Positions 1 to 48,753 of a stretch of 48,753 nt of DNA are shown in pieces. The stretch is from contig JAFVQU010000015.1 in the NCBI GenBank assembly GCA_017504625.1, forward strand, positions 1 to 48,753, read 5' to 3'. Position 1 is the first letter of the stretch. Each line of letters opens with the position of its first letter. The notes under the pieces were generated by a model. It was given only the letters and a program-made list of their open reading frames with translations. It had not been told where the DNA came from and ran no database searches. The position numbers and the translations under genes are program-made. This DNA comes from Clostridia bacterium (GTDB taxonomy: Bacteria; Bacillota; Clostridia; Oscillospirales; CAG-272).

Positions 1-14
1 GGGAGTGTTGCTGC

Positions 15-143
15 TTGAAGGGGAACATCGAGGAGCGGGCGGTACAGCTGGCTGAATACATCGTTGAGCAGAAAGCAACCGTCCGTACGGCGGCAAAGAA
101 ATTCGGCGTGAGCAAGTCGACGGTACATATGGTTATCTATTAA
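15..143 (+). pseudogene. spoIIID: Truncated SpoIIID-like sporulation regulator
   Basis: This 42-codon frame matches the N-terminal half of SpoIIID, the DNA-binding switch protein of the sporulating mother cell. The helix-turn-helix is clear: KATVRTAAKKFGVSKSTVH. A TTG at 15 is the likely start, with a GGGAG Shine-Dalgarno at 1-5. Full-length family members are about 80-95 residues. Here the match stops right after the recognition helix, and four unrelated codons lead to TAA. The break coincides with the start of sequence belonging to a minus-strand gene, so this is a cut copy and not a short natural form. Either a rearrangement or an assembly join could cause it. Confidence 0.7.
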
Positions 144-219
144 TAGAACGGTTTTGATGGTAAAGAGCAGGCGTTGGTATTTCTATCTTCTTTTCTCCTG
201 TAAATTTTGGCTTAGACAC

Positions 220-279
220 AAAAAGATCCCCCCAAAGCAGATTGGATATTTCCATGTTCTGCTTTGTGAGGATCTTTTT
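220..279 (-). terminator. Intrinsic terminator hairpin of the truncated minus-strand gene
   Basis: AAAAAGATCC (220-229) pairs with GGATCTTTTT (270-279). An inner CAAAGCAGA/TCTGCTTTG stem closes on a loop of about 16 nt. It lies 26 nt past the stop codon of the gene fragment at 305-420 and gives a T-run on the minus strand. Confidence 0.65.
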
Positions 280-304
280 AATCAATGCTCCTGCGGCACC
301 GTTG

Positions 305-420
305 TCATTTTCCGCTCCAGCGCACATTGGTATCGAATTTGAACGAATAGAGATCCGCATCCTTCATGGATATCTCCATGCGAATTTCCTTACCGCTGAG
401 TTCTGCCAAAGATTTGGGTA
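305..420 (-). pseudogene. 3' fragment of a minus-strand gene, possibly a glycoside hydrolase C-terminus
   Basis: The last 37 or so codons of a minus-strand gene end at TGA 305-307 and are followed by a good terminator. The peptide contains SGKEIRMEISMKDADLYSFK. A 'GK-x-[IV]-R-[LM] ... KDADLYSF' ending is, from memory, typical of the C-terminal beta-sandwich of secreted glycosidases (GH32/GH43/sialidase-like). The frame runs into the 5' part of the tmRNA at about 410-420, where the protein-like character is lost, so its upstream part is missing. The family assignment is tentative. That it is a real gene end rests on the matching terminator. Confidence 0.4.
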
Positions 421-805
421 CCGGTTTCGACGGGGATTTTGAGGTATGATAAGCGGGTAGAGCCGAGTAATCTCTTAAACTGCTCAAACTTAAAAAATAA
501 ACGACAGAAATACTGTTCTTATGGCTGCCTAATCGTTGAACCCTTCGGGGCTCAATGATGGCAGTGCTGTGACCTGCGGGTCACCCGTTCCTCTTGGTAG
601 GACCACGAACCAAGACTGAGCGTCATTTTAGTGGTGAACATGCATCGGTGGTTTATCGTTGAGCCGGTCATGCACAAAACGGTTGCCGACAAACCGAGCC
701 TGTCCATCGGCGCGGCGTGTCGAAAGACTAAAAGATGTACTGCACCCGGAGAAAGTTGTATCAAGAGGTTTTCGGACAGGGGTTCGACTCCCCTCACCTC
801 CACCA
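411..805 (+). ncRNA. ssrA: tmRNA (SsrA), 5' acceptor strand apparently replaced
   Basis: Transfer-messenger RNA rescues stalled ribosomes and tags the incomplete protein. The 5' signature GGTTTCGACGGGG is at 423-435. The tag reading frame ends GCT GCC TAA at 524-532, preceded by AAC GAC at 500-505, giving a tag near NDRNTVLMAA. The 3' T-arm is AGGGG-TTCGACT-CCCCT (778-794), then CACCTCC and ACCA (802-805). The 3' acceptor strand CACCTCC needs a 5' partner GGAGGTG. The bases in that position (411-417, GATTTGG) do not pair, so the true first nucleotides seem to be missing. A strong terminator follows at once. Confidence 0.88.
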
Positions 806-842
806 AAAAGTAAAGGCACCCAACTGGGTGCCTTTACTTTTT
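805..842 (+). terminator. tmRNA terminator
   Basis: A perfect 17-bp stem pairs AAAAAGTAAAGGCACCC with its complement around the loop AACT. It starts at the last base of the tmRNA CCA end and finishes in a T-run. Confidence 0.9.
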
Positions 843-910
843 GGCGTAGACGAGGTGTCGTGAGAAGTCCAACGATTCGAGCGCAGCTCGAATTAAAGGT
901 TCTGACTCCC
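838..910 (+). repeat. 73-bp direct repeat, copy A
   Basis: It begins TTTTTGGCGTAGACGAGG and ends GGTTCTGACTCCC. Copy B at 957-1029 has the same length and only scattered substitutions, at a 119-nt period. The 3' end resembles the T-arm end of the adjacent tmRNA (GGTTCGACTCCCC). This could mean the unit derives from tRNA-like 3' ends. No ORF is credible here. Confidence 0.75.
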
Positions 911-956
911 CGTCCTCACCATTTAAATGTTCCTTGCCACTTTACGCGTTCTTTAT

Positions 957-1029
957 TTTTTGGCGTAGACGAGGCGTAGTGAGAAATCCTACGATTCGGG
1001 CGCAGCACGAATTAATAGTTCTGACTCCC
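957..1029 (+). repeat. 73-bp direct repeat, copy B
   Basis: Second copy of the 838-910 unit, sharing TGGCGTAGACGAGG at its left end and GTTCTGACTCCC at its right. The 46 bp between the copies holds nothing recognisable. A related GTAGACAAGG start occurs in the palindromic element at 10130-10244. Confidence 0.75.
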
Positions 1030-1075
1030 TTCTTATCTTACCTTTGTCTTACTGTTTTCTTGCCTTGTTTTGCTC

Positions 1076-1342
1076 TTACCTTGATTTCATTATCTGCTCT
1101 ATGACGGTTGCCACGCTCTCGCGCGCGTTTACAACTGCTATAGTTGATTCTGGATTCTCTTCTCGCCACGTGATAAAAAGCTCTCGGGCAAACTCATCGC
1201 CTATTTCTTCAATTCCGGAAAAATCCAAGGTTATCGCGGTGCCTTTTTCAAAATTGATGATTAGCTCTCGTGCGTCTGCTCCTGACATCATATTGCAAGC
1301 GCTTAGGCTATCCTTGACGCGTAATAATACTCTTGTGCTCAT
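1076..1342 (-). CDS. STAS-like DUF4325 domain protein
   Basis: This 88-residue protein looks like the DUF4325 family, small STAS-fold proteins of unknown role. The diagnostic part is the middle and end: DFSGIEEIGDEFARELF, after a short beta-strand rich in I/T/L. STAS domains usually act as phosphorylatable switches or binding partners. No serine kinase partner is visible beside it. It lies 47 nt downstream of the nucleotidase/kinase fusion on the same strand and may be co-transcribed. The Shine-Dalgarno is weak, so the exact start is uncertain. Confidence 0.7.
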   Translation of the reverse strand: MSTRVLLRVKDSLSACNMMSGADARELIINFEKGTAITLDFSGIEEIGDEFARELFITWREENPESTIAVVNARESVATVIEQIMKSR

Positions 1343-1389
1343 AATATACGTTTAATTGCCTTACACAATATTTTCCTTTCGTTCCTTAT

Positions 1390-2499
1390 TCACTTCAATA
1401 TCTCATTCAACTGCTCAAGTGCGTCGCCGTAATCGTCAAAGCTGATAACGTAGTCGCAAAGCGCGGCATTTTTATCCACGTATTCAAGCGCCGCCAAGCG
1501 ATTGACCTTGTCCTCGACCGAGGAGTTCTTTCTGATGATATTAGCCATAAGCGCTCTTTTTTCACGTTTAATATAAATGGTAGTGACGTTCTTAAACTGC
1601 GTTTTAAGCGACATTGCGCCGCAGATGTCCATAGTAGTCAGAACTCGCTTACCCTCGGCAAGAATTTTGTCAATATCCGCTTTTTTGGAGCCATAGCCGT
1701 GTCCTGCATACATTGTGGATTGGAATATCTCGCCGCTGTCGCACATATTTCGGAAATCGTCAAGCGATACGTAATTGTACCACTCGTTTTCCTCCAATGC
1801 GGTTGGGTCTTTAGTGGTATAACTGGGTAATTTTTCAAAGTTGTCATTATCTGCAAGAAATCGTGCGGCAATCTTAGATTTTCCCGTGCTGGACGGGCCG
1901 ACAAGCACAACGACGTCAGATTTTTTCGGACGTGATCCGCTCGGCTTGGCGGAATAGCTCTCGGCAATGATCTCAACTATTTTCAAAAACTCATCATAAT
2001 GATTCACCGCAAGCATACCCGTCGCCTCCTGATTCCACGGGCGGCGCATTAATACGGGATATTTTGCGTTTGAACTCAATATGTTGTGCATCGCATCATC
2101 AAACAAGATGTCGGTGTGAATATTGTCCTTTCTTGCGCCCATATAGATATGATCCGCGGGTATTTCGGGAAATTCCTCCATTATTCTCTGCGCGCGTATG
2201 CCCATAAACTGAGGCGGCACGGCGGTACAGACAAAGACCTCGGTCATCTGACTTAATTTGCGGACAAACTCCTTTGCGCCCTCATAAACAGGCTGCGTGC
2301 GGTAAAATTCGGCATCGCTGAAGTACGGATATATGCTGTCTATTCGAGTTCCAACGATTCCCCAACGGTCTTTTTCGTAGATAGTCATAGGGGGATCAAA
2401 TTTATATTTTTCATTTGCAAGCTTTATTGCGTAGCTTGTGCATTCCATCAGGATATCGTCAACGTCCAACGCGGTTGACAGTCTGTATTTTCTATTCAT
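1390..2499 (-). CDS. Two-domain protein: HAD 5'(3')-deoxyribonucleotidase plus guanylate-kinase-like P-loop domain
   Basis: The protein has 369 residues from the ATG at 2499. An upstream in-frame extension is non-coding leader. Residues 1-180 look like the NT5C-type HAD phosphatases: DVDDI near residue 12, VCTAVPP as the second motif, and a late ILFDDA acid motif. Residues about 195-369 form a guanylate-kinase-like domain: Walker A GPSSTGKS, then the PSYTTKDPTALEENEWYNY region typical of the GMP-binding lobe. The N-terminal half would remove phosphate from deoxynucleotides and the C-terminal half would phosphorylate a nucleotide. Both activities are inferred from motifs. The fusion is unusual. 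The GMK-like part lacks the full canonical SRxxR signature, so its substrate is open. Confidence 0.7.
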   Translation of the reverse strand: MNRKYRLSTALDVDDILMECTSYAIKLANEKYKFDPPMTIYEKDRWGIVGTRIDSIYPYFSDAEFYRTQPVYEGAKEFVRKLSQMTEVFVCTAVPPQFMGIRAQRIMEEFPEIPADHIYMGARKDNIHTDILFDDAMHNILSSNAKYPVLMRRPWNQEATGMLAVNHYDEFLKIVEIIAESYSAKPSGSRPKKSDVVVLVGPSSTGKSKIAARFLADNDNFEKLPSYTTKDPTALEENEWYNYVSLDDFRNMCDSGEIFQSTMYAGHGYGSKKADIDKILAEGKRVLTTMDICGAMSLKTQFKNVTTIYIKREKRALMANIIRKNSSVEDKVNRLAALEYVDKNAALCDYVISFDDYGDALEQLNEILK

Positions 2500-2567
2500 A
2501 TTTAATTCTCTCTTTCTTATAAACGGTGTTGTATTTTCATTGTATTTGCGTATCACACAAAAAAATG

Positions 2568-2609
2568 CAACCCTTCGTGTTTGATACAGAAACACGGAAA
2601 GTTGCAACA
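2568..2609 (-). promoter_or_regulatory. Leader hairpin of the nucleotidase/kinase gene
   Basis: In the transcript, GCAAC-TTTCCGTGTTT pairs with AAACACGAAGG-GTTGC around a 7-nt loop, with G-U pairs and one mismatch. It lies in the roughly 118-nt leader between the promoter and ATG 2499. No known riboswitch is recognised. Confidence 0.45.
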
Positions 2610-2623
2610 CATATAACAGGTAT

Positions 2624-2651
2624 ATTATACCATATATTTTCAAATTGTCAA
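2624..2651 (-). promoter_or_regulatory. Sigma-A promoter for the nucleotidase/kinase gene
   Basis: TTGACA (2646-2651) and TATAAT (2624-2629) are separated by 16 bp on the minus strand. Confidence 0.75.
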
Positions 2652-2770
2652 TAGTTTTTTGTGAAAAATCAATAATTTTTTTATTATCACACGAAATTTG
2701 TTGTTATAATTACCAATCCGAATTAATGCAGCTGCGTATACAATAATTTATGCAGATGTGTTTTGGTATA

Positions 2771-2799
2771 TTGACCTTTCGTCTGTTTCGTGATATAAT
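2771..2799 (+). promoter_or_regulatory. Sigma-A promoter for the MFS transporter
   Basis: TTGACC (2771-2776), a 17-bp spacer and TATAAT (2794-2799) precede a GGGAG ribosome site (2818-2822) and ATG 2829. Confidence 0.8.
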
Positions 2800-2828
2800 C
2801 AAGTGATTTAATCAACCGGGAGTTCACA

Positions 2829-4055
2829 ATGAAAAACTATTCACGCGTAAAGGTAGCATGCCACACGGTCAACGTGATAATGGCTATCGTCGCAAACTTT
2901 TCGCCGCTTCTCTTTCTGACGTTCAGGTCGATTTACGGTATATCCTACTCGCTTCTTGGCACGCTTGTGCTGATTTTCTTTTGCACTCAGCTTGGGATCG
3001 ACCTTATATTCTCTTTCTTTTCGCATAAATTCAATATTCAGGCAACCGTGCGTATACTACCCTTTTTGACGGTTGCAGGACTTGTAATTTATGCACTTGT
3101 GCCAACGTATATGCCCAATTATGCATATCTCGGACTTGCCGTCGGCACGGCGCTTTTCGCGGTGTCAAGCGGACTTGCCGAGGTGCTGATGAGCCCGATC
3201 GTCGCGGCAATACCTACCGACGATCCCGAAGGCGAGATGAGTAAGCTTCACGCGGCGTATGCGTGGGGCGTTGTATTCACCGTTATCTTCAGCACGATCT
3301 TTCTTCTCTTATTCGGCAAGGAAAATTGGTATATTCTCGCACTTATTTTCTGCGCATTCCCGATATTTGCGACAATCCTATTTGCTACATCGACAATTCC
3401 TCCGATGCAAACTCCCGAAAGGGTGTCCGGAGCGATTAAAATGCTCAAAAATAAAGGCGTTTGGCTCTGTGTCGTCGCAATTTTTCTCGGCGGCGCGGCA
3501 GAATGCACGATGTCACAATGGGCATCGGGATATCTTGAGGCTGCACTTGGTATAGATAAGGTATGGGGCGACGTGTTCGGCGTTGCGCTCTTTGCCGTGA
3601 TGCTCGGACTTGGCAGAACACTTTACGCTAAGATGGGAAAAAATATAGCAAGGGTACTCTTTGTCGGCGCAATAGGCGCTACGGTATGTTATCTTGTAGC
3701 CGCGATCTCAAATATTGCAGTTATCGGTCTTATTGCTTGCGCGTTCACGGGTTTTTGTGTTTCAATGATGTGGCCCGGAAGCATACTTATAGCCTCCGAT
3801 AAATACCCAACGGCGGGAGTGTTTATTTACGCCTTGATGGCGGCAGGCGGAGATCTTGGAGCATCGGTCGGCCCTCAGCTTGTCGGCTCAGTGACCGATA
3901 TAGCACTTAAAAACCAAAGACTTATCTCACTTGCACAAGGTCTTGCAATCACACCTGAGCAGCTTGGAATGAAGCTCGGTATGCTTGTCGGTATGCTATT
4001 TCCGCTTATTGCTATCGTTATCTTTGGTGTGTTTGTAAAGCACAAAAGGAAATAA
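2829..4055 (+). CDS. Major facilitator superfamily transporter
   Basis: A 408-residue integral membrane protein with about 12 hydrophobic segments and a short basic C-terminus (KHKRK), as in MFS permeases. The segment after TM4 contains MSKLHAAYAWG, reminiscent of the 'LH-x-x-[FY]-x-x-G' motif of sugar transporters in the FucP/FHS branch. This makes a sugar or related solute the best guess. It is a single-gene transcript with its own promoter and a strong terminator, diverging from the nucleotidase gene. The substrate cannot be read from the sequence. Confidence 0.8.
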   Translation: MKNYSRVKVACHTVNVIMAIVANFSPLLFLTFRSIYGISYSLLGTLVLIFFCTQLGIDLIFSFFSHKFNIQATVRILPFLTVAGLVIYALVPTYMPNYAYLGLAVGTALFAVSSGLAEVLMSPIVAAIPTDDPEGEMSKLHAAYAWGVVFTVIFSTIFLLLFGKENWYILALIFCAFPIFATILFATSTIPPMQTPERVSGAIKMLKNKGVWLCVVAIFLGGAAECTMSQWASGYLEAALGIDKVWGDVFGVALFAVMLGLGRTLYAKMGKNIARVLFVGAIGATVCYLVAAISNIAVIGLIACAFTGFCVSMMWPGSILIASDKYPTAGVFIYALMAAGGDLGASVGPQLVGSVTDIALKNQRLISLAQGLAITPEQLGMKLGMLVGMLFPLIAIVIFGVFVKHKRK

Positions 4056-4058
4056 AAC

Positions 4059-4090
4059 AAGGGCGACTGATAGTCGCCCTTAATTTTTTA
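4059..4090 (+). terminator. Terminator of the MFS gene
   Basis: AAGGGCGACT/AGTCGCCCTT stem with a 3-nt loop and a following T-run. Confidence 0.85.
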
Positions 4091-4096
4091 TATATA

Positions 4097-4225
4097 GTTA
4101 AGTTTACTTAATGTTTTTAAATATTATAAAATTTGTAGAATTAAGTTTATTTAACCATTTCAAATGCATCGCAACGCATATCACGCATATCATATTAAAT
4201 TAGCATACAGTTAAGCTTATTTAAC
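4097..4225. repeat. Three copies of a GTTAAG-N-TTA-N-TTAAC inverted-repeat motif
   Basis: Copies lie at 4097-4111, 4141-4155 and 4210-4225. The third, GTTAAGCTTATTTAAC, is close to a full dyad. They fill the gap between two convergent genes. The third ends two bases before the stop codon of the desulfidase gene. Confidence 0.55.
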
Positions 4226-4227
4226 TT

Positions 4228-5517
4228 TCAACAATGCGTCATTATTTCGATGATCTTACGATCTGTTTCCTTCATACCCTCGCTACCAAGCGCGGAGATA
4301 TTGCGGATCGTATTCTCTACGCCCTTGCTGACAAGTCCGTCGCCACCGTAGAATTGGCAATTCTGCGTGTGCATCTCATATCCCATAATACCCGCGTCAA
4401 CCGCCATAGCTATCTTTGCCGCACAAGATGCCTTCGCTCCGTCGCAAACAATTCCGCTTGAAATCGCAAGCGCGTTGACTATCGTGTGGTTAACTGTACG
4501 GAGATCGTTTGTCAAAAGATACGCAACTCCCGCACCCGCGCCTGCTCCAGCGCTTACCGCGCCGCAGTATGCAGACAATCTTCCTATTCCATGCTTTAAG
4601 TGTAAGGTTACGAGATTAGAAATCAAGAGCGCGCGAAGCAGCTCGTCATGGCTCTTTTCGTAATGCTCGGCATATGCGATTACAGGCAGACTTGCCGTCA
4701 TTCCCTGATTTCCGCTTCCCGAATTGATAATTACGGGCATATCGCAACCGCTCATTCGAGCATCCGATCCCGCAGCCGCCCACGCCTTTGCTTTCGTTCG
4801 CACGTGACTGTCACGCTTTAGCAATAGCTGACCGATCTTTGCGCCGTAGTCGTTTTCAAGGCCCTCTTGAGAGATCGCTTTGTTGTAATTTATCTGTCGC
4901 TCGAGGATTGCGATCACGTCAAAAAGCTCGGCTGTGCTTGCAAAATCGAATATATCCGCAATATTCAAAAGCGAATAATCGGGCATATCTCCTTTTAATT
5001 CTACACTCTTGTCTGCGGTGTGCTTCTCTATTTGCTCAGATCTGCCGTTTTTAGTTATCTCAACGATGTTGGTATGCTCGTCAACTATTCTGACAGATGC
5101 GCAATCTTCACCCGCGCTTACTTTGATTACTATATCAAGCACGTTGTCGCTCTCAAGAGGCTCAACAGTGATATTTATATCCTTCATTCGCTCGGCGAGT
5201 GATCTTTCCTCGTCTGCGGTAACGCAGGAAACAACCTCAAGACAGCTCTCTGCCCTGCCAAAAAGCGCGCCGAGTGCCGCCGCGGCTTCAAGTCCGCGCA
5301 GTCCTCCCGCATGGGGCACGATAACGCTCTTGACGTTCTTTATTATATTTCCGCTTGCATATATTTCGATCTTTTCGGGTATCTGTCCGAGAGTTTTTCT
5401 TGCAACTGCGGCGCAATATGCCACCGCAATAGGCTCGGTACAGCCCATAGCGGGCACAAGCTCGCGGCGCAATATTTCAACGTATGCATTATAGACTTTT
5501 GAATTTCTGTCCATCAT
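4228..5517 (-). CDS. cyuA: CyuA-family L-cysteine desulfidase (UPF0597)
   Basis: This 429-residue protein belongs to the UPF0597/CyuA family, iron-sulfur enzymes related to the alpha subunit of L-serine dehydratase. They split L-cysteine to pyruvate, ammonia and sulfide. The family signature GCTEPIAVAYCAA is at about residues 26-38. Further cysteines suited to cluster binding occur in the C-terminal half (VCDGAKASCAAK). Length matches the family (about 430). It has its own sigma-A promoter and stands alone. Serine or another amino acid as substrate cannot be excluded. Confidence 0.85.
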   Translation of the reverse strand: MMDRNSKVYNAYVEILRRELVPAMGCTEPIAVAYCAAVARKTLGQIPEKIEIYASGNIIKNVKSVIVPHAGGLRGLEAAAALGALFGRAESCLEVVSCVTADEERSLAERMKDINITVEPLESDNVLDIVIKVSAGEDCASVRIVDEHTNIVEITKNGRSEQIEKHTADKSVELKGDMPDYSLLNIADIFDFASTAELFDVIAILERQINYNKAISQEGLENDYGAKIGQLLLKRDSHVRTKAKAWAAAGSDARMSGCDMPVIINSGSGNQGMTASLPVIAYAEHYEKSHDELLRALLISNLVTLHLKHGIGRLSAYCGAVSAGAGAGAGVAYLLTNDLRTVNHTIVNALAISSGIVCDGAKASCAAKIAMAVDAGIMGYEMHTQNCQFYGGDGLVSKGVENTIRNISALGSEGMKETDRKIIEIMTHC

Positions 5518-5544
5518 AGACCTCGCGTAATTGAATATGACAAT

Positions 5545-5573
5545 ATTATACTAAATTTTACCTGAAATGTCAA
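5545..5573 (-). promoter_or_regulatory. Sigma-A promoter for the CyuA-family gene
   Basis: TTGACA (5568-5573), 17-bp spacer and TATAAT (5545-5550) on the minus strand, 28 nt upstream of the ATG. Confidence 0.8.
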
Positions 5574-5576
5574 GAA

Positions 5577-5604
5577 AAAAGGTGTGAGCAAGCTCACACC
5601 TTTT
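5577..5604 (-). terminator. Terminator of the glyA-guaB operon
   Basis: AAAAGGTGTGAGC/GCTCACACCTTTT with a 2-nt loop and flanking A/T runs. It can work in both directions but sits just after guaB. Confidence 0.85.
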
Positions 5605-5614
5605 CACTATTTTA

Positions 5615-7117
5615 TTACTTTACGGTAGTTTTATCCTTCTGGATTACGTCGTGCGCACCGCCCTCAACTATGCTTGTTGCGGAAACAAGAGTTAGAGTTG
5701 CCTTTTCCTGAAGCTCGGGAATAGTGAGCGCTCCGCAGTTACACATAGTAGACTTTACCTTTGCAAGAGTCATAGCGACGTTGTCCTTGAGGCTTCCTGC
5801 GTAAGGAACGTAGGAGTCAACGCCTTCCTCGAAGGAAAGCTTCTTGTCACCACCAAGGTCGTATCTCTGCCAGTTTCTTGCGCGTGCCGAGCCCTCGCCC
5901 CAGTACTCCTTATAATAAGTACCGCCAATGCTTACCTTGTTGGAGGGCGACTCGTCAAAACGCGCGAAGTATCTGCCGAGCATTACGAAATCCGCACCCA
6001 TTGCAAGAGCGAGAGTGATATGATGGTCGTAAACGATACCGCCGTCACTTGCTACGGGAACGTAGACACCTGTTTCCTCAAAGTATCTGTCTCTTTCAGC
6101 GCAAACCTCGATAAGCGCTGTTGCCTGACCTCTACCGATACCCTTTGTTTCACGGGTAATACAGATAGAACCGCCGCCGATACCAACCTTGATAAAGTCC
6201 GCACCGCAATCCGCAAGGAATCTGAATCCTGCAGCGTCAACTACGTTACCCGCACCGATCTTTACGGTGTCGCCGTAAGTGTCGCGAACCCACTTGATAG
6301 TTCTTGCCTGCCACTCGGAAAAGCCCTCGGACGAGTCAATACATACTACGTCAACGCCTGCCTCAACAAGCGCGGGAATTCTCTCGGCATAGTCACGGGT
6401 ATTGATACCTGCGCCTACAACGTATCTCTTATGCTCGTCAAGAAGCTCGTTGGGGTTCTTCTTGTGCTTGTCGTAGTCCTTACGGAATACGAAGGAGCAA
6501 AGGCGCTGGTTTGCATCTATAATGGGAAGGCTGTTAAGCTTGTGATCCCAGATAATATCGTTTGCTTCCTTAAGGGTAGTGCCCTCGGGAGCGGTAACAA
6601 GCTTTTCAAAGGGAGTCATAAAGGTAGCTACCTTTGTCGAGGGATCCATACGGCTGACTCTGTAATCTCTGCCCGTAATGATACCTACGAGCTTACCCTC
6701 AGCAGTTCCGTCCTCTGTTACGGCAACCGTGCTGTGTCCCGTCTTTTCCTTAAGCGCGATAACGTCTGCCAATGTCGCATCGGGAGAGAGGTTAGAATCA
6801 CTCTTAACAAATCCCGCCTTGTGTTCCTTTACTCTCTTTACCATTGCCGCCTGATCCTCGATGGACTGCGAGCCGTAGATAAAGGAAACGCCACCCTCGG
6901 TTGCGAGAGCAACTGCAAGTCTGTCACCCGAAACTGCCTGCATGATCGCAGAGATCATGGGAATATTCATTTCAATAGCGCTCTTCTCGCCCTTCTTGAA
7001 CTTTACAAGGGGGGTCTTGAGGCTTACGTTTGCGGGAACGCACTCGCTGGAAGAATAACCGGGAATAAGAAGATACTCGTTAAAGGTATGAGAGGGTTCA
7101 TTGATAAACTTTGCCAT
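5615..7117 (-). CDS. guaB: Inosine-5'-monophosphate dehydrogenase
   Basis: IMP dehydrogenase converts IMP to XMP with NAD+, the committed step of GMP synthesis. The 500-residue protein has the (beta/alpha)8 barrel interrupted by a CBS pair: [20 protein letters not shown] and later [12 protein letters not shown], about residues 110-230. The active-site loop is [12 protein letters not shown] with the catalytic cysteine. Most family members read GIGPGSICTTR, and the flap here is [12 protein letters not shown]. This places it in a divergent but complete IMPDH branch. It lies 31 nt downstream of glyA, likely in one operon, and a GGAG site precedes the ATG. Confidence 0.93.
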
Positions 7118-7148
7118 GTCAGATCTCCGTTTCTTTTATTTTGTTATC

Positions 7149-8387
7149 TTACTCGTATATCGGGAACTTCTTGCAAAGTGCCTCGACCTCTGCCTTAATG
7201 GCAGTCTTATTAGCTTCAAAATCGGTTGCAACAAGCTTCATCCACTTTGCGATAAGGAGCATTTCTTCCTTACCAAAGCCACGCGAGGTGACTGCGGGAG
7301 TACCGACTCTGATACCGCTTGTTACGAAGGGAGTTTCGGGGTCGTTGGGAATTGCGTTCTTATTAACGGTTATATTTACCTCATCAAGACGGTGCTCCAT
7401 CTCCTTACCCGTTACGCCGAAGGGGCGTAGGTCAATAAGCATAAGGTGGTTGTCGGTGTCACCCGAAACAACGTTAAAGCCCTCGACCTTGAGAGCGTCG
7501 CAAAGCACCTTTGCGTTCTCAACTATGTTCTTCTGGTATTCCTTGAATTCGGGAGTAAGTGCCTCGCCGAACGCAACTGCCTTAGCGGCAATGATGTGCA
7601 TAAGAGGGCCGCCCTGAGTTCCGGGGAATACTGCCTTGTCGATCTGCTTTGCAAGCTCCTCTCGGCAAAGGATCATACCACCACGGGGACCGCGGAGAGT
7701 CTTATGGGTAGTTGTGGTAACAACGTCCGCATAAGGAACGGGGCTTGGATGAAGTCCTGCCGCAACAAGACCCGCGATGTGAGCCATATCGACCATAAAG
7801 TACGCGCCGACTTCCTTTGCGATCTTACCGATCGCCTCGAAGTCGATGGTTCTTGAGTATGCGCTTGCACCTGCGATGATGAGCTTAGGCTTGCATTCAA
7901 GCGCGGTTTCTCTGATCTTATCGTAGTCAAGCATTGCGCTGTCGTCGTCAACGCTGTAAGGAACGATGTTGAAATATTTACCCGAAATATTTACGGGAGA
8001 GCCGTGAGAAAGGTGACCGCCGTGAGCGAGATTAAGTCCCATTACCGTGTCGCCGGGCTGCAAAAGCGCAAAAAATACCGCGAGATTCGCAGAAGCGCCA
8101 CTGTGAGGCTGAACGTTTGCATGCTCTGCTCCAAAGAGCTTCTTAGCACGCTCGCGCGCAATATTCTCAACGACGTCTACACACTGACAGCCGCCGTAGT
8201 AACGCTTACCGGGAAATCCCTCGGCATACTTATTGGTAAGAACAGTACCTGCCGCCAAAAGAACAGCCTTTGAAACGATGTTCTCCGAGGCGATAAGTTC
8301 AATATTATGCTGCTGACGCTCAAGCTCAAGGTTGCAGGCGTCATGCACCTCTTTGTCGTAATTTACAAGCTCATCAAAAAAATTCAT
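7149..8387 (-). CDS. glyA: Serine hydroxymethyltransferase
   Basis: This PLP enzyme interconverts serine and glycine and supplies 5,10-methylene-tetrahydrofolate for purines and thymidylate. The 412-residue protein has the N-terminal ELIASEN motif, [17 protein letters not shown], and the PLP-lysine motif [16 protein letters not shown]. The start at 8387 is chosen because GAGGAG lies six bases upstream; the in-frame ATG at 8414 has no such site. It heads an operon with guaB, linking one-carbon supply to purine synthesis. Confidence 0.95.
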
Positions 8388-8448
8388 TTTGTTCTCCTCA
8401 CTTTTCGGGTTCATGAAATTTTAACTGACAGATTATTAATTACTCCTT

Positions 8449-8477
8449 ATTATACAATATTATCTCCTTTTTGTCAA
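8449..8477 (-). promoter_or_regulatory. Sigma-A promoter for glyA-guaB
   Basis: TTGACA (8472-8477), 17-bp spacer and TATAAT (8449-8454) on the minus strand. Confidence 0.8.
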
Positions 8478-8573
8478 GGAGTTATCTTCCAAAATCGAAA
8501 ATTTGGCTTATATGTCAATTTTATCCCGACAAGGCAACCTGCTTTCGTAATTTTGTTCAAGATAAATCATCGG

Positions 8574-8602
8574 GCATATTATTGGGCGCTTTAAAATACA
8601 AT
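8574..8602 (+). promoter_or_regulatory. Candidate sigma-E (mother-cell) promoter for cwlD
   Basis: GCATATT (8574-8580), a 14-bp spacer and AATACAAT (8595-8602) closely fit the SigE consensus (kmATATT-N14-CATACAnT). It lies 26 nt before the cwlD ATG. No sigma-A promoter of similar quality is seen. Confidence 0.6.
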
Positions 8603-8627
8603 TAAAATAAAAAGATACGGGGTACGT

Positions 8628-9374
8628 ATGAAAAACGGTTTTGTTACTAAGCTAATTCTCTTTTTTATTGCTGTTGCGCTCGGAGTTGGTACCTTATCCT
8701 TCTTTTTGGGAGAGATAGCTCTGCCATGGACGACTTGGCGTGACGTGACGGCATCGGCAAATGCTGTTAAATACACGACTGTTATCATTGACGCAGGACA
8801 CGGCGGTGAGGACGGAGGCACGTCGTCGGCATCGGGACTTGTCGAAAAGGACGTCAATCTTGAAATTGCCAAATTGATTGCAAAAGAGCTTGAGAAACAA
8901 GGAATTAACGTCATTTTGACACGTAGTGACGACAGACTTCTCTACGATCCGAATTCCGACTATCAAGGCAGAAAAAAGAAGCTTGATCTTGCCGCACGGC
9001 TTGAAATAATGAAAAATACTGAGGATGCAATTTTTATAAGCATACACATGAACGCCTTTACCGACAGATCATGCTCGGGACTTCAGGTATGGTACTCAAA
9101 AAACATTCCCGATTCCTACGAGCTTGCAAAATTAATACAAAATAACGCCCGTCTGCGCCTTGACATCACAAATAAACGCGTGGTAAAGGCGGCGACGAGC
9201 GCTATTCATCTTCTTGAAAACGCAACCTGTCCCGCGGTGCTTATCGAATGCGGATTTTTATCAAATCCCAATGAAGCTGCACTATTTGAAGGTGCGGAAT
9301 ATCGCGGGAAGGTGGCGCAAAATATTGCTTATTCTATTTCGGAGTTTTTGAAGACTACTGATACAACATCATAA
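8628..9374 (+). CDS. cwlD: N-acetylmuramoyl-L-alanine amidase, CwlD-like
   Basis: A 248-residue amidase_3 protein with an N-terminal membrane anchor or signal (about residues 7-29). CwlD strips peptides from muramic acid so that muramic-delta-lactam can form in the spore cortex. Zinc-site motifs are visible: IIDAGHGGEDGG, an early glutamate (VEKDVNLEIAK), ISIHMNAF and the late ECGFLSNPNE. The sigma-E-like promoter supports a sporulation role. The 3' end overlaps the convergent RluA-family gene by 6 bp. Confidence 0.88.
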   Translation: MKNGFVTKLILFFIAVALGVGTLSFFLGEIALPWTTWRDVTASANAVKYTTVIIDAGHGGEDGGTSSASGLVEKDVNLEIAKLIAKELEKQGINVILTRSDDRLLYDPNSDYQGRKKKLDLAARLEIMKNTEDAIFISIHMNAFTDRSCSGLQVWYSKNIPDSYELAKLIQNNARLRLDITNKRVVKAATSAIHLLENATCPAVLIECGFLSNPNEAALFEGAEYRGKVAQNIAYSISEFLKTTDTTS

Positions 9375-10037
9375 TTCAAATAAGCTCCACGGATAGTCAC
9401 GCGGTGGATTGCTTGTGATCTCGATTTTCTTCTTGGTTATCGGATGAACAAACGAAATGCGGTGCGACCAAAGCGCAAGGCTTGCCTTATTATCGCGGCT
9501 ACCGTATTTTCCGTCACCGAGCAACGACATTCCGCGAGAGGCGAATTGCACTCTTATCTGATGAGTTCTGCCCGTGATAAGCCTTACCTTTACGAGCGAG
9601 ATTTTGCCATTGTCGTTATCCTCAAGACTGTCTATAAGCTTGTACTGAGCAATAGCCTCCTTCACTCCCTTGCGATCTCTGTCAACCACGTACGACTTGT
9701 TTTTGTTTTTGTCGTGATACAGAAGATCTCTGAGCTCTCCCTCACTATGCTCGGGCGCGCCGTGAACTATTGCAAGATATTCCTTTTCGTATTCGGGTGA
9801 ATTCAGAATCCCCGATATTTTGCCCGTGACGTTTTCTTGCTTTGAGTATATCATCGCTCCGCCCGTCGCAGTATCAAGTCGATGAACGAGCCCGATATAT
9901 GCGTCCTCGCCCTTCTCTTTACGGTACTCCGACAAAAGCGTTATCATATCAGGCTTTCCCGCACTGCTTAATTGCGACTCTACGCCAATAGGCTTCTCGC
10001 ATACAATCAAATATTTATCTTCGTAGAGTATTTTCAT
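9369..10037 (-). CDS. RluA-family RNA pseudouridine synthase
   Basis: A 222-residue stand-alone catalytic domain that converts specific uridines in rRNA or tRNA to pseudouridine. The catalytic aspartate lies in GLVHRLDTATGGAMIYSK, and the RNA-binding motif RLITGRTHQIRVQFA follows about 90 residues later. The N-terminal S4 domain of RluC/RluD is absent, as in short RluA-like enzymes. Its RNA target cannot be assigned. Confidence 0.9.
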   Translation of the reverse strand: MKILYEDKYLIVCEKPIGVESQLSSAGKPDMITLLSEYRKEKGEDAYIGLVHRLDTATGGAMIYSKQENVTGKISGILNSPEYEKEYLAIVHGAPEHSEGELRDLLYHDKNKNKSYVVDRDRKGVKEAIAQYKLIDSLEDNDNGKISLVKVRLITGRTHQIRVQFASRGMSLLGDGKYGSRDNKASLALWSHRISFVHPITKKKIEITSNPPRDYPWSLFEL

Positions 10038-10129
10038 GATAAATACCTCAATTTATCTTTGTACTTGAATTATACCATATTTCAGCAAGAAAAACAAGCG
10101 CTATAAATCATTAAATTTGAAATAAACAA

Positions 10130-10244
10130 GACCTTTGAATTTTGCCGTAGACAAGGCACACCGGAGAGGGCAAGACGAAGGCTTACCTGCGTAAGTCTAG
10201 CCACACTCGAGGAGCAACGCGGTATACGACGAAATTCAAAGGTC
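10130..10244. repeat. 115-bp palindrome-ended intergenic element
   Basis: The ends are inverted: GACCTTTGAATTTTGCCGTA at the left pairs with TACGACGAAATTCAAAGGTC at the right, with a 1-2 base slip. An inner GGCTTAC-CTGC-GTAAG hairpin is present. It has no coding capacity. Its GTAGACAAGG start echoes GTAGACGAGG in the repeats at 838 and 957. The rest of 10038-10302 shows only a terminator. Confidence 0.55.
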
Positions 10245-10254
10245 GCAAGTAAAT

Positions 10255-10287
10255 AGATAAGGGGTGCGATTTTCGCACCCCTTATCT
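10255..10287 (-). terminator. Terminator of the rplU-prp-rpmA operon
   Basis: AGATAAGGGGTGCGA pairs with TCGCACCCCTTATCT around a short T/A loop. It lies 15 nt past the rpmA stop codon. Confidence 0.75.
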
Positions 10288-10302
10288 ATGTTCACAAGAA
10301 AA

Positions 10303-10581
10303 TCAGTCAGCGTATACGCTTACCTGCTTCTTGCCTCCTGCTCTATGCTCGAACTTAACTCTGCCATCGATAAGAGCGAAGAGAGTGTCATCCTTACCGA
10401 TACCAACGTTGTTACCGGGATGAATAGCTGTTCCTCTCTGTCTTACGATAATGTTGCCGGCAACTACTGCCTGGCCGTCAGCTCTCTTAACGCCAAGACG
10501 CTTGGATTCGCTATCACGGCCGTTCTTAGTAGAACCAACACCCTTCTTATGAGCAAAGAACTGTAAACTGAGTCTTACCAT
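10303..10581 (-). CDS. rpmA: Ribosomal protein L27
   Basis: Large-subunit protein whose N-terminus reaches the peptidyl-transferase centre. The 92-residue protein begins [19 protein letters not shown] is the Firmicutes-type cleavage site that Prp must process before the mature N-terminus can function. The start at 10581 has GGAGG eight bases upstream; the ATG five codons earlier overlaps that site. It follows prp in the same operon. Confidence 0.96.
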
Positions 10582-10633
10582 TATCTTTACCTCCATATTA
10601 TTCTTTGTACGCTTTTTGCGTGATGTGTGTACC

Positions 10634-10996
10634 TTACTCTTCGTAAGGTCTGTCCTCTACGGACACGTCCAAATAGTCGTAATATTCTTCAAGCATATCC
10701 TCAAGCTGCTTGTAATACGCAAGGAAAATTCCTGATACAGCGTATCTCTTAAGCTCGTCCTCCTCAAACTCGGGAAGCGCCGCCTTGGACATGACGCGAA
10801 TATTGGTAGTCTTCTCGTCGATATTAAAATCAACGCTTGAGGCGTACGCCACCTCAACGGTATTGATGATAAGCATAGTCATTGCGGAAAGTGCCGCGCA
10901 AAGAATATCATCCCCTGCTTCGCCAAATCCCGTATGTCCCTGCTCCTCAAAGCCGTAAAAGACTCCTCCGCTACGGAAAAAAACTATTTTTGTCAT
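10634..10996 (-). CDS. prp: Ribosomal-processing cysteine protease Prp
   Basis: A 120-residue member of the YsxB/Prp family, which removes the N-terminal extension of L27. The catalytic pair is seen as [19 protein letters not shown]: histidine at about residue 21 and cysteine at about 33. Its position between rplU and rpmA is the classic arrangement and matches the cleavage site in L27 here. Confidence 0.93.
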
Positions 10997-11003
10997 GGTT
11001 CAA

Positions 11004-11315
11004 TCAACCTACGATAGAAGTGATCTGAACCTTGGTGTAGGGCTGTCTGTGACCAATCTTCTTCTTGGAGTCCTTCTTGGACTTGTACTTAAGAATGTGG
11101 ATCTTCTTACCCTTACCGTTCTTCACAACAGTAGCCTTAACAGTAGCACCTGCAACTGTGGGGGTACCTGCTACGAAGCCTGCCTCTGTAGATACAGCGA
11201 CAACCTTGTCGAAAGTGATCTCATCACCTTCGTTGCAGTCAAGCTTTTCAACAAAGATAATATCCTGCTCAGTTACTTTATACTGCTTTCCGCCGGTTTC
11301 GATGATAGCAAACAC
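11004..11315 (-). CDS. rplU: Ribosomal protein L21
   Basis: A 103-residue large-subunit protein with the family start [13 protein letters not shown] and the conserved end [11 protein letters not shown]. The GTG at 11315 is preferred because AGAGAGG lies eight bases upstream. A GTG three codons earlier overlaps that site. It heads the L21-Prp-L27 operon. Confidence 0.95.
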
Positions 11316-11316
11316 G

Positions 11317-11364
11317 AAAAGCACCTCTCTTTCATATAAGTCTCGCTATGATGGCGGTGCTTTT
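11317..11364 (-). promoter_or_regulatory. L21 leader hairpin covering the ribosome-binding site
   Basis: In the rplU leader AAAAGCACC pairs with GGTGCTTTT, and the second arm abuts the AGAGAGG ribosome site. This fits the autoregulatory L21 leader RNA known from Firmicutes. The pairing is visible; the regulation is inferred from that family. Confidence 0.6.
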
Positions 11365-11402
11365 TGGGCACACTTAAAAAAGCCATTTTTATGCGGCACA
11401 TT

Positions 11403-11431
11403 ATTATAACACCATATTTTTCTTTTGTCAA
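11403..11431 (-). promoter_or_regulatory. Sigma-A promoter for rplU-prp-rpmA
   Basis: TTGACA (11426-11431), 17-bp spacer and TATAAT (11403-11408) on the minus strand, leaving a leader of about 80 nt. Confidence 0.85.
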
Positions 11432-11474
11432 GTGTTTTTTTCATTTTTTCTCAAATAATTTTCAGAATGCCGCA

Positions 11475-11503
11475 TTGACATATTTATATATATATGATAT
11501 AAT
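11475..11503 (+). promoter_or_regulatory. Sigma-A promoter of the ROK-like regulator
   Basis: TTGACA (11475-11480), a 17-bp A/T-rich spacer and TATAAT (11498-11503). It probably also feeds the lipoprotein gene at 12679. Confidence 0.85.
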
Positions 11504-11534
11504 TAAATGCATGCACTTTTTGTAAGATATCACC

Positions 11535-12587
11535 ATGAAGAAAACTATATTTAAAAAACAAACATTAAGATTAAAGCAATCATCAATTGAGTCGACAATT
11601 GACGCTCTCTGCTCCGCAGACTCAGTTACACGAAAGGAGTTAGCGGATTCTATCGGCGCAAGCCTTAACACCGTATCAAAGATAGTCAACGCTCTTCTTG
11701 ATTCGGGCGCGGTCGTAGAAAGGCGCGGAGGCGAGGCTTCCAATAACATATCCGCAAAGGGCATGGCACCGTTGCGCCTTTCTTTAAGCAACAGAATATG
11801 CACTGCCGTCATCGACATGTCCTCGTCGGTTTATTCCGTTAACCTCATAAGCAAGGAAAGGCTACACGTTCGGTATACTCACAAATATGACGCAACGCTT
11901 GATTTCAGAGATAATCTGTACGATTTTCTTTCAAGAGGATTTTCTCGGATACGGCTGAGAGAGGGTGTTGCCATGAATATTTGTGTCATATATGCCGATA
12001 TTTCCGATCCGAGCAGGTTCCGTCAATCATATTTGCCGAATGAAACAGATAAGGATATCATTAACGGAGCGCTATACGATATTTGCAGACGATTCCCCGA
12101 CTTATATATTCCAAAAAGCCAAGCTATATCCGATGCGGTCGAATTTGGTGTGATCAAGCAGTCAAGCGGATTTGGCGGAGTGTCGTTTCTCTCTCTTGGA
12201 GATGAGCTTTCGGCGTTTTCGGTGTCGGGACGCGGCATCGTGACTCCTTGCAGAATACATAATTTGTTTATCAAGGACAACATTACCGCGGATGAATTTA
12301 TAAAGCATTGCCTTACGAATGATCAGTTTGATATCTTGCTTGAAAAAGCAATCAATTTCATTGACGCGGCTTTCGGCTCGGAAACGGTAATAGTAGAATC
12401 GGACTCGTTTGAGATAACCGCGGAATCAATCAGATCTCTATCACGAAGCTTTGCAAGATCCAGGCTTACGCTTCCAATGATTCACTCGGTTTCTTTATGT
12501 GGAGAAAATGCGGGCGTGACGATCTTGTCCGCCGCAAGACGAACAGAAGCGCAATTTATTAAATCACTGATATTAAACGAGAAATAA
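11535..12587 (+). CDS. ROK-like transcriptional regulator with degenerate sugar-kinase domain
   Basis: A 350-residue protein. Residues about 20-70 form a winged helix-turn-helix (TRKELADSIGASLNTVSKIVNALLDSGAV), as in ROK repressors such as XylR/NagC. The rest has the size and rhythm of the ROK actin-like fold, but the ATP motif DxGxT and the zinc motif of true ROK proteins are not seen. It is therefore probably a sugar-sensing or purely structural effector domain, not a kinase. It lies 91 nt upstream of the first GH99-like lipoprotein, so control of that locus is the natural guess. The effector is unknown. Confidence 0.65.
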   Translation: MKKTIFKKQTLRLKQSSIESTIDALCSADSVTRKELADSIGASLNTVSKIVNALLDSGAVVERRGGEASNNISAKGMAPLRLSLSNRICTAVIDMSSSVYSVNLISKERLHVRYTHKYDATLDFRDNLYDFLSRGFSRIRLREGVAMNICVIYADISDPSRFRQSYLPNETDKDIINGALYDICRRFPDLYIPKSQAISDAVEFGVIKQSSGFGGVSFLSLGDELSAFSVSGRGIVTPCRIHNLFIKDNITADEFIKHCLTNDQFDILLEKAINFIDAAFGSETVIVESDSFEITAESIRSLSRSFARSRLTLPMIHSVSLCGENAGVTILSAARRTEAQFIKSLILNEK

Positions 12588-12678
12588 CATTGACTCTATG
12601 TGGTCAACACCATTGATTACATTCTTCAATAAATTTATCAAAAATTCAATGCCGCGAGACGGCAGAACGGAGACCAAT

Positions 12679-15600
12679 ATGAAAAAGTACCTGTCAACAT
12701 TACTGTTACTTGCGCTTTTATTGCCCGCAATAGCAGGATGTACCCCATCCAATCTCCCCAATCAGACAACCGCTCCATCGGTCAGCGAACCAACCGAAGC
12801 ACCGTCTGATACTCCTACGGAGATCCCCACGGAAGTTCCTACGGAGATCCCCACGGAAGCTCCAACGGACAGCGAGGAGATTACGACTGAACAGACTGAG
12901 CCGCCCGTACAAGAGGTTTATAACAACAATGCGTACGGCGAGGCTTACTACATCTTTGAGAGCTATACCAACGTACGTGAGGGTAACCTCCCTAACGGAT
13001 GGAGCTATGACAACCGCTTTGATCTTACAAACACGTCAGGCGCAGAATCATATAAGCTTTCCGACAGCTCTGATGAGCAGTTTTTTGCCCTCACCAGAGA
13101 TTTTGCCCCCGAGAGCGACGGTATTCTGAGACTTGAATTACTTATTGGCTTCGCTTCTCAAAATGGAGGCGCGTACATTTCGTTTGTATCCAAGGATGGC
13201 AACACCGTAATTGAGGTAACCGAGCAGAACGGATACTTTGCTATAATCGGTAAAACTACCGTTACAACCGACATACCTGTACCCACCTCGGGAGAAACTC
13301 AGCACGCCTTCACGATTGACGTTGATCTTGACAGCAACACGGCATCTGTAATTATTAACAACAAAGTTGCAGGCGAAGTCGAGATCGACGACAAGGCAGT
13401 TCTCTCTCAAGTTGCATTGGGAACCAAGAAGATTGGCGGAGGTAACATTACGCTTCTCTTTGCAGAGCTTAATAAAAACTATCCTCTTTCCGACGGATTC
13501 ATGATACCATCAAACGCCGTTGGACAAAAGCCCTCGCATTGGAATATCACAGGCAACTTCAAGTATGATTACATTCCCAGCGAAATAGTTGACTATCACG
13601 ACTTATACAGTGTAAAGGCGGACTCTAAGGCGGGTTCAAAATCAACCGCAAGCAAGAGCTTTGGCTCTATTTACGGAAAGATCTCGTTTGAGACCTACAT
13701 TCTTCTCCCCGAAAAGGTAGACGGAGCATCGGTTGCACTTACCTCGGGCGGCAACGAAATACTTAAGTTTGAAACAAAGGACGGCAAGATCGTTATAGGC
13801 GATACCGTTCTTCACGATTACGCTGCCAACGTATGGCAGTGTCTGCATATTGACGCAGATACCGAAACAGGCATTGCAACGGTATATATCAACGGCAAAA
13901 AGAGAGCCAACGTTACGTTCAACGCTGAGTCCTTTGACGGTGTAAGCATTGAGTTTGCCCCTGAAACCGATGCGGTTATGTGGTTCGACGACGTAGTTCT
14001 TTACAATCTCTTTGACTACGCTGATTATCCCACATATCCTCAGGTTGCTGAATCCACCGACTACAACGTAGGTATAAACGTCTGCTGGCTTTGGAGAGAC
14101 AGTAACTCCGGCGAGGGCTGGGACGTTGCATCAGGCTTCCCTGAGCTCAGACCTTATCTTGGATTCTACGACGAAGGTCTTCGCGAGACTGCTGACTGGG
14201 AAATAAAATACATGGCAGAGCACGGTATAGACTTTATGAACGTCTGCTGGTATTCTCCCGGACATGATGTCCAGGTTCCAATTAAGAAAATGTACCGTTC
14301 TTATTCCGCTCTCCACGACGGTTACATGTATGCAAAATACAGTGATCTCGTAAAGTTCTGCATCCTTTGGGAAAACGACACCCGCGGATTCACAAACTTC
14401 GAGCAGTTCAGAGACATTACGTGGGCATACTGGAAGGAATACTACCTTTGTGACGACAGATACATGCGTCTTGACAACAAGGCTATTATCACCGTATGGA
14501 GCAAGGATCTTCTCACTACGATGTTCGGTGGCGAAGATGAATTGTCTTCTGCAATCGAGTTTATGGAGCAGGAGCTCATTGAGATGGGATATGACGGACT
14601 CATTCTTCTCTTCACCACTCAGGGACGAGTAGAAAGAGGTACCTACGGTAACACATCCGGCATAGGTTATGACGGATCTTACGCTTATCACTACGGCTCT
14701 GGTGGATACGATCCACAGCTTCAGATGGATCTGAACAAAGAAAACGTTGAAAATGCCATCAGCGTATCGTCGCATCACGTTCCTACAATTTCTGTGGGAT
14801 TCAACTCACTCCCCAGACACGGCACAAGATATCCTCTTATAAGCCCCGCCGATCACCTTGCGGTTTGCGAAGATGTTAAGGACATTCTTTCAGGTCTCAA
14901 TACGGGCACTTGGAAAGATAACACAGTTATGATCTCCACATGGAACGAGTATACCGAGGGAACCTACATATTCCCGACCGAGGGTATTGGATTCAGCTAT
15001 CTTGAAAATATAAGAAAGGCATTTACAAACGACACAAGCGATCACTCCGAGATCGATGTCAAGCCTACTGAAGCTCAGGTTGACAGAGTTACCCATATGT
15101 TCCCCGATGACCGTTCTTCTGTTTCTTGGTACAATTATGAGCCTAATGATGATGACAAAGCGCTTACTGATTACTCCTCCTATGAAGTAGTGAGAGAATT
15201 CAACTCTACCGAGTGGGCGCAGAATCACAACGTTACAAGATACTCAAATACAAACGGTATCATTGAGGGTGTATCAAACAATCACGACTTCGGAATTATT
15301 TTCAGACCTACTACTCCTATCAATGCTGACGACGTTTCATTGATTCACATACGTATGCAAAGCGATAAAAAGGGTGATATTGAGCTTTTCTTTACCACGT
15401 CCGACAACGCTTCGTTTGACTCGTCGCGTAGCTCCTCCAACACAATAAAGAGTGTCGGCAAAATGGAGGACTATTATTTCGTCGTAAGTGCCAACAGCGA
15501 ATGGGCAGGAGAAATAACCTCCATCAGATTGGATCCCGGTACGGTCGGAAAAACTTCATTCAAAATTGAACTCATAGAATTCTTGAAAAAACCGGAATCT

Positions 15601-16902
15601 ACCACCCCCAAGCTTCACATTTATATTAACCACACCGAATACTTAACAGGATTCAATCCCGTTCTTCTTGAGAGTGGAGACTACGAAGTCGTTGCAAGCA
15701 GAACATCGGGCTTCTACGCTTTGATGCTCTTCTATCACGAATGGAATCTTAATGACCAGACCCTCACCATTCGTACACAGGATGAAAAAACCTACGTATT
15801 TACGGTTGGAAGCGACAAGGTCGTTATAGACGGACGAGAAAAGCGTCTTGGATACACGTTTACACTCAGAGATGGACTTCCCGTATTCAGAATCAAGAGT
15901 CTTTGCAGCCTCTTTGGATACAAGGTCACTCATGAAGGAAACGCACTCATGATCCAGTCTTGTAGCGACAAAGAGTATGCTGCTTTGTCAACAGAACAAA
16001 GCGCAGGCACTTGGAACTTCAATCTCCCCAACTCAATTGATGGATGGACAGGTCAGAATAGCACAATCGGCTTAAGCGACAACGGTACGCTTGTAGTGAC
16101 TCCCACAAATTCAGATCCCGCAATACTTAAGACGGTTAGCTTTAACGCTTCGGAATACAATACCATCAAGGTCGGCATCAGGTATTTTGAGGGGCTTGAA
16201 GATATGCAGGCACCCAACTTATTCTTCCTTACAAACACCGATTACACCTTTGACGGACTTAAATCGGTAAGCGCAAAATACAATATACCCGAGGGTGTCC
16301 GTGTTGGCGATACGGTAGAGGTAGTATTTGACCTCTTTACATGCGGATATTGGAACGGCATCATAACATATCTCAGAGTTGACGCGATCAATATGAGCGA
16401 GAATGTTCACGAGATCGATTATATTAAGCTGTTGAACCTTGACCACGGTGATGAACAGAAGGCGGAAGCAGGTGTTTGGGAATTTGAAAATGAAGGCGAT
16501 ATCGGTGGCTGGCTCTCTCAAAACATTACGCTTGAGGCACGCGGCAACGGATTCCTTTCTGCTTCACCCCAAAATTCCGACCCCGCCATCTACAGACAGC
16601 TCTACACTGATGCAGGAAGATATAGTCAGGTAATTATTGGTGTAAAATACTATGAAGGTATTGAAAACGAAATTATCGACTTCTTCTTCACAAATCCGAG
16701 TGATAACTGTCAGTTTACAGGCACTAAGACAATTCGTTCCTCGTATATCGTTCCCGAAGGAACGAAGGTTGGTGATATTGTATATGCAACCTTCGACGTA
16801 GCAGCTCACCCCTCATGGACAGGTATTATCGACTTCATAAGACTTGATACAGTTGCAAGCACTTCCGTCCATGAGATAGATGTTATCAAGCTTGTAAAAT
16901 AA
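12679..16902 (+). CDS. Large lipoprotein with GH99/WbsX-like domain and multiple beta-sandwich modules
   Basis: A 1407-residue exported lipoprotein: signal MKKYLSTLLLLALLLPAIAG, then lipobox Cys21. A Pro-Thr-Glu linker spans about residues 25-75. Two beta-sandwich (LamG/CBM-like) regions follow at about 78-270 and 280-445. The catalytic-type domain at about 450-810 resembles GH99-like/WbsX proteins: YLGFYDEGLRETADWEIKYM, FCILWEND and STWNEYTEGTYIFP. NEYTE gives candidate acid residues. Then come another sandwich (about 812-975), a copper-amine-oxidase-N/stalk-like segment (about 980-1105) and two tandem C-terminal modules (about 1110-1255 and 1262-1407). Likely role is binding and endo-acting hydrolysis of an alpha-linked glycan at the cell surface. 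Substrate and activity are unproven. Confidence 0.75.
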   Translation: MKKYLSTLLLLALLLPAIAGCTPSNLPNQTTAPSVSEPTEAPSDTPTEIPTEVPTEIPTEAPTDSEEITTEQTEPPVQEVYNNNAYGEAYYIFESYTNVREGNLPNGWSYDNRFDLTNTSGAESYKLSDSSDEQFFALTRDFAPESDGILRLELLIGFASQNGGAYISFVSKDGNTVIEVTEQNGYFAIIGKTTVTTDIPVPTSGETQHAFTIDVDLDSNTASVIINNKVAGEVEIDDKAVLSQVALGTKKIGGGNITLLFAELNKNYPLSDGFMIPSNAVGQKPSHWNITGNFKYDYIPSEIVDYHDLYSVKADSKAGSKSTASKSFGSIYGKISFETYILLPEKVDGASVALTSGGNEILKFETKDGKIVIGDTVLHDYAANVWQCLHIDADTETGIATVYINGKKRANVTFNAESFDGVSIEFAPETDAVMWFDDVVLYNLFDYADYPTYPQVAESTDYNVGINVCWLWRDSNSGEGWDVASGFPELRPYLGFYDEGLRETADWEIKYMAEHGIDFMNVCWYSPGHDVQVPIKKMYRSYSALHDGYMYAKYSDLVKFCILWENDTRGFTNFEQFRDITWAYWKEYYLCDDRYMRLDNKAIITVWSKDLLTTMFGGEDELSSAIEFMEQELIEMGYDGLILLFTTQGRVERGTYGNTSGIGYDGSYAYHYGSGGYDPQLQMDLNKENVENAISVSSHHVPTISVGFNSLPRHGTRYPLISPADHLAVCEDVKDILSGLNTGTWKDNTVMISTWNEYTEGTYIFPTEGIGFSYLENIRKAFTNDTSDHSEIDVKPTEAQVDRVTHMFPDDRSSVSWYNYEPNDDDKALTDYSSYEVVREFNSTEWAQNHNVTRYSNTNGIIEGVSNNHDFGIIFRPTTPINADDVSLIHIRMQSDKKGDIELFFTTSDNASFDSSRSSSNTIKSVGKMEDYYFVVSANSEWAGEITSIRLDPGTVGKTSFKIELIEFLKKPESTTPKLHIYINHTEYLTGFNPVLLESGDYEVVASRTSGFYALMLFYHEWNLNDQTLTIRTQDEKTYVFTVGSDKVVIDGREKRLGYTFTLRDGLPVFRIKSLCSLFGYKVTHEGNALMIQSCSDKEYAALSTEQSAGTWNFNLPNSIDGWTGQNSTIGLSDNGTLVVTPTNSDPAILKTVSFNASEYNTIKVGIRYFEGLEDMQAPNLFFLTNTDYTFDGLKSVSAKYNIPEGVRVGDTVEVVFDLFTCGYWNGIITYLRVDAINMSENVHEIDYIKLLNLDHGDEQKAEAGVWEFENEGDIGGWLSQNITLEARGNGFLSASPQNSDPAIYRQLYTDAGRYSQVIIGVKYYEGIENEIIDFFFTNPSDNCQFTGTKTIRSSYIVPEGTKVGDIVYATFDVAAHPSWTGIIDFIRLDTVASTSVHEIDVIKLVK

Positions 16903-16933
16903 TATATTTTTACTTATCAAACAAAAAATAATA

Positions 16934-16965
16934 AAAACGGAGATGGACGCGTCCATCTCCGTTTT
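16934..16965 (+). terminator. Terminator of the first lipoprotein
   Basis: AAAACGGAGATGGAC pairs with GTCCATCTCCGTTTT. The GGAGATGGAC core recurs in the terminator after the paralog at 21027. Confidence 0.88.
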
Positions 16966-16975
16966 GTGTTGGAAT

Positions 16976-17030
16976 GCACTATTATTGCACTATTATTGCA
17001 CTATTATTGCACTATTATTGCACTATTATT
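16976..17030 (+). repeat. Five tandem 11-bp repeats (GCACTATTATT)
   Basis: Five exact copies end 11 bp before the -35 box of the next gene. Such arrays change copy number by slippage. Confidence 0.95.
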
Positions 17031-17041
17031 TAAATTAATAT

Positions 17042-17070
17042 TTGACAGATTCTACTTAAAATGTTATAAT
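17042..17070 (+). promoter_or_regulatory. Consensus sigma-A promoter of the dockerin lipoprotein
   Basis: TTGACA (17042-17047), 17-bp spacer and TATAAT (17065-17070); AGGAG at 17092-17096. Confidence 0.9.
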
Positions 17071-17104
17071 TAATTAACTCTACTTGCTTTCAGGAGATTG
17101 AACA

Positions 17105-20100
17105 ATGAAAAAATTATTGTGCCTTTTCATCGCAATACTTTGTGCACTGCCGCTCGTTGCCTGCGGTATGAGATCGGTGACAAATACTGTGTCAAACGAA
17201 TATGTAACAAAATTGCGCTCATACGATTCGGCAAAGGGTAAATTTGAGTTATTATCAAATGATACGAAGCCCTCACAAACGGAAACCGATACTGATATGT
17301 ATCAGCTTGGAGACGTTAACAAAGACGGTTCAGTAACAAGTGTTGACCTTCTTATTCTCTTTAAATATATCTACAACTCCAACCTCTATCCTATTGAGGA
17401 CGAGCGTTTGGGTGATGCAAACAGAGATGAGGAAATAACAAGCGCGGACGTTCTTAAAATCTTTAAAAACATATACCGTCCCGATCTTTATCCTCTTGAC
17501 TTTACAATACTTAATAACAATTCTCACGGTGAGGCATATTACATATTCGAGGTCTTCTCATTCTACGGAACACCGAACGGCTGGAAGGTAGATAACCGCT
17601 TTGACCTCTACAACACTACGGGTGCAAATATTCTTACCATCAGCGACAAATCAGATGAAGAATTTTATTCCTTATCAAGAGAATTTGACGCTGAAAAAGA
17701 CGGTATTTTACGACTCGAGCTTATTTTAAGCTTTGCGTCAAGCAACGGAGGAACCTATCTGTCATTCGATAACCCCAACGGTGAGAGTGAGATAGCAATT
17801 ACCGAGAAAAACGGTTATCTTACATTTGTCAGCAAGATTGACGAGATTATCACGGACATATCAATTCCCTCTAATATTGATTATCCCAGCCAATATGCGA
17901 TAGTGCTTGATATTGATCTTGATAAGAATACCGCTCAGGCAGTTGTCAACAACGAGAGCGTCGGTCAGATCGATATATCCTCAAGTGCAGTCCTTTCAAA
18001 ATTCGCCTGCGGCACTAAAAAGACCGGTACGGGTGCAATTTCACTCTATCACGCAGACCTTAGCAAAAACTATTTGCTTTCGGAAAGATTTTTGGTGGCG
18101 GGCTCTGCCGCGCAAAGGACTCCTGCATTGTGGAACTTCAACGGCGATTTCCAGCTTGCATCAACCGCCGGCGAGCGTGGATACGATAATTATAGCGTTA
18201 AAGCAGAAAGCACTGCCGGATCATACTCATCCGCGACAAGACAGATCGATCCCATATCGGGCAAGATCTCGTTTGAAACCTTTGTTTTGCTCCCTGAAAA
18301 GACTGACGGTGCATCGGTCTCTCTGACCTCGGGAGATAGCGAGATACTTAAATTTGAAACAGTTGACGGTAAGATCGTAATGGGCGATACCGTTCTCCAC
18401 GATTACACTCCCAACGTATGGCAGACGCTTCATATTGACGCCAATACCGATACCGGTATAGCGGAAATATATATCAACGGTAAATACCGCGCGGATATCC
18501 CCTTCTCTGCGGATTATTTTGACGGGGTGAAGGTCGAATTTGCTCCCGAGGAAAACGCTGTCATGTGGTTTGACGACGTATTGATCCACAACCTCTTTGA
18601 TTACGCGGATTATCCCTCCTACCCTCAGGTTGCCTCGTCAGACGATTATAACGTCGGCGTGAACGTATGCTGGCTTTGGAGAGACCAGAATTCGGGCGAG
18701 GGCTGGCAGGCGACGAGTGCCTTCTCCGAGCTTGATACATATCTCGGCTTCTACGACGAGGGCTTGCGCGAAACAGCCGACTGGGAGCTTAAAATCATGG
18801 CTGAGCACGGCATCGACTTCTTGCACGCGTGCTGGTACGGTCCTAATTCGGATCAGACCGAGCCTATAAAGAAAATGACGGTTTCCTACTCTGCTCTTCA
18901 CGAGGGATATATGTACGCAAAATACAGCAATCTTGTTGATTTCTGTATAATGTGGGAAAACAGTAGTGTAAACGTTACAAGCTTTGAAAATTTCAAGGAA
19001 TATATATGGAAATACTGGAAGGAGTATTATTTCTCCGATCCCAGATACGCCCGACTTGATAACAAGGCAGTTCTTACCGTATGGAATCTTAGCAACATGG
19101 TAAATGCTCTTGGAGGCACGGAGAATTTCAATGCCGCTGTTGAATTTATGAACCAAGACCTTAAAGAGCTTGGATATGACGGTCTTATTCTCCTTCTTGC
19201 AACTCAAGGAATTGAAAGTACAGGAAATTACAGCAATTACAACAGTAAGGGTATCACGGGTACGTACGCTTATCATTACGGTGCCAACGGACGCTTTGCG
19301 GACCATCAGATCAATTGCAACCGAACCAACTACGAAAACTCTCTTGGAATATCGCACCATATTCCCACGATATCGACGGGATTCAACGATATTGCGAGAA
19401 ACGATTCGAGAGACCCTCTCATTACCGCCGAGGATCACCTGAGAGTATGTGAGGACGTAAAGGATATTCTCGCACAGTATAACACCGGCACATGGAGAGA
19501 TAACACGGTAATGATCTCTACGTGGAACGAATACTCCGAGGGAACATATATTTTCCCATGCGAGCAAAACGGATATTCTTACCTTGAAAATATCAGAACA
19601 GCCTTTACAAATGACACGAGCGATCACTCCGAGGTCGATGTAAAGCCCACACAGTATCAGATAGACAGAGTAACTCACATGTTCCCCGACGGATACTCGA
19701 ACATACGTTGGTATCAGTTTGAGGAATCGGATGAACAAAAGAGATTGAACGACGTCAACGGATACGTGGCGGTTTCAAGCTCTGCAAGCAATGTAGGTAA
19801 TTGGTCTACGAGCCACGGCTTGAGTAAATTCTCCACTTCTGACGGAACGATCAAAGGTGTATCGTCATCAACAGACTTCGGCATAAAAACAACCCTCAGC
19901 ACAGAGCTTATTGCGGCAGATGCTCCTATACTTCATATTCGCATGGAAAGCTCAAAAACGGGCGACTTGGAAATATTCTTCGCAGCCGCCGGTCAGAATT
20001 TTGCCGCTGAAAGAAGAATTGTCACAGGAATAAATACCGTTAACCAAATGGTCGACTATTATATTCGAATGGACAATCACAGTGAATGGAAGGACGTAAT

Positions 20101-21019
20101 ATCAAAAATCAGAATAGACCCCGGTAGCGGTAGCGTTTCCACCAGCTTCACAATCGAGCTGATCGAATTTATGAATTATCCTGAGATAGATCCTGATATC
20201 ACACGTATAGTCATCAATCATAACGATTACTCTTTGCGCTTTAACCCCATCGAAACCGAAAACGGTGATTATGAGATAGTCGGAGAAGCAAGAAGAGGTT
20301 TCTATTCCATGATGATGCTCTATCACGAGTGGAATCGCTTTGACGAAACACTTACAATCAAGACGCGCGATGAAGACACGATCGTATTCACAGTTGGCAG
20401 CGATATGATAACAGTCAACGGTGTTGAACAGTCGCTCGGATACATATTCTCTCTTCGTGACGGATTGCCCATATTCAGAATAAAGGGGCTTTGCGAGCTT
20501 CTCGGATATAAGTATACGGTTGAGGACAACAGAATTCTTATTCAGTCTTGCACCGATATCGAATATGAAATGCTTGGCAAGCGAGTTGAAGGACTGTGGG
20601 ATTTTGATTTTGCAGGATTTACAGACGGTTGGAAATCACAAAATGCGTCAATGACCGTTGACGGAAGCGGCGTTCTCGTCTTGACTCCGACAAATTCTGA
20701 CCCCGCAATCTACAAAGAAGTAAAGTTTAACGCTAACAAATACAGCCAGCTTATCATAGGTGTTAAATATTTCGACGGACTTGAAAAATTCAATCCTCAT
20801 TTCTACTTCCTTACGACAAGTAGCAGCACTTGGAATGAGGCAAAGCACGTATCCGCCACTTATGAAATTCCCAACAACGTAAAGGTTGGAGATACGGTAT
20901 ACGCGACATTTATCCTTCCCTCGTGCGCAAGCTGGACGGGAGATATAACTCATATCAGAATCGACGCGATATCGGGTACTCAGGTACACGAGATCGATTC
21001 TGTACAGCTTTTAAAATAA
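17105..21019 (+). CDS. Dockerin-containing lipoprotein with GH99/WbsX-like domain, paralog of the preceding gene
   Basis: A 1304-residue lipoprotein: signal MKKLLCLFIAILCALPLVA, lipidated Cys20. Residues 66-130 form a type I dockerin with two calcium loops: GDVNKDGSVTSVD and GDANRDEEITSAD. This replaces the Pro-Thr-Glu linker of the paralog. Two beta-sandwich regions, the GH99/WbsX-like domain (about 500-861; STWNEYSEGTYIFP), a further sandwich and a stalk-like segment follow in the same order, then one C-terminal module instead of two. Dockerins bind cohesins in cellulosome-type assemblies. Having a lipid anchor as well would tie a cohesin protein to the membrane. No cohesin gene is in this window. 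Confidence 0.8.
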   Translation: MKKLLCLFIAILCALPLVACGMRSVTNTVSNEYVTKLRSYDSAKGKFELLSNDTKPSQTETDTDMYQLGDVNKDGSVTSVDLLILFKYIYNSNLYPIEDERLGDANRDEEITSADVLKIFKNIYRPDLYPLDFTILNNNSHGEAYYIFEVFSFYGTPNGWKVDNRFDLYNTTGANILTISDKSDEEFYSLSREFDAEKDGILRLELILSFASSNGGTYLSFDNPNGESEIAITEKNGYLTFVSKIDEIITDISIPSNIDYPSQYAIVLDIDLDKNTAQAVVNNESVGQIDISSSAVLSKFACGTKKTGTGAISLYHADLSKNYLLSERFLVAGSAAQRTPALWNFNGDFQLASTAGERGYDNYSVKAESTAGSYSSATRQIDPISGKISFETFVLLPEKTDGASVSLTSGDSEILKFETVDGKIVMGDTVLHDYTPNVWQTLHIDANTDTGIAEIYINGKYRADIPFSADYFDGVKVEFAPEENAVMWFDDVLIHNLFDYADYPSYPQVASSDDYNVGVNVCWLWRDQNSGEGWQATSAFSELDTYLGFYDEGLRETADWELKIMAEHGIDFLHACWYGPNSDQTEPIKKMTVSYSALHEGYMYAKYSNLVDFCIMWENSSVNVTSFENFKEYIWKYWKEYYFSDPRYARLDNKAVLTVWNLSNMVNALGGTENFNAAVEFMNQDLKELGYDGLILLLATQGIESTGNYSNYNSKGITGTYAYHYGANGRFADHQINCNRTNYENSLGISHHIPTISTGFNDIARNDSRDPLITAEDHLRVCEDVKDILAQYNTGTWRDNTVMISTWNEYSEGTYIFPCEQNGYSYLENIRTAFTNDTSDHSEVDVKPTQYQIDRVTHMFPDGYSNIRWYQFEESDEQKRLNDVNGYVAVSSSASNVGNWSTSHGLSKFSTSDGTIKGVSSSTDFGIKTTLSTELIAADAPILHIRMESSKTGDLEIFFAAAGQNFAAERRIVTGINTVNQMVDYYIRMDNHSEWKDVISKIRIDPGSGSVSTSFTIELIEFMNYPEIDPDITRIVINHNDYSLRFNPIETENGDYEIVGEARRGFYSMMMLYHEWNRFDETLTIKTRDEDTIVFTVGSDMITVNGVEQSLGYIFSLRDGLPIFRIKGLCELLGYKYTVEDNRILIQSCTDIEYEMLGKRVEGLWDFDFAGFTDGWKSQNASMTVDGSGVLVLTPTNSDPAIYKEVKFNANKYSQLIIGVKYFDGLEKFNPHFYFLTTSSSTWNEAKHVSATYEIPNNVKVGDTVYATFILPSCASWTGDITHIRIDAISGTQVHEIDSVQLLK

Positions 21020-21026
21020 AAAACAA

Positions 21027-21064
21027 AAAATATCGGAGATGGACTTGTCCATCTCCGATATTTT
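21027..21064 (+). terminator. Terminator of the dockerin lipoprotein
   Basis: AAAATATCGGAGATGGAC pairs with GTCCATCTCCGATATTTT around TT. It can also serve the convergent rplS. Confidence 0.88.
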
Positions 21065-21079
21065 ATTTGTTCAAAAGAA

Positions 21080-21433
21080 TTAAGCCTTGGAAACGATGTC
21101 TTCCTTAACCTTGGAAGCCTTACCAACTCTGCCTCTGAGGTAGTAGAGCTTAGCACGGCGAACCTTACCCTTACGGATAACGTCGACAGCTACTACGTTG
21201 GGAGAGTGAAGGGGGAACGTCTTTTCAACGCCGCATCCGTAAGTAAGTCTTCTTACGGTGAAGGTAGAAGAAATGCCACCCTCGTGCTTTGCGATAACAG
21301 TACCCTCGTACATCTGAATTCTTTCTCTTGTACCCTCTACGATCTTGTTGTGAACACGAACGGTGTCACCGATGTTGAACTGGGGTACCTCTGTTTTGAG
21401 TTGCTCATTTGTAAAAGCCTTGATAAGATCCAT
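21080..21433 (-). CDS. rplS: Ribosomal protein L19
   Basis: A 117-residue large-subunit protein at the 30S-50S interface. Family hallmarks are [28 protein letters not shown] and the C-terminal [15 protein letters not shown]. It stands alone with its own promoter and leader; neither trmD nor rimM, its frequent partners, is next to it. AAGGAGGG precedes the ATG. Confidence 0.96.
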
Positions 21434-21524
21434 CTTAAAAGCCCTCCTTAAAATCTCAGGATGTTCATGCGAGCAAAGCAGCGGACCACCCCTGTAATAT
21501 TCGTGTTTTTCACACGCGGATTAT
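21434..21524 (-). promoter_or_regulatory. L19 leader RNA (candidate)
   Basis: The roughly 90-nt leader contains GCATGAACATCCTGAGA just before the ribosome site. This matches my memory of the L19 autoregulatory leader in low-GC Gram-positives. Upstream is a CGTGTGAAAAACACG hairpin. The regulatory role is inferred. Confidence 0.5.
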
Positions 21525-21553
21525 ATTATATCATATTTGATATATTTTTGCAA
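21525..21553 (-). promoter_or_regulatory. Sigma-A promoter for rplS
   Basis: TTGCAA (21548-21553), 17-bp spacer and TATAAT (21525-21530) on the minus strand. Confidence 0.75.
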
Positions 21554-21618
21554 GTATTAGACGAAAATAAATATGAACTTTTTGTAAATTATTGAAATTC
21601 ATTGGAATCCACACATTT

Positions 21619-23040
21619 TCAGCTCTTTCTTCTCTTCACTCCGGACAATATCTGCTTTAACGTTATCACGATATCTCTGCCGTTGAAAATGAGGCTGACA
21701 AGCAGGACACCGCCCGAGATAAGCAATCCGTAAAGAGTATCACCGTAAAGGCTCATAACTGTCGCTATTACGCCTATGAGGACCGTATTTATCGCAAGTC
21801 TCACATGATACAGATTGAAACGCATAAATCTTCCCATCGTAGCGGCGCGAACGATATAGACGGCAAAATAGCTTATAAAGGTTGCAATTGAAGCGCCCAT
21901 AGCTCCCCACTCTGGTATCATAACGAGATTTAGTGCTACGTTAACTATTGCTCCCAAGAGTGACGTCCAGAGCGACACCTGTGTTCTCTTTACTGTGAAA
22001 TAAACACTTCCAAGGAAGGTATCAAGCGCGGTGAAGACCGTAGCCGCGGAAAGCACGGGTATAAATACCCACGCGGCAAAATAGCTATCAGCAAAGAGTA
22101 TTTTTGCAAACAGCTGTGAGCATACCGCCAACGCGCCGCCACCAACAAACATTATAGCAATATAATATTTATATACCTGGGTATAAAATTCGGCGCATTT
22201 GCTTCTATCCTCAGACTCAGATACTGCCGAAAGCTTCCACGCATCGTTAAATATCGTGACCACGTAGGTAAGGAGCGTCGGTATCTTATACGCTGCGGCG
22301 TAAAGTCCGTTTTCTTCGTCAGAAACCATTGCGGCAACGAGATATCTGTCTGAAACGCCCGTTATCCACCAGAATATTGTTGACGGAACGAGTGGCAGAC
22401 AAAATCTGAGCAGATCCTTCATCACCGCGCGGCTTATTTTTGACGGAATAAACGCTCTATAAAGCTTTGCCACCAGGAACACGAAAACAGTCGTAAGGAA
22501 ATCGGCAAGAACTATCGACAAAACGTAACCGATGATACCCATATTAAAGCCTACAAGGAAAATAATATTGAGTACAACGGTAAGAGCCGTATTAAGCACT
22601 CCCTGCCCCGCAAACAGCTTTGTTCTTCCAATCGCGCAAACGTACTGAGAGCATACCGAATGCATATTCGACGCAATTACGTACAAAATAATAAGCCAGA
22701 TATACGCATCAAAATAATCAAAGAAATTAAGAAGCGGTGACAAGGCAAGAAAGCCCGCGCTTCCGAATATCATCAGCATCGCGCCGTTGGTAAAGAAGGA
22801 TTCCTTGTCAACGCTCTTGTCAGCCGCGTTTCTGAATATTCCCTCGCTGACACCAAGGCAGGCAAGCGGTATTATCAGATTACACAAATTCGTGATAAGG
22901 TCTGACGTACTGTATTCTGCGCTTGAAAGATACGATGTATAAAAAGGGAGCATAAAAATGACGATCAGCTTTGACACGAATTTACCTACGGTAAATATCA
23001 ACGTATTTGACAAAAGCTTTATACCTCTGCTTTGCTTCAT
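21619..23040 (-). CDS. Polysaccharide flippase, MATE/Wzx-like
   Basis: A 473-residue, 12-14-helix membrane protein of the polysaccharide-export branch of the MOP superfamily. It starts KLLSNTLIFTVGKFVSKLIVIFMLPFYTSYLS, the helix-1 pattern of Wzx/RfbX-type flippases (first 20 residues are the most telling). They move undecaprenyl-linked sugar units across the membrane. No glycosyltransferases are adjacent, so the cargo is unknown. SpoVB/MurJ relatives are possible but less likely from the N-terminus. Confidence 0.8.
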   Translation of the reverse strand: MKQSRGIKLLSNTLIFTVGKFVSKLIVIFMLPFYTSYLSSAEYSTSDLITNLCNLIIPLACLGVSEGIFRNAADKSVDKESFFTNGAMLMIFGSAGFLALSPLLNFFDYFDAYIWLIILYVIASNMHSVCSQYVCAIGRTKLFAGQGVLNTALTVVLNIIFLVGFNMGIIGYVLSIVLADFLTTVFVFLVAKLYRAFIPSKISRAVMKDLLRFCLPLVPSTIFWWITGVSDRYLVAAMVSDEENGLYAAAYKIPTLLTYVVTIFNDAWKLSAVSESEDRSKCAEFYTQVYKYYIAIMFVGGGALAVCSQLFAKILFADSYFAAWVFIPVLSAATVFTALDTFLGSVYFTVKRTQVSLWTSLLGAIVNVALNLVMIPEWGAMGASIATFISYFAVYIVRAATMGRFMRFNLYHVRLAINTVLIGVIATVMSLYGDTLYGLLISGGVLLVSLIFNGRDIVITLKQILSGVKRRKS

Positions 23041-23067
23041 TTTGTTGCTCCTTTCATTTGAAATATT

Positions 23068-23088
23068 CGGGCGACCGTTGGTCGCCCG
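23068..23088 (-). terminator. Hairpin between yebC and the flippase gene
   Basis: CGGGCGACC/GGTCGCCCG with a 3-nt loop lies 15 nt after the yebC stop. It has only a weak T-run on the minus strand, so it may attenuate rather than end transcription. Confidence 0.55.
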
Positions 23089-23102
23089 TGTTTTATCTTT
23101 GA

Positions 23103-23834
23103 TTAGAATTCGTTATCGCAGTTATGGTATACTTCCATAACGTCGTCGTCTTCCTCAAGCTTCTCGATAAGAAGTCCCATAAACTTGATGTCATCCTCGC
23201 TTGTAAGCTCAACGGTGGTAGAGGGCACCTTGGTCTTTTCTGCCGATGCAAGCTCGTAGCCTGCAGCCTTGAGAGCCTCTGCGATGTCGTAGACGTCCTC
23301 GGGAACGGTGTAGATCTCAAATACTCCGTCCTCACCCGAGAAGTCCTCAGCACCTGCCTCAAGCGCGGTTTCCATAAGCTTATCCTCCTCGATCTTGCCG
23401 TCCTCGTCAGTGATGACGATAACGCCCTTGTCTTCAAAGAGGAAGCTTACGCAACCGGTCTGACCCATATTGCCGTGGTACTTGGAGAAATAGGAGCGAA
23501 CGTTACCTGCAGTTCTGTTTCTGTTGTCGGTGGTTGCCTCAACAATAACCGCAACACCTGCGGGGCCGTAGCCCTCGTAAACTACCTCCTCGTAGTTTTC
23601 GCCCGTGCCGCCCATTGCCTTCTTAATAGTTCTTTCGATATTATCGTTAGGAACGTTGTTCGACTTTGCCTTTGCGATAAGGTCGCGGAGCTTTGCGTTA
23701 GAGTTGGGATCTCCGCCGCCCTCTTTTACCGCGATCGTGATCTCTTTACCGATCTTTGTAAACACCTTCGCTCTCTGCGCGTCGGTCTTTTCCTTTTTGT
23801 GCTTAATGTTCGCCCATTTGCTATGTCCTGACAT
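23103..23834 (-). CDS. yebC: YebC/PmpR-family (TACO1) protein
   Basis: A 243-residue protein with the invariant start SGHSKWANIKHKK and the acidic C-terminus. Family members bind DNA as regulators, and recent work on the family links them to translation through difficult (e.g. proline-rich) sequences. Both are family knowledge. It lies 39 nt downstream of argS on the same strand and is probably co-transcribed. Confidence 0.92.
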   Translation of the reverse strand: MSGHSKWANIKHKKEKTDAQRAKVFTKIGKEITIAVKEGGGDPNSNAKLRDLIAKAKSNNVPNDNIERTIKKAMGGTGENYEEVVYEGYGPAGVAVIVEATTDNRNRTAGNVRSYFSKYHGNMGQTGCVSFLFEDKGVIVITDEDGKIEEDKLMETALEAGAEDFSGEDGVFEIYTVPEDVYDIAEALKAAGYELASAEKTKVPSTTVELTSEDDIKFMGLLIEKLEEDDDVMEVYHNCDNEF

Positions 23835-23873
23835 GATATATATTTCCTTTCAATTATTAACTTATTTGTTTTC

Positions 23874-25607
23874 TTATATACGCTCGGTCTTCTTCAAGCA
23901 GATGAGCGAGAAAGCAGATCCAAGCACGTGCTTGGTCGCCTCGGTGAGCAGAATTCTCGTACCGCGCACGTTTTTGTCCTCGGCATTGAGGATCGAGCAC
24001 TCGTGGTAGAATTTGTTGAACGCTACGGCAACGTCGAGAATAAATCTCGTGATGACCGAGGGCTCGTAATCGCGGATCGCGGTGAGTACCTTTTCTTCAT
24101 ACTGACAAAGAGTTTTAAGAAGCGCCGCTTCCTCATCGGCAGTGATAACGATCTTGCCTCCAAAGCTCTTTTCTACCTTTTCAAGCACGGAGCAGGTACG
24201 CGCGTAGGTGTACTGAACGTATGGACCGGTGTTTCCGTCGAAGGAAAGCGCGTCCTCAAGATTGAAGTTGATGTCCTTGATTCTGTTGTTGGTAAGATAG
24301 TAGAATACTATCGCGCCAACGCCAACCGCCTCGGCTACGTCGTCGCGTCCCTTGAGGTCGGGGTTCTTCTCTTCCATAATTCCCTTTACCTTCTCGATAG
24401 CAAGCGCAAAGAGATCCTTGAGAAGCACTACGTTACCCGTTCTCGTCGCAAGCTTTGCGCCGTTGAGCGAAACCGTACCGTAAGGGATATGAACAAGCTG
24501 ATCGTGCCACTCGTAGCCCATAAGCTCAACGACCTTGAACCACTGCTTGAAGTGGAGTATCTGCTGGTTACTGGTTACGTAAATTGCCTTGTCGAAGTTA
24601 TATTCGTTCTTTCTGTAAACCGCTGCCGCGATGTCACGGGTAGGATAAAGAGTTGAGCCGTCGCGCTTGAGGATCAAGCAAGGAGGCATTCCGTACTCTT
24701 CAAGGTCAACGATAGACGCACCGTCGTCGATCTTCATAAGTCCCAACTCGCGCAGCTTTTCAACCTGTGCGGGCATCTTATCGGTATAGAAGCTCTCACC
24801 CTTGTAGCTGTCAAACTCAATTCCGAGCTGCTTGTAGGTCTTTTCGTATTCAGCAAGGCTGATCTCGACGAACCACTTCCAAAGCGCGATATTTTCCTCA
24901 TCGCCGATCTCCATCTTGCGGAACTCTGCTCTTGCCTCGTCAGCAAGGTCGGGGCGCGCGGGAATTCCCTGTTCTTCGTCACCCTTGATAGTGTTGTTGA
25001 TGCGAACGTAAAGCTCAACGAGCTTGTCAATTCCACCCTCCTCGATCTGCTCCTTGTTACCCCAGAGCTTGTAGGCAACGATAAGCTTACCGAACTGTGT
25101 TCCCCAGTCGCCAAGGTAGTTGATGCCCACGCACTTATAGCCTGCAAACTCGTGCAAACGCTTGAGCGCGTGACCGATTACAGTCGTGCCGAGGTGTCCT
25201 ATATGGAAGGGCTTTGCCACGTTAGGCGAGGAATAGTCAAGAACTACCGTCTTGCCCTCACCAAGCGTGGGCGCACCGTAATTTTCTTTTTTATTAAGAA
25301 TTTCGGGAAGAATGACCTCTCCGAGATATTCGTTATCGATCTTTATGTTAAGGTATCCGTTTACCGCTTCAGCCTGTGCTATGGGGCTTCCCGAAAGTCC
25401 CTCCGCAATAGTCGCCGCTATCTGCACGGGGGAGCGACGGAGCGCCTTTGAGAGCTTAAAGCAAGGGAAAGCAAGGTCGCCCATCGTAGTATCGGGCGGA
25501 TATTCGAGCATATCTGCGATCTCTGCCGCGGTAAGAGTTGCCTCGGGATTGATCGCGTGAACGCCGCAAAGAATCTTCTCGGCTATCTGTAATTTGATCT
25601 TAAGCAT
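23874..25607 (-). CDS. argS: Arginyl-tRNA synthetase
   Basis: Class I synthetase of 577 residues that charges tRNA-Arg. Motifs: the ATP-binding SSPNVAKPFHIGHLGTT (HIGH), GINYLGDWGTQFGKL, and LYPTRDIAAA in the catalytic domain. An N-terminal tRNA-D-loop domain (Add1) precedes them, and an all-helical anticodon domain ends the protein. The N-terminal MLKIKLQIAEKI is usual. It has its own promoter although recN lies just upstream. Confidence 0.95.
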   Translation of the reverse strand: MLKIKLQIAEKILCGVHAINPEATLTAAEIADMLEYPPDTTMGDLAFPCFKLSKALRRSPVQIAATIAEGLSGSPIAQAEAVNGYLNIKIDNEYLGEVILPEILNKKENYGAPTLGEGKTVVLDYSSPNVAKPFHIGHLGTTVIGHALKRLHEFAGYKCVGINYLGDWGTQFGKLIVAYKLWGNKEQIEEGGIDKLVELYVRINNTIKGDEEQGIPARPDLADEARAEFRKMEIGDEENIALWKWFVEISLAEYEKTYKQLGIEFDSYKGESFYTDKMPAQVEKLRELGLMKIDDGASIVDLEEYGMPPCLILKRDGSTLYPTRDIAAAVYRKNEYNFDKAIYVTSNQQILHFKQWFKVVELMGYEWHDQLVHIPYGTVSLNGAKLATRTGNVVLLKDLFALAIEKVKGIMEEKNPDLKGRDDVAEAVGVGAIVFYYLTNNRIKDINFNLEDALSFDGNTGPYVQYTYARTCSVLEKVEKSFGGKIVITADEEAALLKTLCQYEEKVLTAIRDYEPSVITRFILDVAVAFNKFYHECSILNAEDKNVRGTRILLTEATKHVLGSAFSLICLKKTERI

Positions 25608-25640
25608 TTCTATCGTCCTCTCTTTTTTTCACAACTTTAG

Positions 25641-25669
25641 ATTATATCATAAACCTATATATATTTCAA
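25641..25669 (-). promoter_or_regulatory. Sigma-A promoter for argS-yebC
   Basis: TTGAAA (25664-25669), 17-bp spacer and TATAAT (25641-25646) on the minus strand. Confidence 0.75.
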
Positions 25670-25694
25670 TATTGATTTTAATTTTTTCGCAAAT

Positions 25695-27368
25695 TTATTG
25701 GTTGCGATCTGCAAGCATATCCCTCGCCGCCTGTCTTTGCGCGTCGGTGATGTTGATGCCGCCGAGAATTCTCGCCGCTTCCTCAACTCTCGCCTCACCG
25801 TCAAGCAGGGTGATACTTGTCTGCGCTCTGCCGTCAACCTCTTTTTTGGAAATGAGATAATGATTGTCGGCAAGCGTCGCTATCTGAGCCGAGTGCGTAA
25901 CGCATATTACCTGCACCTGCTTTGCGATATCGTGGAGCTTAACGCCTATCTTGCGCGAGGTCTTGCCCGAAATTCCCGTGTCGATCTCGTCGTAGACCGC
26001 ACAACCGACGCCGTCCTTTTCGTTCAGAACGCACTTGACGGCAAGCATTATTCTTGCCATCTCGCCGCCCGATGCTATCTCTCGCATTGATTGCATAGGC
26101 TCGCCGGGGTTGGTCGCAACGAGAAAATCTATCTCGTCACCGCCAAGTGCCGTAAGCTCACCAGTATGTTCAACGTTTATCTTGAAGGTTACCTTTGGCA
26201 TATCAAGATAAGCCAGCACCTCCATTATTTTCTCCGATGCAACCTCTGCCGCCGCCCCTCTCTTTTCTGAAAGTGCTTTCGCGCTTGCCGCCGCGCTCTT
26301 TTCAAGCTCGACAATCTTCTTTTCGTATTCAGCGGCGCGTTCGTCCGCCTCTTCAATCGCATCAAGTCGCTCTGCGGCTTTTTCTCTGAATTCAAGGATA
26401 GTCTTTATATCCTTGCCGTATTTTCTCTTAAGGCTTGAAATCGCCTCAAGTCTTGTTTCTATCTTATCAAGTCGGTCATCAATGTTTCCGACCTCGTCGT
26501 CGCCAAGCGCGCCGACTCTGTCCGCAAGGTCACTCACCTCATAGCTCATATCGGTCAGCTTTTCGGCGATCTCAACCACCTCGGGCAATACGTCAGATAT
26601 TTTACCCAGCGCATCTGATGCGCGAGTGAGCAAATATGACGCTGACGCGCCCTTTTCACCGCCGCGAAGCGCACGGTAGGCAAAATCAACGTGCTTGTTG
26701 ATCTTCTCGATGCTTCCAAGGCGTATTTTTTCGGCTTCAAGAGCCTCCTCCTCGCCGTCGCGGAGCTTCTTTGCGTCGATATCCTTAATCTGATATTCAA
26801 GCATATCGCGCAAGCGCTCTTTTTCCGCCTCGTCGGTGTTTATCTCGGCAAGCTTTTTCTTATACGAGGTAAGCTCGCGGAAAATCTCGGCGTATTTTGC
26901 TCTGTCTTCATCAAGGTCACCGAAGGAATCGGTCATAAGCACATACGCATTCTTTTCAAACAGAACGCGGCTGTCGTTTTGTCCGTGAATTGAAATAAGC
27001 AGCTTACCAATCTCACGGAGCGCCGTTTTCGTGACCGCTCTGCCGTTTATCCTGACGGTTGATTTGCCGTCAGATGTCAATTTACACGAGATAATAAGCT
27101 CTCCGTCCTCAAGCTCAACGCCAAGCGCCGACAACCTTTCCGCAACGTTGTCAGAAAGTGCTTCAAACGTTGCCTCGGAGTAAGCATAGCTCTCGCCGTT
27201 TCTTATTACGTCGGTCGATACGCGCGCACCGAGAAGCATTGAGAGCCCGTCGATTATAACCGACTTGCCCGCACCCGTTTCACCCGTCAGCACCGAAAAT
27301 CCGCGCTCAAAATCAATATCCGCGCATTTAACGACCGCGATATTTTCAATATGCAGGTTTTTTAACAC
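25695..27368 (-). CDS. recN: DNA repair ATPase RecN
   Basis: A 557-residue SMC-like protein acting early in double-strand-break repair. Walker A GETGAGKSVI is near the N-terminus. A long Glu/Lys/Arg-rich coiled coil fills the middle. The C-terminal half carries the signature SGGEMARIMLAVK and the Walker B region AVYDEIDTGISG. It lies 33 nt downstream of argR, the usual clostridial pairing, and is the last gene of the nusB operon. Confidence 0.95.
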   Translation of the reverse strand: MLKNLHIENIAVVKCADIDFERGFSVLTGETGAGKSVIIDGLSMLLGARVSTDVIRNGESYAYSEATFEALSDNVAERLSALGVELEDGELIISCKLTSDGKSTVRINGRAVTKTALREIGKLLISIHGQNDSRVLFEKNAYVLMTDSFGDLDEDRAKYAEIFRELTSYKKKLAEINTDEAEKERLRDMLEYQIKDIDAKKLRDGEEEALEAEKIRLGSIEKINKHVDFAYRALRGGEKGASASYLLTRASDALGKISDVLPEVVEIAEKLTDMSYEVSDLADRVGALGDDEVGNIDDRLDKIETRLEAISSLKRKYGKDIKTILEFREKAAERLDAIEEADERAAEYEKKIVELEKSAAASAKALSEKRGAAAEVASEKIMEVLAYLDMPKVTFKINVEHTGELTALGGDEIDFLVATNPGEPMQSMREIASGGEMARIMLAVKCVLNEKDGVGCAVYDEIDTGISGKTSRKIGVKLHDIAKQVQVICVTHSAQIATLADNHYLISKKEVDGRAQTSITLLDGEARVEEAARILGGINITDAQRQAARDMLADRNQ

Positions 27369-27401
27369 GTATCTTCCCTCCTTTAAGAATTTTTACGCTT
27401 A

Positions 27402-27863
27402 TCAGTTAAAAGCAAGCAGTCTTTTTATTTTGTTTGATACGCTCTGTGCCGTTTCGCTATCGTGTGTTGCAACGAAAATGGTATCGTCACCCGCAACGCA
27501 GCCGAGAATGTCGCTATCATTAATTCGGTCAATAGAGATCGCGACCGCCTGCGCCATACCGGGCGTAGTCTTAAGCACGATTATGTTCTGAGCGCAAGTA
27601 ATACTCACGACTGTATCGACTATCGAATGACCGAGAAGTCCCGTATTGCGGGGATTCTTTCTTGACACGTGCGACACTACGTACTTATACGCGCCGTCGG
27701 GCATAGCAACCTTAACAAGATCAAGGTCACGGATATCGCGCGAGATAGTTGCCTGAGTTACGTTGTAACCCTCCTCACCAAGAAATTCAATAAGCTCGTC
27801 CTGTGTTTCTATTTCATACCTGGTTATAAGCTCAAGTATTTTTTCCTGTCTTCCCTTTTTCAT
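27402..27863 (-). CDS. argR: Arginine repressor ArgR/AhrC
   Basis: A 153-residue hexameric regulator of arginine metabolism. The N-terminal winged helix shows YNVTQATISRDIRDLDLVKV. The C-terminal arginine-binding domain shows GMAQAVAISIDR and CVAGDDTIFVAT. It sits between nadK and recN, the conserved clostridial position. Confidence 0.95.
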   Translation of the reverse strand: MKKGRQEKILELITRYEIETQDELIEFLGEEGYNVTQATISRDIRDLDLVKVAMPDGAYKYVVSHVSRKNPRNTGLLGHSIVDTVVSITCAQNIIVLKTTPGMAQAVAISIDRINDSDILGCVAGDDTIFVATHDSETAQSVSNKIKRLLAFN

Positions 27864-27877
27864 TTTGTATCTCCAAA

Positions 27878-28762
27878 TTATTTATCGTTCATTTTCTGTC
27901 TTAAGCGCTCGTAGAAGCTGTCGCTCTTGAGCTTGATAAAGCTGGTCTGCAAGGGTGAGCGAGTAATCTTGACCGATTCACCGATGCAAAGCTCGTAATT
28001 AATTCGTCCGTCAACCGTTAAGAAGAGTGTTTTTTCTCTCTGGCAGATATTTTTTATCTCAAGATTTGAACTATCCCTGAAAACGAGAGGACGCGCATAA
28101 AGTGAGTGCGGACAAATAGGCGTTACGCAAAGGCAGTTAAGGCGCGGATCAACTATCGCTCCGCCTGCCGCCAGCGAATATGCCGTAGAGCCCGTAGGAG
28201 TTGAGATTATAAGTCCGTCGGAGCGATATGAGGTGATATACTGACCGCCCTCGTAGAGCTCGATGTCAACTACTCTTGAAATAGATCCGTTTGAAAGCAC
28301 CGCGTCATTGAGCGCGTATTCAGTCTTCTTGACCGTGCCGTCCTTATTGACAAGCTCAATATTTATCATTGAGCGCGTTTCAATTTCGTACTCGCCCAAA
28401 ACTATTCTCTTAAGCTCTTCCATCTCGCTAAGCTCAAGCTCCGCCATATAGCCGAGTCTGCCGAGATTAAGTCCAAGCACGAGAGTGTTGGTGGCCGCCG
28501 CGCGTCGAGCAGACTCCAGTATCGTGCCGTCTCCGCCAAGCACGATGACCGCATCAACCGTACCGTAAGCCTCCTCGGGATAAACAAATGTAAACCAGAC
28601 CTTTGGCTTTCCAAAGCGGCAAATCTTATCCTTGTTAAAGCTCAAAAGGCATATCTCACAGCCGAGTGTATCTAGATATTCAGCAACCTTAAAAGCGGCA
28701 CTTGCCTTATCGCAAATATTGAAATTGGTTATAAGAAGTATCTTTTTTATCTGTTTTTCCAT
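27878..28762 (-). CDS. nadK: NAD kinase
   Basis: Makes NADP+ from NAD+ and ATP. The 294-residue protein has the GGDGT motif in VIVLGGDGTILES and the conserved PTGSTAYSLAAGG loop. It lies 15 nt before argR and 12 nt after tlyA in the same operon. Confidence 0.95.
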   Translation of the reverse strand: MEKQIKKILLITNFNICDKASAAFKVAEYLDTLGCEICLLSFNKDKICRFGKPKVWFTFVYPEEAYGTVDAVIVLGGDGTILESARRAAATNTLVLGLNLGRLGYMAELELSEMEELKRIVLGEYEIETRSMINIELVNKDGTVKKTEYALNDAVLSNGSISRVVDIELYEGGQYITSYRSDGLIISTPTGSTAYSLAAGGAIVDPRLNCLCVTPICPHSLYARPLVFRDSSNLEIKNICQREKTLFLTVDGRINYELCIGESVKITRSPLQTSFIKLKSDSFYERLRQKMNDK

Positions 28763-28774
28763 AATAACCTCTAT

Positions 28775-29557
28775 TTAATCGGCACACAAAAGCTTTGTGA
28801 GCCTTTTTAATGATTCATCGGTGAATCTTGTTTCTCCGCTCTTCCGGAAAAGCGCAAGGTATTCGCGGTTTCCGTCACCGCCCTCAATAAGCGAACGAAT
28901 AAGCCCGCAAAGTGCAAGTCCGCAAAGCGATGCTGACTCAACTACACGCCACACCGCCATTTCTCTGTCACGTGGCTTCTTCACAATTCCGTTTTTGCCA
29001 ATCGCGCTCTTGCCCGCCTCAAACTGGGGCTTTACCAGGCTGATAAACAGCGCTCCGTCACACAAGACCGAGGAAATTGGTGCATGAAGAAGTGTTTGAG
29101 AAATAAAGGACACATCGGTGACCGCAATATCAAAAAATCCGAATTCATCGGGATTAAGCCCTCTTGCGTTGAAGCCCTCTATCGAGGTCACTCTATCATC
29201 ACAAAGTAACTTGTCGTGGAGCTGTCCTCTGCCCGTATCCACAGCGCAGACGCTCTTTGCTCCGTTTTGCAAAAGGCAATCGGTAAATCCGCCCGTAGAT
29301 GCCCCGACGTCAATACAACGCTTGCCTTTGACATCTACTTTGAACGCTTCAAGAGCGCCCTCAAGCTTAAGACCGCCTCGTCCGACGTATTTATCGGCCT
29401 CAAGTATTTCAACGGCATGCTCTCCGTCGTCAATATCCTCAGATGCTTTTTTTATTAGCCTGCCGTCAAGCATGACCTTTCCCTCGGATATAAGTCGGTT
29501 TGCTTTGGTACGGCTCTCAACGAATCCGTAATCGCAAAGATAAAGGTCTGCTCTCAT
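28775..29557 (-). CDS. tlyA: TlyA-family rRNA 2'-O-methyltransferase
   Basis: A 260-residue protein with an N-terminal S4 RNA-binding domain (residues 1-60: ESRTKANRLISEGKVMLDG) and a C-terminal SAM-dependent FtsJ-like domain (DVGASTGGFTDCLL). Family members 2'-O-methylate cytidines in 16S/23S rRNA and are sometimes annotated as hemolysins. The start overlaps the stop of the PAP2 gene (ATGA), indicating translational coupling. Confidence 0.92.
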   Translation of the reverse strand: MRADLYLCDYGFVESRTKANRLISEGKVMLDGRLIKKASEDIDDGEHAVEILEADKYVGRGGLKLEGALEAFKVDVKGKRCIDVGASTGGFTDCLLQNGAKSVCAVDTGRGQLHDKLLCDDRVTSIEGFNARGLNPDEFGFFDIAVTDVSFISQTLLHAPISSVLCDGALFISLVKPQFEAGKSAIGKNGIVKKPRDREMAVWRVVESASLCGLALCGLIRSLIEGGDGNREYLALFRKSGETRFTDESLKRLTKLLCAD

Positions 29558-30018
29558 AATACAAGACTTAAAAGGAGCGACGAGCCGATACCCACGAACA
29601 CTCCCGCAAACACCTGAAGCGGAGTATGTCCTACAAGCTCACCAAGAGCCTTTTGGGTCATTTCGGGGTCGTTTTTAGCCTTTGCAAGCTCCTCAAATAT
29701 CTGATTGAGCGCCTTTGCGTGCTTGCCGACCTCACGGCGCATTCCCATAGCGTCACGCATAACTATCATTGCAAGCACCGCGCTTATCGCAAACTCGGCA
29801 GATGCAAATCCGCATCTCACTGCCGCCGCAGTCGCTACGCCGCACACCGCCGCAGTATGCGACGAGGGCATTCCGCCCGTGCCGAAGAAAAACTCGGTAA
29901 AGGTGAACTTTTTAAGCTTGAATACTCCCGTAAAGCCCTTTAATATCTGAGCCATGAGCCAGGAGCATACTGCGCTCATAAGTATATAATTCGTAAAAAT
30001 ATCTACTATATATTTCAT
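29554..30018 (-). CDS. Divergent PAP2 family membrane protein (YuiD-like)
   Basis: A 154-residue protein with about four membrane segments and the divergent PAP2 motif GGMPSSHTAAVCG, followed by RDAMGMRREVGKHA. Relatives may act on lipid phosphates; the reaction is not established. The start at 30018 is chosen because AAGGAA precedes it and because an upstream ATG would reach into ispA. In many Clostridia this gene lies between ispA and dxs. Here dxs is absent and tlyA follows directly. Confidence 0.85.
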   Translation of the reverse strand: MKYIVDIFTNYILMSAVCSWLMAQILKGFTGVFKLKKFTFTEFFFGTGGMPSSHTAAVCGVATAAAVRCGFASAEFAISAVLAMIVMRDAMGMRREVGKHAKALNQIFEELAKAKNDPEMTQKALGELVGHTPLQVFAGVFVGIGSSLLLSLVL

Positions 30019-30031
30019 TCCAAAATTCCTT

Positions 30032-30934
30032 TTAATTTTCTCTGTCGCAGAGGTAGAGCGCAAGAGCAATAAGTCGCTCGCTTCCCTCGATATCGGCTAT
30101 CTGCTTTATTGCGGACACAGTCATCTCTTCTGCCTGTGCGCGCGCCTGCTCAACGGTAAAGAACGAAAGGAAGGTGGTCTTGTTCTTGTCCTTATCAGAG
30201 CCTACGCTCTTACCTAAGACCTCCTCGCTTGCCGTAGCATCAAGAATATCGTCGATTATCTGGAACGCAAGTCCTATTCTCTGCGCAAAAGCAGTGAGCT
30301 TTTCAACTCTCTCGTCGTTGGGGGCAATTCCCGCCGCGAGTGCGCCCAGCTGAACGGACACGCATATCATCGCGCCCGTCTTACCAAGATGAAGCTCAAC
30401 AAGCTGCTCCTCGGTCAGCTTATTGCTTTCACCGTAAAGGTCGGTGACCTGACCTCTCACCATACCAAAGCTTCCCGCCGCGCCCGACAAGAGCGCAACC
30501 GCAGTAGCGGCGCAATCACCCGTAACGTGAGGATTCATAACGCATACCGAAAACGCGTCGGTAAGCAATCCGTCGCCCGCCAAGGTAGCCATAGCCTCGC
30601 CGTAAACCTTGTGGCAGGTGGGATTTCCGCGTCGCATATCGTCGTCGTCCATACAAGGAAGATCATCGTGGATAAGCGAATAGGTGTGTATCATCTCAAC
30701 CGCCTCTGCAAAGGGGATCGCCGCCTCTACGTTGCCGCCGAGCATACGGCAGCTCTCGATAACGAGAGAAGGTCTTATTCTCTTACCGCCCGAAAGCAAA
30801 CTGTATCTCTGCGCCTCGTACAGCTTTGATGCGGGGGAGGCGTCAACCGCATATAATTTCTCAAGCTCGGCTTCAATAAGCGCTTTATTTTCACTTACTA
30901 TCGCCTTTGCCATATTCTTTTCGTAGTTAATCAT
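30032..30934 (-). CDS. ispA: Farnesyl/geranyl diphosphate synthase
   Basis: A 300-residue trans-prenyltransferase that builds C10-C20 isoprenoid diphosphates for quinones and the undecaprenyl carrier. First aspartate-rich motif: LIHDDLPCMDDDDMRRG. Second: FQIIDDILD. KRIRP near residue 52 binds pyrophosphate. Chain length cannot be fixed by eye. It follows xseB by 14 nt. Confidence 0.93.
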   Translation of the reverse strand: MINYEKNMAKAIVSENKALIEAELEKLYAVDASPASKLYEAQRYSLLSGGKRIRPSLVIESCRMLGGNVEAAIPFAEAVEMIHTYSLIHDDLPCMDDDDMRRGNPTCHKVYGEAMATLAGDGLLTDAFSVCVMNPHVTGDCAATAVALLSGAAGSFGMVRGQVTDLYGESNKLTEEQLVELHLGKTGAMICVSVQLGALAAGIAPNDERVEKLTAFAQRIGLAFQIIDDILDATASEEVLGKSVGSDKDKNKTTFLSFFTVEQARAQAEEMTVSAIKQIADIEGSERLIALALYLCDREN

Positions 30935-30948
30935 AAAAAGTCCTCAAA

Positions 30949-31194
30949 TCAATTGTTCGAGTCACCAACAGGCATATCAACAAGCTCGATCTCGCCGTCC
31001 TTACCCTGCTGAAGTATCTTTATTTTTCTCTTGGCATCCTCAAGCTCTGCGGCGCATTTTGTCGCAAGCTTAACGCCCTCCTCATATAGCTTTACCGACT
31101 TGTCAAGCGGGAGCTTTTCACTTTCAAGCTCGCCTGCTATCTCCTCAAGCCTTGCCATTGATTCCTCAAGACTAAATTTCTTTTTCTCTGCCAT
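30949..31194 (-). CDS. xseB: Exodeoxyribonuclease VII small subunit
   Basis: An 81-residue protein, mostly one helical hairpin: FSLEESMARLEEIAGELES and LPLDKSVKLYEEGVKLA. It combines with XseA in ExoVII, which trims single-stranded DNA from both ends. Its start overlaps the stop of xseA. Confidence 0.93.
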   Translation of the reverse strand: MAEKKKFSLEESMARLEEIAGELESEKLPLDKSVKLYEEGVKLATKCAAELEDAKRKIKILQQGKDGEIELVDMPVGDSNN

Positions 31195-32417
31195 TATTTA
31201 TGACCTCTCTTTTCATCTATCTCATCGATAGTCGCCTGTGCGACACCGTCCATAAGTCTTATTTTTACCTTATCTCCGGCATTAAGCTCGCCTACCGACG
31301 AGACTATCTCTCCGCTCTCATTTTCAAGCGCGCTATATCCGCGGGCAAGCACCGCCAACGGACTCACTCCCTCAAGCTTAGCCAAAGCAAGCTTGAACGC
31401 GCTCTCAGTCGCGCTATATTTCGCATTTATCGAGGTGTTGAGTCTTTCCACCAACAGCTCAAGCCGTGCGCAACGCTCGCTTAGTCTATTGATCGGGGAA
31501 AAACGCTCGATATTGCTCTTGGCAACCTCAAGTCTGCCGTCAAGCGCACCGATATTTCTTTCAACAACCGATCTGCATCTGTGAGCCAGATGATCTATAT
31601 GCAAAAGCAGCTCACGCGTATCGGGAAATGCAAGCTCTGCCGCGGCACTTGGAGTAGGCGCGCGTTTATCTGCTACAAAGTCGCATATAGTAAAATCGGT
31701 TTCGTGTCCGACTGCCGAAATTACGGGTATACGCGAATCGGCTATTACTCTTGCGAGATTTTCATCGTTAAATCCCCAAAGGTCTTCCATCGAGCCGCCG
31801 CCGCGCCCGATTATTATAAGGTCAACGCTGTGCTTGTTATTAAAAAAGAGTATTCCGCTTGCAAGGCTTTTCGGCGCAAGCTCCCCTTGCACGTATGCGG
31901 GATAAACGATTATCTCGGCTGACGGACAGCGTCTGCCCGACACGTTGATTATATCGTGAAGCGCCGCGCCCGACGCCGAGGTGATAACTCCTACGCTTCG
32001 CACGAATTTAGGTATCGGCTTCTTTCTCTCGGGAGCGAAAAGTCCCTCGCCTTCAAGCTTCGCCTTCAACTGCTCAAATGCGATAGCAAGCGCACCGATG
32101 CCGTCGGGCTGCATATCGTCGATGATTATCTGATAATCGCCGCTTACCGTATAGGTCGATATTTTGCCGTGAACGACCACCTTCATCCCGCTCTCAGGGC
32201 GAAATTTGAGCTTTTGCGAATATCCTCTGAACATTACAGCCTTTATTGAGGCATTAGAATCCTTAATTGAAAAGTAAAGATGGCCCGACGAGAAGTTGCT
32301 CTTGAAATTTGAAATCTCACCGCGGAGCCAAACGTCACGAAGCTGCGGACTTGACTCAAGCACCATCTTGATATATTCATTTATTTGCGATACGCTGAAA
32401 ATCAAGTCCTTTTGCAT
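31194..32417 (-). CDS. xseA: Exodeoxyribonuclease VII large subunit
   Basis: A 407-residue protein: N-terminal OB-fold (FSVSQINEYIKMVLE; LRGEISNFKSNFSSGHLYFS), then the catalytic core with IIGRGGGSMEDLWGFN and SAVGHETDFTICDFVAD, then coiled coils that bind XseB. A clean one-base overlap with xseB shows coupling. Confidence 0.95.
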   Translation of the reverse strand: MQKDLIFSVSQINEYIKMVLESSPQLRDVWLRGEISNFKSNFSSGHLYFSIKDSNASIKAVMFRGYSQKLKFRPESGMKVVVHGKISTYTVSGDYQIIIDDMQPDGIGALAIAFEQLKAKLEGEGLFAPERKKPIPKFVRSVGVITSASGAALHDIINVSGRRCPSAEIIVYPAYVQGELAPKSLASGILFFNNKHSVDLIIIGRGGGSMEDLWGFNDENLARVIADSRIPVISAVGHETDFTICDFVADKRAPTPSAAAELAFPDTRELLLHIDHLAHRCRSVVERNIGALDGRLEVAKSNIERFSPINRLSERCARLELLVERLNTSINAKYSATESAFKLALAKLEGVSPLAVLARGYSALENESGEIVSSVGELNAGDKVKIRLMDGVAQATIDEIDEKRGHK

Positions 32418-32435
32418 TTTTCTACCCTTTAAAAG

Positions 32436-33407
32436 TTATTTTTCAGATAAGTATTTTCTTCGTCCGAGCAGTGCGATACCTGCCGCGTTATCAGACGAAA
32501 ATTCGGGCGCGGAGAAATACACGTTGTCAAATACCGACAATTGCTCCTTTATCCTGCCGTTGCTCATAACGCCGCCCGCGTAAATTATCGGGATATTTTC
32601 ATATTCTGCTCTCAGATTTTCCGTGAGCCTTGCAAGCGTGTCACCGATAAAATCAAAGCAATACGCGCTTACTCTTCCCTTGTCACCACACTCACGGTAA
32701 AGCTTTGCGGCAAGGTTTTCAAGTCCCGAAAGATTACATTCAAGTCCATTGACAGAAATTCTCGTCTTGCTCTTTTCATAAGCACTTGAAAGTGAAAGCC
32801 TCTCCATCTCACGTCCGCAGGGGAATTTAAGCTCCATAAGCACGCCAGTGCGGTCGATTGCCTGTCCCGCGTTTATGTCTGCGCTACCGCCTATCTGCTC
32901 AACGGTAAAACCGTCGCCATCGGGCTTTACAAGCAAGATGTCGGTCGTACCTCCCGACACGTGAAATGCCGCAAAGGGCTTGTCACCGTCAAGAAGGTCA
33001 AGTCTTTGAGCGGAATAAAGCGCCGCCGTTATATGTCCCGCCTGATGAGAGAATTTATACGAATGACAACCCGTCACCGCGCCAATGCTTGACGCGCTTG
33101 CAACACCCGCCAAAAAGCATGGCATATACGAGCCCTCAACGTCACGCGGAGTTGCCGAATAACCGACCGCAACTATTTCCCTGTTCGGATAATCCGCATT
33201 GAGAAAGTCTTTAAGCTCGTCCATAATAAGCGGAAGATTTTTCGAGTGAGCAAATAGCGCGTCACTCTGTCTGAGTCCTCGCTCTCCCTCTGCAACGGGC
33301 AAAAGTCTTTTTAAATTCAATACGACCTTGCCATCACTGTCACACAGTGCGACAGAAGTAGTATAATTGCTCGAATCTATTCCGACAAAAAGCTTGTTTT
33401 TAAGCAT
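32436..33407 (-). CDS. TsaD/Kae1-family (peptidase M22) paralog
   Basis: A 323-residue ASKHA-fold protein of the M22/Kae1 family. It keeps the metal motif H-x3-H in FSHQAGHITAAL and the ATP motif FHVSGGTTDILLV, but its start FVGIDSSNYTTSVAL is not the TsaD signature (ETSCDETAVA). So it is probably the clostridial paralog that travels with nusB/xseA, not the tRNA t6A enzyme itself. Its function is not settled. The start overlaps the nusB end by 8 bp; the longer upstream extension is nusB sequence out of frame. Confidence 0.8.
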   Translation of the reverse strand: MLKNKLFVGIDSSNYTTSVALCDSDGKVVLNLKRLLPVAEGERGLRQSDALFAHSKNLPLIMDELKDFLNADYPNREIVAVGYSATPRDVEGSYMPCFLAGVASASSIGAVTGCHSYKFSHQAGHITAALYSAQRLDLLDGDKPFAAFHVSGGTTDILLVKPDGDGFTVEQIGGSADINAGQAIDRTGVLMELKFPCGREMERLSLSSAYEKSKTRISVNGLECNLSGLENLAAKLYRECGDKGRVSAYCFDFIGDTLARLTENLRAEYENIPIIYAGGVMSNGRIKEQLSVFDNVYFSAPEFSSDNAAGIALLGRRKYLSEK

Positions 33408-33927
33408 TTTCTTCTGCAGATGCAGGCTCCTCTGCCTCAACCTCTGCGCTCTCGTCCGTGCTTGCGCCCTTGGTAGCCTTCTCTGCAAGTGCTTCGGCAA
33501 CTACCGCCTCAAAGCCCTTCTCATTGCTATCCTTAAAGAAGCCCGAAAGCACGCCGTTAACAAAGCGCTTAGCTCCATCCTCACCGTATTTGAGCGTAAG
33601 CTCAACCGCCTGACTTATAGAAACGTTCGAGGGAATGTCGTCTGCGTAAAGCATCTCGTAAACCGCAATTCTGATAACTGTTCTTGAAACCTTGGAAAGT
33701 CTGTCCGCCTTCCATCCCTTTGAGTACTTAGTGATTATCGCATCAAGCACCTCCGACTTCGACACTACGCCAAAGAAGGTGTCCTTGATATAGTTGTTGT
33801 GCGGTATCTCTCTGTTCTCGCACGCAAGAGCGTAAATATTCTGAGGCTCGTCACCGCTTCTGAACTCGGTTTCGAAAAGGAGCTTGAAAAGGATATCTCT
33901 CGCCTCAACTCTTGAAATTTTTGCCAT
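33400..33927 (-). CDS. nusB: Transcription antitermination factor NusB
   Basis: A 175-residue helical RNA-binding protein that with S10 (NusE) supports antitermination on rRNA operons. Motifs: SRVEARDILFKLLFE, ISQAVELTLKYGEDGAKRFVNGVL. The C-terminal 35 residues are a low-complexity Glu/Ala tail, longer than usual. The start at 33927 has GGGAGG upstream. First gene of the nusB-to-recN operon. Confidence 0.93.
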   Translation of the reverse strand: MAKISRVEARDILFKLLFETEFRSGDEPQNIYALACENREIPHNNYIKDTFFGVVSKSEVLDAIITKYSKGWKADRLSKVSRTVIRIAVYEMLYADDIPSNVSISQAVELTLKYGEDGAKRFVNGVLSGFFKDSNEKGFEAVVAEALAEKATKGASTDESAEVEAEEPASAEENA

Positions 33928-33999
33928 AATATTGCCTCCCTGCCGCACATAGCGACGTAAGTTTATACTGATTTTGCGCATAATTAGCCAATTATATAT

Positions 34000-34028
34000 A
34001 TTATACTATATTTTTATTATATTGTCAA
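34000..34028 (-). promoter_or_regulatory. Sigma-A promoter of the nusB-to-recN operon
   Basis: TTGACA (34023-34028), 17-bp spacer and TATAAT (34000-34005) on the minus strand. Ten tightly packed genes follow down to recN. Confidence 0.85.
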
Positions 34029-34106
34029 GATTTGATAACGTCTTTTATGCAATAAAATGAAAAAATATTCATTTAAATATTAACCAAAATATTTTTTCTC
34101 AGCTTA

Positions 34107-34135
34107 TTGCACAAGTAGCTTTTTTATGTTAAAAT
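34107..34135 (+). promoter_or_regulatory. Promoter of the membrane-protein/SGNH-like pair
   Basis: TTGCAC (34107-34112), 17-bp spacer and TAAAAT (34130-34135). A start site near 34142 argues against the in-frame GTG at 34141 as the translation start. Confidence 0.55.
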
Positions 34136-34185
34136 AATGGGTGAAAATAAAAAGGATGGGCTATTTAGCCGAATTAAGACGAATA

Positions 34186-34638
34186 ATGAAAAAAAATCTG
34201 AATTTTCTTATTTCCCGAGGCGCAATATACTACACCTGCTTTTCGGGGGCTTACTTTATAATTTCCCTTATCGCGCAAAATACAAAACCGCTTGAACCAA
34301 AGCATTTTCTCTCAATGCTGCTTTTCTCGTATATTCTGGCGCTCGGCAGTATGCTTTGCAGACTTGAAGACATTTCCCGCGCCGCATCACGTTGCTACCA
34401 TGCAATATGCTTTGTAGGTGGATTTGTCCTTTTTCTTGCTTTATGCAAGGTGAATGTCAAGCCGCTGTCAATAGCCACCGCCATTTTCGCGGTTATCTAT
34501 GGAATAGTTGCCACCGTGTCTGAAATCAGACGCGCTCGTGCCCCGAAAAATGCTGAGCAAGAGCCTCGAAAGAAGTCAAAGCCCGAATACACCTCGATAT
34601 TCTCAACACCTAGCTCAGAAAAGGATAAACGCAGATGA
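34186..34638 (+). CDS. Small four-helix membrane protein, DUF3021-like
   Basis: A 150-residue protein with four hydrophobic segments and a basic, Glu/Lys-rich tail. The helix arrangement and size resemble DUF3021 proteins, but I see no diagnostic motif. The start is uncertain: ATG 34186 fits the promoter, though its ribosome site is weak, and an in-frame ATG lies at 34156. Its stop overlaps the start of the next gene (ATGA), so the two are co-translated and may form a membrane pair. Confidence 0.6.
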   Translation: MKKNLNFLISRGAIYYTCFSGAYFIISLIAQNTKPLEPKHFLSMLLFSYILALGSMLCRLEDISRAASRCYHAICFVGGFVLFLALCKVNVKPLSIATAIFAVIYGIVATVSEIRRARAPKNAEQEPRKKSKPEYTSIFSTPSSEKDKRR

Positions 34639-35423
34639 TACCTCACCAGAACAAAATCTTAAGGTCGTTGATAATAGCCGGACTGATAGCGCTTATCACC
34701 TGCGCCGTTATGCTGATACTGCTTTCGACAAATGGCTTCAAGGACGGTGTATTCAGCAAAAAAGCAACCGCCGAGGAAGACTTTTCTCTTCCCTCGCGAT
34801 TGCAGAAAACACCGGACTACGGTCAGTTTTACGTTGATAATATGATATTCATTGGCGACCAAACGATAGCGCCTATCCGTTCCTCCGCGATTTTGCGTAA
34901 CGGTGCCGACACAAAGCAGATCTGGACGGGCGAAAAAGGATCACTCTCTCTTGATTATAGCCTATCAACGTCAACGATTGTCTATCCCGAAAGCGCCCAA
35001 AGCATAACGCTTGCCGAGGCAATTTCATTAAAGCGTCCCGACCACGTAGTAATAACTCTCGGTTTTGAAAACGGAGTCGCTTATTGTACGGAGGAAAAAT
35101 TCAAGGAATATTACGGCAGTATTATCTCGGTTATCAAGGAAAGCTCTCCCGACACAAAAATTATTCTCCAATCAATATTCCCGGTTTCAGACAAAAAGCA
35201 AAAGGATGATTCGGGGATAACCAACGAAAAGATCGACCGCGCAAACCTCTGGATAGAGGAGCTTGCCAACGACAACTCGGTGAGATATCTTCACACCGCG
35301 TCCGTTCTCAAGGACTCAAAAGGAAATCTCAATTCCGATTACGATAGCGGTAACGGTGTAACCCTTAACGAAGCGGGCTACCGCAAGATGCTTGAATATA
35401 TAAGAACTCACGGTTATAAATAA
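34635..35423 (+). CDS. Membrane-anchored SGNH/GDSL-like protein lacking catalytic residues
   Basis: A 262-residue protein: N-terminal transmembrane anchor (about residues 11-31), then an SGNH-hydrolase-like domain outside the cell. Block I reads IFIGDQTI where active enzymes have GDS, block III reads TLGFENG instead of GxND, and block V reads NGVTLNEAGY where DxxH would be expected. The nucleophile serine and the histidine are both replaced, so it is probably a binding or scaffold pseudo-enzyme, perhaps for surface polysaccharide acylation. Strong terminator follows. Confidence 0.7.
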   Translation: MIPHQNKILRSLIIAGLIALITCAVMLILLSTNGFKDGVFSKKATAEEDFSLPSRLQKTPDYGQFYVDNMIFIGDQTIAPIRSSAILRNGADTKQIWTGEKGSLSLDYSLSTSTIVYPESAQSITLAEAISLKRPDHVVITLGFENGVAYCTEEKFKEYYGSIISVIKESSPDTKIILQSIFPVSDKKQKDDSGITNEKIDRANLWIEELANDNSVRYLHTASVLKDSKGNLNSDYDSGNGVTLNEAGYRKMLEYIRTHGYK

Positions 35424-35427
35424 AACA

Positions 35428-35457
35428 AAAATCCCCGCCGATTTCGGCGGGGATTTT
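35428..35457 (+). terminator. Terminator of the SGNH-like gene
   Basis: AAAATCCCCGCCG/CGGCGGGGATTTT with loop ATTT. It may also serve the convergent rpsR. Confidence 0.9.
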
Positions 35458-35468
35458 ATCACTTTTAA

Positions 35469-35723
35469 TTAGTCAGTGATGTAAGGAAGAAGAGCTACCT
35501 GACGAGCACGCTTGATAGCGGTGTTGAGCTCTCTCTGGTGAACTGCACAGGTGCCGGAAATTCTTCTGGGAAGAATCTTACCGCGCTCGCTGATGAACTT
35601 GCGGAGCTTTGCAGAATCCTTGTAATCGATAAAGGAAACCTTATCTGCGCAGAAGATACATACTTTTCTTCTCTTTGCACGTACTGCAGGACGTGCAGGA
35701 CGAGTGTTCTCGTTTCTATCCAT
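35469..35723 (-). CDS. rpsR: Ribosomal protein S18
   Basis: An 84-residue small-subunit protein that pairs with S6 on the platform. The core [20 protein letters not shown] and [20 protein letters not shown] is canonical. Cysteines in VCIFCADK plus one downstream suggest a zinc-binding (C+) form. Last gene of rpsF-ssb-rpsR. Confidence 0.96.
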
Positions 35724-35765
35724 CTTATGAAATCCTCCAATTCAAATTTTTGTTTGACTCTCTTC

Positions 35766-36230
35766 TCAGAAAGGAAGATCGTCGTCAGTCTTGATCTCCT
35801 CAAACTTGGGGGTGTTGCCCGCAGGTGTGGAGAACGAAGGTGTCGAGTTACCGAACACGTCTCCCTCGTCACCAATAAAGGATGCCGAGGACTCAGATCT
35901 GCTGTCAACGAACATTACTTCGTCCGCAACGATGTCGGTTCTGTAATGCTTAACGTTCTGCTGATCTGTCCATGTGCTGTTCTGAATAGTTCCAACAACA
36001 CAAATGGATGAACCTTTTCTGAAGTAACGAGAAACGAACTCAGCGGTCTGTCTCCAAGCGGTTACGTTGAAAAAGTCGGTTTCATTCTGCTGTGCGGAGT
36101 TCTTGGTGTATCTGCGATTGACCGCTACGCTAAAGGATACTACAGCGATGCCACTCTGTGTAGTCTTAAGCTCGGGATCAGCAGTAAGTCTTCCGCCGAG
36201 AATTACTTTGTTAAAGTTAAAATTTGCCAT
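35766..36230 (-). CDS. ssb: Single-stranded DNA-binding protein
   Basis: A 154-residue SSB: OB-fold (NFNKVILGGRLTADPELK, WRQTAEFVSRYFRKGSSICV) followed by a flexible linker and the acidic tip DDDLPF that recruits repair and replication proteins. The position between S6 and S18 is classical. Confidence 0.96.
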   Translation of the reverse strand: MANFNFNKVILGGRLTADPELKTTQSGIAVVSFSVAVNRRYTKNSAQQNETDFFNVTAWRQTAEFVSRYFRKGSSICVVGTIQNSTWTDQQNVKHYRTDIVADEVMFVDSRSESSASFIGDEGDVFGNSTPSFSTPAGNTPKFEEIKTDDDLPF

Positions 36231-36261
36231 AATATTCCTCCTAAGGTCTATTTAGTCAGGA

Positions 36262-36639
36262 TTATTCAGCGTCAACTGTTTCGGTAGCTTCGGTCTCTGC
36301 TTCAACAACTTCCTCAGTCTCAACTGCTGCCTTTGCAACAGGCTCGAACTCAAGCTTAACTGTCATGGAGCGCATGATAGACTCGTCAATGTTGAAAAGA
36401 CGGTCAAGCTCTGCAAGGAAAGACGCAGGAGACTTGTGAGTAACAACAGTGTAGTAACCCTCGTTCATGTCGTTGATGGGGTATGCAAGACGGCGCTTGC
36501 CCCACTCACTGACCTCAACGATCTCACCGTTGGAACCGATCAAACCTGTGAACTTGTTAACAGTAGCCTTGGTAGCCTCCTCACCGTTAGAAAGATCGGT
36601 GATGAACAGAGTTTCATAAGAATTGATGATGTTTTCCAT
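36262..36639 (-). CDS. rpsF: Ribosomal protein S6
   Basis: A 125-residue small-subunit protein: NSYETLFITDLSNGEEATKA at the N-terminus and EWGKRRLAYPINDMNEGYYTVV in the centre. The last 25 residues are a Glu/Thr-rich tail, as seen in several S6 proteins. First gene of the operon; GGGAGG precedes the ATG. Confidence 0.96.
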   Translation of the reverse strand: MENIINSYETLFITDLSNGEEATKATVNKFTGLIGSNGEIVEVSEWGKRRLAYPINDMNEGYYTVVTHKSPASFLAELDRLFNIDESIMRSMTVKLEFEPVAKAAVETEEVVEAETEATETVDAE

Positions 36640-36734
36640 TTTTATTACCTCCCTATGGACTTTATATCGACCGCGCTATGCTTTTTGCGCGGTAGAGAGA
36701 CGGCCGATGGCATCTCGAGCCGTACCAATTTGTA
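36640..36734 (-). promoter_or_regulatory. Structured rpsF leader
   Basis: A roughly 90-nt leader with a CCGCGC-AAAAAGCATA-GCGCGG hairpin ahead of GGGAGG. S6:S18-binding leaders are known upstream of rpsF in many bacteria. The specific motif is not confirmed here. Confidence 0.4.
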
Positions 36735-36763
36735 ATTATATCACAAAAAAAATATGTTGTCAA
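36735..36763 (-). promoter_or_regulatory. Sigma-A promoter for rpsF-ssb-rpsR
   Basis: TTGACA (36758-36763), 17-bp spacer and TATAAT (36735-36740) on the minus strand. Confidence 0.85.
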
Positions 36764-36835
36764 CACCAAATGCCAAATATTTTTAAAAATTTCGCACTTT
36801 TTCAAAAAACTTCTAAAAAAATTTGAAAATAGGTA

Positions 36836-36864
36836 TTGACAAACCGCTTTTTCTATGCTATAAT
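36836..36864 (+). promoter_or_regulatory. Sigma-A promoter of tRNA-Pro
   Basis: TTGACA (36836-36841), 17-bp spacer and TATAAT (36859-36864), 41 nt before the tRNA. Confidence 0.88.
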
Positions 36865-36905
36865 ATCGAAGTCGTCGCGAGAAAACGACAAATCAAATAA
36901 AAGAT

Positions 36906-36981
36906 CTGGGTGTGGCGCAGCTGGTAGCGCGCTACCTTGGGGTGGTAGAGGCCGCAAGTTCAAGTCTTGTCACTCAGACCA
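36906..36981 (+). tRNA. tRNA-Pro (anticodon GGG)
   Basis: A 76-nt cloverleaf with encoded CCA. Acceptor CTGGGTG/CACTCAG, D-arm GCGC/GCGC, anticodon arm CTACC-TTGGGGT-GGTAG (GGG), T-arm GCAAG-TTCAAGT-CTTGT. Its 3' half is the left attachment site of the element at 36936-41529, which restores the gene exactly. Confidence 0.95.
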
Positions 36982-36985
36982 AAAT
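36936..36985 (+). repeat. attL: 50-bp attachment repeat inside tRNA-Pro
   Basis: Identical over 50 bp to 41480-41529. It spans the anticodon loop through the CCA end plus four bases. Confidence 0.92.
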
Positions 36986-36997
36986 TTTAGAACGCCG

Positions 36998-37032
36998 AGA
37001 GCGTCAATCGAGAAAATCCCGATTGACGCTCT
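36998..37032. terminator. Hairpin between tRNA-Pro and the integrase
   Basis: A perfect 13-bp stem AGAGCGTCAATCG/CGATTGACGCTCT with a 9-nt loop, 9 nt past the integrase stop codon. A short T-run follows on the plus strand only. Confidence 0.6.
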
Positions 37033-37040
37033 TTGCCTTC

Positions 37041-37973
37041 TTATAGGACAAACGTCCCTTCGAGACGTTTTGCAAGGAGCACGTTGCGCTCCCTACTGTA
37101 ATGGAGGTAAATGTTGGACGTTGTTTCGATGTCAGAGTGCCCGAGCCAGCTCTTCACGTCCTCCAGCTCCCACCCCATATCAAAGAGAATACTCGCCGTG
37201 CTGTGCCTTAAATCGTGGAAGCGCATTTGCGGTAAGCTGTGAGCTTTCAGATTCCTCTGAAAGCCCCTTGTGACGTAGTCGGGTCTGAAAACCCGCCCAT
37301 CGTCCCAAGAATTGATATAAGGGGTAGTCAAGGGTCTACGTTCAATCTCGGTCAGAAGCAAGGCTCTGACTTCGGGAATGAGCTCAAACGCTCGCGCGCT
37401 CGATTCCGTCTTTGTAGTGTCTGACGCCTCGATAGTCAAATTCTTGACTATCGTGTGCTCTATGCGGATAACGTTACGGTTGAAATCGACCGCCGACCAT
37501 TTGAGCCCGAGAACTTCGGAACGTCGCAAGCCGTAGTAAAGCGCAAGAACGACCGCCACTCGCAGAGGGTGACCCTCGAAGGCGTTTATTACTTCCTGCG
37601 CCTCTTGCGCCGTCAGTAATACCGTACGGTCTGTCAATCCGCTTTTGAGCTTTGGAAGACGTACAGGGTCACAAGGATTTTGCGGGATATATCCGTATAT
37701 CACCGCAAGGTCGAGAGCTTGGCGAAGGACGCTCAAATGCTTCTTGACCGAAACGAGCGAGAGACCGCCGTCCTTGCCGTCTTTCCGTCCGCCTTTCAAC
37801 TTATCCGTAACGTACCGTTGTACGTCTATCGGCTTTAGTTCGTTAAGCTCGTAGGGTCTGAAATATGGCTCGAGGTGCTTTTGAAAATATATCGTGTACG
37901 CCTCATAGGTGGAGCGCTTCAAGCTCGGCGCTTGAATTTCAAGCCATAGGGTAAAGAAGTCTGTGCAAGTCAT
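37041..37973 (-). CDS. int: Tyrosine site-specific integrase
   Basis: A 310-residue phage-type recombinase that would integrate and excise the element at tRNA-Pro. An N-terminal SAM-like core-binding domain (about residues 5-100) precedes the catalytic domain with R in YYGLRRSEVLGLKW, HDLRHSTASILF (H-x-x-R), GHSDIETT and the nucleophile tyrosine in SNIYLHYS. ATG 37973 overlaps the Rep stop (ATGA) and has GGAG seven bases upstream; the earlier ATG at 37985 overlaps that site. Position next to attL is typical. Confidence 0.95.
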   Translation of the reverse strand: MTCTDFFTLWLEIQAPSLKRSTYEAYTIYFQKHLEPYFRPYELNELKPIDVQRYVTDKLKGGRKDGKDGGLSLVSVKKHLSVLRQALDLAVIYGYIPQNPCDPVRLPKLKSGLTDRTVLLTAQEAQEVINAFEGHPLRVAVVLALYYGLRRSEVLGLKWSAVDFNRNVIRIEHTIVKNLTIEASDTTKTESSARAFELIPEVRALLLTEIERRPLTTPYINSWDDGRVFRPDYVTRGFQRNLKAHSLPQMRFHDLRHSTASILFDMGWELEDVKSWLGHSDIETTSNIYLHYSRERNVLLAKRLEGTFVL

Positions 37974-38839
37974 ATAAAACTCCATTCGTCATATACAAGC
38001 CCACTCGATAACTCTACGTGGTTTGTATATGCCGCCGTCGCCCTTTCCTCTGCAGAGAGGAACTCGTCGGGCGACTCGCCATATACGTAGACGGGACGCT
38101 TTAGCGCTCCGCCTATAAGGCAGTACCTACCGCCTATCTTCTGACCTGATTGTTTGCCCATGTACTTGAAGATATACTTCGATACTGCGGTACGCTCATC
38201 ATCTCCGCTGTTCAGCTTGGTAATCGGCTCTACTGACGTAAAGCCTTTAGTCCAGTCGGTGATGTTATAGAGTGGCTTGCCGTTGTGGGTTAGGGGTCTG
38301 TTATTATAGGGGCTGATGGCTCTGGACAGTTTCAGCGCAGAACTGTTCATTATACCGTGGAAGTGTATGTCTCCCTTCTTGGTACGTTCGGGGACACATA
38401 CGTATTTTAAGCCGTTCCTCTGAACTCTGTTTCGGAGCCAGATGCCGAGATACTTGTAGCATTCCTCATAGGAGGACTTGTCCTCGACTTTTTCGGGGCT
38501 GTAGGTGAACGTTGCGAACATATCAAGGTCTTTATTGCACATTATCATATCAAGGGCGTTCTTCCTCGCTCTGCGCGTTGCTCGCCCAAGATTCTCTAAC
38601 GTGCCATTTTGATTTTCGTTAAGCTCTTTTTCTTCTTCTGCCGATATTATCTCTGAAGACGAATTTTGAGTGAACTCCGTTTCCGTGTCTTCCCAGCCAG
38701 CTTCTCTGAAGCGCGGCTGATTAAAATTCTGGATACAAGCGAGCTTTAGAGACCCTTCGGGGTCTATGTAGTACTTGGCTCTGACTGGATGAGTAATGAC
38801 CTCATTTGAGGCGCGAAAGGGAGTGCGGAAAACTGGCAT
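37970..38839 (-). CDS. rep: HUH-type rolling-circle replication initiator (Rep)
   Basis: A 289-residue protein with the three HUH-endonuclease motifs in order: MFATFTYSPE (motif I), KGDIHFHGIMN (motif II, H-x-H) and SKYIFKYMGKQ (motif III, catalytic tyrosine with lysine). Such proteins nick a double-strand origin and stay linked to the 5' end. Spacing and the KYM-K motif recall Microviridae VP4 and Reps of small Firmicutes phages or elements. No helicase domain is present. A TATAAT lies 8 nt before the ATG, so the true promoter or start may differ slightly. Confidence 0.85.
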   Translation of the reverse strand: MPVFRTPFRASNEVITHPVRAKYYIDPEGSLKLACIQNFNQPRFREAGWEDTETEFTQNSSSEIISAEEEKELNENQNGTLENLGRATRRARKNALDMIMCNKDLDMFATFTYSPEKVEDKSSYEECYKYLGIWLRNRVQRNGLKYVCVPERTKKGDIHFHGIMNSSALKLSRAISPYNNRPLTHNGKPLYNITDWTKGFTSVEPITKLNSGDDERTAVSKYIFKYMGKQSGQKIGGRYCLIGGALKRPVYVYGESPDEFLSAEERATAAYTNHVELSSGLVYDEWSFI

Positions 38840-38898
38840 TTGAGATTATACTGTCCTATAAATCTAGTATAAGATGTAGGAAACTTTTTGCCAAATTC

Positions 38899-39036
38899 TC
38901 AATTCTCGTCAATTCGGCGTCGTTGCCGACGGGCGCACGTGCGCTCCTTTTCGGCAACTTCCCGCCCGAATTTTTGGAGAATCGAGGGCGCGGACACGTT
39001 CGGCAGCACGTGTCTGATGTGTCGTGTATTTTTCAT
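38899..39036 (-). CDS. 45-residue basic protein of unknown function
   Basis: A short frame with a good AGGAG eight bases before its ATG. That site overlaps the stop codon of the sigma-like gene, so translation would be coupled. The protein is very rich in Arg (…CARRQRRRIDEN) and could bind nucleic acid. No family is recognised. It lies between the sigma-like gene and rep. An inverted GGGCGCACGTGCGC sequence inside it may be a DNA site as well. Confidence 0.5.
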   Translation of the reverse strand: MKNTRHIRHVLPNVSAPSILQKFGREVAEKERTCARRQRRRIDEN

Positions 39037-39047
39037 TTTGGTTGCTC

Positions 39048-39866
39048 CTAACTTGTGTTGAGCTTGTTAGCTCTCCACTTTCGAATATAATCAGCTTTAT
39101 AAGCTTTTATCTCTTCTGCGCGTTTCTGTAAATAAGAGTAGTCTGAAGGAATGACTCCAACGTACTCTCTGACATTGTAGCCAAAATCAGAGAGCCGTTT
39201 GATCACTCCATCATAATTAAGAATAAGACGGTATCTTATATCAGTATAACGACGATTTAAACTTTTAGAATTCATTCCGAGACGTTCTGCGGCTTTTTCA
39301 TATGGAATCTTACAAAGCCAAAGAGGAAAAATTCTCAATAATGAAGGAGTTAAAAACGGGGAAACTGCCTCCGTCAATTTCTCTACGTTGTTTAGCAGAG
39401 AAAAACGAGTCTCCTCGTCGATCTCTTCTTGGGGAGATGGTGCAGAATTATATAAGTCTAGTTTATGAGTTATATGTCCCTTTTCATTGACAATATATGG
39501 GCTCTCGCATCTAAAGCCAAACTTGAGGGAGTTGTAAACTGCAGGGCTGAGCTTAACAGCTATGTCAGAAGAACTGTGATAACTATGCACTGACGCTCTT
39601 CTTATCGTGCTCTCAAGAGCATACCAAGAGGAAAACTTTGTATTTCGAAGGTCAATATACGTTGCGTTGATAGCATCTTCTGGAGTTGGAAGCAGATCGC
39701 AACCGCTTCTATGAAGCTCTTTTGTACATCGTTTTTTGATATATTCGTAGTTACGTAAAAAAAACAAGTCGAACTCTTCAACATCTCCGTTGTTGATTCG
39801 CTCGGCTTGTTCGTCGGTAATGTTGAATTTTCCCCACTTTTCGCGGGTGTCTTGCTGTTCTGTCAT
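39048..39866 (-). CDS. Sigma-70-like regulatory protein
   Basis: A 272-residue protein with sigma-like ends. The N-terminal part, GDVEEFDLFFLRNYEYIKKR and PEDAINATYIDL, has the pattern of region 2. The C-terminal part, IPYEKAAERLGMNSKSLNRRYTDIRYRL, looks like a region 4 helix-turn-helix. The middle is long and unusual, and a basic tail follows (RKWRANKL). A sigma or sigma-like activator on such a small element could drive its own genes. An HTH replication or segregation factor is the alternative. It overlaps the preceding gene by 4 bp. Confidence 0.55.
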   Translation of the reverse strand: MTEQQDTREKWGKFNITDEQAERINNGDVEEFDLFFLRNYEYIKKRCTKELHRSGCDLLPTPEDAINATYIDLRNTKFSSWYALESTIRRASVHSYHSSSDIAVKLSPAVYNSLKFGFRCESPYIVNEKGHITHKLDLYNSAPSPQEEIDEETRFSLLNNVEKLTEAVSPFLTPSLLRIFPLWLCKIPYEKAAERLGMNSKSLNRRYTDIRYRLILNYDGVIKRLSDFGYNVREYVGVIPSDYSYLQKRAEEIKAYKADYIRKWRANKLNTS

Positions 39867-40288
39867 CTGAATACCGTTATATTCAGCTTTTTAGCTTCGG
39901 GGTGTGTCATAAGGTGCTTTACGTTCTCGAGCGCGTCCTTCGTCAGCTTGACTTCGGGCGCACTTGTCGCGACCTTGATATCTTCTATTTTGAAGAATAC
40001 TTCAAGAAGTATTCCGTATATATCAAGTCTCACGTCTTCTACTCCTTCAACACCGTTCTCCAGGACGTTGAAAATACTGTCGAACAGCTCCGCCGCTTCA
40101 GCGTAAATTATACCGTTGTACTTCTGACAGAGCTCGGTAAGCTTCTCGCATACCTCGTCTATCGTGATTACGGGATTGATATCGAGGTCGCCGAGCGTCG
40201 CCTCGATAGTCTTCTGAACGTCGGTCAGCTCCCTATGGAGCTTCCCTTCCTTTTTGCTTACTAATCTGTTAAATTCTACTATTCTCAT
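39863..40288 (-). CDS. Unknown 141-residue helical protein
   Basis: I do not recognise the family. The sequence alternates helices with many Glu/Asp/Val/Leu: TDVQKTIEATLGDLDINP, then a central EEL-type amphipathic stretch and a Lys-rich end. No signal peptide, membrane segment or cysteine pair. AAGGAA precedes the ATG, and its stop overlaps the sigma-like gene (ATGA). A tight pair with the sigma-like protein suggests a partner or anti-factor, which is a guess. Confidence 0.6.
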   Translation of the reverse strand: MRIVEFNRLVSKKEGKLHRELTDVQKTIEATLGDLDINPVITIDEVCEKLTELCQKYNGIIYAEAAELFDSIFNVLENGVEGVEDVRLDIYGILLEVFFKIEDIKVATSAPEVKLTKDALENVKHLMTHPEAKKLNITVFR

Positions 40289-40302
40289 AAAAATTCCTTA
40301 AT

Positions 40303-40443
40303 TTAATAAATTACGTTAAATATTTCCTTACATTTGGGGCATTTGATTTCAAGTGTTACGTTTTGCTTTTCCTTGCTTATTTTGCAAATAAGCTTGTTAC
40401 ATTTTGGACATCTGACGTCCACTTTTTCGAGTTTGTTCTGCAT
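40303..40443 (-). CDS. 46-residue Com-like zinc-ribbon protein
   Basis: A short gene with two CPKC knuckles: VRCPKCNKLICKI and EIKCPKCKEIFNV. Spacing and the phrase 'CNKLI…IEIKCPKC' recall the phage Mu Com family, small zinc-ribbon translational activators often found in phages. The start at 40443 has no strong ribosome site. It is the first left-going gene after the hairpin-rich region. Confidence 0.65.
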   Translation of the reverse strand: MQNKLEKVDVRCPKCNKLICKISKEKQNVTLEIKCPKCKEIFNVIY

Positions 40444-40874
40444 AGATTCTAAAGCGTTTCTCGACGTGAGCTGGCTAGACTAACGCCGAGAAACCATTAA
40501 GCCAAGTTGTACTCCTTTCTTTCTGTTGTAGCACGTGCGGTACTACGTGCCCATAAATACTCTGTAAGTGTGTTTCTATATAATCGGCGGGAATAGCGGA
40601 AACCGCCGCTTATACCGTTGTTTCACTTGCCCCCGCGGGCACGGTCTTCGTCCGTACCCTTGGGACATCATAAAGGAGCGCCCGCGAAGAAAACGAAGTC
40701 AAGCGCCGTTTTCTTCAGCAGAAAGGAATCCACCTTGGCAAGTGGTGAACCCAACCGTACGGTTTGGTTCTCTTAAATTATACTACCGTTCGGTAGGATT
40801 TGCAATAGAAATTTGCGAATTTCTGTAATTTTGTGAGGTTTATACAAAAAAACGAGCTCGCTGCGAGCTCGATC
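40444..40874. other. Non-coding, hairpin-rich region between divergent genes
   Basis: No convincing ORF. Dyads seen: GTTTCTCG…CGAGAAAC; GTAGCACGTGC-GGTACTACGTGC; GAACC-CAACCGTACGGTTTGGTTC; CTACCGTTCGGTAG; AGAAATTTGCGAATTTCT; GAGCTCG-CTG-CGAGCTC near 40853-40870. The region is a candidate for the Rep nick origin and for operators of the repressor at 40889. Confidence 0.5.
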
Positions 40875-40888
40875 GGGAGGTGTTTATT

Positions 40889-41128
40889 GTGCAAGTTTGC
40901 CAAAGGTTGCGAGAGATACGTAAGGCGCGAGGACTATCACAGACCGACGTTGCACGCGCTCTGGATATCCTCTATCAGCAATATGCGAGGTATGAAAAAG
41001 GCGAGCGTCAGATGCCTCTGAATTACTTCATCGCCCTTGCGGGCTTCTATGGAGTGACGTTAGATTACCTCGCTGGGCTCTCCGATGACGAGCACACCGC
41101 CGTATCTTCTACACCTTCAAGCACATGA
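40889..41128 (+). CDS. Cro/C1-type helix-turn-helix repressor
   Basis: A 79-residue DNA-binding protein: CQRLREIRKARGLSQTDVARAL and YARYEKGERQMP are the five-helix HTH of Cro/C1/XRE proteins. The GTG start at 40889 follows GGGAGG by eight bases; an in-frame GTG at 40880 overlaps that site. Transcribed opposite to the rest of the element, as lysogeny-type repressors are. Nearby dyads are likely operators. Confidence 0.85.
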   Translation: MQVCQRLREIRKARGLSQTDVARALDILYQQYARYEKGERQMPLNYFIALAGFYGVTLDYLAGLSDDEHTAVSSTPSST

Positions 41129-41479
41129 GGGAACGCGGGGGATGCGGGGGATGCGTCGCCGCCGCGAACTCGAGGGGGGCACAAACCTTTTGTGCCGCCC
41201 CTTCGGGTCAAGCGTGGTCGTGAGCTCGCGTTCGTAAAGAGGGTCATTCCCTCAACCGCCGCTAAACACGTCGGTCGAGGGACGGTCGTATTTTTTCCGG
41301 ATATCCGGAAAAAATCTCCACCGCGCAGTAGCGCCCTCTTGACGAACACACCCTCTCTCTTTGTGTCGTCCGCCGTCGTCTGACGTGTAGCACTACGTTT
41401 TTTCCGTTTGAACGGAATTATATATATCTTTTCTCGGTTGAGAAAGGCGTTTTTTTGCGTTCTGAGCGCGTTTGTCTGT
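41129..41479. other. Non-coding right end of the element, with strong palindromes
   Basis: Contains a 24-bp perfect palindrome TTTTTTCCGGATATCCGG… at 41291-41314, GGGCACAAACCTTTTGTGCCGCCC near 41176-41202 and CGTGTAGCACTACG. Candidates are the repressor gene terminator, a single-strand origin, or integrase arm sites. Antisense ORFs here look spurious. Confidence 0.5.
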
Positions 41480-41529
41480 CTTGGGGTGGTAGAGGCCGCA
41501 AGTTCAAGTCTTGTCACTCAGACCAAAAT
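41480..41529 (+). repeat. attR: 50-bp copy of the tRNA-Pro 3' half
   Basis: Exact copy of 36936-36985. The bases before it (TTTGTCTGT) do not continue the tRNA, so only the 3' half is present. Confidence 0.92.
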
Positions 41530-41556
41530 CGGAGGTTCAACCGAACCTCCGATTTT
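41525..41556 (+). terminator. Probable original terminator of tRNA-Pro
   Basis: AAAATCGGAGGTTC/GAACCTCCGATTTT with loop AACC directly follows the attR copy of the tRNA end. In the uninserted chromosome it would directly follow tRNA-Pro. Confidence 0.8.
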
Positions 41557-41606
41557 CTTTTGTTTTCTTGCAAATCCTCGCAAAATCTCGTGTTTTCGTG
41601 ATATAC

Positions 41607-41654
41607 AAAATGGGCTTGTTCTTCCCTGCTTCGAGGGTTGAACAAGCCCATTTT
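41607..41654. repeat. Inverted repeat hairpin
   Basis: AAAATGGGCTTGTTC pairs with GAACAAGCCCATTTT around an 18-nt loop that itself has a CCC/GGG pair. Two TTTGACCAC direct repeats follow at 41660-41668 and 41672-41680. Function unknown; possibly a terminator. Confidence 0.6.
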
Positions 41655-41727
41655 TCGCCTTTGACCACATGTTTGACCACTTACGGAGATTTTTGGGTCA
41701 TTTTCGCCTGATTTTTTGATAGTTTAA

Positions 41728-41760
41728 GGCGGTAATCGCAAGCTGCGATTACCACCTTTT
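41728..41760. terminator. Hairpin at the 3' border of the defence operon
   Basis: GGCGGTAATCGCA-AGC-TGCGATTACCACC followed by TTTT. It lies just past the stop codon of the last operon gene. A sister hairpin lies at 47980-48014. Confidence 0.65.
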
Positions 41761-41761
41761 A

Positions 41762-42511
41762 TTACGCCCAACTATAGTCTTTTAATTTTTGATATATGCG
41801 ACTTTTGCCTGTGTTAATTGTATCAACCAATATAAATCGTTCACCATCCAGCTTTAGAACCACCAGATGATCATCATATATGAATGACAAAAAAGTATCC
41901 TTAGCAGGCACTCGCTTATTTCTATACTTCATTGCTTCTTCAAAATCGTTAAACATAGCTCTTTTTATTTCTGCGACTGCATAATTGAAGCTATAGTCGT
42001 TTTTAAAGTATAAATCAAGCGGATAAAACATCAATATGTTTTTGTCGGTTTCCAATGTTTGCAAAAAAGAAATAACATCATATTCCACACTGCCATATGA
42101 ATGCTTTTCTTTCCTCAAATTTTCTAATTGATCCATATTATAACTTCTTAGTGCTATGTGCAATCGAGTCACCTTCATAGAAGCATTTTCTTTCCTTGGT
42201 AGAGATGAGCCATACATGCCCTGCGTATATACAGTAACCTGATGAGATAATTCTCTCCTTGCTTGCATTCCAGTTTGTCCCAGTATCAATTTGAAATCGA
42301 GTCCATACTCGCCTGCGTAACAATCGCATTCTCCCTCATCTTCTTTTGGCGGTTTTATGTATTCCTTAAAATCCACATTTTTTCTAAACCACATGGACTC
42401 ATTGACTAATTCCAATAAATACAGTTCGTAGTTACATTCTGGTTCACCCTCTACAAAATTTTTATTGATAAGCGTAGCCGGCAATATGATGCTATATAAA
42501 TTTGTATCCAT
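41762..42511 (-). CDS. Unknown protein, last gene of the defence operon
   Basis: I do not recognise this 249-residue family. The N-terminal half has a cysteine pair in GECDCYAGEYG; the C-terminal half has FLSFIYDDHLVVLKLDGERFI, a beta-hairpin pattern. No signal peptide, membrane segment or nuclease motif. The ATG at 42511 follows the HNH stop by 19 nt with AGAGAG upstream; an in-frame ATG at 42553 inside the HNH gene is possible. The context marks it as an accessory or immunity-like component of the ATPase-HNH pair. Confidence 0.6.
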   Translation of the reverse strand: MDTNLYSIILPATLINKNFVEGEPECNYELYLLELVNESMWFRKNVDFKEYIKPPKEDEGECDCYAGEYGLDFKLILGQTGMQARRELSHQVTVYTQGMYGSSLPRKENASMKVTRLHIALRSYNMDQLENLRKEKHSYGSVEYDVISFLQTLETDKNILMFYPLDLYFKNDYSFNYAVAEIKRAMFNDFEEAMKYRNKRVPAKDTFLSFIYDDHLVVLKLDGERFILVDTINTGKSRIYQKLKDYSWA

Positions 42512-42530
42512 AATACTCTCTATTTTTCTT

Positions 42531-43460
42531 TTACTCAATTTTGCATTCTTCAATTATGTCATGTGACAGTTTAGATAAAACACGCTTGTCCCAGTCAACT
42601 TCTTCTAAATAATTAAAATATACAAAGTTTTTTGCTTCAGAAATTGACGAAAAAAGTTTCGGATAGCTTTGTACTAAACTTTGAAAATATTCATCATCAT
42701 ATACATACGAAGTCCTGACAATATCCCTTACAAAATCCCCGTGCTTGTTATATAATGCAATTAGATTTAATTTCCCCGCAGTGATTAACTGCTTCTGTTT
42801 TAGCTGTAAAGAAGCACTCGAATCAGCAACTATTGTCAAACTATACTCTTCAGCAATTCCAAGCCAAGAATTAATATTATCTCCATTGGTAATCTTAAAA
42901 TTAAACCGTTCTCCATATGAATCTCTATATGGATAAATAAAGTTTTCTTCCGAAATACTACTATCATAAGTATCCAAATCATGTTTTGCAATATTACAAA
43001 TAGCGCAACATGGGATTAAATTATACATAGATAGTGCCAAATATGGATATAAAGACTTGGGAAAGAAATGATCATATTGAGGTCGAACGCCCGAATCTCT
43101 CAAAGTAAAGATATAATTTCTATTACAGTATGGACAAATCTTCACTCCAATTCTTTCTGCCCATGATTTACCAAACTTTCGCTTTGTGAAATTATCATAT
43201 AACTGACCAAATGCATTTTTTACATTGTCATCAGTAATTTGACCTATTTCTTGAATCGCAGATCTTAAACATTCTATTTCTCCCAACAACAGATTTTCTA
43301 TTTTGGTATCATCAAGTGTGCCGTTAGTAGATAAATATGTTATTATTTTGCCATAGTGCGTATCCAAAACGATCGAGCTCAAAAACGTTTTAACCCTCTT
43401 AAATGTATCTTCCTTATAGTCCTGTTTTAGCGAATCCGTAATTTTAGGGATTATAATCAT
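42531..43460 (-). CDS. HNH endonuclease, Septu PtuB-like
   Basis: A 309-residue nuclease. A zinc knuckle KICPYCNRNYIF is followed by the HNH core YDHFFPKSLYPYLALSMYNL and CCAICNIAKHD, the arrangement of nucleases paired with OLD/RecF-type ATPases as in Septu (PtuA/PtuB). It is longer than usual PtuB. The ATG overlaps the ATPase stop codon (ATGA). Likely role is DNA cutting licensed by the ATPase during phage infection, by analogy. Confidence 0.82.
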   Translation of the reverse strand: MIIIPKITDSLKQDYKEDTFKRVKTFLSSIVLDTHYGKIITYLSTNGTLDDTKIENLLLGEIECLRSAIQEIGQITDDNVKNAFGQLYDNFTKRKFGKSWAERIGVKICPYCNRNYIFTLRDSGVRPQYDHFFPKSLYPYLALSMYNLIPCCAICNIAKHDLDTYDSSISEENFIYPYRDSYGERFNFKITNGDNINSWLGIAEEYSLTIVADSSASLQLKQKQLITAGKLNLIALYNKHGDFVRDIVRTSYVYDDEYFQSLVQSYPKLFSSISEAKNFVYFNYLEEVDWDKRVLSKLSHDIIEECKIE

Positions 43461-45373
43461 CCTGCTCCCTCACTTTCCAATATCGCTATTTGCCGTTCGA
43501 TTTCGGCTTTTTGTCTTTTCAAAAAGTCAACAATTTGTTTACGCTCCGAAGCATCAACCTTTGTAATTGTTTTAGGTTCATTAATTAGTTGAGATAATTT
43601 TTTGCGTATAACCGGTTCGCCAATTATCATAATCCGCTTCTCAATATCCTCTTTATCAAATTCGTTGCTGCGAATATCATAAATAATCTTATTCACATAA
43701 ATTTGAGCATATTCTCCCATTGCCAAGCCGTTTTTGATAAAAAATGCATCTTTATATAACGTGTGAATGTTTGCCCCAAATGTCTGCGTTTTGTCTTTTT
43801 GTTGGGCAATCAATCCGTTTTCTCGCATCAAATATGTTGTATTGTCACTGGGAATATCAGATAAAACTATCGGAGAGTGGCTTGAAATGATTATTTGGAA
43901 GGTTTTATTCGGGAACTGGTTGTTAACTGCATCAATCAATTCAAAAATTATTCTTCTTTGCCATTCAGGATGAAGATATAGGTCTATTTCATCAATTAAC
44001 AACAAAACATTATCCTGCAACTTAAATTGACTTTCAGGCATAAACTTATCTATTAACGACGCAAATAAAACTCGAGACATAAAATTCATTAAGGCGCGCT
44101 CGCCGGAAGACATCTCAAGGTCATATACCTTTAAATACTTGATCAAAAAGGAGCTTCCCTTTCGAAGCATTACTTCAAAGAGCTTATGAATAGATGTAAT
44201 ATCAGTTTCGATATAAACTTTCCTTGCCAAATCATCTTCGGGCAAACCGTTGTCTTTTACATTTGCGGAATCACAGAGGTTAAAGAAAAAATCCAATTCT
44301 TCGAGAATATCTGCATAATAAGATTTAGTTACTGCATCGGGAATTGCTTCAACAAACCGTTTGCATTGTGAATAAACTTCATTGCATGGTAATGATTCAC
44401 CGGAGAGACTAAACTGATTAAATGAATATATCAATTCAAAAACCAAATTTATAAGACAAGTAGATACCACCGGCTTTTCTCTTTGCATTTTCGCTATTTC
44501 TTGATCCGCCTTGGTATATACTTCATTCAGGTATTCTTTACTGGCAAATGCTGTTTGATAATTCAATGCTTGAGCCCCATTAGGGATTAGCTTATATACG
44601 CTTGCGACTGAAAAACTAATATTTTTAATCCTCTTGCCGCAAAAGTCTTTATGTTTATTTGCAATATAGTTTTGATATATTATATCCAAAATCATTTGCG
44701 TCTGCTGTCGAGACATTTTTTTCAAATGAATAGACTGAAGAGCATTAAACTCATTATTTCTAATGAATCCCTTATCAGGCAAATGGAATAACCTTCGATA
44801 GAAAGTATCGAAAACAGATTGTATCGTATCATTAGTTAGAGTTATGTAATCGATTGCCTCAGAACGTAAATTTCTGTTTTCCGTATATTCGCTGTTAGAC
44901 AAATAAATATGGGAAATTTTACTCGTATAATTTTCATCTATAAAATCGTCACGAGTATACGGTGCTACTTCAGAGCCTTCAAAAATAACAGCAGTGTCTG
45001 TAATGTTTAAGACCTTTAAGGTATTATTGTTTTCAAGATATACTGCTATGAATTTCTTCTTCTCATTTTGTTGAATGCGATGATCATAGTATTTATCTCT
45101 TGTGGGTTCTTGAATTGGGGAACTTGAAAGCGATGTTAAATATTGTAGCAAAGTCGTTTTTCCTGTTCCATTTTCACCTATGATAGCAGATAGATTAAGC
45201 AAATTATTTGACTTAAAAACATTTATACCATCTTTTTTTATTGCTATCAACGTACGATTATCTAAGTCAAAATGGATATCATATTCCGAAGAAAAATTGA
45301 ATTCCATCGGATGAAAACACTCATGATCATCTTGATTAATCCAAATAAACAACAATTCTGTTTTCATATTCAT
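43457..45373 (-). CDS. OLD/RecF-like AAA ATPase, Septu PtuA-like
   Basis: A 638-residue ABC-type ATPase of the AAA_15/AAA_21 class. Walker A is IGENGTGKTTLL at about residue 68. The signature motif is EMSSGERALMNFMSRVL, Walker B is LLLIDEIDLYLHPEWQRR, and a conserved switch histidine is in IIISSHSPIVLSD. A long helical insert separates the halves. No Toprim domain is seen, so cutting is probably delegated to the HNH partner. It starts two bases after the stop codon of the STAND gene, so the two are coupled. Confidence 0.88.
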   Translation of the reverse strand: MNMKTELLFIWINQDDHECFHPMEFNFSSEYDIHFDLDNRTLIAIKKDGINVFKSNNLLNLSAIIGENGTGKTTLLQYLTSLSSSPIQEPTRDKYYDHRIQQNEKKKFIAVYLENNNTLKVLNITDTAVIFEGSEVAPYTRDDFIDENYTSKISHIYLSNSEYTENRNLRSEAIDYITLTNDTIQSVFDTFYRRLFHLPDKGFIRNNEFNALQSIHLKKMSRQQTQMILDIIYQNYIANKHKDFCGKRIKNISFSVASVYKLIPNGAQALNYQTAFASKEYLNEVYTKADQEIAKMQREKPVVSTCLINLVFELIYSFNQFSLSGESLPCNEVYSQCKRFVEAIPDAVTKSYYADILEELDFFFNLCDSANVKDNGLPEDDLARKVYIETDITSIHKLFEVMLRKGSSFLIKYLKVYDLEMSSGERALMNFMSRVLFASLIDKFMPESQFKLQDNVLLLIDEIDLYLHPEWQRRIIFELIDAVNNQFPNKTFQIIISSHSPIVLSDIPSDNTTYLMRENGLIAQQKDKTQTFGANIHTLYKDAFFIKNGLAMGEYAQIYVNKIIYDIRSNEFDKEDIEKRIMIIGEPVIRKKLSQLINEPKTITKVDASERKQIVDFLKRQKAEIERQIAILESEGAG

Positions 45374-45375
45374 TC

Positions 45376-47688
45376 CTACCTCTTAAAGATATAGTCGATT
45401 TCTTCATTTTCAAAATACCGATCGTATCTATATTCATCATCATAATCATCTTGCAAATAGTTCTTCACAAGATTATCCACTCCACAAACACTAATGGTTG
45501 AATCCGTCAAGAAGTCTTTATCTATAACGATATCTTTTGGTAGTCTAAAAAGCAAGTCATCCACTTCGTCGCGTACACTACCTTTGACAATATCTTCGAT
45601 ATCCTCTATAACACCATCAACATCTATATGGCCCCCATCTTCGTCCAGGTATTTTCTAGCTTCAACTATATCACCAACTTTAATCTCATAGTTATCGATA
45701 GAAGCTGTATCAAAGAAAAATGAAATAGCTTCTTTGAGCAATTTTGTCATGCTTAAAACGAATTCCGAACGAATCTCTCCAACCATTATCCAATCAACCG
45801 ACTCAATGTAAGTAACTAAATCAGGCAATTCAAACCTTTCAAGAATATTTTCCATTGATTTGAAATCTTTAACAATCTTATCGATTTTATAAAACAGACA
45901 AAAATCCTTTTCAAGGACTCTTTCTATCATTATGCTTGCCCAAACAGAGTGTTTATCAAAAACATTTACGGTCTCAAGCTTTTTCACATATGTGTTGACA
46001 AACAAAGAATAATCTTCGTCTAAGATACATTTCATTGAAACATATTCAGTTATATACGCGGCTTTTTGAAAATCATCTTCAAAATAGTAGGTTAAAATAC
46101 TTTTATCCGCAAATGCACTTGCAATTTTCGCTGCAAATGAAGCATCATCCAAAAGTTTTCTAAATTGCCCAACGCTTATACATGATGAGAGTAATTCCGC
46201 ATATTCAGGTTCATTACTTGCTAAATGAGCACGAATAAAGTCGTTTATAGAGGGATTCGCTATAGATAGCATTTTCTTGCCTTTGTCATCAAGAATTTTG
46301 ATGAATGATCCATTTAATCTCCCTAATGAAGACTCGAATTGATTAATACTCCTATCAATACCTGATAGACTCATTATTCTATGATTATAGCATTTCTTGA
46401 CAAAGTCCAATGAGATAGTAGTATTGGTAAGCGAATAGATAGTTGTTATCAATAACCTGTCACTCGGCAAAAGTCTCCTTTCATATTCATTTTTCCATAC
46501 CTCCTGTGGATTATCAAGTGCGGCTAACACAAACTTCATATAATCCCTTGTTGAAACACTTTGCAAACGTTGCTCGTTGCAAATATATTCTATAATTCGA
46601 GGATTATAGTTCGCATGTTCGATTATCTTGTGATAGTTTCCTTTGCTTTTAATCGCATTACGAAACGATTCCGGCAAATTATTGAAATATAAATGGTTAT
46701 AGAATATTTTTGCTTTTTCTACTTTCGAAAGCTTTGACATATCTAGAACAAAAACCTTATATTCCTTACTGTTAAAACTCCTCACAAGATCGGGCGTTCT
46801 CTCTTGTGCTTCACGGTAAATCGTAACCCGTGAGTTTAAAATTAGAATCTTATTAGGATTCATATGCACATGCCTTACAAGCGACAATAACTCAGTTTCT
46901 TGAGTAGACTTCATGCTAAAATATGCTTGTCCGAAACAATCATCTAACAAGATTACCTCTTTGGTATCACGAGATGCCGAAAGAGCTCTTTTCAATGATG
47001 CCAAATCGGATACATCTGTTGTGTACCGCACTCTGTATCCTTGAGCGGCATAATGCAAAACTAACATTTTTGAGGTAATTGTTTTCCCAACTCCAGGATC
47101 CCCTACGATTACCAAGACATTGTTTTTGCTTAAACTTTTAATGGCCTTATCAAAAGCTATAGTTTTTACAAACAACTTTTGTTCATCTACTATGTTGCAA
47201 AGCAACGATTCACAATCCAAAAAAATATCATTATTAAGCATATTTGTGAGTACATTAGTAGATTCAAGCCATAATTTAAAGTGCTTTCTCAGAATTTCTG
47301 CGTTTTCTTCTCTACACAAAAAGTCATCTATTTCAGTAAGTGAAATAATGTTTGCAGTAGACTCCATGTACGCCGAAAACATTGCATAAATTTGTTCTTT
47401 GACTGGAGGAGTAAGTTCCTTTGAGCAACATACATAATATTTCTTAGGCTTCAATTCATTTACCTTCTCGATTTCAGCTCTAAGGCTTCTAAGCAATCCT
47501 GAATTATCAGTTCTTATATAGTGTTTTACCTGGACTACAATATTTTTGCGATAGGAATCATCAGTAAGGTCTATACCTCCATCACATCCGGGACCAAATC
47601 TCTGCAACTTAACACCAAGCATTTGAGACAAAACATCCATACAAAGATATTCAAATTCAATATCATTTAAATTCGCATAATTAAGCAT
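45376..47688 (-). CDS. Mrr-type nuclease fused to a STAND NTPase
   Basis: A 770-residue protein. Residues about 1-130 look like an Mrr/REase domain: FEYLCMDVLSQMLG, GCDGGIDLT and VVQVKHY provide the E/D…Q-x-K core. A P-loop follows at about 195: VIVGDPGVGKTITSKM. The Walker B region EVILLDDCFGQAYF matches the 'DD-[FC]-[LF]-G' pattern of nSTAND3 domains. The remaining 400 residues are helical, with a winged-helix-like part and an acidic end, likely the sensor. Such proteins are phage sensors with nuclease output (Avs-like logic). No target can be named. Confidence 0.8.
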   Translation of the reverse strand: MLNYANLNDIEFEYLCMDVLSQMLGVKLQRFGPGCDGGIDLTDDSYRKNIVVQVKHYIRTDNSGLLRSLRAEIEKVNELKPKKYYVCCSKELTPPVKEQIYAMFSAYMESTANIISLTEIDDFLCREENAEILRKHFKLWLESTNVLTNMLNNDIFLDCESLLCNIVDEQKLFVKTIAFDKAIKSLSKNNVLVIVGDPGVGKTITSKMLVLHYAAQGYRVRYTTDVSDLASLKRALSASRDTKEVILLDDCFGQAYFSMKSTQETELLSLVRHVHMNPNKILILNSRVTIYREAQERTPDLVRSFNSKEYKVFVLDMSKLSKVEKAKIFYNHLYFNNLPESFRNAIKSKGNYHKIIEHANYNPRIIEYICNEQRLQSVSTRDYMKFVLAALDNPQEVWKNEYERRLLPSDRLLITTIYSLTNTTISLDFVKKCYNHRIMSLSGIDRSINQFESSLGRLNGSFIKILDDKGKKMLSIANPSINDFIRAHLASNEPEYAELLSSCISVGQFRKLLDDASFAAKIASAFADKSILTYYFEDDFQKAAYITEYVSMKCILDEDYSLFVNTYVKKLETVNVFDKHSVWASIMIERVLEKDFCLFYKIDKIVKDFKSMENILERFELPDLVTYIESVDWIMVGEIRSEFVLSMTKLLKEAISFFFDTASIDNYEIKVGDIVEARKYLDEDGGHIDVDGVIEDIEDIVKGSVRDEVDDLLFRLPKDIVIDKDFLTDSTISVCGVDNLVKNYLQDDYDDEYRYDRYFENEEIDYIFKR

Positions 47689-47703
47689 ATTTTAAGCTCC
47701 TTA

Positions 47704-47886
47704 TTATTCCTCAGCTTGGCCTTTATTTACCCACTCGTCAATTTCCGAAATCTTAAATTTCCAGTTCTTCCCGATTTTATGAGCAGGCATATTCTTTGTG
47801 ACGATCCACCGCAAGGCTGTATCACGGCTAATTCCGAGATATTTGCATATCTCTGGCATTGAGTAGTACCTATCTTTAATATCCAT
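47704..47886 (-). CDS. Excisionase-type helix-turn-helix protein
   Basis: A 60-residue DNA-binding protein of the HTH_17/excisionase group: YYSMPEICKYLGISRDTALRWI and the wing MPAHKIGKNWKFKISEIDEWV. AGGAG precedes the ATG. It is the first gene of the operon, 15 nt upstream of the STAND gene, with a consensus promoter. It could be the operon's regulator or a recombination directionality factor kept from a mobile element. Confidence 0.85.
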   Translation of the reverse strand: MDIKDRYYSMPEICKYLGISRDTALRWIVTKNMPAHKIGKNWKFKISEIDEWVNKGQAEE

Positions 47887-47914
47887 TTCAAAACACTCCT
47901 AGCGTTTTTCTTTT

Positions 47915-47943
47915 ATTATAGCACAACTATAGTGTTTTGTAAA
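47915..47943 (-). promoter_or_regulatory. Sigma-A promoter of the defence operon
   Basis: TTTACA (47938-47943), 17-bp spacer and TATAAT (47915-47920) on the minus strand. The spacer includes CACTATAG-TTGTG with an ACTATAGT dyad, a plausible operator. Confidence 0.8.
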
Positions 47944-47979
47944 GTATTGTCGTATATTGTATGATCATATATTGTTAGA

Positions 47980-48014
47980 GGAGGCAATCGTATTCATCAC
48001 GATTACCTCCTTTT
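47980..48014. terminator. Hairpin at the 5' border of the defence operon
   Basis: GGAGGCAATCGT-ATTCATC-ACGATTACCTCC followed by TTTTC. It is related to the hairpin at 41728-41760. Confidence 0.65.
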
Positions 48015-48045
48015 CTTTGTTTACTGCGTATCAATTTTTGAGTTG

Positions 48046-48228
48046 TTAACCGTGCCAATATTTCTTTAAGCCATACTCTTTTAATACTTTTCCTTCTTCA
48101 TCTTTTTCAATAAACCATGTTCCATCATAGAAACAGTTTTCGCATATACCAATAACCTCGAAAGTGTTATCGCCGACTGCCGTTTTACACATAACCTTGA
48201 GTTCGCCATTACATTTTGGACACTTCAT
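48046..48228 (-). CDS. Small zinc-ribbon protein
   Basis: A 60-residue protein with paired cysteines MKCPKCNGELKV and GICENCFYDGTWF, a single zinc ribbon. The rest is charged and ends KKYWHG. Purpose unknown; such proteins accompany mobile elements. The ATG is preceded by AAAGGAGAG (48232-48240). Confidence 0.65.
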   Translation of the reverse strand: MKCPKCNGELKVMCKTAVGDNTFEVIGICENCFYDGTWFIEKDEEGKVLKEYGLKKYWHG

Positions 48229-48240
48229 TTTTCTCTCCTT

Positions 48241-48624
48241 TCATACTATTCCATATTCCTCTTTCATCTCCGCTATCATCTGTGCGAGTTTTTCTTCGCA
48301 TTCTTCGATGTTGCCAGCATAGATGTTTCGGGTGATGCGTTTGCCGTTGATGATCGGCGAATACCGTCCTTCCCACACGTTTTTGCTGACCTGATGGATC
48401 GAGCCTGTTCCCTGCCGTCTGTACTTGCCTTTATAAGGCTCAAATTTCGTCCTTGGTGTGGGTTTTGGTGCTTCGGTCGGTACTTGCTCGTCCTCGCTCT
48501 CACCGCTCTCAAACTCGGCGTACGCGCCTGCAAGCGTTCCCATCGTTCTGTCAATGGTCTTGGCTGCCGTTCTCATACCTTCGTCGGTGGCGTGAGAGTA
48601 TACGTTCAGTGTAGTGAACATCAA
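48241..48624 (-). pseudogene. C-terminal remnant of a tyrosine integrase
   Basis: This 127-residue frame begins with the tail of an integrase: TTLNVYSHATDEGMRTAAK, including the catalytic-tyrosine motif NVYSHAT. An acidic Pro-rich linker follows, then a domain RQGTGSIHQVSKNVWEGRYS…NGKRITRNIYAG…CEEKLAQMI. The last resembles AP2-like/arm-binding segments of phage integrases. The main catalytic domain (R and H-x-x-R) is absent upstream of 48624, so the gene is cut there. Confidence 0.7.
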
Positions 48625-48701
48625 AAATCGTCACATCTTAGGGGTAGGCTTTGATTGGTTCTTGTCGATGAGCTTATAGCACATTTTTCAGATAATGTCA
48701 A

Positions 48702-48747
48702 GTTAACGAGGGTAAATTTGCTTATTTAATATTTTACCCTCGTTAAC
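48702..48747. repeat. 15-bp perfect inverted repeat hairpin
   Basis: GTTAACGAGGGTAAA (48702-48716) pairs with TTTACCCTCGTTAAC (48733-48747) around an A/T-rich 16-nt loop, close to the window end and next to the truncated integrase. It may be a terminator or a recombination site. 48625-48701 shows nothing else. Confidence 0.6.
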
Positions 48748-48753
48748 ATCATA

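Follow-up and report, generated by a model that had tools for sequence, protein, structure and literature searches.

Near the end of a contig from a Clostridia bacterium, five closely spaced genes join a nuclease-STAND sensor to a Septu-like ATPase-HNH pair. Do they form a single composite defense system, as an earlier note on this DNA had supposed, or a local accumulation of modules that are otherwise found apart? The stretch that we analyzed (hereafter, the window) is the entire 48,753-bp contig, which belongs to an assembly of 1.96 Mb in 30 contigs.

A compact operon of low GC content

The operon is a minus-strand run of genes for a helix-turn-helix (HTH) protein, an Mrr-STAND protein, a PtuA-like ATPase, an HNH nuclease and an orphan protein, separated by 15, 2, -4 and 19 nt, where the last value assumes that the orphan gene starts at ATG 42511; the alternative start at TTG 42553 would overlap the HNH gene. 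A purine-rich stretch lies upstream of each of the five starts. The 4-nt overlap of the ATPase and HNH genes (ATGA) and the 2-nt gap between the STAND and ATPase genes suggest translational coupling, and the five genes are presumably co-transcribed. The GC content of the operon is 33.6% (0.336) vs 46.0% (0.460) for window positions 1-41000. Thus, the earlier note had correctly placed the five coupled or closely spaced genes and recognized their AT-richness relative to the surroundings. The identities that it proposed are likewise borne out by Pfam and PADLOC profiles, and comparison with defense-system models yielded the candidates PDC-S73 (434 bits), PDC-M62A (246 bits) and PDC-M62B (213 bits), and one PADLOC match, at 15.5 bits, for the orphan.

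The top sigma-70-like site on the minus strand of positions 41400-48753, as predicted by a consensus scan, is TTTACA-17-TATAAT (47915..47943, minus strand; 11 of 12 positions, with TG before the -10 element), located just upstream of the HTH gene. Because promoter-like sites are, overall, close to chance in number (39 vs 31 +/- 5 in shuffles), this near-consensus site is a likely promoter, in line with the single promoter that the earlier note had proposed. Beyond the operon end lies a terminator-like hairpin (41731..41753, plus strand), the T-run of which is on the plus strand, so that the hairpin alone does not terminate the minus-strand operon. Elsewhere in the window, we observed two very large, similar-looking ORFs of 1434 and 1304 aa (12598-16902 and 17105-21019), the second of which carries, as judged by eye, a dockerin-like repeat near the N-terminus.

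The HTH protein and the STAND nuclease

The first gene (47704..47886, minus strand) encodes a 60-aa DNA-binding protein of the HTH_17/excisionase type (Pfam HTH_17, 3.8e-14), the presumed regulator. A single-sequence profile of this protein matched none of the 44 STAND loci described below at E up to 1e-4; when the limit was relaxed to 0.01, its sole match among 32 of these loci was a gene downstream of STAND in locus L045, at 24 bits.

The product of the second gene (45376..47688, minus strand) is a 770-aa protein that consists of an N-terminal Mrr nuclease (Mrr_cat, 3.9e-7), an nSTAND3 NTPase (3.5e-41, 140.9 bits) and a helical C-terminus, and that matches PDC-S73 over its full length (residues 3-769). 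The PD-(D/E/Q)XK residues of the nuclease (D36, D40, Q53 and K55) and, in the NTPase, Walker A (G196-K202), Walker B (D249-D250) and R287 are all present and are kept in 90% or more of a set of 28 sequences to which the window protein belongs, a count made without the five loci whose ORFs are no longer than 750 aa. In searches with the AF2 model of this protein (pLDDT 84), the top VIA row was Avs4 (8dgf), tied with AAA+ rows, and Avs5 ranked 23 and 46; these rows derive mostly from residues 151-394.

No relative of the STAND protein was recovered in single-protein scans of viral and genome contigs, a PDB sequence search with it gave no match, and it was not found in 58 close relatives of the host. 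A scan of viral contigs using alignment A2 likewise recovered no relative. In the open-access literature, coverage of which excludes preprints and most subscription journals, we found no paper naming PDC-S73; passages of PMC9122126 name Mrr_cat-STAND proteins in a phage-satellite defense hotspot. On a Priestia plasmid (L006, 8001-10338), a PDC-S73 protein is annotated and read as two ORFs, with the nuclease and NTPase parts separate.

A Septu-related ATPase-HNH pair

The third gene (43457..45373, minus strand) encodes a 638-aa PtuA-like ABC/AAA_21 ATPase (Pfam AAA_21/AAA_15; PDC-M62A) and is followed directly, across the 4-nt overlap, by the gene for a 309-aa PtuB-like HNH nuclease (42531..43460, minus strand; PDC-M62B), which scores 18.2 bits against Pfam HNH, with a cut-off of 21.4. 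The catalytic residues of both proteins are conserved in at least 90% of the sequences compared, window included: Walker A G66/K72, the signature S422-G424-E425 and Walker B D461-E462 in 9 ATPases (L036, L038 and L042-L044 left out), and C109-C112, D130-H131, N147 and C152-C155-N156 in 10 HNH proteins (L036 and L042-L044 left out). The Walker and HNH residues are named in PMC13096335, according to which both are required for defense by PtuAB and tRNA-Tyr is cut; passages of PMC11555353 describe depletion of tRNA-Tyr by a retron PtuAB and report another Septu to target DNA.

Twelve PDB sequences, most of them named PtuA or retron ATPase, match the ATPase over residues 416-535, and a PDB sequence search with the HNH protein gave no match. 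An Rfam scan of positions 40000-48753 returned nothing at E up to 0.1, and thus no known retron RNA family is seen with the PtuAB-like pair. Assignment to Septu proper was rejected on the NCBIfam scores (PtuA 71.2 vs a cut-off of 500, PtuB 24.8 vs 150 bits), and the pair was filed as PDC-M62, Septu-related.

The nearest relatives of the pair that we found are on viral contigs (L105/L106; 55% identity for the HNH protein and 48% for the ATPase, nearly full length), where they stand alone as a bare A-B two-gene cassette. By eye, the ORFs ahead of the pair in L106 were read as holin and amidase, and those that follow it in either contig as serine recombinases. Another viral contig (L117, 8337-14228) carries an M62-like ATPase-HNH pair and, on the opposite strand, a second PtuA-like ATPase and an HNH-like ORF, along with an ORF read as reverse transcriptase, possibly a retron I-A.

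The two modules occur apart in the other genomes examined

We compared 44 PDC-S73 loci, comprising 32 from genome contigs and 12 others (6 of 50 plasmid records matched, both phage records and all 4 other places in genomes of the phylum), with 26 loci of the pair (3 of 57 ATPase-matched plasmid records, all 10 other phylum genomes with M62B and all 13 viral-contig loci). In profile searches at E up to 1e-4, neither M62B nor the orphan was detected at any of the 44 PDC-S73 loci, 6 of the 32 genome-contig loci ending within 700 nt downstream; conversely, neither PDC-S73 nor the orphan was present at any of the 26 pair loci. M62A-like ATPases were found at two STAND loci, namely L007 (62 bits) and L047 (AriA-like, 27 bits). 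Locus L007 was rejected as support for a composite because the Septu there is the canonical PtuA/PtuB, divergently encoded on the opposite strand, and not PDC-M62.

The loci are not all independent: identity is 80% or higher inside each of the sets L065/L066, L067/L068, L072/L076 and the L054 group (8 loci), the listed ORFs of L105 are near-identical to those of L106, as are those of L113 to those of L114, and L011 and L068 represent a single site. Some are also divergent: L012-L014 encode longer proteins in which the match to PDC-S73 is confined to the first 490-560 positions of the latter, L036 has no M62A by HMM, M62A of L038 is in two pieces, and the pair is only distantly related in L042-L044 (M62B, 60-66 bits).

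Among 398 genomes of the phylum, PDC-S73 was identified in 4 (E up to 1e-40) and M62B in 11 (E up to 1e-15), the genome of the window counting in both. None of the remaining 397 genomes, 3 with PDC-S73 and 10 with M62B, contains both, compared to 0.08 expected by chance; with so few genomes, neither avoidance nor attraction could be revealed. The full five-gene set is known from one contig, and the combination appears to be local. The earlier note had held that a composite system would be disproved if the STAND gene and the ATPase-HNH pair were found mostly apart; at every other locus examined, apart is how they are found, and the co-occurrence of the five genes that it had asked about was not encountered.

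Diverse defense genes adjoin PDC-S73

The 32 genome-contig STAND loci fall into 22 clusters at 80% identity. From 17 of these, 29 hand-picked neighbor proteins were scanned with PADLOC (none from L046, L052, L064, L073 or L074), with an E-value limit of 1e-3 in one round and 1e-5 in two others. A defense-family match in a scanned gene within ~300 nt of STAND was obtained in 9 of the 22 clusters, a proportion for which there is no base rate for comparison. These neighbors are a TIR protein, weakly matched at 22 bits, that follows an AriA-like ATPase (L047; the STAND ORF overlaps the upstream pair, with 74 nt to its likely start), DUF4297-HerA upstream of STAND (L049; 62 nt before the ORF and 101 nt before the likely start), a GajAB-like pair 93 nt upstream (L050), a convergent Gabija (L051), SoFic and PDC-S02 (L054 group), SpbK (L055), AbiLi/AbiLii, 1 nt before the STAND ORF, and OLD (L065), PDC-S13 (L070), and PDC-S06 (L072, absent from the cluster mate L076). 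In five of the nine (L047, L049, L050, L054 group and L065/L066), the match lies on the same strand within ~100 nt of STAND. The scanned neighbors in L045, L048, L053, L062, L063, L067, L069 and L075 gave no match or a slight one; the matches to TmtA in L069 and to a retron HTH in L048 were too slight to be counted.

Synergy between co-resident defense systems is known. Two readings that give the presumed common transcript a functional meaning have to be weighed. The broader one, which we consider doubtful, is that PDC-S73 is a portable sensor plugged into unrelated ATPase-effector transcripts, Septu-like here and Gabija, AbiL, HerA-DUF4297 and ATPase-TIR elsewhere, with which it cooperates, the orphan being a second portable add-on. 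If so, PDC-S73 would cross-activate its partner systems or catch phages that block them, and the orphan would belong to a small family of D...DFK nucleases of defense operons and islands. The narrower reading, that of a true composite in which the Mrr-STAND sensor switches on the PtuA-like ATPase and HNH nuclease or has them as its backup, while the orphan adds a third effector or a brake, could draw on the one likely promoter, the 2-nt and -4-nt spacing, the common low GC content and the finding that STAND relatives follow other ATPase-effector pairs on the same strand (L065, L050, L049 and L047), but is improbable given that the combination was absent from all of the other loci examined and, within the limits of that small sample, from the other phylum genomes. 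We favor, instead, independent modules: because they are apart in the other genomes examined, their co-occurrence here is best viewed as a local pile-up of defense cargo rather than a new single machine.

An orphan family with a nuclease-like motif

The tail gene (41762..42511, minus strand, or from TTG 42553) encodes a 249-aa protein without a match in Pfam or NCBIfam, and a PDB sequence search with its profile was equally negative. The single-sequence AF2 model is unusable (pLDDT 32). No relatives were identified among viral contigs or by tblastn against plasmids and phages. Five distant relatives were found in bacterial genomes, one in 397 phylum genomes besides that of the window (G216), one in 294 genomes of the order (G548) and three in 390 genomes of the class (G853, G953 and G793), and none adjoins PDC-S73 or M62. 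The motif G60-E61-x-D63...D72-F73-K74 of the window protein recurs as G-[EQ]-x-D followed by D-F-K in five of the six sequences, namely, those that cover the region (L103 is the C-terminal half only), and it is possible that D...DFK represents a PD-(D/E)XK active site.

The family with this conserved motif occurs in two other defense islands. In L080, the orphan relative, which is interrupted by a gene read as transposase, lies 37 nt after an SNF2/DrmD-like helicase gene, in an island that also includes PglZ and BrxL genes and, ~7 kb away, a weak M62A-like ATPase (25 bits). In L102, it is flanked, across intervening ORFs, by a methyltransferase-like gene on one side and a type II-A-like retron on the other; genes for Lamassu LmuB and a PtuB-like HNH protein are nearby. 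Near the relatives in L034, L103 and L104, no defense gene was recognized, the neighbors scanned being two of L034 (Pfam). The contigs of L080 (G548:C109), which leads into the orphan-relative island, and of L097 (G548:C128) both start with nearly the same integrase 3' end, which points to an integrase present in multiple copies at which assemblies break.

These locations bear on the idea that the orphan is a dedicated third component of the M62 pair, be it a regulator, an antitoxin or an effector: its gene follows the HNH gene by 19 nt, but no M62 locus in our sample carries it and all five relatives are located elsewhere, which makes such a role quite improbable. A small uncharacterized family with a nuclease-like motif turns up in defense islands.

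The operon in a tRNA-Pro cargo slot

The island that carries the operon has a recognizable left border, a copy of the 3' half of tRNA-Pro (41480..41529, plus strand; presumed att), which is a perfect 50-bp repeat of 36936-36985. The two copies bracket a 4.5-kb element (36936-41529) with, by eye, an integrase-like ORF (37041-37985) and a replication-like ORF (37970-38839). The defense operon lies beyond the second copy, and on its far side, at the contig end, the right border is formed by the 3' part of a tyrosine-integrase-like gene (48241..48624, minus strand) that differs from the integrase of the 4.5-kb element; the piece has no Pfam match, and the label was assigned by reading. Between the operon and this piece is a 60-aa zinc-ribbon-like ORF (48046..48228, minus strand) with two matches below Pfam cut-offs. 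The contig ends within the island, and so the complete island lies partly outside the window. The ~130 bp past the integrase piece (48625-48753) contain a perfect 15-bp inverted repeat, GTTAACGAGGGTAAA / TTTACCCTCGTTAAC; the assembly may have broken here at an integrase region that is invertible or present more than once.

Both borders recur in a genome of the same genus, G007, in locus L091 (G007:C92:29001-49000). The 225 bp at 41480-41704 are 86.8% identical to L091 3776-4000, and the integrase piece shares 63% identity with the C-terminal region of an ORF of 481 aa there (89.8% at the DNA level over 48246-48411); a second short copy of the integrase end is found 18 kb off. In G007, the matching att segment and integrase end flank other cargo, three ORFs of 121, 71 and 377 aa (no PADLOC match for the 377-aa ORF), adjoined by PDC-S41 and Wadjet JetA, JetB, JetC and JetD. 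Wadjet acts on plasmids. In genome G008 (L095), an integrase piece and tRNA-Pro-like stretches flank an ORF of weak ThsA similarity. Thus, the operon occupies the cargo slot of a tRNA-Pro integrative element; a tRNA-Pro locus carries differing cargo in genomes of one genus.

Of all the alternatives, the least probable is that the nucleases mainly stabilize the integrative element or exclude plasmids and other integrants, with phage defense secondary, as the element context at the tRNA-Pro att and the neighboring Wadjet might suggest, because both modules belong to families listed by PADLOC as phage-defense candidates and PtuAB relatives stop phages, as reported in passages of PMC13096335 and PMC11555353.

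Probable independent defense modules behind one likely promoter

Observed directly are which genes the operon contains and how they are spaced, the intactness of their catalytic motifs, the surrounding mobile-element frame and the separate occurrence of the modules elsewhere. These are best explained if an integrative element at a tRNA-Pro site carries the operon as its cargo, made up of independent phage-defense modules behind one promoter, a reading to which we assign a probability of about 0.8. Against it stands the 2-nt STAND-ATPase gap, which suggests a coupling that independent modules do not need.

We infer the defense function, the regulation and each biochemical step of both modules as follows. 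The first module would be a single-gene Avs-like sensor-nuclease, in which the C-terminal helical part of the STAND protein would recognize a phage product, the nSTAND3 domain would bind NTP and oligomerize, and the Mrr domain would then cut DNA. The second would be a two-gene Septu-related pair, in which the PtuA-like ATPase would hold and license the PtuB-like HNH nuclease that, upon infection, would attack tRNA or DNA, aborting the infection. The HTH protein probably sets the expression of the unit, and the tail gene would have an accessory role, its product possibly being a small nuclease of the PD-(D/E)XK-like type. The better prospect lies in the general behavior of PDC-S73 and the orphan family: with PDC-S73 found beside many unrelated defense systems, modular or cooperative defense becomes testable.

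Comparison with known systems

The operon was rejected as a member of MADS: the HTH protein scores 63.9 bits on NCBIfam MAD1, below the cut-off of 80, the STAND protein has a weak mad8-like match (21.8 bits), and there is no other mad gene in the operon. Compared with the effector-STAND-repeat sensors of AVAST, Avs4 and Avs5, the modeled STAND protein appears to resemble Avs4. Passages of PMC12799240 report nuclease-protease pairs that are recurrently acquired beside unrelated immune systems, Hachiman, AVAST and others. The likeness lies in a module found beside unrelated systems; the genes differ. The neighborhoods of PDC-S73 are reminiscent of such recurrent acquisition but do not prove it.

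With Septu, the pair shares the order of its genes, A directly before B, and its best PADLOC matches are PDC-M62A and M62B. In PMC11811056, many calls of PDC-M62 are treated as duplicates of Septu calls. The spacing of 16 between H131 and N147 equals that of H75 and N91 in a published PtuB (PMC13096335), whereas the ATPase, at 638 aa, is longer than the matched PDB chains (456-552 aa). The closer relatives of the STAND protein have the same length and layout as the window protein, but PDC-S73 is a single gene and here it is the second of five. The locus is a new arrangement of known kinds of module rather than a new system.
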